Shown here: one piece after another, positions 1 through 64,000 of the stretch
How the letters are laid out: each line of letters opens with the position of its first letter
Numbering within the stretch: the stretch's first letter is position 1
NCBI GenBank assembly: GCA_946811185.2
Contig: OX328107.1
Coordinates: 45,498,360 to 45,562,359, forward strand
Length of the DNA: 64,000 nucleotides
Origin: Hippopus hippopus
Lineage: Eukaryota > Mollusca > Bivalvia > Cardiida > Cardiidae
Reading direction: 5' to 3'
The notes under the pieces: generated by a model
The model's database searches: none
The model's input: the letters and a program-made list of their open reading frames with translations, nothing else
What the model was told of the DNA's origin: nothing
Program-made: the position numbers and the translations under genes

Positions 1-368
1 TTTTTGAATTTTAAATCATTGACTTCTTCGTGTAAGTTTAAGAACTCCAGGGGTTTCTTGATGTTCAAAGACAATTCATGAAAGATTCATTGTAACTGAA
101 TAATGGACTTAAACTCATGGTCCAGTTTATGAACTATTTCATGAAAAAAGAATGTGTATATTCAAAATGGAAAAAAATGTTTTACCCTTTTTATAAAATT
201 GAGTTCCACATTCTACCCTTTTCTACTCCCTGTTCCACTTCAGATAGGAGGAACCCTTGTCCTGTCACAAGCAATGATGGTTGCACTTCACGAGGAGTGT
301 AGAGCAAAAAAAACCAGCACATACATGCAGTCTGATCTTTCTCTTAATCCTCATCCTTTACTATTTCA

Positions 369-595
369 TTAACACGTTACCAACCGACAAAATCTCAGAC
401 TTGACCAAATCAAAGGCATTAAATTTGTAGAGGACAAAAGTTACTGAAAAACCGGAATTTTTTCTTTCAAAGGTTAGAAAACCTGCGAAAAGGAGAAAAT
501 GCTGGTTATCGGCATTTTCTCCTTTCCCTGCAATGGTTTCAAATGGTTTCTTTCTAAGAGTTGTTTAAACCCAAGATGGTGTAGATGAGGGTTAA
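369..595 (-). repeat. MITE-A copy (palindromic, TTAA-ended)
   Basis: One of roughly forty copies in the window of a ~229-bp non-autonomous element. It starts and ends in TTAA. Its centre, around 485-537, is the decayed palindrome (GGAGAAAATGCTGG and its complement) typical of the family. Orientation is called from the end carrying the GACAAAAT...GACTTG segment. Confidence 0.75.
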
Positions 596-778
596 ATGCT
601 TCAGTCATATGAAATCATTAATTAAAGTAACAATACTGGCCAAATTTTCGGTGAGGCAAGGGTAAATTCTTTGTTTTGGGACTTTTTCATTGTTTACTTT
701 TTATGCAGGAATGTTATGCATTGGGTCTGAATTTATGCGGGATCTAAAAAGAGACTAGAGTTGTCACTGAATGTGACT

Positions 779-1930
779 TAATACCCCCGCCAGGGCTTTG
801 ACAGAAACAGGCAATTTAACAAAAATTTTTTTAAGTTCAAGGCGAGATTACCCTTGAATCATAGGGAGTAGATGACTGAAAACTGCGTCTTGCACAACTT
901 CAGTATATGATCAATATATAAACAAACTTTCAATACAATAGCAGCAAAACTGTAGGGGGAAGTTCGCGAAAATCAGGTCAATATCTGCCAGCGTTTAGAA
1001 AAAAGTCCGGAAAACTGTTTTTTTTTGGGTGAAAATTTCCAAGTCCAAGGCCCGTAATTTCATCAAAAATCAGTGGACCAGAATGAAACTCAAACTTGAT
1101 ATGTAACTCATAGTGGTTGACTTACACTACAAAAATCAGCTCAATATCTGCCAGTGTTTAGAAAAAAAGTCCGGAAAACTGTTTTTTCTGTGAAAATTTG
1201 TAAGTCCGAGGCCCGTAATTTCGTCAAAAATCAATGGACCGGAACGAAACTCGAACTTGATCTGTAACTCATAGTTGTTGACTTGCACACCAAAAAGCAG
1301 CTCAATATCTACCAGCGTTAAGAAAAAAAGTCCGGAAAACTGTTTTTTCCATGAAAATTTCCAAGTCCAAGGCCCGTAATTTCATAAAAAATCAGTGGAC
1401 CATAACGAAACTCAAACTTGATCTGTAACTAATGGTGGTTGTCTTACACACCTAAAATCAGCTTTATAGCTGCCAGCGTTTAGAAAAAAGTCTGGAAAAC
1501 TGTTTTTTCCTTGAAAATTTCGAAGTCCAAGGCCCGTAATTTCGTCAAAAATCAGTGGACCAGAACGAAACTTGAACCTAATCTGTAACTAATGGTGGTT
1601 GACTTGCACACCAAAAATCAGCTCAATATCTGCCAGCGTTTAGAAAAAAAGGCCGGAAAACTGTTTTTTCCTTGAAAATTTCTAAGTCCAAGGCCAGTAA
1701 TTTCGTCAAAAATCAGTGGACCGGAACGAAACTCAAACTTGATCTGTAACTCATAGTGGTTGACTTACACACCAAAAATCAGCTCAATATCTGCCAGCGC
1801 CAGCGCTTTGACAGAAACAGGCAATTATTTGTACACAGACGGACACACAGACGGACAAACGGACGGACACACGGACAGACAGGCTGGTTCAAGTATACCC
1901 CCGAAAACATTCGTTTTGCGGGGGTATAAT
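779..1930. mobile_element. pearl-like element with five ~161-bp tandem monomers
   Basis: The ends are inverted copies of TAATACCCCCGC. Five monomers containing AGTCCAAGGCCCGTAATTT start near 1041, 1201, 1363, 1523 and 1684 (period 160-162 bp). They are followed by a run of GGAC/ACGG-type microsatellite (about 1839-1885) and a short terminal inverted repeat. Core array plus ACGG microsatellite plus hairpin end matches the bivalve 'pearl' group of non-autonomous elements. No protein is encoded. Confidence 0.7.
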
Positions 1931-3490
1931 TAGAATCCCGCAGTCGCACCCTCTAGAGTAGACACTGCAGCTATCTACACTGCCCACTACTTTGTTACAT
2001 ACGACCTTATTTTGAAATAGCAATAGTTAGGCTCTTTTTCCTAATTGAAATAGTCCATTTCATAATTCAGTGCTCTATGGCAGTAAATCAGACAAATGAA
2101 GCCCAGTGCTCTGTGACCAGCTGACAGACAATGTAGATCCCAAGAAAACCTGATAAAATCTTTGTGTAAGTGTTAGAAGGAGAAGAATAAATCTATCATA
2201 AGTTTCAATAATTAATTTCAAGGAAAAAATAAACAACTTCAAACAATAGGTAAGAGAGGTAGGTCTGAGTGATTACTACTGCAGAATAAGATGATAATGG
2301 AAAATCTGGAGCACTTTTCGGAAGCTACTCCAACTGTCAAATGAATCAATAACAGAAGTTCTTTTATTTCCTGACATATATGCTTTACTTTAGTTGCTGT
2401 ATAAAGATTAAGCATGCAATAGACGACTGTATTGTTCAAGAAATGATTTCAAAAGCATAAAAGAATGAGCTTATATAGTCAAGGGTTGTAATCTATTTAG
2501 TTGTATTTCTCAAGCATTTTGTATTAGACTTTAAATTGTTGAAACTAATCACATTAGGATCTAAAAGTAACAGTTGAAAGTACACCCTGTCAAAAATATT
2601 AAGAAATGTTCATTCTAAGTTTATAACATAATTTATGAAATAGTTCATGAATAATGCATAAAGTACAAATTGAACAAATAGTTTATGGGATAGTTCAAGA
2701 ACTGGTCATGGGCAATTCATGAACGGTTTAAACATGGATAAGTTCATAAACTGTTTTCCATATTTGCAGTTTATGCACATTTCATAAACTATTCATCCAC
2801 TACGCTTGAAATTTTTGATAAGGGTGAGGTGCTCTGTCACGAAAAATGTATTCCATATGGTAGTCTGAAGTTGTCATTTTCATCTTTGAAATTTTATGAA
2901 AAGTATTTTCAAACAATTCTAAAATAGAGTATGAAGTATGAGGTGCGTCTCTGAAATGCATTCATTTACAAAACTTTATTTCACAAGTGAAGATGGGAAT
3001 TATCACAATACCCCAAATTTTCTGTACCTCTGTCTTTATTCAAGAGGACATAGGGTTTTATAGTGGTACTCTATCAAACTGGCAAATTGTTAATCTCCTT
3101 CTATTTTATCCATGAAAAGCAAAAGCCCAAACCAAACCTTCAAAGCAGTAATAAAAGGATTATAAAAATACTCAAATTGAAATTATTTTTTCTAAGCCAA
3201 AGAAGAGAATCTACATATAATATGGTAATGCATAGAATTCAGCAAATCAGCCATGCTTTGATGGAGCTTTCAATCCATTTTAATTCACATTTACAATCCA
3301 GCGCCCCGACTATTGACTGTGGTAAATTAACTGTTCATCACTTTAAATCTTAATAGACTATTGCCGACACGCTCTGTGGCCCCTGTGACAGCTATTGTAG
3401 TGCCCGAGACATAATAATAAAAATCAAGCTTATGGATGCAAATATAGTTTATGAATTTAAAAACGGGCTATTCCTTATAAACCTGTCTGT
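1931..3490. other. no gene seen
   Basis: AT-rich sequence with short open frames only and no recognisable domain. A loose stretch around 2605-2790 repeats variants of 'aattcatgaa'/'agttcatgaa', also seen at 1-140, suggesting an old simple repeat. Confidence 0.5.
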
Positions 3491-3497
3491 AAAACCC

Positions 3498-3760
3498 TAA
3501 GCCCTTTACCAAACAATCCTGAGTTTTAACAACTCTGAGAAAGAAGTCTTTAGAAAACAATTGGAGGGAAAAGGAGAAAATGCATTTTAATGACTGCTCA
3601 GGAAGATGGCCTATGAAAACATCATGGGACAAAGAGAAATTTTACATTCAACAAGCATTTTTCTTCCCACAGTATTTTCTACTCTTTCAAAGAGGAAAAA
3701 AGAAGACAAAACCATTCATTTATGCCACATTTAATTTGTCACATACAACTGTTTTCAATA
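3498..3760 (+). repeat. rearranged MITE-A copy
   Basis: Begins CCCTTTACCAAACAATCC like intact copies and reaches the GGAAAAGGAGAAAATGC half of the palindrome. The second half (CCCACAGTATTTTCTACTCTTTC) resumes about 65 bp later, so the core is interrupted. Confidence 0.55.
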
Positions 3761-4119
3761 TGGAGGAGCCTGCCATATTTGTTGTCTGGTAGAAAGACAT
3801 AATATGCTTCTTATCAGCACTTTACAAAGGAGATGTGCCTTGCCCAATGGCAATCCAACCATGACTAGCGTAGGTGGAAACAACATTGATGCAGGCGACA
3901 ACTATTGTGAAATAAGATATTCGAGATATCAGGCATGACAAAATCTGCACATAGATGATATTTGTATCCCTTTGTCCATATTGGTTTCATCCATTTACAT
4001 ACAGGCTTTTGCCTATAATGTCTTGGCAAAGCAGACAGAGTAGATCAAAGATTGGACTGCATGTTCTTTGCAGTCTGATCTTGACCTACACTGACTGCAA
4101 ATGCCACTATAGTTGCTTT

Positions 4120-4275
4120 AAGGGTTGTGAACGTTCTCAGTCTTATTCTCCCCAATTTTCTAAATTTGAAAGTAACACAACTTGTGATTGGCTAAACCAT
4201 TTGGTTTAACCAATCAAAAGTTGTGTTATGTTAAAATTTAGTAAATCTTGGAGAACATGACTTAGAATGTTTTTG
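4120..4275. repeat. hairpin MITE (AAAGTAACACAACTT type)
   Basis: Inverted halves meet at AACCATTTGGTT near 4200; the arms contain AACACAACTTGTGATTGG and its complement. A second copy of the same family lies at 61528-61730. Confidence 0.6.
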
Positions 4276-4284
4276 AGAATAGTT

Positions 4285-4535
4285 GGTGAATGTGAGCCCT
4301 GGGGTCCTAAGTTCAAGTTCCAGCTTGGCCACATTCCAGGCTGATGATCCTCATTGTTACAAGATTTGGTCCCCTCTCACTGCTGAACACTATTTCTACA
4401 ATGTTTATGTGGGAAATCAGCCACATCAGCTGCAAAGCACCAGTAAAAGGAATTCCAGAAATACATTGGTAGGACGTGCACTGGACACCACATGACTGAC
4501 ATGAAGTTGAAAAGGGTGTTAAACATAAAAACAAT
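4285..4535 (+). repeat. SINE-like repeat (bivalve V/Meta type tail)
   Basis: Contains a B-box-like GTTCAAGTTCC near 4312 and ends in GTTGAAAAGGGTGTTAAACA, the tail type seen in other SINEs of this window. The 5' tRNA-like head is poorly preserved. Confidence 0.5.
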
Positions 4536-4608
4536 TCTACAGCATCACTTTAGACCAACAAAACAATTTTTATATAGCTGTGACTTTTGACTTATTCATA
4601 CAAACAAA

Positions 4609-5235
4609 TTTAACACTTTACCACACAATCCTGAGTTTTATTGATCTTGAGGAAGAAAGCATTTGAAAACATTCTGGATATAGGAGAAATTGCTTGTAAC
4701 CAGCTTTTAGTTCTTTCCCCACAATGTTTTCTTAGCTTTTAAAGACAAATTACATCATTTGAGCCACCTTGGATCTGTCGTCTGCAGATGCTTTCAAGTT
4801 GGACAAGTCTGCAATTTTGTGGTCTTGTAAAGCCTTCAGTCATAAAATCTCAACACTAGTGAATGAATGAACATAACCCTTTACAATATAATTCTGTATT
4901 TTTCCACCTCTGAAAAATATAATCTTTTGAAATATTGTTGGAAAGGGAGTAAACAGCATTTTCTCCTTACTTCCACACTGTTTGCCCTTTCCAAATACAA
5001 ATTCCATCATACAAGTCACATTAAATCTTTACCACACAATCCTGAGTTTTAATGACCATGAGAAAGAAGCCATTTGGAAACATTGTGGGAAAAGGAGAAA
5101 ATGCTGCCAACCAGCATTTTCTCCTTTTCCCATGAAGTTTTAAACCCTTCCCAAAACAAATTTCATTCTTTCAGTCATGTTTATTTTATTGACTGCAAAA
5201 TCATTGCTTTCAACTTGGACAAGTCTAATATCTCG
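4609..5235 (+). repeat. three MITE-A copies in a row
   Basis: Copies start near 4609, 4874 and 5024, each with the (C)TTTACCACACAATCC end. The second is truncated by the third. The third keeps a good central palindrome near 5085-5140. Confidence 0.7.
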
Positions 5236-5537
5236 ATGTTTGCTTTGAAAACAACCAACCTAAAAATGAACCAATGAGAAATATTGTTGGAAGAACAAAA
5301 AACAGTGCACAACAAACCTTTTGTTGTGGGGTAAATCCTCACACAGTTGTTATTGTTTGAACCATGAAGACTTTGTCGGCTGCATTCATCCACCCATCAA
5401 CAAAAACTGTATTTGAATTATATTTGTGCGAGGGATGAATAATTTCACCAGGACCAGCTGAAAAAAAAAGATAAAAATCATAGATATAAATTTATGTAAA
5501 GTACAATAGCTTATAAAAGTGTATAACTTATCCCTCA

Positions 5538-5803
5538 TATGGCCTGCAACACGTGAAAAGGGGCATTCGGACATTTGCATAAAGTGTCGTCCCGGATCAT
5601 CCTGCGCAGTCCGCACAGGCTGATCCCAGACGACACTTTCCGATCATGTGTGATATTCTGTTTCATGCAAGTCTACTGTAGGACAAAATCTAATGTCGAC
5701 GTAAAGTGCCATCTCGGATCAGCCTGTGCAGACTGCACAGGCTGATCCGAGACAACACTTTATGCAAAAGTCCGAATGCCCCTTTTTGCGTGTTGCAAGC
5801 CAT
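5538..5803. repeat. MITE-C copy (GGCCTGCAAC ends)
   Basis: About 265 bp with inverted ends GGCCTGCAACACGTG / GTGTTGCAAGCC and two internal hairpins containing CGCAGTCCGCACAGGCTGATC. A close relative lies at 41517-41783, immediately beside the Polinton insertion. Confidence 0.75.
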
Positions 5804-5821
5804 ATAATGGTAAAATATTTC

Positions 5822-6050
5822 TTAACCCTACCAAACAACAAAATTATAGCTTTGTCTAAGTTGAATGCATTTGCAGATGACAATAATTATTGTTGTTCAA
5901 AACATGAAACTTCCATAACAAAGGATAGAAAAAACTGTGGGAAAAGGAGAAAATGCTGGTAACCAGCATTTTCTCTTTTTCCCACTGTTTTCCAAAAGCC
6001 TTCTTCCTCAGGGTTGTCGAAAGTTTGGATTGTGTGGTAAGGGGTTTATT
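5822..6050 (-). repeat. MITE-A copy
   Basis: Full-length copy in reverse orientation: starts TTAACCCTACCAAACAACAAAATT, core palindrome near 5938-5993, ends GTGTGGTAAGGGG. Confidence 0.75.
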
Positions 6051-6324
6051 GCAAAAATGGAATTTCAGAGTGTTTTTGCACTCCTAGCCTCACTTTCAAT
6101 AAATTTACTTGCAAAAAAGTTTTATAACTTTTTATTGGACAACAATAATTCAGAGTTGTCAGTATTGGAAGTATTCAGACAGAGCCGTGGACTCAGCAGA
6201 TGACATTTTGTCTTTGAAATGGTGGTCACCATTTTATCCTTTGCCAATCATTTTTTCAAAGGTTGTTTCTGAAGAGTTTGAAAGAGACACAGGACCCTGA
6301 ATAAGTCTTATACCAAGTCTTAGT

Positions 6325-7060
6325 CTGAACCCTTTATTGCACAATCCTGACTTTTAAGGCCCCTGAGAAAGAAAGCTAAAACCAACCAACCCACCCACTC
6401 ACCCACCCACCCAACCACCCAGCAAACCAACCAACCAACCAATTAACCAACCAACCCTTTACCAAAGATCCCAAGTTTTAACAACCCTAAGGAAAAAGAC
6501 CTTTAAAACAAAGTGGAAAAAAGGTTTTTCAACCTTTCAGGGCCATTTTCTCATCATATTTGGTATCTGAAAATCCCTTCAATAAGGATGAGTCTAAAAT
6601 TTTGTCATCTGGTGAAGAGTTAACCCTTTTCCATATGACAAGTTGTAGACTCTTTCAAATTTAACTCTTAGAGCGCTGAATTAACCTATCAGGCATTTCC
6701 ATCCTAGAAAAATGAGCCTAATAATAGCAATTTCATGGTTGCCTTTGTCTACAGTGTTTCAGCAAAACGGCCACTATAGATCAAAGATCAGGCTGCACGT
6801 TTTGTTCAGCCTGATCTTGATCTACACTGGCCGCAAAAGCAGCTATAGTCATAAAAGGTGCTCTAAGGGTGAAAAGATCTACAGATTACAAATTCAAAAT
6901 AAGTACAAATGAGCTCAAGTTCTATGATAGCATAGTAACCATTGTGGGAAAAAGAGAAAATGCTGGTTACCAGCTTTTTCTCCTTTTCCCACTATGTCTT
7001 TATAAGACTTTCTGCTCAGAGTTGTTAAAACTCGGTTTAAGTTGTAAGGGGTTAGATGAA
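6325..7060. repeat. MITE-A fragments with AACC/ACCC microsatellite
   Basis: Fragments start near 6325 and 6450, and a third has its core near 6943-6995. Between 6376 and 6462 lies an imperfect AACC/ACCC simple repeat. Confidence 0.65.
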
Positions 7061-7566
7061 ATAGTGAAATTCGTAATGCCGAATTTGCTTCAACCAACCA
7101 TGACAGTTATTATAAAAATAATGGTGATAATAATAATGACGATTGTGATAAAAAAAATTGTACTTGTTATATTCTCTCTCTCTCTCTGACATGCTACGAG
7201 AGAAGTGCAATTGCTCACTTTTCCACAGTTTTTGAAAAAAAATTCACAAGGTTTAAAAAGTCATTCTTAGATACCTAAATGTTATTTCTAGCAAATGAAA
7301 TGGGAAATGATAGAAACAGGAGGTGAGTCTGCAAAATTACCCTAACCTATCAAATATTATATTGCTGACAATTACAAAACCAGATATGGTCAACAGAAGC
7401 ATTCATTCCCATCCACAAAATGACAAATCAAATGTGGCTCAGATGACTGGATCTGTCTTTGATAGGCTTGAAAACATTGTTGGTTTGTAGGCTTCTCCTT
7501 TTCCAGCAATGTTTTCAAATACCTTCTTTCTCAGAGTCACATAAAAAGACTGTTTAGTAAATGTTT

Positions 7567-8511
7567 AACCCTTTACCACTCAATCACAAGTTTTTACAAC
7601 CTTGAGAAAGAAAGCTTTTGCAAACATTGTGGGAAAATGGTACATACTGGCAACAAGTATTTTCCCCATTTTGCACATTGTTTTCTATCTTTTCAGAGAA
7701 CTTCAGCTCATTTTCAACAATTTCAAAACTGTTGTCTGCAATTATTGCTTTCAACTTTTAGAGTCTTATATTTGTCATTTGGGAAAAGGTTTAACCCTTT
7801 ACCAAACAATCTTGGGTTTTCACAACTCTCTGAAAGAAGCCCTTTGAAAACATTGTGGGAAAAGGAGAAAATGCTGGTAACCAGCATTTTCTCCTTTTCC
7901 CACAATGTTTTCCACCGTTCCCAGAACAAATTTCAATGTTTGAGTCACATTAATTTTGTCATCTGCAAATACTTTTAATTTGGACCAGTCTAAAATTTTG
8001 TTATTTGGTAAAGAGTCAACCCTACTTGCATTTACTGGCATTGATATTGTATGACTGAAACTTCATAGAAAAATGTAGTATAGACCAAGATTAGACTGCA
8101 CATTTTAGCAGGCCTATCATGGTCTAAATTCTATGCAAATTATATCACTAGTTGCAGGATAAATGTTTTAACCCTTTACAAACTTGGACTAAACCAAATT
8201 TAAAGCACTTGCAGACAAAAACTGAAATGTTTTTCACATTATGGCATTTATAACTGAATAGGTAGAAAGGAAAAGAAGAAAGTGCTGGTAACCAGCATTT
8301 TCTCCTTTTCCAATGTTTTCAAAAGGTCTATTTCTAAGGGTCATTGAAGCTAAGGATTGTGTGGTAAAGGGTTCAGTATTTACCAAACCACACAATTTTA
8401 GACTGGTCCATTTGAAATTTAGTTAGCAACATTTTCTCCATTTCCCACAATGTTTTCAGAGAACCTCTTCCTTGGGATCGTTAAAACTTGGGATTGTGTG
8501 GTAAAGGGTTA
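7567..8511. repeat. cluster of four MITE-A copies
   Basis: Copies at about 7567-7790, 7792-8023, 8168-8373 and 8375-8511. The 7792 copy has a fully preserved 57-bp central palindrome (about 7852-7908). Short open frames here only read through the palindromes. Confidence 0.75.
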
Positions 8512-8818
8512 GGTTGATTAATTGATCGTTTAGTGCTTAATGCCATTATTTAACATTGTTTCAGTAATTTCATGGCAGCTAGTGCACCTATCCATGCTTT
8601 CCTGGAGTTTCTGTTACCATTACTCCGCACAATATTTTTTCCAAGCCAATGGCTGCTTTCCAACATCACCATCGTCAAAACAATGGTCAGCTCTGAGAGA
8701 ATGAATCCCGTAGCAATGACTATAATTAATTCTTGAAAAGAAATTGACCAAGCCGATCCAGCGACCTCCTGCTCTCAAGTCCTGTGTGCTACCGACTGAG
8801 CTACTGGGGCTCGGCTGA
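8512..8818 (-). repeat. tRNA-derived SINE
   Basis: On the minus strand the head carries an A-box-like TAGCTCAGTCGGTAGCACAC (near 8788-8808); the body is shared with the better copy at 35905-36215. The 3' tail (TTAGTGCTTAATGCC, near 8527) matches the molluscan V/Meta-SINE type. Not a functional tRNA: no cloverleaf can be completed. Confidence 0.7.
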
Positions 8819-9360
8819 AGGGTGAAGCACTGCAAAATAGGATCGTGTGTAAATTTGTATTTTGTCGTTAACAGAAAAAAACTGCCTTGTTAATGCACAG
8901 TAACATTGTCATAATCATTAGTTCTCTTGATAAATGGCTTTGATAAGTAAATAATGCATTAAACACTACAAAAATCTGCCTAGTAAGTATGAAATTATCT
9001 TTTTACATTCCTGCACATGATATATGTTATCGCCATAAACTTGTTTGACAATAGGATTTGGTGTAATTGTACATTATGCTGCATTGTAAAAGTTGTGTTA
9101 GGTTTGATTTGGATGGACAGACGGATGGATGGATGGTGTGCTAGAAATTTGTTAAATGCTCGGTGTGTGAGTGAGATGCATTGAAACAAATGAATGAATG
9201 AATGAATGAATGAAAACAAAACTAACCAAACATACTGTATTATGGAAAACAATAGTTTTCCATTCATCACAATTTTTAAGGCAAATTTCTCTTTAGTAAG
9301 TTTTTATTTCCACAACTTTTACTTTTTCTGTTTCGAAGTTTAGGTAATAGACTTGTCCAT
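8819..9360. other. no gene; simple repeats
   Basis: Only simple repeats are evident: GGAT units at about 9117-9137 and AATG units at about 9190-9214. Confidence 0.6.
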
Positions 9361-9790
9361 AAGTAAAGCCTATGATATACAATCACTAGTTTAGATAACT
9401 CTGAGAAAGAAAGCTTCTGAAAACATAGTGGAAAAAGGAGAAAACACTTTTGATTAACCAGAATTTTCTGATTTTCTTACAATGTCTTTGAACGATCTAG
9501 AGACATGCTTTCAAAATGCTTTCAAGTTGGACAAGGCTAAGATTTTGTCATCTGGTAAAGAGTTAAATATGACTTAATACTTTACTGCCGATTTTAACAA
9601 CCTTGAGAAAGTCAAGGCCTTTGAAAACTTTGTGGGAAAAGGAGAAAATGCTGGTAACCAGCATTTTCTCATTTTACCACAATGTTTTTTAAGCCATCAA
9701 AGACAGAAATAATCATATGAACCAAATTTAATTTGTTGTCTGCAAATGCTTTCAATTTGGACAAGGTTCATATTTTGTTGTAATTTAAAG
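9361..9790. repeat. two MITE-A copies
   Basis: Copies at about 9390-9566 (degenerate) and 9577-9790. The second has a well-kept palindrome near 9630-9685. Confidence 0.7.
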
Positions 9791-10555
9791 ACTTTAAGAT
9801 AAATCTGTTGCATGAATTATTTAACAAATTAGTTTAATGCTGTCAACTTTTATTTTTTATACAGGTTAATGAAAAAAGAAAAAAAAAAAAGAACTGGATC
9901 ATGAGGGAAACAGTTGATACTAAAATATTTTAGATTCTCTCCACGAAGACTGATTATCATACAAATAAGATATTCAAATTGCTTTTCAACATTTTCTTTT
10001 AATGTTTAATATGGCTTTTCAAACAGGAGAAAACAGTAAATTTAGAGCGTAACTTTCAATAGGATGGCGGGGGGATAAAAAGGAGATAAAAAAAAAATTA
10101 ATATGCAGACTCCTAGCTGTTACTTTACAGCAAAACAAGAGATGCTGTGACCGACAACTCTGATGCATTTCACTTACAAAAAGAAAAATGCAGAAATCAC
10201 TTAATAGAAGAAAAATGAGAGCACTGCATGAAGGTGCAAATGCTTGACTGCAGTTGCTTGATTTTCAGTGAAAATTCCAAGTTGAAAAAGGGGCATAACT
10301 GTGTAAAAATATCTTAATGAATACCTGTCCTTGATGTATGGATTTCTCTTTTGATAGTTAACTACTCCAAGTTTGATATTTTCAGTAATGACAGAGATAT
10401 GACAAAAAGTCGATCTTTTTTCACCAGGACAAGACCAGGGCTATGGTAATACTTTGATGTTTTCTTTGAAAACATCAGAGCTAAAAAAAGTCACGACCAC
10501 ACAGGCTAGATTAAGAGGTAACCCATAAGCTACTGCATAAAATAAGATGGAGAAA
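9791..10555. other. no gene seen
   Basis: AT-rich with poly-A runs near 9873-9890 and 10088-10098. No feature could be supported. Confidence 0.5.
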
Positions 10556-10557
10556 GA

Positions 10558-10783
10558 TTGACCTTTTACCAAACTACTAAATTTTGGACTCATCCAAATT
10601 CAAAGCTTTTGCAGAGAACAAATTAAATAGGCTCAAATGGTGAGATTTGTCTTTGAAAATGTAGAAAACATTTTGGGAAAAGGAGAAAATGCTTGCTACC
10701 GGCATTTTTTTCCTTGTCTCACAATAAATTTCAAAGTTTTCTTTTTCTTGTTAAAACCCTGGATCATGTGGTACAGGGTTAAA
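10558..10783 (-). repeat. MITE-A copy
   Basis: Reverse-oriented copy with core near 10672-10727, ending in TGTGGTACAGGGTTAA. Confidence 0.7.
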
Positions 10784-10849
10784 CCCTTAGAGTGCCAACA
10801 AGAATCTCATTCTTAAAATAAGACAGAGATATAAACATTTCAAGCATGT

Positions 10850-11082
10850 TTCATTGTGAATGATTTATTGAATGGTGTTTTACTACACTCTCGAAATTCA
10901 GACATATTAGAGAGCTCATATGTTCATGTATATCCTTGGCTTCACGAATTATAGGTTTAGGCTCTGAGGTGTACCACCAAAGGTCACTCCCATGGAAAAA
11001 CCAGCGCTTCAAGTGAGGATCAAACCCAGGGTCTCCAGGTTTCCAATCCTAACCCTTCACAGCTGAGCCATGCAGGACCCCT
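10850..11082 (-). repeat. tRNA-derived SINE
   Basis: Reading the minus strand, the head 'TGCATGGCTCAGCTGTG' and a B-box-like region (GGGTTTGATCC, near 11010-11030) are followed by a tail with TGGTGTTTTACTAC. It faces the next SINE in opposite orientation. Confidence 0.6.
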
Positions 11083-11227
11083 TATAAACTGTTTTGAAAC
11101 ATAGAATTGTGTCATCTCCCATTTTAACCCTTAGAGTGCCAAATATATCCAAGTCATTTCCATTTGAAAAATAATACCAAAATAAATTCAGTTTTGATTT
11201 GTCCTCTGTATATGCTTTGAATTTTGA

Positions 11228-11402
11228 CACAGGGGTCCTGCGTGGCTCAGTGGTACAGTGTAGGACTCGTAACCTGCAGGACCCAGGATCAAATGGGCTT
11301 TTCGTGGAAGTGTCCATGGGCAAGACCCTTCAGAGCCCTAGCCTACTACTGGTGGGACCCAGGAAATACATGAATATGTGAGCTGTCACTGTGATATGAG
11401 TA
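11228..11402 (+). repeat. tRNA-derived SINE
   Basis: Head 'GCGTGGCTCAGTGGTACAG' (A box) and CCAGGATCAAAT (B box, degenerate), then the shared body CCTAGCCTACTACTGGTGGG and AATACATGAATATGTGAGC. Same family as 32761-32990 and 40262-40508. Confidence 0.7.
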
Positions 11403-14208
11403 AACAAGAGGGCCATGATGGCCCTGTATCGCTCCACTGGCTATTAAGTAAAAACACTACAAGCCAAACATCACAATATTCAGCAAATTGATTTCAAACA
11501 CGAGGACATGCAAACATTTTTCTATCTAATCCTACGAGAAAGTTGTGATCCATGGGCAAAGCCAATTTTGATCGCAAAGCTATAATTATTTGAATCCTGG
11601 TGGAGGTCCACAATATAAAGCTCCATACCAAATAATTCAGTTCTTGAATGTTATAAACAAGAAGATTTTCAAATTTTTCTCAATGAAAAGCCCTGTAAAA
11701 CATGAAACCCATGAGACAGGGCTAAATCTAATAGCCTTAGTCTTTATAATGGTTAGTAACATGATGACTTAAGATAGTTTTCATTACAAAAGCCCATGTA
11801 AAACTGGTGACCTTGTGTTCCGTGGTGTGGGGACAAACTTGGGTCAAGGACTATAATTTGGGCCCTCCTTGTAGAGGCCCACTAGATAAAGCTACATGCA
11901 AAATTTGGTAGACCCCATGGCTATTATTTGAAGGAACTTGGTAGAGGCCCACTAGATACAGCTACATGCCAAATTTGGTAGCCCTAGGCCTTACAGTTTC
12001 AGAGAAGAAGATTTTTGAAAATTTTCTATATTTTTCAGTTTTGTTGCCATGGCAACCAGAGTTTTTGAAGGAATAAAATTCTGTCATGGGATTCTGAAGA
12101 AGACCATGGCAGGATCATTTCTTTGAAGTTTCATCAAAATTGGATAAGTAGTTTCAGAGATGTTTGAAATAAAAGTTAATGCACGCACGGACAGATGGAC
12201 GGACAGACCTTCAGTGCCAGTAAAAAACCAAGTATATACATCAATCTCAGTTTGAAATAATCTTTTTAACCTATTACCAGACAATCCCTACTTTTGATGA
12301 CCCTGAGAAAGAAGGCTTTAGAAAAGCATTTTCTCCTTTTCTTACAATGTTTTCTACTGTTCACAAAACAAATTTCAAATTTTCAATCACTTTTATTTTG
12401 TCGTCTGCAAGTGCTTCGATTTAGACAAGCCTAAAATATTATCGTTCGGTAATGAGTTACATGTGTGCTAACAATTGTCATAATAAATCACTAAGATTTT
12501 TTTTCAAACTTTTTTTATTAATACTTTTTCTAAGCTAGTCATCATCAAACAGTAGACATGGTGTATTAATATGAACACTTCATAGTTTGTAAACACAGTC
12601 AGATATGTGGAGGATAATTTTTTGTTTTGGTGTATGATTGAAAATTCTTTTATTGAGTTGAAACAAATGCTAAAAGCTCCCCTTGAGCACGTTGTACTCA
12701 AATGAGCTAAAAAGTTAACATACGGATGGACGCACAACGGACAACGGGCCATAACATAAGCCTGCTGGCCTTCGGCCAGTGGAGCTAAAAAACTTGTCTA
12801 GCACCAATCATGTATCACTGCAGCTTGATAATCAAGGGAGGTAAATAGTAACGAACTTTATCTTTCATAAAAAGAGTTATTTCCCTTGATTAGTGTTTAA
12901 ATTGAAGTGACAATATTTTGAAGCCCATGTTAAACTTGCGATCCCTGGAATGAAGGCAATTTTGACCCCAGACCTACAATATGAAACTAGAATGTGTGGT
13001 TATAAACAAAAAGATTTTTTAATCTTGCCCAATAAAAAGTCATGTAAAACAAGTTTGCTGAATAAAAGGCCCTGTAAAATATGTGATCCATGACACAGGT
13101 TTATCAAGTTTTCACTATAAAAGCCAATGTAAAACTTGTGACCCCTGGTGTGAAGTCAAACTTGACCCCCAAAGTTAAAATTTGGGCCCTCTTGGTAGAG
13201 GCCCATTATATAAAGTTACATGCAAAATTTGGTAGCCCTAGGCCTAAATATGGCTATGTACAAGTAGATTATTAAAGTTTCCTTATATAAGACCATGTAG
13301 AACTTGTGACCCCCTGGGGTGGGGCTACATTTGACCCCCTGGGCTATAATTTGGGCACCCTTGATAGAGACCCCCTAGATAAAGCTAAATGCAAAATTTG
13401 ATAGCCCTAGCCCTTATAGCTAGATGCGAAAGATTTTCCTATATAAGCCCGCCCATGTAAAACATGTTACCCCCCGGAGCGAAGTCAAATTTGACCCTCG
13501 GCTATAATTTGGACACCCTTGGTACAGGTCCACTAGATAAAGCTACATGCCAAATTTGGTCGCCCTAGGCCCCATGGCTAAGTCAAAGAAGAATTTTAAA
13601 GTTCTCCCTATATAAGCCCATGTAAAACTTGTTATATAAGCCCATGTAAAACTTGTTACCCCCGGGCAGGGCCTAATTTGACCCCAGGGCTATAATTTGA
13701 ACAATCTTGGCAGAGATCCACTAGATAAAGCTACATGCCAAATTTGGTAGCTCTAGGCCCTATGGCTAGGTAGAAGAGGAATTTTAAAGTTCTCCCTAAA
13801 TAAGCCCATGTATAACTTGTAACCCCCGGGGCGGGGCCAATTTTGACCCCAGGGCTATAAATTGAAGAAACTTGGTAGAGGTCCACTAGATAAAGCTACA
13901 TGCCAAATTTGGTAGCCCTTGGCCTTACGGTTTCAGACAAGAAGATTTTCAAAGATTTTCAAAATTTTTCAGTTTTGTTGCCATGGCAACCAGAGTTTTT
14001 GAAGGAATTAAATTCTTTCAAGAAATTCTGAAGAGGACCATGGCAGGATCATTTCTGTGAAGTTTCATCAAAATTGGATGGGTAGTTTCAGAGAAGAAGA
14101 CGTTTTAAAAAAAAGTTAACGCACGGACGGACGGACGGACGGACGGACGGACGACGGACAACAGGCCATGACATAAGCCCGCTGGCCTTCGGCCAGTGGA
14201 GCTAAAAA
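11403..14208. mobile_element. pearl-like element(s) with expanded ~160-bp tandem core
   Basis: Begins AACAAGAGGGCCATGATGG with CGCTCCACTGG and twice reaches the inverted end GGCCAGTGGAGC (near 12771-12787 and again near 14190-14207). The core monomer (CTAGATAAAGCTACATGC...TTTGGTAGCCC) recurs many times. GGAC-type microsatellite precedes each end (12185-12205, 12725-12745, 14118-14156). Either two elements in tandem or one with an internal duplication. Confidence 0.7.
12268..12461 (+). repeat. MITE-A copy inside the pearl-like element
   Basis: Starts TAACCTATTACCAGACAATCC and ends GGTAATGAGTTA. The left half of the palindrome is deleted, leaving one arm near 12329-12348. It sits inside the pearl-like array, so it inserted later. 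Confidence 0.65.
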
Positions 14209-14542
14209 ATGTTGAAAGTTGTGTAAAACACCATTCAATCAATCAATCAATCAATCAAATGATTTTGGACAAGTCTAAAATTTTATCGTATGGCAGAGGG
14301 ATAACTGTGATCTGTTGAAAAACATTGCTGCTATGGGCCTTACTTTTCTTCAGATATGCAAAATAGTTCTAAAGCTTATAATTGTCCAAGGGAAATAACC
14401 CATTTATCATGTGATTTGAAACCATTTATCTCCCTTGCTTTGTGTAACTCCACTACAACATTGTCAGTATTGTACTTTGTTGAAATTGTACAGTTTTTAG
14501 TCATGTATGTTATTTGATGTTTTAAGTTATGGATAGTCGTCC
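14209..14542. other. no gene; AATC simple repeat
   Basis: A short AATC repeat at about 14234-14262; otherwise no recognisable feature. Confidence 0.5.
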
Positions 14543-14755
14543 TAACCCTTTACCACACAAACCAGATCCTAATCACAATCCTAAAGAAAATGCCTTTTGA
14601 AAGCATTGTAAGATAAGGAGAAAATGCAGGTAACCAGCATTATCTCCTTTTCCCACAATGTTTTCTACCCTTCCAAATGTGATTTTGTACTTTTGAGTCC
14701 CAATTATTTTGTCATCTGCAAAAGCTTTCAATTGACTGGTAAATGGTAAAGGAAC
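14543..14755 (+). repeat. MITE-A copy
   Basis: CCCTTTACCACACAAACC start, palindromic core near 14603-14659, and the CTGCAAAAGCTTTCAATT right end. Confidence 0.7.
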
Positions 14756-14958
14756 ATAATACATAAGCAACCTTTGTATCATTCCATTTTAGTTCCAAAA
14801 CTTTACCATTCACACAAAGATAAAGATGTTTTTCCACTAAAAAATGTTTGAAACTCTTCCTGGCAGATGTTGTCAAAAACGTAAGATTCTTTCAAATCAT
14901 AGGACACTGTAGTGCAATCATAACTCAGTCTAGCTTTCATCTTGACAGTGGGACCTGG

Positions 14959-15868
14959 GCTTAACCCTTTACCACACAACAAAATTTTAGACTTGTCCAA
15001 ATTGAAAGCATTTGCAGACTACAAATTGTATGTAACTCACAATTTACAATCTGTCAGGGTTCGAATTTTGTTTATTTATCCACTTGCAAATTTTAGCAAG
15101 TGGCCTTTTTTTCCACTCGCAAAATTAAAATTGGACTTGCATTTTTTTTGAAGCCCAGCATGCCTACCCATGGTGGAGAACGGAGTGCCAGTTAACTGTT
15201 TTGTAAATGAATTACGAAAGTATCACATCCGAATATCTGTGTGTCCGACAACTGGTATAGCGAGTCCACCATTTCCGACTTGGTTCTCGTTATTTGTGCA
15301 TGATAATTATCTTTTCAGGAAAGATTGACAAATATTTGTTTTATAATTGGAGCTTGAATTCGCTTACCATTTTTTCGTATAAAAACGCAAAATCGTGGTA
15401 CATGTACATATTGACCATGAGTGCAGACGAACCACGCACTTGGCTCACGAAACTCAGATAATGAACGACAACTTGGAGGCTTCAATGGCGACATGTAAAA
15501 TTATTAACAGCCGTTGAAGGGTATTCTCAGTGCGACATGACTGATGTTTATCCAGAACGAAAAGAATTACCTTATTTGTATTCACTTGTACAATTCACTA
15601 CATTCTGGTAATTGACCTTCAATAATTTGCACTTGCATTTTTTTTCAAGTGCTTGAAATTTTAGCTCGCATTTTCCAATTCTGACTCACATTTTGCGACT
15701 AAATACATGGTAATTTCAAACCCTGTCTGTCTATCATAGGGTAGAAATATTGTGGCAAAAGGTGAAAATGCTGGTTACAAGCATTTTCTTCTTTTGCCAC
15801 AATGTTTTCAAAAGCCTCTTTTCTCAGAGTCTTAAAAGTCGTGATTATGTAATAAAAGGTTTACATAG
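14959..15868 (-). repeat. MITE-A copy split by another transposon
   Basis: Left portion 14959-15054 (CCCTTTACCACACAAC...) and right portion 15726-15868 (GGTAGAAATATTGTGG and core palindrome) join into one copy once the 671-bp insertion at 15055-15725 is taken out. Confidence 0.75.
15055..15725. mobile_element. hAT-like MITE with CAGGGTT ends
   Basis: Inverted ends CAGGGTTCGAATTTT and AATTTCAAACCCTG, flanked by TCTGT on both sides (15050-15054 and 15726-15730), interrupting a MITE-A copy. CAGGG ends resemble the hAT superfamily, but the visible duplication is 5 bp rather than 8, so the superfamily call is tentative. No transposase. Confidence 0.65.
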
Positions 15869-15958
15869 GAGTAATTAACTAAGTTTTTAATGAAGCAGAA
15901 AAAAAAGTTTTGCTTTTGTCATCAATGGTAACTTATTACAATATGAAAAAATACTTCG

Positions 15959-16140
15959 ACCCTTGATATCACAATTCCATTTTTCATGACCCTGGGGAAG
16001 AGGACTTCTGAAACCAATGTGGGAAAAGGAGAAAATGCAGTTAATAATGATTTCTTTTTTTTTAGTAATATTTTATTTGTTGTTGGCAAATGCTTTCAAT
16101 TTGGACAAGTCCAAAATTTTGTAGTTTGGTAAAAAGTCGA
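15959..16140 (+). repeat. MITE-A copy, degraded
   Basis: Retains the TATCACAATTCC and CTGGGGAAGAGG left end and the CAAATGCTTTCAATTTGGAC right end; the palindrome is half lost. Confidence 0.6.
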
Positions 16141-16607
16141 GCCCCTGGTTTTAGTTTATTTAGCTGACAGTGTAGATTAAGATCAGACTGCATAAGCTGT
16201 GTATTATTTGTGACCTGCACTGTATGACTATGTGAAACATTCTTCCATCAAAACAAACTATGAAATTTAAATATTTTGGCTATTTTTGCTAATTCAGAAT
16301 CTACATTCTTTTTATTAAGTGCTAGGGTGAATGCCACAGCAAATGACAGCTTTTTATGAAAAGGAGCAATCTTTTCAAACAAGCGAGATATGAGCCTTTT
16401 CCCAAAACTTAAAAAACCAACATTTTATATTGTTTTACTCCATAAAGTGCCTGTCACTTTCTTTGTGGCTAGTCTTGATCAACATCCAACAGCACAGAAC
16501 ATGCAGTCTGATCTATGATTTATACCATCCATTTTGCTAAGACAATCTGGACAAAAACAAAAATGAAAATGCATTCATTCCAACTTCATTTCTGGTCTAA
16601 AAATGCC
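16141..16607. other. no gene seen
   Basis: Contains two short 'GATCAGACTGCA' type motifs shared with many intergenic spots in the window; otherwise nothing recognised. Confidence 0.5.
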
Positions 16608-17068
16608 TGTTAGATAATTGAGCTGTGCTCTGGCAAAAGGAGGTTTAATGCGTCTCTGTGATACATGATACATACCAAGCAAATCATCATAGGATTATGG
16701 ATCCATAAAATCCATAATTGAATCATGAGGTAGAATGGTCCTTGGACATTAAAAAAATTGACCAAAAGCAGCCTGTGCGGATTGATCTGGGTTGATATTT
16801 TTGGCAGATGCACTAACCCGTTACCACACGACAAAAAACAGACTTGTCCAAATGAAAATTATCTGCAGATTACAAATTAGATGTACCTGAATGATGATTT
16901 CTTTCTTTGATAGGGTAGAAAATATTGTCGGAAAAGGAGAAAATGCTGGTTACCAGCATTTTCTCCATTTCCCCACAATGTTTTCAAAAAGCTTTCTCTG
17001 TCAGGATCAATGAAACTCTGGACTGTTTGGTAAAGGTTTAAACCCCTTTTTCACAGAGCATGGTCCAT
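16608..17068. repeat. MITE-B copy with a nested MITE-A
   Basis: MITE-B ends (TGAGCTGTGCTCTGGCAAAA near 16610 and TTCACAGAGCATGGTCC near 17050) surround a complete reverse-oriented MITE-A (about 16812-17043, core 16920-16977). The insertion order is therefore B first, then A. Confidence 0.75.
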
Positions 17069-17075
17069 ATAATTA

Positions 17076-17893
17076 TACTCCTCACAAAAAGTTAGGCAAC
17101 AATAAATTACCTCTGCACCAGAATTTTATTATTACACATATAGACAATTTCAATGTACAATGTATAAATGTAATGAGAATTGAGTTAAAAACCAGTCCAA
17201 GCAATTCCGTACTTCTATCAGATAATGTTTCTCACTTACAGGCTTTTGAAGTAAGGCACTGTCTAAATCCACATGCAAAAAAAAGTGGTGTACTACCCAA
17301 ATGTTTTAAAATCTCTAAAATTCGTTCAATCTGCAACAATCAGTACACGGTATGGCCACCATTAGCATGAATACAAGCTTGAACTCTTCTGGGCAATTGG
17401 AGTGGCCAGCAAGATCTCCAGATCTCAATCCGATTGAGCATGCGTGGGACATTCTCGGTAGGCATGTCAATGATGGAAATGTGAGGCCTCAAAACCTCCA
17501 ACACCTTGAGCAACTTTTGAGTCAGGAATGGCAGGATATTCCACAACAACAGCTGGACGGCTTGATCTGGTCAATGCCCAGAAGAGTTCAAGCTTGTATT
17601 CGTGCTAATGGTGGCCATACCGTGTGCTGACTGTGTCCTGGTTGCAGATTGACCAAATTTTAGAGATTTTAAAACATCTGGGTAGTATACTACATTTTTG
17701 CATGTGGATTTCGACAGTGCCTTACTTCAAAAGCCTGAAAGTGAGAAACATTATCTGATAGAAGTACAGAATTGCTTGGACTGGTTTGTAACTCAATACT
17801 CATTACATTTATACAATGAAATTTTCTATATGTGTAATAATAAAATTTTTGTGCAGGGGTAATTCAATGTTGCTTAACTTTTTGTGAGGAGTA
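17076..17893. mobile_element. decayed fold-back Tc1/mariner element
   Basis: Ends are inverted copies of TACTCCTCACAAAAAGTTA at a TA. The inverted arms are about 300 bp each and include the transposase 3' coding end, so the last ~20 residues of the reading frame (VQACI.ANGGHT) occur in both arms. Most of the transposase (N-terminal DNA-binding region, first two catalytic Asp) is missing. Confidence 0.8.
17379..17627 (+). pseudogene. Tc1/mariner transposase, C-terminal fragment
   Basis: The frame reads ...EWPARSPDLNPIEHAWDILGR..., the block around the third catalytic acidic residue of IS630-Tc1-mariner transposases, and continues to the C-terminal ANGGHT end before a stop at 17628. Only ~80 residues remain of an expected ~340, so no active enzyme is possible. 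Upstream sequence is an inverted copy of the gene's own 3' end. Confidence 0.85.
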
Positions 17894-18806
17894 TATTTAG
17901 TTCCATACAGGTTAACTAACCCTACCTTACTTCAAGCATTTCTTTATTGCTCTAAAATTTGCCAGTAAAGTAACCCTTCTTTATTTCAAGCACTTTTTTA
18001 TTGCTCTAAAATTTGCCAGCACAACTTATGAGTAAGAAAATAAATGCTGTCAAATGTTACCTCTTTACCACATGGCAATATTTTAGACTCTTCCATATTC
18101 AAAGCATGTGCAGATGACAAATTAATACTTTACCACACAATCCCAAATTTTTATGACCCTTAGAAAATACATGTACTACTTTTAAAAACCCTGCGGGAAA
18201 GGAGAAAATCCTGCTAACCAGCATTTTCTCCTTTTTCCACAATGTTTTCTAACCTATCACAGACAAATCTCATTAGTTTTGCCACATTTATTATGTCATC
18301 TGTAAATGTTTTGAATTTAGGCTAGCCTAAAATTTTGTCATTTTATAATAAGTTAAATGGGGTGCCTTTGAAAGGGTACAAACTACTGTGGAAAAAGGAT
18401 GAGCTGAGGTTACCAGTATGTTCTCCTGTTCAACATTTGTTCTTCATTCTTTACCAGACAACAAAACTTTACACTGGTCAAAATTGAAAGCATTGCAGAT
18501 GACAAATTAAATGTGACTCAAAACCTGAAATTTGTCTTTGGAAGAGTATAAAACATTGTTGGGATAGGAGAAAAGGCTGGTTACCAGCATTTCTTCTTTC
18601 CCCCCACAATGTTTTCAAAGGAATTTTTCCACAATGTTGTTAAAACTCGCAATTGTGTGGCAAAGGGTTAAAATCCTGGTTTCCCTGGTTTGTACACAGA
18701 TTGGATTATTGCAAATGATTAACCCTCTACCACACAATCCCAAGTTTTAATGACTCTAAGAAGAAGCTTTTTGAAAACATTGTGAGAAAAGGAGAAAATG
18801 CTGGTA
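17894..18806. repeat. MITE-A cluster
   Basis: A half copy near 18060-18125, then copies near 18125-18354 and 18450-18672, then the left half of a copy starting at 18719. The last palindrome (18779-18835) contains the left breakpoint of the 4.2-kb duplication. Confidence 0.7.
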
Positions 18807-19615
18807 ACCAGCATTTTCTCCTTTTCCCACAATGTTTTCTACCCTTACAAAGACAAATTCTACTATCTGACCCACATTTATACTGTTGTCTGTAGATGTT
18901 TTTAAATTTGGACAAGTCTACGTTTTTTTTTTATGTGGTATAGACTAAATAAGGTGAATCTGTGAAGCTATTAATCTAAATAAGAAGTTTTACAATGAAA
19001 ATAATGAAACTGTATACATACATTAATTTTCAGCTACCGTATATTGAATGCAGAAAGGAATAGTCTTAATTGAAAGAAATAATCCAAGTCTCAGTCACGA
19101 TGCTTTCTTTTGGGTGCACTAAGTGAATGAATCGAGATTAAAAGAAAGTTGAAAGTTGAAAAAATAAGTCTTTGTATTTTAAACATCTCAAACCTAGTGT
19201 TGAAATCAAAATGCTTTTTTCATATCTAATTTTACAACAAACACTTTTAGTACTACAATACATTGGCATTAGCGAAACTGATATCAGAAATGCAAACAAG
19301 ACCCTTTGTATGATTATCTTTAACAAAACAAAAGATTTTAAGTATTGAATCGCCAGCTCTTAAAAGGTAAACACAAGTTTTAACAATACATTAAAGATAA
19401 AAAGAACCCCTTGCCATCTCCAAGGATCCAAAGGCATTTTGGTATAAGACCTATATCTTAATATCCAGACTTTACAAGCAGTTATGCAAACAAAACCACG
19501 GATTTTTGTTTAAATTTAACAATAGGAATCCCTCCCTACTCCGTTCTTCAGTTTGCTTTTTGTAAGTTTCAGTATTGTATTCTAAAGTAAATTCAACTGT
19601 TTGCTGAACTAATCC

Positions 19616-19848
19616 TTTAACTTTTTACCACACGACAGAATCTTAAAGATGTCCACATTTAGAGCATTAATTTTGAAGACAACAATGTAAATATGGTTTA
19701 AATCAAGGTTTTGTCTGTGAATGGGTAGGAAACAGTATAGGAAATGGAGAAAATGCTGATCACCAGCATTTTCTTTTTTTATTACAATGTTTTCAAAAGC
19801 CAATTTCCTTTATGGTCGTTAAAACAATGGATTGTTTGGTACAGGGTT
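19616..19848 (-). repeat. MITE-A copy (repeated at 23816-24048)
   Basis: Starts TTTTTACCACACGACAGAATC and ends TTGTTTGGTACAGGGTTT, with a degraded palindrome near 19745-19790. The second copy is its counterpart in duplication unit 2. Confidence 0.7.
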
Positions 19849-19985
19849 TGTGTAGCATTAAGTTGTAAAGCTTCAAAAGACAATTGCTAAGAAAACTTGA
19901 GCTTATGCTCAGCTAAGTTTAAACCTAAATTTGAGTTTCACTAAAGCTTTAAATCATGCTTCAAGATTTAAAATAAATACATTTG

Positions 19986-20250
19986 ACCCATGCTCTGGCA
20001 AAATGGGGTTTAATGTATCTCCATGATGCATTATACCATGCAAGACATCACATAAATAGGGATCCATAACATTCAGTATGTCTAAAGACCAGCTGTATCA
20101 TAAGGTAGACTGGTCCTTTGATATACAGAAAATTGACCAATAGCAAAAAGTTTTGGCCCAGGTCAGGCTGCGCAGACTGCACAGGCTGACCTGGGTTGAT
20201 ACTTTTCACAGATGCTTTAAGCCCTCTTTTCGCAGAGCATGGTTCATATC
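19986..20250. repeat. MITE-B copy (repeated at 24186-24450)
   Basis: Ends CCATGCTCTGGCAAAA / TTCGCAGAGCATGGTTCAT and the internal hairpin CAGGTCAGGCTGCGCAG...CTGACCTGGG typical of the family. Confidence 0.75.
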
Positions 20251-20454
20251 TATTTATATGAGTGATGAAAGAAAACCTCTAAAAATTGAAAGGCTACCCC
20301 TATGAGATGTATCAATCCCTAAGGATCCTTGCACAAATGTAGCTGCCCTTGCAGCAAGTATATATTAAAATCAGATTGTAGAAAATGTGCAACCTGATCT
20401 TTGATCTACACTGACCTTTTGTGCTTAGACGCTCTGGACAAAAGCAACTTTGAA

Positions 20455-22350
20455 ACAAGATGTCTGTTTGTAAAACAGTCATGCCCCCCTACTGCCACAT
20501 TGATACAGGAAGTGGCACAGTTCATAAACTGATATCAAAAGAATTGATTGGGAAATATCGATGTCATCTTTTTGATTTATAGCCCACTTCAATTGTTAAA
20601 CGTGATAACCTGTCAACAGTTCGCATAATTATACACACCGTCGTGTGTATACATACAAGATTGTAAACAGTCGCCGATACACAGACTGGGTTATCGATTT
20701 TCTTTTCGGCATGCGCGTTCGACTTCCGCTTTTTCCCAGTCGACTTCGATGCTTACTACGTCCCCGAAAATACGTGAATAAAATGTTGGAGCCACAAGTT
20801 GAGCAACATATGATGATTTTTGAGACACTTTAATTTTTTTTGAGCAAATGGCTCAAGTGGCGAACGGCAGCGCCGGCCCTGAATCATCTGGTGGTCACTG
20901 TGACCTTGACCTTTCACGGATTAACCTTAAAATCAATAGGGATCATTTACACTCCAAGATGAGTATCTGTACAGAATTTGAAGGACCTAGGTCAATTCTG
21001 TGTGTAGTTATCATCTGGACAAGGTTTGGTCTATATATCGTTAAGTTGAAGGCCACTGTGACCTTGACCTTTGATGGATTAATCTCAAAATCAATAGGGA
21101 TCATTTACACTCAAAGATGAATATCTGTACAGAATTTGAAGAACCTGTGTCAATTCTGTGTCTAGTTATCATCTGGACAAGGTTTGGTCTATATATCATT
21201 AAGTTGAAGGCCACTGTGACCTTGACCTTTGATGGATTAATCTCAAAATCAATAGGGATCATCTGCACTCCAAGACAAATGTCTGTGCCAAATTTGACGA
21301 ACCCAGGTCAATTTTGTGTCTAGTTATCATCCGGACAACGTTTGGTCTATATATCAACATGTTGACGGTCACTGTGACCTTGACCTTTGACCGATTGACC
21401 TCAAAATCAATAGGGATCATCTACACTCCAAGATGCATGTCTGTGCCAATATTTGATGAACCTAGGTCAATTCTGTGTCTAGTTATCATCCGGACAACAT
21501 GTTGACGGTCACTGTGACCTTGACATTTGACCGACTGACCTCAAAATCAATAGGGATCATTTACACTCCAAGACGCATGTCTGCCAAATTTGACGAACCT
21601 AGGTCAATTCTGTGTCTAGTTATCATCCGGACAACGTTTGGTCTATATATTAACATGTTGAAGGTCACTGTGACCTTGACATTTGACCGATTGACCTCAA
21701 AATCAATAGGGATCATCTGCACTCCAAGAAGCATGTCTGTGCCAAATTTGACGAACCTAGGTCAATTCTGTGTCTAGTTATCATCCGGACAAGGTTTGGT
21801 CTATATATCAACATGTTGACGGTCACTGTGACCTTGACCTTTGACCGATTGACCTCAAAATCAGTAGGGATCATTTACACTCCAAGACGCATGTCTGTGC
21901 CAAATTTGACGAACCTAGGTCAATTCTGTGTCTAGTTATCATCCGGACAACGTTTGGTCTATATATTAACATGTTGACGGTCACTGTGACCTTGACATTT
22001 GACCGATTGACCTCAAAATCAATAGGGATCATCTACACTCCAAGACAAATGTCTATGCCAAATTTGACGAACCTAGGTCAATTCTGTGTCTAGTTATCAT
22101 CCGGACAAGGTTTGGTCTATATATCAACATGTTGACAGTCACTGTGACCTTGACCTTTGACCGATTGACCTCAAAATCAATAGGGATCATCTACACTCCA
22201 AGACGCATGTCTGTGCCAAATTTGATGTACCTAGGTCAATTCTGTGTCTAGTTATCATCCGGACAAGGTAAGGTCTACCGACCGACCGACCAACCGATCG
22301 ACATTAGCAAAGCAATATACCCCCACTTCATTGAAGGGGGGCATGATTAC
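20455..22350. mobile_element. pearl-like element with ERE-bearing ~157-bp tandem core
   Basis: Starts near AACAAGATGTCTG...CATGCCCCCCT and ends at the complementary GAAGGGGGGCATG (near 22334-22346), preceded by a GACC/GACCGACC microsatellite (22277-22300). The core monomer, about nine copies, includes GGTCACTGTGACC, TGACCTTGACC and TGACCTTTGACC in a row. Frames of 60-100 aa across it are by-products of the tandem repeat. Confidence 0.75.
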
Positions 22351-22386
22351 AATTATTTATGTTGTTCCTTGACTGAAAATTTTTGA

Positions 22387-22646
22387 GTAATGCTCTGGCA
22401 AAAAGGGGCTCAACGCATCTCCCTTATGATTCATACCAAGCAAGTTATTACATAATTATGGATCCATAAAATCAATTTCATCTAGCAACCGACTGAATCT
22501 GGGGTAGTCTGGTCCTTGGATATGCAGAAAATTGAACAATAGCAAAAAGTTTTGGCTCATGTCAGCCAGCGTAGACTTCGCAGACTGACATGGGTCGATA
22601 CTTTTAGCAGATGCATTAAGCCTCCACTTCACAGAGCATGACTCAT
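22387..22646. repeat. MITE-B copy (repeated at 26586-26845)
   Basis: ATGCTCTGGCAAAAAGGGG start and CACTTCACAGAGCATGAC end with the internal AGCGTAGACTTCGCAGACTGAC hairpin region. Confidence 0.75.
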
Positions 22647-23006
22647 CTGTTTCTTTGGCACTCACAGTGTAGAAATACGTTTAACTAAAACTTGTGAAAT
22701 TCCAAACTCACGTTAGATGAGTACAGAAACAGTATATAGGCACTAGCGCAGACAAACTCACTGACTTGACTTAATCAAAGAATATATCGGGGAATCTTGA
22801 ATAGTGTAGATCCAAGATCAGACTGCATATTCCATAACTAAAAGGGAGCTTTGCACACTATAAGTTTAAATCTTAACCATGTAGCAAAATTTTAGACTTA
22901 TCCAAATTGAAAGCATTTGCAGACGACAACTTCATAGTGGCTCAAATGATGCAATTTTTCTTTGATAAGGTAGAAAAATTTGTAGGAAAAGGAGAAGATG
23001 CTCGTT

Positions 23007-26000
23007 ACCAGCATTTTCTCCTTTTCCCACAATGTTTTCTACCCTTACAAAGACAAATTCTACTATCTGACCCACATTTATACTGTTGTCTGTAGATGTT
23101 TTTAAATTTGGACAAGTCTACGTTTTTTTTTTATGTGGTATAGACTAAATAAGGTGAATCTGTGAAGCTATTAATCTAAATAAGAAGTTTTACAATGAAA
23201 ATAATGAAACTGTATACATACATTAATTTTCAGCTACCGTATATTGAATGCAGAAAGGAATAGTCTTAATTGAAAGAAATAATCCAAGTCTCAGTCACGA
23301 TGCTTTCTTTTGGGTGCACTAAGTGAATGAATCGAGATTAAAAGAAAGTTGAAAGTTGAAAAAATAAGTCTTTGTATTTTAAACATCTCAAACCTAGTGT
23401 TGAAATCAAAATGCTTTTTTCATATCTAATTTTACAACAAACACTTTTAGTACTACAATACATTGGCATTAGCGAAACTGATATCAGAAATGCAAACAAG
23501 ACCCTTTGTATGATTATCTTTAACAAAACAAAAGATTTTAAGTATTGAATCGCCAGCTCTTAAAAGGTAAACACAAGTTTTAACAATACATTAAAGATAA
23601 AAAGAACCCCTTGCCATCTCCAAGGATCCAAAGGCATTTTGGTATAAGACCTATATCTTAATATCCAGACTTTACAAGCAGTTATGCAAACAAAACCACG
23701 GATTTTTGTTTAAATTTAACAATAGGAATCCCTCCCTACTCCGTTCTTCAGTTTGCTTTTTGTAAGTTTCAGTATTGTATTCTAAAGTAAATTCAACTGT
23801 TTGCTGAACTAATCCTTTAACTTTTTACCACACGACAGAATCTTAAAGATGTCCACATTTAGAGCATTAATTTTGAAGACAACAATGTAAATATGGTTTA
23901 AATCAAGGTTTTGTCTGTGAATGGGTAGGAAACAGTATAGGAAATGGAGAAAATGCTGATCACCAGCATTTTCTTTTTTTATTACAATGTTTTCAAAAGC
24001 CAATTTCCTTTATGGTCGTTAAAACAATGGATTGTTTGGTACAGGGTTTGTGTAGCATTAAGTTGTAAAGCTTCAAAAGACAATTGCTAAGAAAACTTGA
24101 GCTTATGCTCAGCTAAGTTTAAACCTAAATTTGAGTTTCACTAAAGCTTTAAATCATGCTTCAAGATTTAAAATAAATACATTTGACCCATGCTCTGGCA
24201 AAATGGGGTTTAATGTATCTCCATGATGCATTATACCATGCAAGACATCACATAAATAGGGATCCATAACATTCAGTATGTCTAAAGACCAGCTGTATCA
24301 TAAGGTAGACTGGTCCTTTGATATACAGAAAATTGACCAATAGCAAAAAGTTTTGGCCCAGGTCAGGCTGCGCAGACTGCACAGGCTGACCTGGGTTGAT
24401 ACTTTTCACAGATGCTTTAAGCCCTCTTTTCGCAGAGCATGGTTCATATCTATTTATATGAGTGATGAAAGAAAACCTCTAAAAATTGAAAGGCTACCCC
24501 TATGAGATGTATCAATCCCTAAGGATCCTTGCACAAATGTAGCTGCCCTTGCAGCAAGTATATATTAAAATCAGATTGTAGAAAATGTGCAACCTGATCT
24601 TTGATCTACACTGACCTTTTGTGCTTAGACGCTCTGGACAAAAGCAACTTTGAAACAAGATGTCTGTTTGTAAAACAGTCATGCCCCCCTACTGCCACAT
24701 TGATACAGGAAGTGGCACAGTTCATAAACTGATATCAAAAGAATTGATTGGGAAATATCGATGTCATCTTTTTGATTTATAGCCCACTTCAATTGTTAAA
24801 CGTGATAACCTGTCAACAGTTCGCATAATTATACACACCGTCGTGTGTATACATACAAGATTGTAAACAGTCGCCGATACACAGACTGGGTTATCGATTT
24901 TCTTTTCGGCATGCGCGTTCGACTTCCGCTTTTTCCCAGTCGACTTCGATGCTTACTACGTCCCCGAAAATACGTGAATAAAATGTTGGAGCCACAAGTT
25001 GAGCAACATATGATGATTTTTGAGACACTTTAATTTTTTTTGAGCAAATGGCTCAAGTGGCGAACGGCAGCGCCGGCCCTGAATCATCTGGTGGTCACTG
25101 TGACCTTGACCTTTCACGGATTAACCTTAAAATCAATAGGGATCATTTACACTCCAAGATGAGTATCTGTACAGAATTTGAAGGACCTAGGTCAATTCTG
25201 TGTGTAGTTATCATCTGGACAAGGTTTGGTCTATATATCGTTAAGTTGAAGGCCACTGTGACCTTGACCTTTGATGGATTAATCTCAAAATCAATAGGGA
25301 TCATTTACACTCAAAGATGAATATCTGTACAGAATTTGAAGAACCTGTGTCAATTCTGTGTCTAGTTATCATCTGGACAAGGTTTGGTCTATATATCATT
25401 AAGTTGAAGGCCACTGTGACCTTGACCTTTGATGGATTAATCTCAAAATCAATAGGGATCATCTGCACTCCAAGACAAATGTCTGTGCCAAATTTGACGA
25501 ACCCAGGTCAATTTTGTGTCTAGTTATCATCCGGACAACGTTTGGTCTATATATCAACATGTTGACGGTCACTGTGACCTTGACCTTTGACCGATTGACC
25601 TCAAAATCAATAGGGATCATCTACACTCCAAGATGCATGTCTGTGCCAAATTTGATGAACCTAGGTCAATTCTGTGTCTAGTTATCATCCGGACAACATG
25701 TTGACGGTCACTGTGACCTTGACATTTGACCGACTGACCTCAAAATCAATAGGGATCATTTACACTCCAAGACGCATGTCTGCCAAATTTGACGAACCTA
25801 GGTCAATTCTGTGTCTAGTTATCATCCGGACAACGTTTGGTCTATATATTAACATGTTGAAGGTCACTGTGACCTTGACATTTGACCGATTGACCTCAAA
25901 ATCAATAGGGATCATCTGCACTCCAAGAAGCATGTCTGTGCCAAATTTGACGAACCTAGGTCAATTCTGTGTCTAGTTATCATCCGGACAAGGTTTGGTC

Positions 26001-27206
26001 TATATATCAACATGTTGACGGTCACTGTGACCTTGACCTTTGACCGATTGACCTCAAAATCAGTAGGGATCATTTACACTCCAAGACGCATGTCTGTGCC
26101 AAATTTGACGAACCTAGGTCAATTCTGTGTCTAGTTATCATCCGGACAACGTTTGGTCTATATCTTAACATGTTGACGGTCACTGTGACCTTGACATTTG
26201 ACCGATTGACCTCAAAATCAATAGGGATCATCTACACTCCAAGACAAATGTCTATGCCAAATTTGACGAACCTAGGTCAATTCTGTGTCTAGTTATCATC
26301 CGGACAAGGTTTGGTCTATATATCAACATGTTGACAGTCACTGTGACCTTGACCTTTGACCGATTGACCTCAAAATCAATAGGGATCATCTACACTCCAA
26401 GACGCATGTCTGTGCCAAATTTGATGTACCTAGGTCAATTCTGTGTCTAGTTATCATCCGGACAAGGTAAGGTCTACCGACCGACCGACCAACCGATCGA
26501 CATTAGCAAAGCAATATACCCCCACTTCATTGAAGGGGGGCATGATTACAATTATTTATGTTGTTCCTTGACTGAAAATTTTTGAGTAATGCTCTGGCAA
26601 AAAGGGGCTCAACGCATCTCCCTTATGATTCATACCAAGCAAGTTATTACATAATTATGGATCCATAAAATCAATTTCATCTAGCAACCGACTGAATCTG
26701 GGGTAGTCTGGTCCTTGGATATGCAGAAAATTGAACAATAGCAAAAAGTTTTGGCTCATGTCAGCCAGCGTAGACTTCGCAGACTGACATGGGTCGATAC
26801 TTTTAGCAGATGCATTAAGCCTCCACTTCACAGAGCATGACTCATCTGTTTCTTTGGCACTCACAGTGTAGAAATACGTTTAACTAAAACTTGTGAAATT
26901 CCAAACTCACGTTAGATGAGTACAGAAACAGTATATAGGCACTAGCGCAGACAAACTCACTGACTTGACTTAATCAAAGAATATATCGGGGAATCTTGAA
27001 TAGTGTAGATCCAAGATCAGACTGCATATTCCATAACTAAAAGGGAGCTTTGCACACTATAAGTTTAAATCTTAACCATGTAGCAAAATTTTAGACTTAT
27101 CCAAATTGAAAGCATTTGCAGACGACAACTTCATAGTGGCTCAAATGATGCAATTTTTCTTTGATAAGGTAGAAAAATTTGTAGGAAAAGGAGAAGATGC
27201 TCGTTA
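23007..27206 (+). repeat. 4.2-kb tandem duplication, unit 2
   Basis: Second unit. The junction (23007-23039) is a chimeric MITE-A whose left half equals the copy at 27072-27240 and whose right half equals the copy at 18719-18935. All three sites share the same 33 bp here, pointing to unequal recombination within the palindrome. Confidence 0.95.
24655..26549. mobile_element. pearl-like element, duplicated copy
   Basis: Counterpart of 20455-22350 in duplication unit 2, one base shorter. Carries the same set of palindromic GGTCACTGTGACC cores. Confidence 0.75.
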
Positions 27207-27296
27207 CCAGCATTTTCTCCTTTTCCCACAATGTTTTCATAAAGTTTCTTCCTCAGGGTTGTTAAAAGTTGTCATTGTGTAGTAAAGGTTTAAGAG
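27072..27296 (-). repeat. MITE-A copy at right edge of the duplication
   Basis: Core palindrome near 27180-27238; the right breakpoint of the 4.2-kb duplication falls inside it. Confidence 0.75.
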
Positions 27297-27559
27297 TCTT
27301 TCAAGGTCAATGTAAAACTTCACCTCTTTCAACACCTCTTTAGCCATCGAGGCTAAAAATACAATTCAGAGAAAATCACCTAGAAGATTGTCATTTGGCA
27401 ACAAGTTGAGTCCATCATGGGGGGAGCTGGTAAAGAACCTCATCAGCTGAACTTAGAAAAAAGTAACCAATCACTCAGTGCACATCTATCTTATTTCAAA
27501 TCCCTTTGTTTTAAAATTTGCATGAGTATAGGAGTATTCCCCATTTATGAACATGTAAA

Positions 27560-28770
27560 AGCTTATTTATGACCTTCAAGTATGACCTTAACCTTGAAAC
27601 TACTGAAGCCAACAATTTTGAGAGACACTTACTGCTTATTAAGTAGAAAAATTGTCTAAAATTTTATCATTTGACGATCAAGTATGAACTTGACCTTGGA
27701 CCTACCTGAACAAGTTTTTGGAATGGCACATATACTGATAAAGGAGAACAGTTCTGAAAACTTATTTTGAAATCCATTTATACATGTAGAAGTTATGGCT
27801 TGGCAAAGATCCATTTATGATGATTTTATTGTTTGACCTTGACCTTGCACCTACATGATCAAATGGCACATCTACTCATGAATTGTTGTTGTTGTATAAG
27901 AGTTTAAGGTCATTTTAACAGCTTAGGTCATATCACGGCACCAATGCACCAATGCATGTGTTTCCTGGCTTTCTCACACCAGTACTGACACAACTTTCCT
28001 TCCAAACTACTGACTACCTTTTTCACATGCATCTGAGGTGAAATGTAAAAAACCACCGTAAAGAAACTTTGCTGCAGCAGGTATCAAACTCGCAACCACC
28101 AGGTCCAGAGTCAGATAGTGCACTAACAACTGAGCTACTATACTCATGAAGGAGAATAATTGTGCCATATTTTTTAAAATAATCTAAAGTGTAGAATTTA
28201 TGCTCCATTTAAGACAATTTTATCATTTGACCTTTCAGTTTGACCTTGACCTTGGACCTAACTGAACAAATGGTTTAAATGCCACTTTTACAGGTAAAGG
28301 AGAACACTTGTGTAAAATTGTTTCTAAATCCATCGATAAATGCAGTTAGGACAAGCTCCATGTATGACAACTTTATCATTTGACCTTGAAGTATAACCTT
28401 GAATCCACCTGACCAGATGATACAAATTGCACTTTTACTGATAAAGGAGAACAACTGTGCTAAATTATCTTTAAATGCATCCATAAATATAGAAGTTATG
28501 GCTCGGAGAAGCTCCATTTATGACGATTTTATCATCTGACCTTCAAGTGTAACTGTGACCTTGAACCTACATGAACAAATGTTCCAAATGGCACTTCTAC
28601 ATATGAAGGAGAATAAGTGTGCCAAATTGTATTGGAATCCATCCATGAATGTAGAAATTCTGGCCTAGAAAAATCGAGACGGATGCACACACACGTTTGC
28701 ATGCACATCCATCCGAGCTACGCTGCGACAACTATGTCTTGCTCACTGCAAGTGGGCTCAACAACAATGA
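27560..28770. mobile_element. pearl-like element with ~145-bp tandem monomers
   Basis: Monomers built on TTTATCATTTGACCTT...AAGGAGAACA recur through the interval and end with a CACACACG-rich stretch and GCTCACTGCAAGTGGGCTCAACAAC. The same family appears at 57830-58690. Confidence 0.65.
27895..28141 (-). repeat. tRNA-derived SINE inserted in the pearl-like element
   Basis: On the minus strand: TAGCTCAGTTGTTAGTGCAC (A-box region) and GGTTGCGAGTTTGATACC (B box), followed by the shared SINE body. It interrupts the ~145-bp monomers. Confidence 0.65.
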
Positions 28771-29149
28771 TTAACCTTTTGCAGCTTTGACTAGGCAAGT
28801 GGACAATGTAGATCCAAGATCAGACTGTACAGATTTTGTACAGCCTGATCATGAATTATGCCATCCATAAGAGGCTCTGTTTTACCCTAGGGTTAAAAAG
28901 TAGCCAAAAGCTTAGTCAACAGCCAGTAGCTGATACCTCCATTTCTCTTAACCGTCAGAGTGCTTAGTTATAAAAATGGACCATTTCTTTTGAGAAAACA
29001 GGCAAAATGTTGCAATTTCATGATTCTTTTGGTCAGAATATGTATAAGAGTATTGGATAATGGAGATCTAAGAACAGACTGCATGTTCTGAGCAGTCTCA
29101 TCTTGATTTATACTTTCCCCAATAGCAACTTAAGCTGGTCTAGTGCTTT
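28771..29149. other. no gene seen
   Basis: Contains a small inverted repeat (AGATCAGACTGTACAG / CTGTACAGCC-like, near 28815-28850); nothing else recognised. Confidence 0.5.
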
Positions 29150-30665
29150 AACTCTTTACCAAACAATAATAGTGTTTCATGACCCTAAAGGAGACATTTG
29201 ATAACATTATGGTATAGGAGAAAATGGAGGTAACCAGCATTTTCTTCTTTTCCCAGAAGTTTTCTAAGCTTTGTAGGACAAATTTCATCATTTGAGTCAC
29301 ATTTAATGTGTTGTTGTTTGCTTGTGAAGCTAGAAATGAAATAAAGATAAGCCAAAACTGGCACTATTCAGCACATGGACAAATTTCATCATTTGAGTCA
29401 CATTCAACATGTTGTTGTTTGCTTTTGAAGCTAGAACTAAAATACAAAGAAGCACAAAACTCGCACTATTCAGCACCATATGGCATGTCGATCTTTCCTT
29501 TTGGGAAAACAGGCGAAATAATTGGACAAATCTTGTCTAAATCAAAAGCATTGGCAGACAACAAATCTAATGTGGCTCAAATAATGCAATTTGTATTTGG
29601 AAGGGTAGAAAACATTGTGGGAAAAGGAAATAATGCTGTTTAACAGAATTTTCTCCTTTACCCTTAATGTTTTCAAAAGGCTTCTTTCTCATGGCTGTTA
29701 AAACCTGGGATTGTTTGGTAAATGGTTAAACCTTAACCAAAGGGCAAAATTTTGGACTTGTCCAAATTAAATGTATTTTAAGGCGAGAAATTAAATTTAG
29801 CTCAAAAGAGAAAAGCTGTCTGAGACAGGGTAGAAAACATTGTGTGAAATGGATAAAATGCTGGTTACCAGCATTTTCTCCTTTTCCCACATTGTTTCAA
29901 AAGCCTTTTTCCTCAGGATCATCAAAATCCGGATTGTTTGGTAAATTGTTAAAATACCTTACCTACCTGCATGACTGTCACATGGAGCCATAAATAGCAC
30001 CACCAGCAGCATCTGGCATGTATAACAGTTGTCTTTCTCTATCCAGCAATACATTGAGTAATTCGTGCTTCGATCTCCCTCAACCTCTGATAAGTTCTAA
30101 GAAGAGAACAAAACTCGCCAGGGACATAAGATGTCATATAGTCAAAAAAGCCAAAGTCAAAGCCAAGCAACAAATACATATATTTGTTAGTCTTCTCCAA
30201 GCCAACTTCTTGTTCATGACCTTCAAGAAAAAGACTTTAAAAGACATTGTGGGAAAAGGAGAAAATGCAGGTAATTAGCATTTCCTTCTTTACCTACAAT
30301 ATTTCATATGCTTTGAAAGTCAAATTTTGTTATTTGAGCCACATTTAATTGGTTGTCTGTTGCTCGTACAGACAGAAATAAAATACAAATAAGCACAAAG
30401 CTGGTACCATTCAGCACCAAGTACGGCATGTTGACCTACATGTATTTAACTCTTTACCAAAAACAACAAATTTGTACAAATCACAAGCATCTGCAGATGA
30501 CGAATGTGGCTCAAAAGATGGACTTTATCTTGGGAAGGGTAGGAAACACTGTGGAAAAAGCAGAAGTACTGGTTTACCAGCATTGTTTCCTTTTCCCCAA
30601 TATTTTCAAAAAGGCTTCTTTCCCAGGGTCACAAAAACCAGGGTTTGTTTGGTAAAGGATTAAAA
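29150..30665. repeat. MITE-A cluster, four to five copies
   Basis: Copies or fragments near 29150-29330, 29510-29726, 29730-29953 (core 29849-29903), 30215-30370 and 30449-30662. A ~100-bp direct repeat (TTTCATCATTTGAGTCACATT...) at 29285 and 29385 duplicates one right half. Confidence 0.65.
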
Positions 30666-31205
30666 TACCTCACAAGCATCTACCTGCAGGACTGTCACAT
30701 GTAGCCTTAAGTTGCACCAGCACAACCATCTAGCATGTATAACAGCATTCTCTCTCTGTCCAGCAGTACATTGGGTAATTCTTGCTTGATCTCCCTCAAC
30801 CTCTGTTCAGTTCTAAGAAGAGAATAAAACTGGTCTGGGACAAAGGCTGTCATGTAGTCAAACAAGATATATTTCAAAAAAAGATATATATGGTGTAAAT
30901 TTGCAAGCAAATATGCAGGTGCCCTTAGAATAAACATGTCTACATTTTTGACCAATCACAAACTTCTATTTATTCATTTGTTATCTGTACCAAAAGTAGG
31001 TCAAAAGCCAGCACATTCAGCTATGCTGAAAAAAAAAAACACTTCTCCATAGTGAAGCCAAGCAGCAAACATTCTCTGCCGATGCATCCAAATTAACAGT
31101 AAATACAGTAGACAAATTTGAAATTGGACCAAATGACTTGTAGTTCTATGTAAGGGTAGAAACAATTATAGGAATAGGCCAAAACCGTGTTTGCTAGATT
31201 GTTTG
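30666..31205. other. no gene; dispersed repeat fragments
   Basis: The segment around 30665-30960 (ACCTGCAGGACTGTCACATG...) partly duplicates 29960-30200, with unrelated MITE-A pieces between, and 30900-31030 recurs near 38900-39030. No coding potential was recognised. Confidence 0.45.
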
Positions 31206-31332
31206 GTTAGGAATAAAACCTTTCACCATAAAATCTTGAGTGTTAATGACCCTGAGGAAGAAGACTTTTGAAAACATGGTGGGCAAAGCAAAAAAAATTC
31301 TGGTAAAACAGCATTTTTTCCTTTACTCTTAA

Positions 31333-31871
31333 AGGTGGCCCTTCAGATTTTGGGACAAAAGTTTTACAAAAATACAAAAAAATCATCCTTATACTCCCAA
31401 AGCCGTTGAACTTTCATTCATAAAATCCCAGTAGTCGAAAACCATCCGACAACAAGAGAAATTCGAGATTTACTATGGCCCAGGTCGACAACGACGGAAA
31501 ACACGTTCTATTTTTACATGAGCAACTCGCTCATTTACATACCGGAAATACACAGACAAAGCTTCAAACAAAGCGTCCGAAGAAGACATTGTGGAAAATA
31601 ATTACATGTTTGTTATGTTATGGAATTTAAGCGTCATTAGTCACGTGCCAGTCACTTGACATTCCCACAATACTTTTTTTCATTTCTGGTGCGAAATCTA
31701 AAAATACCTTAAGAGGCTACGTAGCCTTTTAAGGGAACACCATCAAAAAAAATTTTTTGTGTAATTTTATGATTCTTAATTATTGATGATTTGTATTGTT
31801 TTTTCATATAAATTTCAGTGATATATATATTCTTTAATTTGGTGAGATGTGAAAAATCTAAATACCCACCT
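31333..31871. mobile_element. 539-bp MITE with AGGTGG ends, TTAA target duplication
   Basis: Inverted ends AGGTGG...CCACCT flanked by TTAA at 31329-31332 and 31872-31875. It is inserted into a degraded MITE-A that runs from about 31210 to 31960. TTAA duplication suggests the piggyBac group. No transposase. Confidence 0.7.
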
Positions 31872-31959
31872 TTAATGTTTTCTATCTATTTTGATATAGT
31901 TTGAATAATTTGATCCACATTTAATTTGTTGTCTACAGATGGTTTATGATTTCAACTGG

Positions 31960-32285
31960 TCTACAATTATATTGATTGGGGAAATTCAGTTAGAGTGGGT
32001 ATTACTAAACACTTAAAGATACATTTTTACAGCAAGAGAAAAAAAAACAGTTAAAACTCTACTGTGTAGAACAGTTCAGATATCCATAAGCTGTGTAAAC
32101 TAAGATAAATAATCAATTAATACTGTGCATGGTATAAAGAAACTCAAGGGATTGGTTCTAGACTTAAAACCGGAAACAACAACAATGTTTCTTTTTGATG
32201 CCCCCAGTCTGTAATACCCAACATTGCTCTAATTGCTGCATTCAATGAAGTTGAATGAGTTGTCTCTGCCATCTTTTGTATACAT
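31960..32285. other. no gene seen
   Basis: AT-rich sequence without a recognisable repeat or coding region. Confidence 0.45.
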
Positions 32286-32287
32286 AC

Positions 32288-32506
32288 TCTTTACCACACG
32301 GCAGAATTTGACACTGGTCCAAATTGCAGGCTTTTGCATATGATTCTAAATGTTGCACAAATTAGGAAACTTTTCTTTGTAAGGGTAGAAAACTTTGTGG
32401 AAAAAGGAGAAAATGCTGGTTACCAGCATTTTCTCCTTTTCCCACAATGTTTTCAGAAGTCCTTTTCCATGTAGGTCGTTAAAACTCAGGATTGTGTGGT
32501 AAAGGA
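32288..32506 (-). repeat. MITE-A copy
   Basis: CTTTACCACACGGCAGAATTT start, complete palindrome near 32396-32452, and TTGTGTGGTAAAGG end. Confidence 0.75.
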
Positions 32507-32760
32507 ATTTTGTATACTACATCGAGAAGAAATTCAAAGACAAAGCCAAAATCCTATATATGGTCGGAAATACATGCATACAACAATTTTGTTGCATCAG
32601 GCATCATATATAGATGTGTGGAGCTCTACATACCATCCCTGGTTGCATCCAGCAAACACCCTACAATACTTCTAGAATGTCAGAATGGCATCTGATTGTT
32701 GTAGATCTGTACCTTTAATTAAATCCTTTATCACACAGTCCCAAGTTTTAACAACCCTTG

Positions 32761-32990
32761 GGGTCCTGTTTAGCTCAGTGGTAAAATGTAGGACTCATGA
32801 CCTGGAGGCCCTGGGTTCTAGCTTCACTGGCTCCACTGGGTTTTTTCGCAGGAGTGTCCTAGGGCAAGACACTTCAGAGCCCTAGCCTAGTACCAGTGAA
32901 ATCCAGGAAATACATGAATATGTGAGCTGTCACCATGATCTGACTGAAATAATGTTGAAAGCGGCGTAAAACAACACTCAAACAAACATT
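32761..32990 (+). repeat. tRNA-derived SINE, best preserved
   Basis: GGTCCTGTTTAGCTCAGTGG (A box) and CTGGGTTCTAGC (B box) head, body CCCTAGCCTAGTACCAGTG, conserved AATACATGAATATGTGAGC block, and tail GTTGAAAGCGGCGTAAAAC. It sits in a split MITE-A (fragments 32720-32757 and 32995-33075). Confidence 0.75.
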
Positions 32991-33059
32991 CAATTTCACA
33001 ACCCTTGGGAGGAAGACTTTTGAAAACATTTCTACCCTTCCACAAACATTCACACAAAA

Positions 33060-34790
33060 TCAAATTTTAGAGTCGCATGATTTATTATCACGACATGTAG
33101 GTACACTGTACATTTTGTTTCACCAACATGTGACTACTAATTGGTGCCAAATGTATCAAGTTAAATGATTTTCTGACGAATACCAGTGAAGTCACGTGAT
33201 TCATTATTATAGCCACGACATGTAGGTTTACATTACATATTGCTTTGGGATAATCGGTATTTTCCTATCATAACAAAAATCAGCGCCATCCAGTGGCCTG
33301 TCTGGTCTCTATTTTGATTGTTAATACCTTGACTCTGACCTATCTTTTCCTGAGCCAACTTCATTTTCAAAAATTAAAATTTAGAACGGAAGAAAAATAT
33401 AATGGAAGTGAAACAATGTCATCGGCACCTACATGTTTAACACCATTTACCCCACCCTCTAAAATCCTTCATTACATGCAGTTTTACCAAAAAGCATACA
33501 CGATGACGTATTTAGACGCTAGGTCATGTGGAAATATTTTCAAATCATGTGACTGCAAATTGGTACCAAATGTATCAAGTTCCACTGATTTTTTTATGAA
33601 AACCATCAAAGTCACATGAATCAATTTCAAAATGGTCAATGTGGTTTTTCTTTCAAGTGCTTGGACAAAACTGCATGATATTTTCTATGACGCCCAGTGA
33701 AATAGGAAATTATAAAATTATTTGGAGATTTATTCTACACTCTGTTAAAATTTTTACTTTTTCTTGATCGGACCATAACAACCGTGAACCAACAAACCAC
33801 AAAGCTAAAATGGCTGCCGAACAGTAGTAGAGGTCATGTTTGGGAAAAACTTCTGTGAATCATCTGGATGAAACGTATTGATATTTACTCTGATCCTAAT
33901 TGAGGCTACAAAATAATATTGCCATTGTTTGAATATGTCGTTGATATATTGTTGATTTTTCTTGTCGCACCTTAAATACCGCGAACTTATGTGTCGCAAG
34001 GATATTTTATTCTCTGCAAATGCATTTAATATGGATAAGTGTGATTTTTTTTTTTCATTTGGTAAAGAATTCAACATAAATGTCAGAAATACTTCGTTGC
34101 TCTTGTTGTTGTTTACATACATTGTTGATGCTTCGTTTTTCTTTGTCAAACTGTAAGTACCGCGAAAGAACTTTATCACCATCCAATATTGAACATGGAA
34201 GGTTTCGATGAAAACGCCTAAAGTTACTCATCTTTCCATAAGGAGGATCTCTCACAAGTAATCTGTATTTCCTGAGTGGCATCATCGCAAGGAGCTGCAA
34301 GACTGTGTTATTTTATTTTCTTTGATTTGTTATCTCGCGGAAAAGTTAAAAAAAAAATCTGATGCCTTCTAGTCCGCGACGCACGGTAAAATGAATTCGT
34401 CTGCAAATTAACAAATTGAAAGTCTCATTTCCGGTTACAGAAATAAGAATTGACGAACTTGAATTTTACTTTAATTATCACAGAAATACATATTTAAGAC
34501 TTTTTAAATTGCCTACGAAAATCTGTTTCAATTAATTATGACAAAATACAATCAACAGGTTGGAGATGGAATCTCAATAAAGAATATTTTAGAAAAATAT
34601 TTTTTCCAGTTCAAAAAATATTTTAATGTTAAGATTGGTAATCGCTACGATCGGATGGTGTCGCACGACACACACATGTATTCCCATTTGAAAAACTGGC
34701 ATCTGCTGAACTGTTTTACCAGAAAGAAATGTAAAGATATATCCTAAATGTGTTTGTGGTGTTTATTTGCTCAATAATGCAGAAGCTGAT
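33060..34790. other. no gene; diverged local duplications
   Basis: A block with ATGTGACT...TTGGTNCCAAATGTATCAAG recurs at about 33125-33210 and 33545-33620. A ~150-bp unit with TCGTTGATATATTGTTGAT / TCGTTGCTCTTGTTG recurs near 33930 and 34095. Open frames of up to 125 aa here look like low-complexity read-through; no domain is recognised. Confidence 0.45.
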
Positions 34791-34813
34791 TGCAAGTCTG
34801 TTATACATTATAT

Positions 34814-34928
34814 ATGAGCCATACTCTGACAAAGAAGGGCTTAATGCGTCTGCGTGATCCATTGGAACGATCCTTGGACATACAGCAAGCTGATCAAAAG
34901 CAAAAAGTTTCGGCCCAGGTCAGCCTGG
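34814..34928. repeat. MITE-B fragment
   Basis: Left end GAGCCATACTCTGACAAAG and half of the internal hairpin (GGCCCAGGTCAGCCTG), then truncated. Confidence 0.6.
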
Positions 34929-35021
34929 GATACAGGAACGTTATGTTCGAAAATGTAGGTACGTGTAGTCTATAGATATCCAACTCAGGCAAGTTCTACG
35001 CGTCCTAGGATAGCCACCAAA

Positions 35022-35335
35022 CCATACTAGGTGAAGCGGTGGCCTAGTGCTTGACACGTTGGACCACAGGTACTAGGCGCGTTGCTCTTACACCCCTGGG
35101 AACATATACAAATCATCTTTACCCCGTTTCAGACTTTGCTGAAATTTTATTTTGAGCACGTAAAAGAACCAAGGAAATCTATTCGAAACAGAGCTATGGT
35201 CTGGTACCCGGATTTCCTTGTATCCGACTCTTTCTCTCAACTCCGATCTGGTCCTGTCAGATATGCGTATATAATGACAAGCACATGTACATATATGTCA
35301 CATGAAAGTTTGAAAGTTAAATAAATAACTAATTA
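35022..35335. repeat. possible SINE-like repeat
   Basis: GGTGGCCTAGTGC...GTTGGACCACAGG resembles a diverged tRNA head, and the 3' end is an AT-rich tail with TAAATAAATAAC. Only one copy in the window, so the call is weak. Confidence 0.3.
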
Positions 35336-35649
35336 ACCCTGTACAGAAATATCAAAAAAAAAAAAAAGAAAAAAAGAGATAATCAAACAACCAACACTGA
35401 AAAGTGATAGATCTACTCCAGTCTAGTGGAAGGATTTACATAACAAAGGAAAACAAAGCAAACGAAAAGTAGAATCGGTGACTAATCTGGAAAAAAGGCT
35501 AGGAATACCAAAGAGATAATCGATCCCCATATCCTTGGAATTTCAACCCATGATTTCTTGTAGAAAGATTTCATACGAGTTCATACTTGTACCAAGAACA
35601 GTCTCCATGCCGACTGATCTCAATCTACACCCTTTCGGATGCGCTGTCG

Positions 35650-35905
35650 ATTATTTAACCCTATACCAAACAATCCCTTGTTTTTACGACCCTGGTGAAG
35701 AAGGCTTTTGAGGCTTTTGAAAACATTGAGGGAAAAGGAGAAATTGCTCCCGGGTATCCAACTCAGGATCTCATGGTTACGAGGCCGAAGATCTACCTCA
35801 CAATCACGCTTGCATGTTCAAAGCATTTGTAGACGGCAATTCTGAATTGCCGTCTACAAATGCTTTGAACATGCAAGCGTCTAAAATTTGTCGTTTGGTA
35901 CAGGT
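35650..35905. repeat. MITE-A copy rearranged by a fold-back
   Basis: Left end (CCTATACCAAACAATCC) and GGGAAAAGGAGAAATTGC are present. Then ~50 bp of foreign sequence is followed by a perfect hairpin with 37-bp arms (35806-35880) built from the MITE-A right-end segment, and then the normal right end. Confidence 0.7.
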
Positions 35906-36215
35906 TGATTGATTGATTGTTTGGTGTTTAACGCCGTTTTCAACATTATTTCAGTTATATCGCGGCGGCTAGTGCACCTATAAATGCTTTCCTCGAGTCA
36001 CTTTTACCAGCTTTCCGCACAATTTTCTTTCCGAGCCACTGGCTGCTTTCCCGCATTAACATCGTCGAGACAATGGTCAGTGGTTGGAGAGAAATGAATC
36101 CTGTCGCAATGACTATCATCAGTCCTCGGAAAGAGATTGGCCTAGCCAGGGATCGAACCCTCGACCCCCTGTTCTCAAGTCCTGTGTGCTACCGATTGAG
36201 CTACCGAGGCTTGGC
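35905..36215 (-). repeat. tRNA-derived SINE with V/Meta-type tail
   Basis: Minus strand head: TAGCTCAATCGGTAGCACAC (A box) and GGGTTCGATCCC (B box) are both near canonical. The tail begins AAAACGGCGTTAAACACC. Same family as 8512-8818. Confidence 0.8.
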
Positions 36216-36284
36216 AGGGTTATGGTCGATCACGGTCAGTTACTGATTGACACACGTTACCGTTTATACAGTAAACTCTGGTAG

Positions 36285-36535
36285 ACAACAAAATCTTAGA
36301 CATGTCCAAATTGGACGTATTAAAATTTGCAGACCACAAAATGAATGTTACAAGAATTGGCAGTCTACAATGCAAATGTTATAAAAAAACTGAAGTTTGT
36401 TTTTGAAAGGGTTGAAAGCATTGTGGGGAAAGGAGAAGATACTTGTTACCAGGACGTTATCCTTTCCTCACAATGTTTCCGAAAGCTTTATCCCTTGAGG
36501 TCGTGAAAAATTGGGATTGTTTAATAAAAGGTTTA
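36285..36535 (-). repeat. MITE-A copy
   Basis: Right-end segment AGACATGTCCAAATTGGAC first, decayed core near 36418-36470, ending GATTGTTTAATAAAAGG. Confidence 0.6.
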
Positions 36536-37181
36536 ATCCCAAATCAAAAGTAAAAACAAACGAAACCCTATCCAAGTTGTGCCAATAGAACTAGAGTGAA
36601 TGTGTGTGATACACAAAGGGGAAACACTCGTACTAAGAAGGATAATACAACATAATTGTATTGTTTCCCCTGAATATAAGGAAAATACCGTGCGCACTTT
36701 ACATGACTATTTGATTTAACTGTTTGAAAGACCTTAAAAATTGAGATAACAATCGTTCCAACGACATGTACATGTATGTATACATAATGTATTATTTTTG
36801 TAATTATGACAGGTCGTATGAACACCGTAAAGAGTAATATACTCTTAGACTCTTAGTATATAAGAAGACAATTTGCAACTGGGTTCGTTTTCATTCAGTT
36901 TTGACCCTTTTCATATAATTTGTTTATTTGTGAATAAATAACCGATATTTATGGTGCTAAAGAATTTACAAAAAAAAAAAGATTTCTTCGTAGGAAACGA
37001 ATCTTGGTCAGGCTAACACTGCGTCAGGTCAAAATTCTAAATATTAGTGGGTAGTAGCATTTGTCAATGGACGTCCGATGATTAATTTTGTCGTTGTAGG
37101 CAATTGAAATAAGCGAAAAGTTGAAATCAGGTGCTTATTATATAAATGCTTCATTTCTAGCTTTATATCGAAATGAAATGA
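36536..37181. other. no gene seen
   Basis: AT-rich, with a short poly-A run near 36971; no repeat family recognised. Confidence 0.45.
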
Positions 37182-37437
37182 GCCGTGGTCTGGAAAAAAG
37201 GGGTTTCGTGCATCTCTGTGATGTATTATACAAAGCGATTCTCACATAAATATGGATCCATATATAACATTTAGTAAAAATCGACTTGTTCATGAGGTAG
37301 AATGGTCCTTGGACATACAGAAAATTGACCAATGGCAAAAAGTTTCGAGGCATGTCAGCCTGCGCTGCTGCGCAGGCTGACATGAATCGATACCTTTTTG
37401 CAGAAGCATTAAACCCCTTTCTCACAGAACAAGATTT
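37182..37437. repeat. MITE-B copy
   Basis: Ends TGAGCCGTGGTCTGG / TCACAGAACAAGAT, internal hairpin CAGCCTGCGCTGCTGCGCAGG near 37357-37380. Confidence 0.7.
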
Positions 37438-37439
37438 AA

Positions 37440-38027
37440 ATAAAAGATTATGGGGGGGGGGGGTATATATGGCTTCCATTTTGTTTTTACATACTTGACG
37501 TGAGATAGGGCCGTTTCCTGCATGTTTTTACGAGTACAGGCCCCAAGATACCAGGGGTCGCTGTTTTGGAACTCCCAGCTTGGGCATTTTTTCCCCCGAG
37601 GAATTATTATCGTAATTGTAGTAGTTGAGAGAGGATTCATTCCTTTATCACCGCTGATCATTGTCTCGACATTGGTTATGTGGAAAAGCAGCTGGCGATT
37701 TTGGAAGACTATTGTGTGAAATAATGGTAAGAAAAATACCAGGAAAGCAATGACGGGTGGACTTGCTGCCGCGGTAATTATGATGGTTTCCAGCATTTTC
37801 TCCATTTTCCACTATGTTTTTTTTCCAGCCTTCTTCTCTGGGATCGTTAAAGAACGGGATTATTTGATAGCGGGTTAAAACGGTATTTCAAATACAGGAG
37901 CTAATTCACTTTTTGTGTGGTATGGGTGTCTCCTTAGGCTAAGTAATAAATTAACAGTTACTGCGCCTCTTGCCTGACAGAACAACTTCGACTTTCCTTG
38001 CCCTTGCTAACACCGCGAACTAATTAC
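37440..38027. other. no gene; partial SINE and MITE-A pieces
   Basis: A 37452-37461 poly-G run; a degenerate SINE body near 37600-37720 (ATTGTCTCGACATTGG, compare 36060-36080); and one arm of a MITE-A core near 37793-37830. No gene. Confidence 0.5.
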
Positions 38028-38294
38028 ATATGAGCCATGCTCTGTGAAAAGGGGGCTTAATGCATCTGCGAAAAGTATCGATTCAGGTTAGCCTGCGCAG
38101 TCCGCGCAGCTGACCTGGGCCGAAACTTTTCGCTATGGGTCGGTTTTCTGCATGTCCAAGGACCAGTATACCTCATGATTCAGGCGGATGTTAGACAAAA
38201 TGGATTTTATGAAGCTATAATTCTGTGATTACTTGCTTGGTATCATGGACCACGGAGATGCATTAAGTCCCCTTTTGCCAGAGCATGGCTCATA
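38028..38294. repeat. MITE-B copy, nearly complete
   Basis: Ends ATGAGCCATGCTCTG / CAGAGCATGGCTCAT are perfect inverted 15-mers; the internal GC-rich hairpin CTGCGCAGTCCGCGCAG lies at about 38092-38108. Confidence 0.8.
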
Positions 38295-38544
38295 TACATG
38301 TACATGCATTGCATGTAATAGAAATTTTACTTTTCATTGCACAATAACATGCCTTAATACTGATCTAGAAATTCAGGACTTTGAGTCCTTTGATTTTTTT
38401 TTGGCTACAAATATGTAGCAAAACACGTGTGACGATCCTGTTTCCTCCTCAAACAAATTCGCAGCGTACGATTGTGAAAACGTCCTTTTAGAATTAAAGA
38501 ATTAAACATGAATTATGGTTTGGTTGATTCAATACATTTGTGCC

Positions 38545-38790
38545 GTGCTCTGTGAAAAGTGGGCTTAATGCAAAAAGTATTCACCCAGGTCAACCTGCGC
38601 AGTCTGACCTGGGCCGAGACTTTTTGCTATTGGTCAATTTGCTGCATGTGAAGGGACCATTCTACCTCATGACTAAGTCGGTTGTTGAACAAAATGTATT
38701 TTATGGAACCATAATCATACGATGGCTTGGTTGGTATGTTGCATCACGGAGATGCGTTAAACCCTTTTTTCTCAGAGCATGACTCACGTT
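38545..38790. repeat. MITE-B copy
   Basis: Ends GTGCTCTGTGAAAAG / TTCTCAGAGCATGAC; half of the internal hairpin is deleted. Confidence 0.7.
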
Positions 38791-39195
38791 TATTTGTGGA
38801 AACATTGAATCAAAAGTGGGAAATGGTCACATCTACATTTTCTTTGCATTTCCACTGTTTTCACAAGAAACAAGAATATCTTTAACGAGAAATATAGACG
38901 GCGTAAATTTGCCCGCACATAGACAGGGCCCTTAAAATAAACATGCATACATTTTTCACCAATCACAAATTTAAATTTATTCATTTGTCATAAGAACCAA
39001 AAAGTAGGTCAAAAGCAAACACATTCAGCTACGCCAAAAAACGGATAAACGGGATAAGATGTACTTGAATATGAATATTGAAACTCTTTTGTGGTTCAAT
39101 ATGAACAGAAGTAATAAAAAGTAACCTTGCCTGAACTTGCCCCTCTTTCCTTAATGTTTTGCATATCGTTGAAAAGTAAAAATTTCAAAAAGATA

Positions 39196-39464
39196 TGAGT
39201 CATACTCTGTGAAAAGGGGGCTTAGTGCATCTGCAAAAAGTATCGACCAATGCCAGCCTGCGCAGTCCGCGCAGGCTGACATTGGTCGATATTTTTTGCT
39301 ATCGGTCAATTTTCTGGATGTCAAAGGACCAGTCTACCTATGATTCAGTCGGTCGTTAGATAAAATTAATTTTATGGATCCATAACTATGTGATGACTTG
39401 CATAGTATATTACATCACGGTGACATATTAAGTCCTCTTTTGCCAGATCTCTGGCTCATATGAT
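39196..39464. repeat. MITE-B copy
   Basis: Ends ATGAGTCATACTCTGTG / GGCTCATATG with a perfect internal hairpin near 39249-39292 (ACCAATGCCAGCCTGCGCAG and its complement). Confidence 0.75.
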
Positions 39465-40260
39465 TTTCAAGACAAGGTGTTTATCTAAATTACTGTAGAA
39501 AAACGAGCAGTTACTGCTCATAATTATGTCTGAAAATATATGTGTATTTGTAAAACAGCCTGGTCACCCATCAAAGTACTAGCTTTACCTCACGGTACCC
39601 AGAGACATCCATCAAACTGTATAGCTGTAAACTTAGTCTGTAGAAAAGCTGATTTTTAAAGTAAAAACAGTTGCCAAATGTGAAAGAAGAGGGTGTTAAA
39701 ATGCATTTTAATTCAAAACATACCATTTAAAGGTATGGAAATCATTGTGAAGATGACAATCTGTTATTGTACGGTCAGTCCATGTGATAGTCGATGGCAG
39801 AGAAATTATTTTCAAAGCTGGCTTAGAAATTGCCAGGTCACTCTATCTTTTATTTACTTTTTGCCTAATTTTGGAATTCATTTTTCTGCCAGCGACTTAC
39901 ACTTGGACCGACCACACAAGAAAAGATTATCGTCTTCACAATATTTTCCATACATTTAGATGGTATGATTTAAATTCAGATGCATTTTAACACCTATATT
40001 GTCTTTGGTCGCTATTGGATCTTTAAATGCTTCTACACTTACACAACTGCTCACCGTGACACTTGCAGACCAGAGGTGTAGCCAGACACACGCACGTACG
40101 CAAATGCGTAACATCTAAATTCTCGTCCATACTTCTCAAGGATATTTTTGCATACGTCAAAACTGCATAATTTTTATCCAGCATTAGAAACCTGATATTA
40201 AAAGGTTTGTTTTCACAAGAAGCCGATAAAACAAACCCTCTTTCCACATTTGCGCAAGGA
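39465..40260. other. no gene seen
   Basis: Overlapping short open frames at 39693-39990 have no recognisable motif. Confidence 0.45.
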
Positions 40261-40261
40261 C

Positions 40262-40508
40262 CATTGATTGACTGGTGTTTTACGCCGCTTTCAACATTTC
40301 AATCTTATCACGGGGACAGCTCATATATACATGTATTTCCTGGGTTCCAACAGTACCTGGCTAGGGCTGTGAAGTGTATTGCCCAAGGACACTGCAACAA
40401 AATCCCAGCGGATTCAGTGAGGCTCGAACCCGCGATCTCCAGGTCACGAGTCCTACATTCGAATAAATCAATACCAAGAGCAGTCCAAAAGCCAGCGCAT
40501 TGAGCTAC
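40262..40508 (-). repeat. tRNA-derived SINE
   Basis: Minus strand: GTAGCTCAATGCGCTGG head, GGGTTCGAGCC B box (near 40421-40431), body and the tail AAAGCGGCGTAAAACACC. A ~40-bp insertion separates the A box from the B-box half. Confidence 0.7.
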
Positions 40509-41516
40509 GTCGAAAAATCATCTACAGGACTAGTGATAATGTTACAAATGCTATTTAACCTTTCACCTGCTAGCTAACTGAAAATAAACTTTCAAGCCGA
40601 TTGTAAAAACCAAAATACTGAAATATTGCTATATCAAAGGTTTTTTTTTTTAGGTGGGGGGGATGTCTCCTTTTCGGACTGTGTAGCCTGATCCAAGTCT
40701 ACACTGTCCGCATAAGGTCTTTAGCAGCCTAAGGGTTAATAAAAAACCACTTAAAACCTTCAATTTTGTTGGAGAATTACTTCTCATTGTCATAAGTGGT
40801 AGGAACTCTACAAGTTAAAGGATTTAAGTTGAAGAGGCCCTTATACTCATTTTCAGCCAGTTTTAAGTCATTTTGTCTTTATTTTATCAAACTATAGTCA
40901 TTCTTATATCTTCATGCCAAATATTGCGCCTGACGGTTGCAAGGTTGCTTAGATTACGGTCGATAGAAAATGCATTTCGCTGAGTTGCGGCCTTCCATGT
41001 AAACAGACTCGTCGTTTCCGGTTTTTGAATCGAAGATTTTCGATATATCCGTTATACACTCGGGTAGATTCGTATGATGATCATGCATTCTGTCACGTGA
41101 CTATATTTGACCTTCGCCCTGCGTCTAATGAGGTAAACAAAGGAAGCTTCTCTGTTGCAGCCTCGATTTTCAGACGGAGGTCGCGGCCTATATGCAAATT
41201 ACACCGTATCCGACTCTAGGCGGAAACCAACGATAAATTTCCGTGACGCACCGCCATTGTTTACAGCTTCGATCGTCAGCCAGTATTTTTCTGACCAGTG
41301 TTCGGTTTCTAATACGAATCTTCGTGTTTCTTATTTTCAATTACACCATATATGTCAGTAATTTATCCATGTTTACACAAAGGACTGATTTCTGTACCAT
41401 TCTAAATTGTTTGAAATTTAACAGCGTTTTTGCTCACCGGCTGTAGACGGGCATCTTTAAAGGTGTGTTTTGACCTACTACCAGGACCGCGCGTCAAACG
41501 AAAGTCATTGACATCA
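40509..41516. other. no gene; CpG-richer stretch
   Basis: From about 40920 to 41470 the sequence is visibly richer in CG dinucleotides than its neighbours and has a CACGTG site (41094), an ATGCAAAT octamer (41191) and a CGCCATTGTTTAC motif (41251). It could be a promoter or a repeat end; no exon was recognised. Confidence 0.35.
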
Positions 41517-41783
41517 GATGGCCTGTAACGTGCGAAAAGGGGCATTCGGACATTTGCGTAAAGTGTTGTTTCGGATTAGCCTGCGCAGTCCGCGCAGGCT
41601 GATCCGAAACGACACTTTCCGTTTTTATGTAAGTTTCTGTTTTGCGCAAGTCTACTGTCGCACAAAATCTAATGAAGTCGTAAAGTGCCGTCTCGGATTA
41701 GCCTGCGCGGACTGCGCAGGCTAATCCGAGACGACACTTTAGGCAAATGTCCGAATGCTCCTTGTCGCTTGTTGCAAGCCAAT
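41517..41783. repeat. MITE-C copy next to the Polinton
   Basis: Same family as 5538-5803: ends TGGCCTGTAACGTGCG / CTTGTTGCAAGCCA with two strong internal hairpins (about 41578-41600 and 41698-41723). The Polinton target site begins 13 bp beyond it. Confidence 0.8.
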
Positions 41784-41795
41784 TATATGAATTAC

Positions 41796-41801
41796 AATCA
41801 A
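41796..41801. repeat. 6-bp target-site duplication, left (AATCAA)
   Basis: AATCAA directly abuts the left tip and recurs at 57436-57441 beyond the right tip. Six-base duplications are characteristic of Polinton/Maverick integration. Confidence 0.92.
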
Positions 41802-41810
41802 AGTAGTATA

Positions 41811-41864
41811 GGAGGAGAGTCTATACCCCTGCCAGGCCAGGGGCAGGGGTCTAGACTCTCCTCC
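41811..41864. repeat. subterminal hairpin, left
   Basis: 23-nt arms, 22 of 23 paired (one A/C mismatch near the middle), 8-nt loop AGGCCAGG, starting 9 bp from the tip. The mirror copy lies at 57373-57426. It is GC-rich in an AT-rich element. Confidence 0.9.
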
Positions 41865-42039
41865 CTGAGTGGGCTACATCACCACCCCTGAAAGAAATTT
41901 GTCCCTATTCTGCCCTCCTGAAAGAATTTGCATTTTTTATATTCCCTATTCTTACCTATTCTACCCTCCCTGAGTGGATTTTTTCTGCAATTAAAGGCAA
42001 AGGGGCCGGCCAAAAATGACACATCTTTGAGTGCTCTAT

Positions 42040-43245
42040 AGTGATCTGACAGGTCTGGTCACTGAGTTGGACTTAGTTTTTTACCCATATGCTATTAGGA
42101 TTGCTTTATTGTTTTACTTCTATCCATTACTTGGCCTTTAAGTGGTTTCTCTCTAAAAGCCTGACCATTGAGTTGGACTTAGACTTTTTTCTGCATCTCT
42201 ATGAATGATTTCTCTTTTCTAAAAGGAATTTATCCCTATATCACTGAGTTGGACTTAGCTTTTTTCATTCTATGAATGAATTCTCTTTTCTAAATGCCTA
42301 ACCATTGAGTTGAACTTAGACTTTTTTTACCCTATGAATGATTTTCTTTCTAAAAGCCTGGTCACCGAGTTGGACTTAGTCTTTTTCTGCAATTATGGAT
42401 GATTTCTCTTTCTAAATGTCTGAACATTGAGTTGAACTTAGACTTTTTTTACCCTATGAATGATTTTCTTTCTAAAAGCCTGATCACTGAGTTGGACTTA
42501 GTCTTTTTCTGCAATTATGAATGATTTCTCTAAAAGACTGAGCACTGAGTTGGACTTAGTTTTTTTACCCATATGCTATTAGGATTGCTTTATTGTTTAC
42601 TTCTATCCACTACTTGGCCTTTAAGTGGTTTCTCTCTAAAAGCCTGGACATTGAGTTGGACTTAGTTTTTTTCACCCTATGGATGATTTTTTCTCTTTCT
42701 AAATGACTGGACATTGAGTTGGACTTAGTTTTTTTCACCCTATGGATGATTTTTTCTCTTTCTAAATGCCTGGACATTGAGTTGGACTTAGTTTTTTCAC
42801 CCTATGGATGATTTTTTCTCTTTCTAATTGCCTGACCATTGAGTTGGACTTAGTTTTTTTTACCCTATGAATGATTTTCTCTCTTTCTAAAAGCCTGACC
42901 ATTGAGTTGGACTTAGACTTTTTTCTTTCTAAATGTCTGAGCACTGAGTTGTACTTAGTTTTTTCTTCACCTATGTATGATTTTTTTCTCTTTCTAATTG
43001 CCTGACCATTGAGTTGGACTTAGACTTTTTTCTGCATCTCTATGAATGATTTCTCTTTTCTAAAAGGAATTTATCCTATATCACTGAGTTGGACTTAGCT
43101 TTTTTCACCCTATGAATAATTTTCTCTCTTTCTAAAAGGTTGACCATTGAGCTGGACTTAGTCTTTTTCCGCAATTACGAATGATTTTTTCTTTTTTAAA
43201 AGACTGAGCACTGGGTTGGACTTAGTCTTTTTCTGAGTTTTTTTT
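42040..43245 (-). repeat. subterminal tandem repeats, left arm (~18 copies)
   Basis: Degenerate 60-75-bp monomers, each with GAGTTGGACTTAG followed by a T-run and TATGAATGATTT..TCTTTCTAAA. About 18 copies of the 13-mer are visible. The array lies between the tip and the stem-loop array. Open frames of ~60 aa in it are repeat read-through. Confidence 0.9.
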
Positions 43246-43319
43246 TACTCTTTGCAGTATAACTCTCAGGAGTATAACTCTTTTGGAGTGCATCTCTTCT
43301 AAAAGAAGTTTGACAATTT

Positions 43320-43846
43320 GAAGAAATGACAATTTTGAATAAAGATAGAACTTTCGTGGTAATGGTTAGTCCTGAAAAGGACTGCTGGGTTAGCTCTGAA
43401 AAGAGCTGTGACAATTTGAAGAAATGACAACTTGAAGATAGAACTTTCGTCTGACAGCCTGAAGGTAGAACTTTCGTCTGACATCTTGAAGATAGATCTT
43501 TCGTGGTAATGGTTAGTCCTGAAAAGGACTGTTGAGTTAGCTCTGAAAAGAGCTGTGACAATTTGAAGAAATGACAACTTGAAGATAGAACTTTCGTCTG
43601 ACAGCTTGAAGATAGAACTTTCGTCTGACATCTTGAAGATAGATCTTTCGTGGTAGATGGTTAGTCCTGAAAAGGACTGTTGGGTTAGCTCTGAAAAGAG
43701 CTGTGACAATTTGAAGAAATGACAACTTGAAGAAAGATAGAATTTTCGTCTAACAGCTTGAAGGTAGAACTTTCGTCTGACAATTTGAAGAAATGACAAT
43801 TTGAAGAAAAGATAGAACTTACGTCTGACAATTTGAAGAAAGGTAG
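43320..43846 (-). repeat. array of histone-type stem-loops and downstream boxes, left
   Basis: Mirror of 55393-55930. Stems AGTCCT/AGGACT (for example 43368-43383) and AGCTCT/AGAGCT (43392-43407) alternate with repeated GACGAAAGTTCTATCTTCAAG-like boxes. Read on the minus strand these lie downstream of the 77-aa gene. Confidence 0.85.
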
Positions 43847-43847
43847 A

Positions 43848-43907
43848 TCTTCCGTGGTAGATGGTTAGCCCTGAAAAGGGCTGTTGGGGTGGTCCTAAAA
43901 AAGGACC
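43848..43907 (-). terminator. histone-like 3' stem-loop of the left 77-aa gene
   Basis: On the minus strand: GGTCCT/AGGACC with a T5 loop (43891-43907), then AGCCCT-TTTC-AGGGCT (43867-43882), then ACCATCTACCACGGAAGAT. Stop-to-stem distance is 19 nt to the first stem. Confidence 0.75.
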
Positions 43908-43926
43908 TGGTTTGGAGATTGTGTTT

Positions 43927-44160
43927 TTAAGCACAACCTCCAACCTTTCTGCAGGCTGAGCAGCTACTTGCTGCCCGCCTCTTTAGCCTCTTCAACTGCT
44001 GTTCATCCAGCCCAAAGTCCAATGAGAACGAAGGCTCAGCGTCATCGTTCCAATCTTCTGTCGATGGTACGACAAACTCCTTCTTCTTGGCGTCCATCTT
44101 TTTTTTGGATGACAGCTGCGCAAGCTCGCTGAAGCTCATATCTCTCAAAGCACACTCCAT
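43927..44160 (-). CDS. 77-aa Polinton small protein (left copy)
   Basis: Function unknown. A 77-residue acidic/basic protein: Lys-rich stretch at ~18-27, acidic middle (STEDWNDDAEPSFSLDFGLDE, ~33-52), a basic helix LKRLKRR (~56-62) and a C-terminal Cys cluster SCSACRKVGGC that may bind metal. It differs from the right-arm copy by S for P in that cluster (SCSAC versus SCPAC). Reads outward towards the left tip. Preceded by a TGACGTCA/TATAAAA promoter (44204-44304) and followed by histone-type stem-loops. Start chosen at the only ATG, ~50 nt after the TATA box. No similarity to a known family is recognised. The basic helix could bind nucleic acid (inference). Confidence 0.8.
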   Translation of the reverse strand: MECALRDMSFSELAQLSSKKKMDAKKKEFVVPSTEDWNDDAEPSFSLDFGLDEQQLKRLKRRAASSCSACRKVGGCA

Positions 44161-44203
44161 ATTGCAGTAAATTGAAGAGAATGAACGATGTGCGGGAAAT
44201 GAC

Positions 44204-44304
44204 GCTGGGTTTTATAGCTTTTCAGACGGATTGAACTAGTTGACCCATGACGTCATTTTCTCCTATGTTTTTCCCGCGTCGGCGTTTCATGCTGTTTTGG
44301 CTCC
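44204..44304 (-). promoter_or_regulatory. cassette-1 promoter (CRE + TATA), left arm
   Basis: Minus strand: GAAACGCCGACGCGGGAAAA, then TGACGTCA (44248-44255), then TATAAAA (44210-44216). The same cassette precedes the 68-, 104- and right 77-aa genes. TGACGTCA is the consensus CREB/ATF site; GCGGGAAA resembles an E2F site (inference). Confidence 0.8.
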
Positions 44305-44488
44305 AAATTAATGTTATCCAATCAGAATCAGCGTTTTATTTCTAATACTAAATGTTTTATTGTTGGCCAATCCGCAGCTTTGTTGCATTTTTTCTTGTTC
44401 GGGATAGAAAAACTAGAGTTTGACTAATCTATGACTTTTTTTTGATTGTGAATCTTTTGAGTTTTTGACAATTTTGAAGAAAGATAGA

Positions 44489-44523
44489 ACTTTCGTGGTA
44501 GATGGGTAGCCCTGAAAAGGGCT
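44489..44523 (-). terminator. histone-like stem-loop after the broken 88-aa copy
   Basis: AGCCCT-TTTC-AGGGCT on the minus strand (44508-44523) followed by ACCCATCTACCACGAAAGT. The signal is kept even though the gene upstream is broken. Confidence 0.75.
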
Positions 44524-44557
44524 GTTTTGTTTTTTGGAGGCTATGTTTTTTCCACTT

Positions 44558-44788
44558 CTAATGACAACATCCGAAATTCGCTTGGTAAATGGCTAAGATG
44601 ATGTCAGACATTGTCTTTAAAAATAGTTGAAGTAATCTTTCGCCGAGATCTTTGTAGAGCTTTGTTATAGGTTGTAGTTGGTTTTATTTCTCCTCTCCTA
44701 TAAAGTGAGTGTTTAGTTGTAATAACTGATGACCTGCATTTAGATATTCTTGGAGAGCCTCATGTAGTTGATAATTTATCTCCCCCAT
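44558..44788 (-). pseudogene. broken copy of the 88-aa gene
   Basis: Inverted, diverged copy of 53148-53414. It has an ATG at 44788 and matches the intact copy for ~34 codons (QEYLNAG.QLLQL), then an in-frame TAA. A deletion of ~45 bp also removes the segment carrying the first two Cys of the C-terminal cluster, while the NFGCCH end survives at the nucleotide level. Its promoter (TATA-like CTTTATA on the plus strand at 44879-44885) and 5' leader remain. The intact right-arm copy is presumably sufficient. Confidence 0.85.
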
Positions 44789-44938
44789 ATTGATACTGCT
44801 TCCGAATATTGATACTGCTTCCGAAGTGATCGTTAGCTGAGAGCCAAAAATGGTGAAATGTGTGAAAATAACGCTGGGCTTTATACGTTTACAGAGGATT
44901 GAGATTTTTTAAAGAGCTCGGACCGGGTAGAAAGCACA

Positions 44939-45009
44939 TACATTTTTTCCATGCTACGTCTCATGCTAATATAGCAAAAAAGTTATGAGACGCTGTATGG
45001 AAAAATGTA
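44939..45009. repeat. long imperfect palindrome, left
   Basis: ~25-nt arms (TACATTTTTTCCATGCTACG and its near-complement) separated by ~20 nt; mirrored at 52926-52996. It lies just upstream of the cassette-2 promoter. Candidate recognition or replication site (inference). Confidence 0.75.
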
Positions 45010-45232
45010 GACAGAACAAGTCTTTTGGGGAAAAAACAGAATGAAGAGCTCTATTGTTTTTGAACTTTTATTTACTGAACAGAACTAAACAATGAAACAT
45101 TTTTTGCAATGCATCATAAAAAAATTTCTTGACAATGAAAAAATTTCTTGACAATGAAAAAATCACACTGAATTATTTTTTTCGCAATGAATTATTTACA
45201 ATGAATTAATCGCAAAACAGTATATAACAAAT

Positions 45233-45287
45233 TTTATGCAATGCAAATTCGCAAACACCACGAGTTTCATATTTGTTTTCATATTCC
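45233..45287 (-). pseudogene. C-terminal scrap of the 218-aa gene
   Basis: Minus strand encodes the last residues of the 218-aa protein (codons for ETRG.CEFAL, near identical to 52526-52556), although the stop codon is changed. It marks the inner end of the inverted repeat and shows that the right end was copied onto the left. Confidence 0.8.
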
Positions 45288-45941
45288 TACCGTTTTGTTG
45301 TTTTTTCTTGGTTGTTTTCGCTCTGTCTTTGGTTTTTTCGGGATCTTGAAATCAACGTGATTGTCAATGTTTTTCCCGTATTTACCCTGACCTGTCAATA
45401 TTGGTGTAGTTGGTTTTTGATCAAACCGCTGCTTCTTGTGGAGATGGTTAGCATCTTCCTCAGATTTCCGCTTTGTTGTTTTTCTTGGTTGTTTTTCCTC
45501 TGGTTGTTTTTTCTTTGGTTGATTTTTCTTCACAACACTTACGATAGAGTCCACTAAGTTGTGAAGATTGGATTTATCAAACTCGAACTCCACAGGAATC
45601 TTCACAGGAGTTGTTGAAATGCACTGATCCTGTTGGCGTAGTACCTCGATATTTCTACTGAGCTGATCAGTACTTGCGCTTAAAGTTTTAATTTCCTCCA
45701 AATGTGTGTTTAAAGTCTCCAGCTGATCTATGATCCGGGTCATCATGCTATCTTGCTTCAAATTTAGCTGCTTTACCTCTTCATAAATGTTGTCAAACAC
45801 CGTCGCTGGAATGATGGTTGTCGAATTTAACTCCGGTGGTGGATTGATGATTGTCGAATTTATAACTGATGAAAGAACGTCTCCATTGTTTTCCACTGGT
45901 GGAAAATCGTCCAAGTTGATTTCATCTAAGTTGTGCTTCAT
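45279..45941 (-). CDS. 220-aa coiled-coil/basic-tail Polinton protein
   Basis: Function unknown. The ATG at 45941 is chosen because the frame upstream starts only with TTG, and the aligned leader of the 88-aa gene starts at the same place. Acidic N-terminus (MKHNLDEINLDDFPP), a heptad-like helical region ~50-105 (EEVKQLNLKQDSMMTRIIDQLETLNTHLEEI) predicted to form a coiled coil, then a strongly basic tail from ~140 (KKKQPEEKQPRKTTKRK, KKPKTERKQPRK) suiting nuclear import or DNA binding. Divergent from the 68-aa gene. The final codons and TGA lie inside the inverted repeat, so its original C-terminus may have been overwritten. A structural or DNA-bridging role is possible, but unproven. Confidence 0.8.
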   Translation of the reverse strand: MKHNLDEINLDDFPPVENNGDVLSSVINSTIINPPPELNSTTIIPATVFDNIYEEVKQLNLKQDSMMTRIIDQLETLNTHLEEIKTLSASTDQLSRNIEVLRQQDQCISTTPVKIPVEFEFDKSNLHNLVDSIVSVVKKNQPKKKQPEEKQPRKTTKRKSEEDANHLHKKQRFDQKPTTPILTGQGKYGKNIDNHVDFKIPKKPKTERKQPRKNNKTVGI

Positions 45942-46085
45942 ATTGAAACTGTTTCTGAATATTGATACTGCTTCCAAAGTGATCGTTAGCTGAGAATCAA
46001 AGAAATGGTGAATGTATGAAAATAACGCCGAGCTTTATACGTTTACAGAGGATTGAAATTTTTAAAGAGTGCGGACCTGGCGGAA
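45942..46085 (-). promoter_or_regulatory. cassette-2 promoter and leader for the 220-aa gene
   Basis: Minus-strand TATAAAG at 46033-46039, 92 nt before the ATG, then a leader (GATTCTCAGCTAACGATCAC...) nearly identical to those of the 88-aa gene and its broken copy. Upstream lies TTTCAATCCTCTGTAAACG. Confidence 0.75.
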
Positions 46086-46165
46086 AACACCGGGATTGTA
46101 CTGTGTGACATCGAAATGGGAGTGGTGAAAAAAAACACCGATATAACCGTCGATTTGAATGCACA

Positions 46166-46255
46166 ATGTTAATGAAACGCCGACGCGGGAAAAAACATAG
46201 GAGAAAATGACGTCATGGGTCATCTAGTTCAATCCTCCTGTAAAGCTATAAAGCC
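46166..46255 (+). promoter_or_regulatory. cassette-1 promoter for the 68-aa gene
   Basis: GAAACGCCGACGCGGGAAAA, TGACGTCA (46208-46215) and TATAAAG (46247-46253), 39 nt before the ATG. Forms a divergent promoter region with cassette 2 at 45942-46085. Confidence 0.8.
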
Positions 46256-46291
46256 CAGTGATATTTTACATAAAATCATATTTGTTCCAGA

Positions 46292-46498
46292 ATGGTTCGA
46301 ATTCTTGTGTGCCCTCACTGTGCAAGCAGATGTCTGATAGAGTGTGGGAAATGTTTTACCATACTTGAGTATCTTGGTCAGAAGCATAACTGTCCAGATA
46401 CAGATGAAGGATTTTACAATGATGATGAAGGTTCGACGATTTGCTGTGAACACTGTGGGTGTGAAATCATCCCAGTGGATCGGGCGGAAGAATCGTAG
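46292..46498 (+). CDS. 68-aa Cys-rich (zinc-ribbon-like) Polinton protein
   Basis: Function unknown. The small protein has Cys pairs CPHC (8-11), a central CLIECGKC region and CCEHCGC near residues 51-57, plus His at ~32, a pattern that could fold as one or two zinc ribbons/fingers (inference). The acidic patch DTDEGFYNDDEG separates the two Cys groups. Start is the first ATG after a TATA box 39 nt upstream. A histone-type stem-loop begins 33 nt after the stop. It lies between, and diverges from, the 220-aa gene; the 271-aa gene converges on it. No homologous family is recognised. Confidence 0.78.
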   Translation: MVRILVCPHCASRCLIECGKCFTILEYLGQKHNCPDTDEGFYNDDEGSTICCEHCGCEIIPVDRAEES

Positions 46499-46530
46499 AG
46501 CTGGATGTCAATGTGAGATCCTTCAAAAAA

Positions 46531-46565
46531 AGCCCTTTTCAGGGCTAACCATTTAGCACGAAAGA
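46531..46565 (+). terminator. histone-like 3' stem-loop and downstream box, 68-aa gene
   Basis: AGCCCT-TTTC-AGGGCT (46531-46546) begins 33 nt after the stop codon; AACCATTTAG follows, then CACGAAAGA (46557-46565). This copy is outside the inverted arms, so its placement after a stop codon is independent of the terminal repeats. Confidence 0.8.
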
Positions 46566-46652
46566 TCTTTCTTCTCAAATTGTCAAAAGTAAAAAGACTT
46601 ACAATCACAACTAGAAAAAAGTCAAAAGTAAGAAGTAATCATTTTATATTTT

Positions 46653-46658
46653 TTTATT
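46653..46658 (-). terminator. possible polyadenylation signal, 271-aa gene
   Basis: Minus-strand AATAAA about 200 nt downstream of the stop. There is no stem-loop of the histone type on this strand here. Confidence 0.4.
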
Positions 46659-46859
46659 TTAAAAAGAACTTATGTACAATGATAAAAATCAAATCATGAA
46701 CTGTAAAAACAAAAAAATGAATGAACTGTAAAGACAAAAAATGAATGAAAAAAAATCAAGTCAGTCTTTTTTTGTTTATATTCAATATTGTATTGAAATC
46801 TTTTTTTCACTCAGTATGTTTTTCTTTTTTTCTTTGGAATGTCAGATTCACATCTGGTT

Positions 46860-47675
46860 TTACGTTTTCTTTTCCTTTCGTTGTTTTTTAATTCCACATC
46901 TGGACAGATTTTGTCCTCGTGTTTTGTTGATTTGCAAAAGAAATAGTTCTTTGTTACTCGTTTTTTTCTTCTTTTCGATGTTTTGCTGTTTTTCCTTTCC
47001 GTACGAGCAACCCGGTTCTGCAGAAAATTCGTTTTTTAGATCCAAAGTTTGTTGTTTTCTTAGATCCAAAGTTTGTTGATTTCTTAGATTTTTTCGTAAT
47101 GTCTCTAAATCATCTGTTATTTTGCAGATTTCTGAATCGTTGATATCCATCGTGTCGCTCTGCATGTCTACGGTCTGAGTTTCAACCGATGAGGATGTAG
47201 CTTGTGGTGAACTTTTTTTCCATGTATTTTCACTGCAGAATGAATTTAGTGTGCCGACGAATTTTATATCTTTGAGACCATCAACGTTGTAAAACGATGG
47301 TAAAATCTCAATGTCGTGACTGTGTGGATTCACGTAGACAAAAACAATTGTTCCTAGCTGATTTTCTTTTTCTGGACATTCTTTGGCCCATTGTCCTGCT
47401 TCGTTGCATGTGAAACAAATATTTGTTCTCACACCATTCGCACCATATCGTTTGTCAATCATCGCTTGATCCAAAACTCTGTAGCTGGTAGTACGGTAAA
47501 CATCTTTTTCTTCTAAATGTTGCTGGGATAAAAATGATCCCACATAGTTTCCGATATGTTTAACATCATACTTTGATGGTATATTGCTGATCTCATAATC
47601 GTGGGTGTATGGATTAACATACAGATACACCCTCTTTCTAAGTGGTGATGTATTTTGCAGCTTTAACTCGCTCAT
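46860..47675 (-). CDS. 271-aa protein with two copies of a YVNPxxHDxEI module and a knuckle-like motif
   Basis: Function unknown. Residues ~15-49 and ~110-147 are an internal duplication: each has YVNP(Y/H)(T/S)HD.EI followed by a ...VGxxxSF end. Between them lies CFTCNEAGQWAKEC (87-100), which is the CX2CX4HX4C zinc-knuckle spacing but with Gln in the His place. Residues ~190-215 contain a LR(N/K)QQTLDL repeat, and the C-terminus is basic (KKQRKEKK). It diverges from the polymerase gene across a 158-bp intergenic region with two TATA boxes, suggesting coordinated expression with PolB. Candidates include a DNA-binding or priming accessory factor, but nothing in the sequence proves it. Confidence 0.8.
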   Translation of the reverse strand: MSELKLQNTSPLRKRVYLYVNPYTHDYEISNIPSKYDVKHIGNYVGSFLSQQHLEEKDVYRTTSYRVLDQAMIDKRYGANGVRTNICFTCNEAGQWAKECPEKENQLGTIVFVYVNPHSHDIEILPSFYNVDGLKDIKFVGTLNSFCSENTWKKSSPQATSSSVETQTVDMQSDTMDINDSEICKITDDLETLRKNLRNQQTLDLRKQQTLDLKNEFSAEPGCSYGKEKQQNIEKKKKTSNKELFLLQINKTRGQNLSRCGIKKQRKEKKT

Positions 47676-47833
47676 ATTTTTTTATCAGCTGTACTGTCTG
47701 AGATCGAGTAGGAGAATGAATAGATTTTCACAACTATCGTCTCTATTTATACACTGTTACAACGGAGAGGCTATATAAATTGTTAGTTTTTTCTCACTTC
47801 TGCATTATTGTCTTTTCACTCAGAGCTAAAACG
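47676..47833. promoter_or_regulatory. divergent promoter between the 271-aa and PolB genes
   Basis: Minus-strand TATAAATAG (47743-47751) serves the 271-aa gene, 68 nt before its ATG. Plus-strand TATATAAAT (47772-47780) serves PolB, 54 nt before its ATG. Neither cassette 1 nor cassette 2 is present. Confidence 0.7.
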
Positions 47834-50800
47834 ATGGGTAAAAGAAAAAGAATAATAACCTATTCAGACAGTGAAAGTGACGATGAGGTGTTTCCACCAA
47901 CAAAAAAGAAAAAAACTAGACCGTTGAAAGAAGAAAGTGACGATGAGATATTTCCAGCAATAAAAAAGAAAAAAACTAAACCGTTGAAAGAAGAAAATGA
48001 CAGCGACGATGAAAGTATCAACTCTAACTTAGACATGAAAAGTCTATATGATTTAACAGAAAAGGGTAATAAGAAGTCAAGAAAATTTAAAACAGAATCA
48101 CATGTGCTGATGCTGAGTTTTAAGAAATTTGAAGAATTAACACCTCAGAGACTACTTGGATTATTTGACGATGTTACCCGTGAAATCATTCGAAAGTTAA
48201 ATGCTAACCCTACGGACATGATTAGAATTACCATCAATCATCCTTCGTCGGAAATAGGAATCCATATTCCTTTTTTAGCTGCAGACCAGTTACAAGGTGA
48301 AACTATGCTGAATGAAATTGAACGAGTTTTACAATCGAATACAGATTTCGTCTTGAACGATGGATTCATGACATTTGACATTACACATACAATACCACCA
48401 AGTGGTAGCGGAAAACCCAAATATAGATCGTCAGAGTTAGATTCAAAGTTTTTTGCCCAGAAGAAGCAATCTATTATTCAAATTGGCAATCATGACCAAC
48501 TATGTTTTGCAAGAGCTGTTGTTGTGGGAATTTGCTACAGTGAACGTGAAAACACCGAAGTATGGAATAGAAAATGGCGTCGTATTTGTCGTTCAAAACG
48601 CCTTCTTCAAAAGACTGAAGCTGAGAAATTGTTACATGAAGCTGGAGTTTCACCAACACAGTCTGTAGGAATTGATGAATACAAAAAAATTCAAACAATC
48701 TTGTATGAAAAAGGCTATGTCATTAAAGTTCACCAGCAGCATTCAAAAGTGGAAAAAATATTTAAACATCCAGAAGTGAAAGCCAATAGTAAGATCATAC
48801 ATTTGTACTTTCATCAAAACCATTATGACTACATCAAATCTATCAAAGGTTTTCTTAGTTGTGGATATTATTGTGAGTTCTGTGATGTGGGTTACAATAA
48901 CCGGGAAGGTCATACTTGTTCAAATATCTGTAAAGGTTGTTACCGCAAAGGAAAATGTCCATCAGAATCAAAAGAATATGTTTGCAGTGTTTGCAGTAGA
49001 CGATTTTTTAGTGCTGAATGCTTTGAAAATCACAGAAATGTTCAAGGTAAAGAAAAGAAATCCATTTGTGAATTAGTGAAACTCTGCTCGAAATGCGGTG
49101 CACAATATTATGTCAGAAAGAAAAATCATGTTTGCAATGGAAAGAAAAGATGTCATATCTGTAAGAGAATTGTTAACCTTTCTCATCAATGCTATATTCA
49201 ACCTTACCAAAGTAAGTTGAACCATGACAGCGATGACGAGACGAGTTCTTCTGTAGTCAAAAAACCACAGTTTATTTTCTTTGATTTTGAATGCAAACAA
49301 GACACAGGCGTACACATCCCGAATTATTGTATCGCACACAGAGCGTGCGATGTATGTATCGATAAATCACTTGATTTTCATTGTTCTACATGCAGTGAAT
49401 TTGAAGAGGGTAGGGAAGTTATTTTTCAAGGTGAAGAAACTTTGAGTCAATTTTGCAACTGGCTCTTTTCAAAACATCATAAAGGGGTTACGGCTATTGC
49501 CCATAATTTCAAAAGCTATGACGGTCAGTTCATTCTTGACTATATTGTCAAAGTTGGGTTAAAACTTCCAAAATTGATCATGAATGGAAACAATATTATG
49601 AAGTTAGAACTGAATGGTGTACGTCTGATCGATTCTTTCAATTTCATGAGTTTTGGTTTGGCAAAATTTCCAACCACCTTTGGTCTTCAAGAAATGAAAA
49701 AAGGTTACTTTCCTCACTGGGCAAATACAGATGAATTTTGGAGTTACATTGGACCCTACTTGGATATGTCTTATTACAAACCCGACTCAATGTCTGAAGA
49801 GGCTAGGTCAAAATTCATAGTTTGGTATAATGACAAAGTTCGAAATGGTGAGGAATTCAATTTTCAGAAGGAGATGGAATTGTACTGTAGGTCAGATGTT
49901 GATATACTCAGACGAGGATGTGCTGAATTCAGAAAGCTGTTTATCGAACAGGGTGGTATTTGTCCATTTTTAGAGGCGATTACCATCGCAGATGCCTGTA
50001 ACAAGGTGTGGCGAAGTAAATATTTACCAGAAAATCAAATAGCTATCATTTCAAGTAAAGACTCATCCAGACGTAGGTTTTCTATGAAAGCGATACGATG
50101 GGTTCAAAGCGTTGCTCAGGTAAAAGGTATTATTATTCAGCATGCAAAAAATGGTGGTGAAGCTCAAATCGGGAAATATAGTGTAGATGGTTTTCACCGT
50201 CAATCAAACACTGTTTATGAATTTCTTGGGGATTTGTATCATGGTTGTCCTGTATGCTATACAGATCGAAATCAGATCAATCCTATTAATGGAAAACGCA
50301 TGTCTGAATTGTACAAACGTACTTTTGAACGTATAGCAGATATCGAAGAAATGGGATATAATGTAGTGTACATTTGGGAACACGAATTTGATGCTAAGAT
50401 GAAGGATAAAGAGTACAAAAAACTCATTGAAAAGTTATATCCACATTGGGACCCTATCGATCCGAGGGATGGTTTGTCCGGGGGAAGATGTAATGCAATA
50501 AAAATTGGATATGATGTTGATGAAAAAAGCAAAAAGGAAATCAAGTACATCGATATCTGTTCTCTATACCCTTACGTTTGTAAACACAAATCCTACCCTG
50601 TAGGTCAGCCAAAAATTTTGTCTACTGAGAATATTGATATGAACAATATTTGCCAATATGAGGGATTAATCAAGTGTAAAGTTTTACCTCCAACTGATTT
50701 GTTTCACCCCGTTCTCCCAGTTCACTGTAACAACAAAATGATGTTTCCACTCTGTATGAAATGTGCAGAAGAAAGCTCAAACATTTGTAGACATGGTAAA

Positions 50801-51823
50801 AAAGAGAGGGCTTTGGTCGGAGTTTGGGTTACTTTTGAATTATTCAAGGCTCTTGACTGCGGTTATCGATTATTGCAAGTGTATGAAATTTGGCATTTCA
50901 ATTCTGTGTCAGATCAGTTCTTTAAACATTATGTGGACAATTTCTTGAAAATTAAGCAAGAAGCCAGTGGTTATCCAGGTTGGTGTCAATCACACTCAGA
51001 AAAAGATCAGTTCGTTTGTGAATATGAGAAGGCGGAAGGTGTTCGTCTTGATCCAAGTTATATTCAAAGAAATCCTGGGAGAAGATCATTTGCTAAGATT
51101 ATGTTGAACTGTCTTTGGGGAAAATTAGCACAGCGTGAAAAAATGACCCAGACGGAATACATCAGTAAACCGTCTAAATATTTTGAATTAGTCACCAATC
51201 CCAATTTCATTGTAAAGCATGTAGAAATCTTTGACGAGGACTGTTCATTCATCTTGGTTAACTATGAATCAAAGTTGGAGCATATTGACACCCACGCTAC
51301 AGCCAATGTGGTAGTAGGATCTTACGTAACAGCTTATGCAAGATTGGAATTGTACAGCGTTCTTGAAAAGTTAAAAGATAGAGTTCTGTATTTCGATACA
51401 GATAGTTGTATGTACATTCACGACCCTGAATTATGGAATCCTTCTATTATTAACAGCCGACTAGGAAAATGGACTGATGAAGAACCTGATTGTAAAATTA
51501 CTCAATTCAGAGGGCTTGGGCCTAAGAATTATGCTTACAAAATGAAAACAAAAGATGGAGAAGAGATAAGCAAATGTAAAGTAAAGGGGATTACTCTGGA
51601 TTACAATACAAAACAGGTGGTGAATTTTGATACATATTCGAAATGTGCTTTAGATCGCACAGTAGAAATCAAAATTCAGTATGATTGTAAAATTAAAAGA
51701 CACAGAGATAGAACGGTTACCAGTGAACCACAAACAAAAACATTTCGCTCTGTATACACCAAGAGAGTTATTGTAAATGGTACTGACACTGTACCCTATG
51801 GTTATAAAAGTTTGAGAAAATAA
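47834..51823 (+). CDS. polB: protein-primed-type family B DNA polymerase, 1,329 aa
   Basis: Replicative DNA polymerase with 3'-5' exonuclease (DNA_pol_B_2 type, Polinton clade). Start: ATG 47834 (MGKRKRI); the earlier ATG at 47780 overlaps the TATA box. Order: acidic/basic repeat with KKKK stretches, likely nuclear targeting (1-55); N-terminal domain (~85-215); a possible cysteine-peptidase-like segment, DQLCFARA with C224 and NHYDY with H330; a Cys/His-rich region with several zinc-finger-like pairs (343-453); Exo I D484-F-E486; Exo II H557NFKSYD563; Exo III Y684CRSD688VD690; linker GGR (883-885); motif A D907ICSLYP; motif B K1088IMLNCLWGK; motif C YFD1188TD1190S. All catalytic acids are present. 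Longer than stand-alone viral protein-primed polymerases because of the N-terminal extensions. The 218-aa gene follows 79 nt downstream. Confidence 0.95.
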   Translation: MGKRKRIITYSDSESDDEVFPPTKKKKTRPLKEESDDEIFPAIKKKKTKPLKEENDSDDESINSNLDMKSLYDLTEKGNKKSRKFKTESHVLMLSFKKFEELTPQRLLGLFDDVTREIIRKLNANPTDMIRITINHPSSEIGIHIPFLAADQLQGETMLNEIERVLQSNTDFVLNDGFMTFDITHTIPPSGSGKPKYRSSELDSKFFAQKKQSIIQIGNHDQLCFARAVVVGICYSERENTEVWNRKWRRICRSKRLLQKTEAEKLLHEAGVSPTQSVGIDEYKKIQTILYEKGYVIKVHQQHSKVEKIFKHPEVKANSKIIHLYFHQNHYDYIKSIKGFLSCGYYCEFCDVGYNNREGHTCSNICKGCYRKGKCPSESKEYVCSVCSRRFFSAECFENHRNVQGKEKKSICELVKLCSKCGAQYYVRKKNHVCNGKKRCHICKRIVNLSHQCYIQPYQSKLNHDSDDETSSSVVKKPQFIFFDFECKQDTGVHIPNYCIAHRACDVCIDKSLDFHCSTCSEFEEGREVIFQGEETLSQFCNWLFSKHHKGVTAIAHNFKSYDGQFILDYIVKVGLKLPKLIMNGNNIMKLELNGVRLIDSFNFMSFGLAKFPTTFGLQEMKKGYFPHWANTDEFWSYIGPYLDMSYYKPDSMSEEARSKFIVWYNDKVRNGEEFNFQKEMELYCRSDVDILRRGCAEFRKLFIEQGGICPFLEAITIADACNKVWRSKYLPENQIAIISSKDSSRRRFSMKAIRWVQSVAQVKGIIIQHAKNGGEAQIGKYSVDGFHRQSNTVYEFLGDLYHGCPVCYTDRNQINPINGKRMSELYKRTFERIADIEEMGYNVVYIWEHEFDAKMKDKEYKKLIEKLYPHWDPIDPRDGLSGGRCNAIKIGYDVDEKSKKEIKYIDICSLYPYVCKHKSYPVGQPKILSTENIDMNNICQYEGLIKCKVLPPTDLFHPVLPVHCNNKMMFPLCMKCAEESSNICRHGKKERALVGVWVTFELFKALDCGYRLLQVYEIWHFNSVSDQFFKHYVDNFLKIKQEASGYPGWCQSHSEKDQFVCEYEKAEGVRLDPSYIQRNPGRRSFAKIMLNCLWGKLAQREKMTQTEYISKPSKYFELVTNPNFIVKHVEIFDEDCSFILVNYESKLEHIDTHATANVVVGSYVTAYARLELYSVLEKLKDRVLYFDTDSCMYIHDPELWNPSIINSRLGKWTDEEPDCKITQFRGLGPKNYAYKMKTKDGEEISKCKVKGITLDYNTKQVVNFDTYSKCALDRTVEIKIQYDCKIKRHRDRTVTSEPQTKTFRSVYTKRVIVNGTDTVPYGYKSLRK

Positions 51824-51902
51824 TTCTATATCACATTGTTGTGTAAAAATCAGTCAGAGTAAGTCGAGAAAAAATATTAGCCGTTGGTCAAAAATAACAA
51901 TC

Positions 51903-52559
51903 ATGTTACCGTTACCAATAGAACTACGTGAAAAAATTTATGGAGAATTTGTTCGACAGCATACGCTTGATGAACGAACGCAGCTTAACATTAAATTTTT
52001 CTGTGTGAAAATTTGGATCGGAAAATTGTTTAAGTGGATTGCAAAAGGAGAAAAATCCTACAAAGTGTATGGTATAATCAACTTTATTGCGATGATGGTG
52101 GACGATTCGGGGTTGGGTCTCGTTCTCAAAACTTATTTAGCAGATAGCTGTTTGAAAGACAATGTTATTAGTAAGCTGTTTCGATCCACAAGTCGATGGA
52201 CATTTTTTATCATAGGAAGAACAGAAGAAAGTTTTCTTAACGTTGCGAAAATGAAATCAGTTCTATTTGACTTTTACTTACGGTACAAAAAAGGATCTGT
52301 TCATGATTCCTACGGAGAAACAATGGAAACCATGTCAGGGTATATTCTATTTGATAGAGATGTTACAGAAGAAGTAGTGAATTCAGCTCTTTCAACAAAA
52401 GACGCTTATAGACATGTTGCTCCATTCATAGGACTACGAGATTTCGACGATATGGATAGTGAGTATACAATGTTTTTAGGGTATGACCAATTGCATAAAG
52501 ACATTACGGAATATGAAAACAAATGTGAAACTCGTGGTATTTGCGAATTTGCATTGTAA
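51903..52559 (+). CDS. 218-aa Polinton protein of unknown function
   Basis: Not recognised. N-terminus MLPLPIELREKIYGEF resembles an F-box-like or short amphipathic helix opening, followed by alternating hydrophobic helices (NFIAMMVDDSGLGLVL), an aromatic segment (RWTFFIIGRTEESFLNV) and an acidic C-terminal half ending CETRGICEFAL. No signal peptide or clear membrane segment. It begins 79 nt after PolB stops with no clear TATA box between, so it may share a transcript with PolB or use a weak internal promoter. AATAAA signals lie ~290-310 nt beyond its stop and no histone-type stem-loop is present. Its last residues were copied into the left arm (45233-45287). Confidence 0.8.
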   Translation: MLPLPIELREKIYGEFVRQHTLDERTQLNIKFFCVKIWIGKLFKWIAKGEKSYKVYGIINFIAMMVDDSGLGLVLKTYLADSCLKDNVISKLFRSTSRWTFFIIGRTEESFLNVAKMKSVLFDFYLRYKKGSVHDSYGETMETMSGYILFDRDVTEEVVNSALSTKDAYRHVAPFIGLRDFDDMDSEYTMFLGYDQLHKDITEYENKCETRGICEFAL

Positions 52560-52582
52560 AAAATTTGTTATATACTGTTTTT

Positions 52583-52867
52583 GCGAATAATTCATTGCGA
52601 AAAATAATTCATTGCAAAAAAATAATTCATTGTGATTAATTCATTGCGATTAATTCATTGTGAATAATTCATTGTTAAGAAATTTTTTCAGTGTGACTTT
52701 TTCATTGTTAAGAAAATGTTTTTTATGCTGTATTGTAAAAATGTTTCCTTGTGATTTTTTTTCATTGTCAAGAAATTTTTTCATTGTCAAGAAATTTTTT
52801 ATAATGCATTGCAAAAAAATGTTTCAATGTTTAGTTCTGTTCAGTAAATAAAAGTTCAATAAATAAA
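52583..52867 (+). other. ATTCATTG direct repeats followed by polyadenylation signals
   Basis: About seven AATTCATTG(C/T)GA-type direct repeats (52586-52675), then repeats of TTTCATTGTCAAGAAATTTT, then AATAAA at 52847-52852, 52858-52863 and 52862-52867. A shorter diverged mirror lies at 45060-45232. The repeats could be iteron-like; the AATAAA motifs fit the 3' end of the PolB/218-aa unit. Confidence 0.6.
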
Positions 52868-52925
52868 AGTTCAAAAAAACAATAGAGTTCTTCATTCTGT
52901 TTTTTCCCCAAAGACTTGTTCTGTC

Positions 52926-52996
52926 TACATTTTTCCATACAACGTCTCATAACTTTTTTGCTATATTAGCATGAAACGTAGCATGGAAAAAATGTA
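52926..52996. repeat. long imperfect palindrome, right
   Basis: Mirror of 44939-45009. Arms TACATTTTTCCATACAACG and its near-complement differ at several positions between the two copies while pairing is mostly kept. Confidence 0.75.
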
Positions 52997-52999
52997 TGT

Positions 53000-53147
53000 G
53001 CTTTCTGCCAGGTCCGAGCTCTTTAAAAAATTTCAATCCTCCTTAAACGTATAAAGCCCCCGCGTTATTTTCATACAATCACCATTTCTTGATTCTCAGC
53101 TAACGATCACTTCGAAAGCAGTGTCAATATTCGGAAGCAATATCAAT
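53000..53147 (+). promoter_or_regulatory. cassette-2 promoter and leader for the 88-aa gene
   Basis: TTTCAATCCTCCTTAAACG, TATAAAG (53050-53056) and the GATTCTCAGCTAACGATCAC leader. TATA to ATG is 92 nt, as for the 220-aa gene. Confidence 0.75.
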
Positions 53148-53414
53148 ATGGAGGAGGTAAATCATCAACTACGTGAGGCTCTCCAAGAGTATCTAAATGC
53201 CGGGCAGCAGTTATTGCAACTAACCACTCATCTCGTAGGAGATGAGGAACAAAACCAACTACAACGTATAACACAGCCATACAAAGATCTCGGCGAAAGA
53301 TTAGTTCAACTATTATTAAAGACAACACCGGATATCATTTTGGTTGATATCGAATTTGGGAGGAAGATTACAGCATGCCCCATTTGCCAAGCGAATTTCG
53401 GGTGCTGCCATTAG
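53148..53414 (+). CDS. 88-aa Polinton small protein with C-terminal Cys cluster
   Basis: Function unknown. The ATG at 53148 is used; upstream codons are open only from a GTG. Residues 1-65 look like one long amphipathic helix or two (LREALQEYLNAGQQLLQL, RITQPYKDLGERLVQLLL), and the C-terminus is ACPICQANFGCCH, a CP.C-x4-GC cluster like that of the 77-aa protein (SCPACRKVGGC). A dimerising helix plus a metal-binding tail is a reasonable guess. Driven by a cassette-2 promoter and ended by a histone-type stem-loop starting 37 nt after the stop. A diverged copy in the left arm is broken (44558-44788). Confidence 0.78.
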   Translation: MEEVNHQLREALQEYLNAGQQLLQLTTHLVGDEEQNQLQRITQPYKDLGERLVQLLLKTTPDIILVDIEFGRKITACPICQANFGCCH

Positions 53415-53450
53415 AAGTGGAAAAAACACAGCCTCCAAAAAAAACAAAAC

Positions 53451-53485
53451 AGCCCTTTTCAGGGCTACCCATCTACCACGAAAGT
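53451..53485 (+). terminator. histone-like 3' stem-loop and downstream box, 88-aa gene
   Basis: AGCCCT-TTTC-AGGGCT (53451-53466), then ACCCATCTAC, then CACGAAAGT (53477-53485). The ACCCA directly after the stem is the canonical histone flank. Confidence 0.8.
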
Positions 53486-53685
53486 TCTATCTTTTTTAAA
53501 ATTGTCATTTCTTCAAACTATCAAAACTCAAAAGATTTACAATCAAAAAAAGTCATAGATTAGTCAAACTCTAGTTTTTTCTAACCCCAAACAAGAAAAA
53601 ATGCAACAAAGCTGCGGATTGGTCAACAATAAAACATTTAGTATTAGAAATAAAACGTTGATTCTGATTGGATAACATTAATTTT

Positions 53686-53785
53686 GGAGCCAAAACAGCA
53701 TGAAACGCCGACGCGGGAAAAACATAGGAGAAAATGACGTCATGGGTCAACTAGTTCAATCCGTCTGAAAAACTATAAATCTCGG
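53686..53785 (+). promoter_or_regulatory. cassette-1 promoter for the 104-aa gene
   Basis: GAAACGCCGACGCGGGAAAA, TGACGTCA (53735-53742), TATAAAT (53774-53780), 37 nt before the ATG. Nearly identical over ~85 bp to 54935-55025. Confidence 0.8.
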
Positions 53786-53816
53786 CGATTTATTTTCCAT
53801 ACATTTCATTTTCACA

Positions 53817-54131
53817 ATGGCTTCAAGACCATCACTCCTCGTCACTTGGATGGATGCTGAGCGAAAGTTAACAAGAGCAAGGAGACAAATCGTCTTACTT
53901 AAACAGCGCCTAGTTGGAGTGAGAAGACGACACGAGAGGGCTGAGCTTGCTAATAACAGGGTGTTCTGTTATAACCTTCGGATGAAGGAACTCATTATTG
54001 AGGGCATGCTTGAAATGTATTTTCAGTATGTTATTTCAAAAACAGAGGAGGTAGACCGTCTTTTCCGCGCGCAAATCGCCGCTGAAAGGAGTGAGTCAGA
54101 CAGCGAATCGACTGATGCTGATACTAAATAA
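53817..54131 (+). CDS. 104-aa coiled-coil Polinton small protein
   Basis: Function unknown. Basic, Arg-rich helical N-terminal half (WMDAERKLTRARRQIVLLKQRLVGVRRRHERAELANNR) with leucine/valine spacing suggesting a coiled coil and perhaps a bZIP-like layout. Then a hydrophobic helix (MKELIIEGMLEMYFQYVI) and an acidic Ser/Asp tail (SESDSESTDADTK). Because the promoter has a CREB/ATF-type site, a bZIP-like self-regulator is conceivable, but the canonical bZIP Asn/Arg signature is not seen. Present only in the right arm. The matching left segment was lost between two promoter cassettes. A histone-type stem-loop starts 32 nt after the stop. Confidence 0.78.
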   Translation: MASRPSLLVTWMDAERKLTRARRQIVLLKQRLVGVRRRHERAELANNRVFCYNLRMKELIIEGMLEMYFQYVISKTEEVDRLFRAQIAAERSESDSESTDADTK

Positions 54132-54162
54132 ACATTTTCAAAAATCAGCTCTTCTCAAAAAC

Positions 54163-54197
54163 AGCCCTTTTCAGGGCTAACCATCTACCACGAAAGA
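54163..54197 (+). terminator. histone-like 3' stem-loop and downstream box, 104-aa gene
   Basis: AGCCCT-TTTC-AGGGCT (54163-54178), AACCATCTAC, CACGAAAGA (54189-54197), then TTTCTTCAAATTGTC repeats. Confidence 0.8.
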
Positions 54198-54249
54198 TCT
54201 ATCTTTCTTCAAATTGTCATTTCTTCAAATTGTCATTTCTTCAAATTGT

Positions 54250-54934
54250 CAAACTTCTTTCTTTTAGAAGAGTTACACTCCAAAGAGTTACACTCCAAAG
54301 AGTTACACTCCAAAGAGTAAGAATCATTCATAGATGCAGAAAAAAGACTAATCCCAACTCAATGATTAGGCAAATAGAAAAGAGAATTCATTCATAGAAT
54401 GAAAAAAAGCTAAGTCCAACCCAGTGCTCAGTCTTTTAGAGAAAAAAAATCATTCATAGATGCAAAAAAGACTAAGTCCAACTCAATGGTCAGGCTTTTA
54501 GAAAGAAAATTCATTCATAGGGTAAAAAAAAGTCTAAGTTCAACTCAGTGCTCAGACATTTAGAAATCATTCATAATTGCAGAAAAAACTAAGTTCAACT
54601 CAGCGATATAGGGACAAATTCCATTTAGAGAGAAAAAATCATTCATAGGATGAAAAAACTAAAAAAGTGATCCATTACACATATAAAACACTAAACTCTT
54701 GATTATTTTTTCTCATTTACCATTAACTTTTCGTAAAACCTGAACCAGTATCGCACAATGTTTGGATTAACATTTTTCTCTCATTGCTCTTCTGGTTAGA
54801 AGAAAGAGAACGTTTCAGATATATCAGACATGAAATTGAGCATCTGATGCAAATGCTAGATAAAATGGAATCAATCAAAAGAAAGAGAGGGGGATAAAAA
54901 AGTGCATTCTGTACAAAAAAGCAACTCTTTTCAG
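54250..54934. repeat. internal copy of subterminal repeats plus unassigned spacer
   Basis: 54260-54665 repeats the GTCCAACTCA/TCATTCATAG monomers of the outer arrays, including a small triple repeat of AGAGTTACACTCCAA. 54670-54934 is unique; the minus-strand open frame there has no recognisable motif. A stem-loop scrap (CTCTTTTCAGGG) ends at 54936. Confidence 0.7.
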
Positions 54935-55040
54935 GGAGCCAAAACAGCATGAAACGCCGACGCGGGAAAAACATAGGAGAAAATGACGTCATGGGTCAAC
55001 TAGTTCAATCCGTCTGAAAAGCTGTAAAACCCAGCGTCAT
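54935..55040 (+). promoter_or_regulatory. cassette-1 promoter, right 77-aa gene
   Basis: TGACGTCA at 54984-54991. The TATA position reads TGTAAAA (55023-55029) where the left arm has TATAAAA, so the right copy may be weaker. Confidence 0.75.
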
Positions 55041-55078
55041 TTCCCGCACATCGTTCATTCTCTTCAATTTACTGCAAT

Positions 55079-55312
55079 ATGGAGTGTGCTTTGAGAGATA
55101 TGAGCTTCAGCGAGCTTGCGCAGCTGTCATCCAAAAAAAAGATGGACGCCAAGAAGAAGGAGTTTGTCGTACCATCGACAGAAGATTGGAACGATGACGC
55201 TGAGCCTTCGTTCTCATTGGACTTTGGGCTGGATGAACAGCAGTTGAAGAGGCTAAAGAGGCGGGCAGCAAGTAGCTGCCCAGCCTGCAGAAAGGTTGGA
55301 GGTTGTGCTTAA
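55079..55312 (+). CDS. 77-aa Polinton small protein (right copy)
   Basis: Same protein as 43927-44160, reading outward to the right tip, with SCPACRKVGGC at the C-terminus instead of SCSAC. The CP.C-x4-GC form matches the 88-aa protein (ACPICQANFGC), so this copy probably keeps the ancestral metal-binding tail. The first stem-loop begins 19 nt after the stop. The downstream 1.9 kb holds only the stem-loop array and the subterminal repeats. Confidence 0.8.
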   Translation: MECALRDMSFSELAQLSSKKKMDAKKKEFVVPSTEDWNDDAEPSFSLDFGLDEQQLKRLKRRAASSCPACRKVGGCA

Positions 55313-55331
55313 AAACACAATCTCCAAACCA

Positions 55332-55391
55332 GGTCCTTTTTTAGGACCACCCCAACAGCCCTTTTCAGGGCTAACCATCTACCACGGAAGA
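55332..55391 (+). terminator. histone-like 3' stem-loops, right 77-aa gene
   Basis: GGTCCT/AGGACC with a T5 loop (55332-55348), then AGCCCT-TTTC-AGGGCT (55357-55372), then AACCATCTAC and CACGGAAGA (55383-55391). Confidence 0.78.
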
Positions 55392-55392
55392 T

Positions 55393-55930
55393 CTACCTTT
55401 CTTCAAATTGTCAGACGTAAGTTCTATCTTTTCTTCAAATTGTCATTTCTTCAAATTGTCAGACGAAAGTTCTACCTTCAAGCTGTTAGACGAAAGTTCT
55501 ATCTTTCTTCAAGTTGTCATTTCTTCAAATTGTCACAGCTCTTTTCAGAGCTAACCCAACAGTCCTTTTCAGGACTAACCATCTACCACGAAAGATCTAT
55601 CTTCAAGATGTCAGACGAAAGTTCTATCTTCAAGCTGTCAGACGAAAGTTCTATCTTCAAGTTGTCATTTCTTCAAATTGTCACAGCTCTTTTCAGAGCT
55701 AACTCAACAGTCCTTTTCAGGACTAACCATTACCACGAAAGATCTATCTTCAAGATGTCAGACGAAAGTTCTACCTTCAGGCTGTCAGACGAAAGTTCTA
55801 TCTTCAAGTTGTCATTTCTTCAAATTGTCACAGCTCTTTTCAGAGCTAACCCAGCAGTCCTTTTCAGGACTAACCATTACCACGAAAGTTCTATCTTTCT
55901 TCAAAATTGTCATTTCTTCAAATTGTCAAA
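55393..55930 (+). repeat. array of histone-type stem-loops and downstream boxes, right
   Basis: Paired stems AGCTCT-TTTC-AGAGCT (55537-55552, 55685-55700, 55832-55847) and AGTCCT-TTTC-AGGACT (55561-55576, 55709-55724, 55856-55871). Each pair is followed by ACCA..ACCACGAAAG and several GACGAAAGTTCTATCTTCAAG-like boxes. A 214-aa open frame across it is repeat read-through. Confidence 0.85.
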
Positions 55931-55989
55931 CTTCTTTTAGAAGAGATGCACTCCAAAAGAGTTATACTCCTGAGAGTTATACTGCAAAG

Positions 55990-57190
55990 AGTAAAAAAAA
56001 ACTCAGAAAAAGACTAAGTCCAACCCAGTGCTCAGTCTTTTAGAAAGAAAAAATCATTCGTAATTGCGGAAAAAGACTAAGTCCAGCTCAATGGTCAACC
56101 TTTTAGAAAGAGAGAAAATCATTCATAGGGTGAAAAAAGCAAAGTCCAACTCAGTGATATAGGATAAATTCCTTTTAGAAAAGAGAAATCATTCATAGAG
56201 ATGCAGAAAAAAGTCTAAGTCCAACTCAATGGTCAGGCAATTAGAAAGAGAAAAAAATCATACATAGGTGAAGAAAAAACTAAGTACAACTCAGTGCTCA
56301 GACATTTAGAAAGAAAAAAGTCTAAGTCCAACTCAATGGTCAGGCTTTTAGAAAGAGAGAAAATCATTCATAGGGTAAAAAAAACTAAGTCCAACTCAAT
56401 GGTCAGGCAATTAGAAAGAGAAAAAATCATCCATAGGGTGAAAAAACTAAGTCCAACTCAATGTCCAGGCATTTAGAAAGAGAAAAAATCATCCATAGGG
56501 TGAAAAAAACTAAGTCCAACTCAATGTCCAGTCATTTAGAAAGAGAAAAAATCATCCATAGGGTGAAAAAAACTAAGTCCAACTCAATGTCCAGGCTTTT
56601 AGAGAGAAACCACTTAAAGGCCAAGTAGTGGATAGAAGTAAACAATAAAGCAATCCTAATAGCATATGGGTAAAAAACTAAGTCCAACTCAGTGCTCAGT
56701 CTTTTAGAGAAATCATTCATAATTGCAGAAAAAGACTAAGTCCAACTCAGTGATCAGGCTTTTAGAAAGAAAATCATTCATAGGGTAAAAAAAGTCTAAG
56801 TTCAACTCAATGTTCAGACATTTAGAAAGAGAAATCATCCATAATTGCAGAAAAAGACTAAGTCCAACTCGGTGATCAGGCTTTTAGAAAGAAAATCATT
56901 CATAGGGTAAAAAAAGTCTAAGTTCAACTCAATGGTTAGGCATTTAGAAAAGAGAATTCATTCATAGAATGAAAAAAGCTAAGTCCAACTCAGTGATATA
57001 GGGATAAATTCCTTTTAGAAAAGAGAAATCATTCATAGAGATGCAGAAAAAAGTCTAAGTCCAACTCAATGGTCAGGCTTTTAGAGAGAAACCACTTAAA
57101 GGCCAAGTAATGGATAGAAGTAAAACAATAAAGCAATCCTAATAGCATATGGGTAAAAAACTAAGTCCAACTCAGTGACCAGACCTGTCA
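55990..57190 (+). repeat. subterminal tandem repeats, right arm
   Basis: Mirror of 42040-43245: CTAAGTCCAACTCA motif at 60-75-bp spacing. Confidence 0.9.
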
Positions 57191-57372
57191 GATCACTATA
57201 GAGCACTCGAAGATGTGTCATTTTTGGCCGACCCCTTTGCCTTTAATTGCAGAAAAAATCCACTCAGGGAGGGTAGAATAGGTAAGAATAGGGAATATAA
57301 AAAATGCAAATTCTTTCAGGAAGGCAGAATAGGGACAAATTTCTTTCAGGGGTGGTGATGTAGCCCACTCAG

Positions 57373-57426
57373 GGAGGAGAGTCTAGACCCCTGCCCCTGG
57401 CCTGGCAGGGGTATAGACTCTCCTCC
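57373..57426. repeat. subterminal hairpin, right
   Basis: Exact mirror of 41811-41864, 9 bp from the right tip. Confidence 0.9.
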
Positions 57427-57435
57427 TATACTACT

Positions 57436-57441
57436 AATCAA
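57436..57441. repeat. 6-bp target-site duplication, right (AATCAA)
   Basis: Matches 41796-41801. Confidence 0.92.
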
Positions 57442-57829
57442 AGGTACATTTCATTGTAATGCAGTCTGATAAGTATATTAAGGTTTTTATTTCTCATTTT
57501 CTTTTCCCGTTATTGGTTAGCCAACGATTAGGGTACGTTGCGGAAACAGTGTAGGCTCTGATGATACCGCGCTGTCTCGCGAGACTTGTTCATTTTCTTA
57601 CCATATATGCACAAGAGTTCTAAAATGGAGAATACTCTATCTGACCGGCGATAATAGGTACCACAAATATAGAAACACAATTTATGTTTAAAGTCGATTT
57701 ACTTCATTACAATTGAATTTCCATTGTAAAGTCAGCCTCTTACCTACCGAGGGTACTTTGGAGTCTGAAAAAGGAATGAGAACGGAGAATCAGTAAATTT
57801 TAGGAAACAGAAATGTTCATCCTTTAACA
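57442..57829. other. no gene seen
   Basis: Host sequence to the right of the insertion; nothing recognised. Confidence 0.45.
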
Positions 57830-58690
57830 AACTAGAAGATTGCCCAGGGGCAACATGTCGAGCCCGCCATGGAGGATTTTGAATGGCATGTCTACTCATG
57901 AAGGAGAATAATTGTGCTATACTACATTGAAATCTATCAAAAAACGTGGGATTTATGGCTCGAACATGCTCAATTAAAGACAATTTTATCATTTGACCTT
58001 TCAATAAGACCTTGAGCTTAGAGTTAACTGAACAAATGTTTCAAATGGCTCTTCTGTTGGTAAAGGAGAACACTTGTATAAAATTATTTTTTACTCCATC
58101 CATAAATCCAGGAGCTGTAGTTTGGACAAGCTCTATTTAAGACAATTTTATCATTTGACCTTTAAGTGTGACTTTGATCTTAGACCCATCCGAACAAAAT
58201 ATTTAAATGGTACTTCTACTTGTAAAGAAGAACATTTGTGTAAAATCTTTTATAACTTTATTGATAAATGTTGAAGTTGTGACCTTCAGTGTGACCTTGA
58301 CCTTGGACCCGTCTGAATGAATTATTCAAATGACACTTTTACTGGAAGAGGAGAACACTCCTGTAAAATTATTTTGACATCCATCAATACATGTAGAACT
58401 TGTAGCTCAGAAAAGCCCCATGGCAATTTTATCTTTTGACCTTCAAGTGGGACCTTGGCCTTGGACCTACCTGAACAAATGTTTCAAATGGCACTTCTTT
58501 CCATAAAGGAGAGCAACTGTGCCATATTCTTTTGAAATCCATCAATAAATGCAGAAGTTCTGGTTCGGACAAATTCGGATGAACGTACGCACACTTGTAC
58601 GGACGGACGGACGCACATACACCAAAGTGACATTGTGACAACTATGTCTCGCTCACCGAAAGCGGGCTCGACAACAACAACAACAACAAC
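57830..58690. mobile_element. pearl-like element with ~145-bp monomers
   Basis: Ends GTCGAGCCCGCC (near 57857) and AGCGGGCTCGAC (near 58661) are inverted copies. The monomers (TTTATCATTTGACCTTT...AAGGAGAACA) match 27560-28770. A GGAC run lies at 58600-58610 and a CAA repeat at 58672-58695. Confidence 0.75.
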
Positions 58691-58714
58691 AACAAAAAAA
58701 AAGAAAACGAATTT

Positions 58715-59125
58715 GAAGCAACCTTGAAAATGGGCTTCTGAAAACATTGTTGGAAAATAAGAAAATGCTGGTAACCAGCATTTTATCTTTTTCCATAAAT
58801 GTTTTCAATTTTTAGAACACAAATCTTACAATTTGAGCCACACTTGATACATCGCCTGCATATCCTTTGGATTTTGGACAAGTTTTAAATTTTGACGTAT
58901 TATACAGAGTTGAAAAGACGAGTTTTTCTGTTTCCTTAGGTTGTACAAACACGTATATCAATATTTTTTTAATGTCAAGAAGACAAAATGTTTGACTCGT
59001 TCATATTAAAATCTAGAGGTAGGTGGCTTAAAAGACAGAGTTTTCCCATTAAAGGATAAGACAAGTTTTGGTAAAAAAGGGAAATTACTGGTTACCAGCT
59101 CTTTCTCCTTTCCAAGCGATGTTTA
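58715..59125. repeat. MITE-A copy and a fragment
   Basis: 58715-58910 with core near 58745-58800; a second core fragment (GGTTACCAGCTCTTTCTCC) ends near 59120. Confidence 0.65.
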
Positions 59126-59127
59126 AA

Positions 59128-59910
59128 CAAGAGGGCCGTCGTCACAATATACGCCGCCACATGGCTGCCATTTCAAGCAGCTAGCCATAGAGACTAAATA
59201 GTTGGAATTTCTAGCACCTGCCTGGGTAGCTGAATGGATATATTGTGTTACTTGTGATCTAAAAGGTTCACGCACGGACTGATGGATGGACAGACGGATG
59301 CACGACGGACTCATTGGTTATTGGCTTTGATTAACCAATAAAAATATGAAGTTTCATAAAATTATGTACATTAGTTGGAGATACATCGACGAAAAATTAA
59401 GTTTGACATGAAGCCCCCTTTTTCCATGACACAACAATAAATTCCAAAAACCCTGACAATATGCGCTAGGTCACATGATCTGTGAAAATTTCATCCAAAT
59501 CCGTTGAGATATGTCCGGTAATGAAAGAGATATTGGTGAAAAATGAAATGTAACATAAAGCCCCATTTTTCCATGACGCAGCTACAAATTGCAAAACCTT
59601 GACAATATGCGATAGGTCACATGATGAGAAACATTCTGTGAAAATTTTATCCAAATCCGTCAAGAACTGTGGGAGGAGTTGCGTTCACAAGAAATGAAAC
59701 ATAGCATGAAACCCCCTTTTTCCATGACCTAACTACAAATCGCAAAACCTTAACGATATGCGCTAGGTCACATGATGAGAAACATTCTGTGGAAATTTTA
59801 TCCGAATCCGTCCAGAAATGTGGAAGGAGTTGCGTTCACAAGAAATGGACGTACGTACGGACTGACGAAGGGACGGACGGACGGATAGACGGAGAAGATG
59901 ACGCCAATGT
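59128..59910. mobile_element. pearl-like element with ~120-bp monomers
   Basis: Starts AACAAGAGGGCCGTCGTC as at 11403. Three monomers around CCCCTTTTTCCATGAC...ATGCGCTAGGTCACATGA (near 59410, 59560, 59710), then GGAC microsatellite (59870-59883). Confidence 0.65.
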
Positions 59911-61527
59911 ACGTATAAAAAGTATTCTTCCTCCGGCAATCAAGATTAATCAAGATTAAGAGAAAGTAATCCCGAAGAAATCGATAATAGCAAACTGATA
60001 CGGCGCAATTTTGTTTACTGATATTCCGTCGTAAAAGTAACCTACGCCAAAAATAGAAGAGTAGGCGGACAGATTTTGCGCGCACTGTAGGAAGTAAACA
60101 AACTATCAAAGATTATATTAACAAGCAGCATTGAATCGAGCAATGGAAATATTCAAATAAGATATATGTTCCACGTGCACCTTTTTTCACTGAAATACAT
60201 CCCTGCAGTATGTAAATTACCTACCGTGTCATTACCATATTTCGTATCTTGCCTCGAAATATACAAAGAGGGAGTTTTCCGTAAATTATCCTATTAGTTA
60301 AAGCTTCAGTAAACAACGTTCTAGATAATGGCTTTGCTGTCTACATACATGCATTTAAGAGATTACTTTGATTTCTTAGATTTTTTTTCATCAAAGATGG
60401 CATGGGGCTTTTATTGCTGTACGCTTTAAAACAGGCCCTTAAAAAAAAAACAAGTTAAAACTTCTATATCAGCAACGTATATGATTTAAGATGCAGTTTG
60501 AATGTTTCAGTCTAAAGATATAAAGAAAAGTATTTTGATGACTATAAGTCAATAGTAAATATGTACTTGTAAACCCTTTCACGAAAAATCCTGCCATGTT
60601 CGCGACCATGAAGAATGCCTTTTTAAAATAAATGTATTGTGGTAAAAATGTGACCCTTTACTAAAAGATCCGGTATTTTTTTTATCCTCAACTCAGCAGA
60701 CTTAAGTCCATTTTGCTAAGTTTAGCCTGAAGCATTGTGTCAGCTTATGTTCTGTTAATGTTAGCGAAATGCATCTCAAAAAAACGAACCCAGCATACGC
60801 TGGAAAATGTTCCTGTTAGCGTATTTAAGTATTTTTTTTTTTTGTGTTTGTGTGTGTTAAACCGGCCCTAGGTATCTAGATAATTGGCAGTTGCATAGTT
60901 ACAGATGTAAACATAACTACGAAGGGACTAGTAGACCGCTCTTCCAATACCGCTACGAGATTCAAATCGACGGCCTGCTAGCTTTCCCTTAGTAGTTGGA
61001 ATAACCAAAAGTCACAACTTGACAGGCCAGGGCTTTATGGAGGATGTTTTAAAACATTAAGCCCAGATTCTTTCAAACTCATGTACCGTGATGGATTTAT
61101 GTGCAAACGCGTTATCATGAAGCAATTTTATGCCGTGGATGCCAGTGCGCGGTCTGCGTTTATGATAGAATTCAGCAACCTGTGTGAGAACAATTCATCT
61201 ATAAAATTTCCCGGTAACAGACCTACTTTTGAAAATTGTCTATGCTTTCAAATTAGGTTTGACTTACTTCCGAAGGTGAAAGACCTATTCGTATTATCGC
61301 TCGCCAAAAAAAGAACTGGACCTCTTTAATCAAAGAAAAGTGCATATACCGTACGACTTACGGTCTTTTTTTGGCGAGCGATAAGTTGCATATTTTAAAC
61401 TGCAAGTAACGCCCAGTTTCCCTATGTTTGCAGAGAAACGTGTACTTTGTAATATTTATCAGTGTTTAACAAAATAATTTAATTTGAAAAAAAATGTAAA
61501 GAGGCCCCTTTTATTCCAAAAATGCCC
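59911..61527. other. no gene; small inverted repeat
   Basis: A 21-bp inverted repeat (TTATCGCTCGCCAAAAAAAGA, near 61294 and 61364) brackets ~50 bp. The open frame at 61081-61329 runs into this repeat and shows no family resemblance. A MITE-A fragment lies near 60570-60680. Confidence 0.45.
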
Positions 61528-61730
61528 AGGGTTCGTATTCATCAAATATCTTCTGAAAATTCTTGGTCTTAATCTCAGACATTTTCTAAATTTGAAAGTA
61601 TCACAAATTCTGATTAGCTAAAGCAAACGGTTTTACCAATCAGAAGTTGTGTTACTTTCAATTTAGGAGATTCTTGTGGAGTACACTAAGGGTATTCTTA
61701 AAAACGGTTAGTGAATACAAACCCAGGGTT
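61528..61730. repeat. hairpin MITE with CCCAGGGTT ends
   Basis: CCCAGGGTTCGTATTCA / TGAATACAAACCCAGGG inverted ends and internal GAAAGTATCACAAATTCTGA / AATCAGAAGTTGTGTTACTT arms; a relative lies at 4120-4275. Confidence 0.75.
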
Positions 61731-62450
61731 GTTTGTATCCATAGTAAACCACATTTTGTGGAATCATTCTAGCCACATCGGGTTTACCTTAATTTCAAGA
61801 TTTTTTTCTATTTGAAAGTGCTTTTTGCCTTTTACGATATTCGTAGGGTTTACAGTCATGCCTAGACATAAAAGATTTTAGTTATGATAGTAGTGTTGTC
61901 CCTGAATTAAATGTTGTTCTAAATAGAAGAAATCATAGTGAAAACAGTACTTTCACTATAAGAAAGGTTCAAATTTCAAGTAAAAAATAATTTACATAAT
62001 ATGTGTGATGCAATAAAGTGGAATCTTTTTCGAATAGTTATTGCTCAGATACGCCTGTATAAGTTTTTATATGAAGAGAAAGAGCAATTTTCTTACAATT
62101 GACAAGCTGGTGAACACAACAATGAGGCCGGTGCTGGAATAATTGATGGACAGAATGCTTCACAAGTAGCCTCAGTCGCATCTGAGCCAAGAGCCGCTTG
62201 CAGGTCACGGGCTATTTCATCTACTGAAACTGTAATGCGAGTACGAAAACGATTAATCATTTGCACATGAAGATCAAAATACATTTTCACAGAGATGGTG
62301 AATGGAGAAAAGTAGATGTAAAAGGATTTGAAATTTTATTATAATAAAGACTAGAAAATCTCCAGAAAAGTATGAAGAGAATTTACGACTCGAAACACAC
62401 TTGGAAAAAAAAAAAATGAAAACTGATTAACATATCACTCTGTAGAATGT
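61731..62450. other. no gene seen
   Basis: No repeat family or coding motif recognised. The minus-strand open frame at 62093-62290 (65 aa) is not interpretable. Confidence 0.4.
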
Positions 62451-62681
62451 TAATTCTTTACCTCGCAATCATGTGATTTGACAGCCCTAACGGAAAAGGC
62501 TCTTAAAGCATTGTGGGAAAAGGAGAAAATAATGGTTTCCAACATTTTCTCCTTTTCTCAAAATGTTCCCTACCATGAAAAAAAAAAAAAAAAAAATCTT
62601 TTACGCTGCAATGAATTAGTTATCTGCAAATGCGTTCAATTTGGAAAAGTCTGAATTTTTTCTTGTGGTAAAGGGTTAAAA
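62451..62681 (+). repeat. MITE-A copy
   Basis: TTAATTCTTTACCTCGCAATC start, core near 62507-62563, poly-A expansion at 62577-62596, GGTAAAGGGTTAA end. Confidence 0.7.
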
Positions 62682-62839
62682 GGAGACATGTATCAGCAAA
62701 CACTCGAAAGTCTGTCTTTGTTTTCCTGGCTACGATTAGTTTTAAATCCTTTTACCATAGCTCAAAGAATCTGGAATTCCTGGTATTTGTCTTTAATATA
62801 TACCTATGACAAGGTAAATATAGAACTTGTAAATGACTT

Positions 62840-63068
62840 TTAACCCATTACCACACAATCCCTACTTTTGACGACCCTGAGAAAGAAGCCTTTAGGAAAC
62901 ATTGTGGGAAAAGGAGAAAATGCTGGTAACCAGCATTTTCTCCTTTTCCCACAATGTTTTCTACCCTTCACAAAACAAATTTCAAATTTTCAGTCACTTT
63001 TATTTTGTCGTCTGCAAATGCTTTCGATTTGGACAAGTCTAAAATATTGTCGTTGGGTAATGAGTTAA
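62840..63068 (+). repeat. MITE-A reference copy, 229 bp
   Basis: Cleanest copy: TTAA (62840-62843), CCCATTACCACACAATCCC, perfect 57-bp palindrome 62900-62956 (28-nt arms around one central A), ...GGTAATGAG, TTAA (63065-63068). Confidence 0.8.
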
Positions 63069-64000
63069 CTACTTGGGAACCGTTTTCTTTTATACTGGAT
63101 ATCTCTGTTTATTGAATCATAAATGTTAGCAGAAAAAGCTTTAAAAGCAATGAATGTATTATGTATCAAAACCCGCTCATTTAATTGTAACATTTTTTCT
63201 CTTCTTTTATTATTTGACGCATTTGTGGGCTGAGTTGTAAAATTTTCGAGCAAGGTATGGAGTAGATCTATGCGTAAATCAAAAGAAGAGCGAGAAAAGA
63301 AAGCGTTGGCATCTAAAATTCTGTATGAAGATTTTGGGTGTGAAAAGTTCCACATGTACTTCGAGTTTCTACAGTGAATTGAATAGGTACCATTTTCTTT
63401 TTTATACAGGTATATCAACAGGATTCAAATATAATTAGTATTGGGGCAAGATACAGTCGTCTGATAATATGATAATTAGTACAAAGTATATAGCGCTTTG
63501 TTATCACTCTAGCGAAAGAGGCCCTGGTGCAGTAATGACAAACAGTTACAAGAAACTATCAGAAAATCTCTTGACTAATGGTCAGTCAAATAAGTACTGA
63601 TCATCCACATGGTAGCTATTTTAGGTGCATTCGTACGGGAAGCCGCTTTCGAACGGCTTCCAATGATGACGTACATGTTGGGTTGCGATTTGAATGGGCA
63701 AAATTTTACGTTGTAATATTCATTTCCCATTCATAAAAACGAAGTTTCAACCAATAAACCACTTTTTTTCCTCGAATCAAATTGTTAATAACTGCAATAT
63801 TTTGTTATTGAGAGTTGTAAGTATTAAAAGGAATCTTATGTTGTGGTAACTTTCTAGGTGTATTTGCTCCTCGCTGAGTAAGAAGATCTTAACTATATGT
63901 CTGACCTTGAGTCTCGCGCATATATCATATTTTGTCACACTGCTCGAAGCGAATACAAGCATCAGTTACTACCACACAATATTCTGTATTTATCTGAACT
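63069..64000. other. no gene recognised
   Basis: A 117-aa minus-strand open frame (63065-63418) starts inside unique sequence and ends at the MITE-A edge; no domain or codon bias can be claimed. Otherwise AT-rich sequence. Confidence 0.4.

Follow-up and report, generated by a model that had tools for sequence, protein, structure and literature searches.

Small genes of a Polinton-like element in Hippopus hippopus end in histone-type 3' hairpins and probably borrow host histone mRNA processing

The small genes of a virus-like mobile element in Hippopus hippopus are followed by a hairpin, a purine box and a third motif, arranged as in the histone genes of the same genome. Given this layout we consider it very probable (about 0.87) that these genes are regulatory mimics of the host replication-dependent histone genes, with mRNAs that would be processed by SLBP and U7, non-polyadenylated and linked to S phase. 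This suggests that non-histone small genes of such an element may be expressed as tail-less, replication-timed messages. All positions refer to the window, which is the whole stretch of 64,000 nucleotides that was analysed.

The PolB element is 15.6 kb long and spans positions 41802-57435, the limits drawn in the sequence-only reading being too narrow. It is bounded by 2.5-kb terminal inverted repeats (left, 41802..44304, with the tip AGTAGTATAGGAGG; right, 54935..57435) with 2490 identities over 2503 and 2501 nt, and flanked by the 6-bp target-site duplication AATCAA (41796..41801 and 57436..57441). Polintons have 6-bp duplications and tips starting with AG. The plus strand carries a 1329-aa DNA polymerase B (PolB, 47834..51823; PF03175, E 1.1e-40) and an adjoining 218-aa gene (51903..52559), and the minus strand a 271-aa gene (46860..47675), whose product displays a zinc-knuckle match under Pfam's cut-off, and a 219-aa gene (45279..45941; 220 aa counted from the ATG at 45941). 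The earlier label of Polinton holds for the Polinton-type family-B DNA polymerase, the inverted repeats and the 6-bp duplication (5-6 bp expected) but is weakened by the integrase, capsid and protease, none of which was found: integrase gave 0 Pfam matches in 9 ORFs and 0 tblastn matches with the integrase of L003, a divergent Polinton contig, and capsid and protease genes did not turn up in these searches either, though remote capsid folds may escape them. An LXCXE-like (Rb-binding) motif was seen neither in seven small and mid-size proteins nor in PolB.

All four distinct small genes are followed by the hairpin AGCCCT-TTTC-AGGGCT, exactly at the positions first given for it. On the plus strand these are the 68-aa Cys-rich gene (46292..46498; hairpin 46531..46546), the 88-aa gene (53148..53414; hairpin 53451..53466), the 104-aa gene (53817..54131; hairpin 54163..54178) and the 77-aa gene of the right inverted repeat (55079..55312; hairpin 55357..55372); the left inverted repeat holds a 77-aa gene on the minus strand (43927..44160; hairpin 43867..43882). 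No such hairpin follows PolB, the 271-aa or the 218-aa gene. AACCA or ACCCA directly after the stem (ACCCA for the 88-aa gene) and a closing pair that departs from consensus, A-U and not G-C, were both read correctly at the outset, while the distance from stop to hairpin, proposed as 19-37 nt, measures 32, 36, 31 and 44 nt for the 68-, 88-, 104- and 77-aa genes respectively. For the 104-aa protein no homologue was obtained at E<=0.001, and its single-sequence model displays two long helices (pLDDT 89), in our reading a predicted two-helix hairpin with no histone fold. Three of the small proteins had no match in PADLOC.

The element holds more hairpins than first reported. In each inverted repeat the 77-aa gene is followed by a tandem array, in which paired hairpins, with AGCTCT and AGTCCT stems, and their purine boxes recur with a period of ~147 nt (55537..55871, plus strand; left counterpart 43368..43702, minus strand); many of the inner array hairpins have no TTGTCA within 54 nt. 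The 88-aa gene also has a decayed copy, and 3' of this copy lies a further intact histone-type hairpin (44508..44523, minus strand).

The Rfam covariance model of the histone 3' hairpin, RF00032, matched all four hairpins at 28.5 (88-aa gene), 25.7, 24.1 and 22.4 bits, with E-values between 1.5e-4 and 0.03, yet all of these lie under its gathering score of 34 bits. Three of five host histone genes are under this cut-off as well (H2A, H2B and H1, with 33.5, 32.4 and 30.0 bits in some order). No RF00032 match at E<=5 was obtained in 41.8 kb of flank; palindromic repeats there reach E-values as low as 3.5e-7 against miRNA families, which makes the E-value alone weak and leaves the argument to position and flanking motifs. 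A strict hairpin scan counted 4 hairpins across the 10.6-kb interior and none in the 48 kb of flanks, against a single one from all 500 dinucleotide shuffles together; under laxer settings unrelated hairpins appeared as well, 3 of them in the flanks and 4 inside the element. A chance origin of the hairpins is made very unlikely by the shuffles, by the flanks and by a motif scan of 85 loci (1.21 Mb), of which L003 was the sole positive. The hairpin and box pattern has 6213 matches in the genome, a count of pattern matches and not of copies, and 0 in a backwards control. By sequence comparison the small-gene copies compared are under purifying selection (dN/dS 0.06-0.42, 21 gene copies), and the hairpin lies 31-53 nt past the stop in 19/21 of them, a proportion biased upward since the 30 loci examined were picked by the hairpin pattern.

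Alignment to histone genes of the same genome (H1, H2A, H2B, H3, H4 and a lone H2A), which had been proposed as a check, displays the same 3' layout. A purine box, a putative U7 site, was claimed ~13 nt past the stem and is present in all four small genes, as CACGAAAG after the 68-, 88- and 104-aa genes (46557..46564, 53477..53484 and 54189..54196) and as CACGGAAG after the 77-aa gene (55383..55390), all on the plus strand; the box begins 10 nt past the stem in each, which places GAAAG, or GGAAG in the 77-aa gene, at +13. In 5/6 host genes GA[AG]A stands at +11/12, the H3 entry of this comparison having been read by hand. In addition the AACCA or ACCCA would supply a putative CA cleavage site ~5 nt past the stem, a position taken from an excerpt of PMC6303110. 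In each of the four element stretches folded, the purine box and the sequence following it can form a second hairpin, which might hide the box from U7. The U7 model RF00066 gave 0 matches in the host and also 0 in 14 controls, so that its result carries no weight.

The sequence-only reading had overlooked a third motif, TGTCA, which is found 29-33 nt past the stem in 6/6 host histone genes and 33-35 nt past it in 4/4 element genes. In the element it reads TTGTCA, on the plus strand, at +33 after the stem of the 68-aa gene (46580..46585) and at +35 for the 88-aa (53502..53507), 104-aa (54214..54219) and 77-aa genes (55408..55413). To our knowledge TGTCA has not been described as a signal in the histone genes of this host, and its sharing points to one there.

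The promoters of the small genes fall into two classes. Before the 88-aa gene lies a 26-nt box (52998..53023, plus strand) with 23/26 identities to part of the host histone H1 promoter; none of 300 shuffles did as well, and the 219-aa gene has this box in its promoter too. E2F-like and CRE sites mark the other class, which comprises the 68-, 77- and 104-aa genes; examples are CGCGGGAAA (E2F-like) and TGACGTCA (CRE) upstream of the 104-aa gene (53712..53742, plus strand) and the same two with TATAAA upstream of the 68-aa gene (46184..46252, plus strand). The promoters of 6 host histone genes showed neither E2F sites nor full CRE sites, and a looser E2F pattern occurs 4 times in the flanks as well. 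It is from the E2F-like sites of one class and the H1 box of the other that a link to S phase is drawn.

Outside the element, L003 has a hairpin of 35.8 bits, above the Rfam cut-off of 34. This hairpin lies 28 nt past the stop codon of a zinc-finger gene, which is itself preceded by three copies of TGACGTCA. L003 is a single case and lacks TTGTCA. The zinc-finger protein aligns with the 68-aa protein over 11 residues (E 0.037). Another PolB contig, L004, shows no hairpin in its 3.6 kb of PolB. A 428-aa ORF of L003 was considered as a capsid candidate and set aside, its model being useless (pLDDT 30). An alignment search returned 76 loci with short PolB matches among the best 80 of 288 matches, and these displayed no hairpins in the motif scan; a PDB sequence search with the PolB alignment found nothing at E<=0.001. 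Among viral contigs no relatives were found with PolB or the L003 integrase as queries, and the hairpin patterns match 7 of them, in which RF00032 gave nothing at E<=1. The proposal that the element borrows host SLBP and U7 is supported, since the host histone genes share the hairpin, the purine box and TGTCA at near-equal spacing and since the L003 hairpin exceeds the cut-off.

In such a pathway, RNA polymerase II would transcribe the small genes into short intronless pre-mRNAs (~275-392 nt by layout), host SLBP would bind the hairpin, U7 snRNP would pair with the GAAAG box, and cleavage would occur after the CA, ~5 nt past the stem. The resulting poly(A)-less mRNA would be stable and translated chiefly during cellular DNA replication, hence timing the small products to S phase, when nucleotides and replication factors would be available to PolB, while PolB and the larger genes would retain ordinary poly(A) signals. 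The 219-, 271- and 218-aa genes each have AATAAA no more than 400 nt away, and ATTAAA lies 3' of PolB. The 219-aa gene has AATAAA and no hairpin in the window despite its histone-like promoter, and its relative in locus L103 is followed by a hairpin.

The hairpins could instead act as stability or translation signals only, on messages that are also polyadenylated downstream and not strictly bound to S phase. This we regard as unlikely. AATAAA is indeed found 213 nt past the stop of the 88-aa gene and 114 nt past that of the L003 zinc-finger gene, and C. elegans histone genes, according to excerpts of PMC1924863, retain a poly(A) signal next to the hairpin; the same excerpts, however, place the end of the C. 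elegans mRNA three to six nt past the hairpin. Moreover, the other three small genes (68, 77 and 104 aa) have neither AATAAA nor ATTAAA within 400 nt, and the purine box and TTGTCA are kept although a pure SLBP signal would need neither.

Passive capture, in which an ancestral element took up histone 3' flanks together with H1 promoter DNA and carried the signals along unused, would leave just such a similarity to the host histone flanks, and the intact hairpin behind the decayed gene copy is compatible with it. We consider it very unlikely. The hairpin stems differ only via paired changes, with 3 of the 6 pairs altered on both sides and 66/66 cells paired across 11 distinct rows, so that a 6-bp stem and 4-nt loop of the RF00032 structure are kept by paired changes. 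The hairpin with TTGTCA at +35 is likewise kept after 77-aa copies whose synonymous sites are saturated (dS >1 in L099, L104, L116, L124 and L112, the last seen via the overlapping L113). Finally, the A-U closing pair occurs in 0/6 host histone genes compared, and at the corresponding position a distant Polinton carries a histone hairpin of its own that differs from this one.

A role of the palindromes as DNA, in replication, packaging, recombination or protein binding and commonest in the inverted repeats, would fit the tandem arrays of both repeats and the very many genome matches. It appears highly improbable, as the window hairpins are sense-oriented 3' of small genes or of the decayed copy, the unique interior included, and as the TTTC loop, the ACCA and the downstream motifs match those of the host histone genes, which would be irrelevant to a palindrome. 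That the conserved stretch is coding, for a repeat peptide (PFSGLTIYHERS) in long frames such as the 214-aa one spanning an array, is contradicted by the reading frames, the hairpins occupying two frames of that ORF and three different frames after the 68-, 88- and 104-aa genes.

Mimicry of host histone genes by the small genes may be part of a broader strategy, for and against which we see about equal weight. Animal Polinton-like elements would have taken over the whole histone regulatory dress for a set of small genes, effector or virion, from the promoter boxes to SLBP/U7 3' ends and a third signal specific to the lineage, creating an S-phase-only, poly(A)-free class of viral expression. 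The strategy would be old, common to distant Polintons such as L003 and tuned per host; in this genome it would have been amplified, with copies probably in the hundreds, and SLBP and U7 may then be contested between these copies and the histone genes. If true, a parasite would hijack the SLBP/U7 pathway, the expression of such elements would be timed to DNA replication for this reason, and poly(A)-selected RNA-seq would miss their small genes.

Compared with the metazoan histone mRNA 3' end (RF00032; SLBP/U7), the element is alike in the 6-bp stem, the UUUC loop, the ACCCA/AACCA, the purine box near +13 and the TGTCA that the host has at about +31, and differs in having non-histone mobile-element genes, an A-U closing pair and, behind the 77-aa gene, several hairpins in tandem. 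With Polintons/Mavericks it shares long inverted repeats, the 6-bp target duplication and a type-B polymerase related to that of the integrase-bearing contig L003, and it differs from them by the integrase, capsid and protease, which were not found; no report of histone-type gene ends in Polintons was among the literature listings consulted. Adintoviruses and adomaviruses are, as presented in the main text of PMC11071296, Polinton-like animal viruses with small zinc-finger genes (Ziftr) and histone-like proteins (Histoid), and the terms 'stem-loop' and 'polyadenylation' have 0 occurrences in that main text. There, as far as that account goes, it is a histone-like protein that the virus bears, whereas here it is unassigned small proteins whose genes bear histone-type RNA ends.

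The element (41802-57435, 15,634 bp) contains all four small-gene hairpins and carries inverted repeats (2503 and 2501 nt) that are identical at 2490 positions, tips of AGTAGTATAGGAGG and a 6-bp target duplication (AATCAA) on both sides. Its PolB is 1329 aa long (PF03175 in Pfam, E 1.1e-40) and, with residues 500-1329 as query, 808 relatives were retrieved; among the 120 of these listed, the top identity is 82%, for relatives without organism name, and the closest with an animal name are oysters at ~ 43%. The sequence-only reading had called the element a Polinton. PolB, the inverted repeats and the 6-bp duplication agree with this label, but none of the 9 element ORFs has a Pfam match to an integrase, a capsid or a protease. 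Of eight proteins encoded by L003, a distant Polinton contig, all but PolB lack a counterpart in the element. For these reasons, the element is, judging by its genes, Polinton-related and not a full Polinton. Adjoining PolB, a 218-aa protein (51903-52559) has 31 relatives, all of which lack both a Pfam domain and a name. A GC-rich hairpin lies ~ 10 nt inside both tips (41812-41863 and 57374-57425), with a mir-4788-like match under the cut-off (E 0.018), and may act in replication or cleavage. Towards their outer ends (42050-43200 and 56038-57180) the inverted repeats consist of a short, diverged unit repeated in arrays (AAGTCCAACTCAATGGTCAGGC...).

The hairpins after the 68-, 88-, 104- and 77-aa genes were confirmed at 46531, 53451, 54163 and 55357. 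Their stems begin 31-44 nt past the stop and not 19-37 nt as first claimed, while the purine box expected ~ 13 nt after the stem is present: in three genes GAAAG starts at +13 (positions count from the stem), with the variant GGAAG in the 77-aa gene. A strict hairpin rule finds 4 hairpins in the element interior versus 1 in total over 500 dinucleotide shuffles, and none in the 48-kb flanks, where a laxer rule finds 3 unrelated ones. Among 11 distinct hairpins taken from L003 and the window, all 66 cells are paired, and 3 of the 6 pairs have changed on both sides. The check proposed with the histone stem-loop covariance model (RF00032, Rfam) gave matches after the genes, but at 22.4-28.5 bits, under the gathering score of 34; the 41.8 kb flank has no match at E<=5. 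In the same flank, palindromic repeats match a miRNA family with E as low as 3.5e-7, hence E-values alone are not trustworthy. Further hairpins form pairs at 24-nt spacing (an AGCTCT stem followed by an AGTCCT stem), which recur every ~ 147 nt at 55537-55871 and 43368-43702 in arrays that resemble a series of backup 3' ends; an extra hairpin with a 5-nt loop (GGTCCT-TTTTT-AGGACC) lies directly before the first hairpin of the 77-aa gene.

The genes of the element differ in their ends. PolB and the 271-, 218- and 219-aa genes have no hairpin and show AATAAA (ATTAAA for PolB) within 400 nt; neither signal occurs within 400 nt of the 68-, 77- and 104-aa genes, and for the 88-aa gene AATAAA is found twice, at 213 and 234 nt. 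These classes are not fixed, since in the genomic copy L103 the 219-aa gene matches up to 1480 and is followed by a hairpin at 1501.

Promoters were also compared. CGCGGGAAA and TGACGTCA are common to the 68-, 77- and 104-aa genes and absent from the 48-kb flanks, where 4 matches to a looser E2F pattern are seen. E2F sites drive G1/S expression, and mRNAs with a histone-type end live mainly in S phase. As neither E2F nor full CRE sites were seen in six host histone promoters, the E2F/CRE part of the element is not histone copying. TATAAA precedes the 68-, 104- and left 77-aa genes, and all other genes except the right 77-aa copy. The 88- and 219-aa genes have a common promoter, unlike that of the 68-, 77- and 104-aa genes, and both match the host H1 promoter, through a 26-nt box for the former (23/26 identical, score 37) and a 27-nt match for the latter (score 34); none of 300 Markov shuffles equalled them. 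Against the promoter of a lone H2A both also beat 300 of 300 shuffles. Among the 54 promoter pairs compared, the best outside these two genes (PolB versus H2A, score 25, 3 of 300 shuffles) is taken as noise. TCAATCC lies within 250 nt upstream of all 6 small-gene copies tested, the 219-aa and both 77-aa copies included, and upstream of 3 of 6 host histone genes, with 5 occurrences on both strands of the flanks; none was found within 250 nt upstream of PolB or the 271- and 218-aa genes.

In the host genome, a hairpin-plus-box pattern leaving four stem positions open gave 6213 matches, 3153 on one strand and 3060 on the other, and the reversed pattern used as control gave none. In the matches listed, all from one contig (C1), the open positions pair by our own reading, three times via U-G. 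Thirty loci picked by this pattern, several of them from one element copy, contain small-gene relatives at 36-99% protein identity. Of 34 ORF rows, 13 were dropped as shorter alternative starts of a gene already counted, which left 21 gene copies (five of the 104-, two of the 68-, seven of the 77- and seven of the 88-aa gene), with dN/dS of 0.06-0.42 versus the window genes; dS exceeds 1 in 5 of the 7 copies of the 77-aa gene. The hairpin stands 31-53 nt past the stop in 19 of 21 copies, a single U-G pair occurring in two of these hairpins. L112 ends too soon, its overlapping locus L113 showing the hairpin, and L105 lacks the first one, the next being ~ 220 nt on. TTGTCA, where present at these loci, lies at +31 to +37, and many inner array hairpins have none within 54 nt.

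A scan of genome contigs with a PolB alignment returned two contigs, L003 and L004. L003 (8.9 kb) is labelled a Bacteroidia MAG; its genes suggest a mis-binned Polinton, apparently eukaryotic DNA that contaminates a collection of prokaryote genomes. It encodes a PolB (37% identity) and an integrase (6012-7136) whose C-terminal chromodomain match falls just under the Pfam cut-off. A TATA-binding-protein-like gene (7192-7695; PF00352, E 1.2e-27) lies beside the integrase. The hairpin at 8340, GGCCCTTATCAGGGCC-ACCCCA, scores 35.8 bits with RF00032, over the cut-off, and stands 28 nt past the stop of a zinc-finger gene (89 aa), which has three TGACGTCA upstream and AATAAA 114 nt past its stop. Its AAAAAAGAGA box contains the AAAGAG core, named for a mouse histone substrate in a passage of PMC7026596; TTGTCA is absent from L003. 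L004 (3.6 kb of PolB) shows no hairpin. When 85 loci (1.21 Mb in total), of which seven had been retrieved through hairpin-like patterns, were scanned for the motif, L003 alone was positive.

In the SLBP/U7 pathway, as outlined in passages of PMC7026596, PMC1924863 and PMC6303110, histone mRNA is cut ~ 5 nt past the stem with the U7 snRNP, and the abstract of the last places such mRNA in S phase. By their sequence, the small-gene transcripts would be cut likewise, ~ 5 nt past the stem with U7 snRNP, and the resulting mRNAs would be present mainly in S phase. Folding predictions put the purine box in a second hairpin, which counts as doubt on this mechanism. The U7 model (RF00066) has 0 matches in the host genome, and 0 in 14 control genomes too. 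An open-access literature search returned no paper joining Polintons and the histone stem-loop, nor, among the papers listed and judged by titles and abstract openings, any mobile element or virus described as having histone-type ends. It covered viral SLBP/U7 use, adintoviruses or Polintons with histones, mobile elements with U7, the histone stem-loop or Polintons, Polinton polyadenylation and promoters, and Polintons with TBP, E2F and S phase, with small samples for mobile elements with U7 and for Polintons with TBP/E2F/S phase. For clam histone mRNAs, a passage of PMC6210712 reports stem-loops in all and purine boxes in part.

At the sequence level, the strongest evidence is the comparison with host histone genes. 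In the host genome (1.07 Gb, 34 contigs), RF00032 has at least 74 matches, a lower bound since scoring covered only 75 of the 305,864 first-look candidates, the element's own hairpins being outside this count; among 14 control genomes one (Lactococcus lactis) has a match, under the cut-off. Of the 74, 72 lie in C15:40.57-41.47 Mb, where the fetched loci encode H1, H2A, H2B, H4 and H3; the lone H2A is at C15:26.49 Mb (all named from their sequences). A histone-type hairpin outside the cluster (C8:42665067, 31.4 bits; ~ 7068 in L094) has no recognised histone among the locus ORFs of 60 aa or more and a 409-aa ORF, transposase-like by appearance, nearby; it may be an orphan or another captured end. 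Five host histone genes, H3 being outside this set, score 37.9, 35.2, 33.5, 32.4 and 30.0 bits. Three of the five are under the cut-off, and therefore the element's sub-threshold scores do not rule it out.

Host histone stems are GGCCCT or GGTCCT, from which the element's stem is set apart by its A-U closing pair. GA[AG]A stands at +11 or +12 in 5 of 6 host histone genes (GAAT in the cluster H2A) and GAAA at +13 in 3 of 4 element genes. A third motif, absent from the sequence-only reading, is TTGTCA, at +33 to +35 in all four element genes; ATTGTCA occurs 12 times on both strands of the 48 kb flank. In all six host histone genes (L095, L096, L097) TTGTCA, or GTGTCA in H2B, lies beyond the purine box at +29 to +33, the H3 positions being counted by hand. 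We know of no description of this TGTCA motif in histone 3' ends; possible functions are a second contact for U7 or a signal for termination. The alignment with host histone 3' regions, which had been proposed as a check, thus finds the hairpin, the purine box and TGTCA common to both the element and the histone genes of its host.
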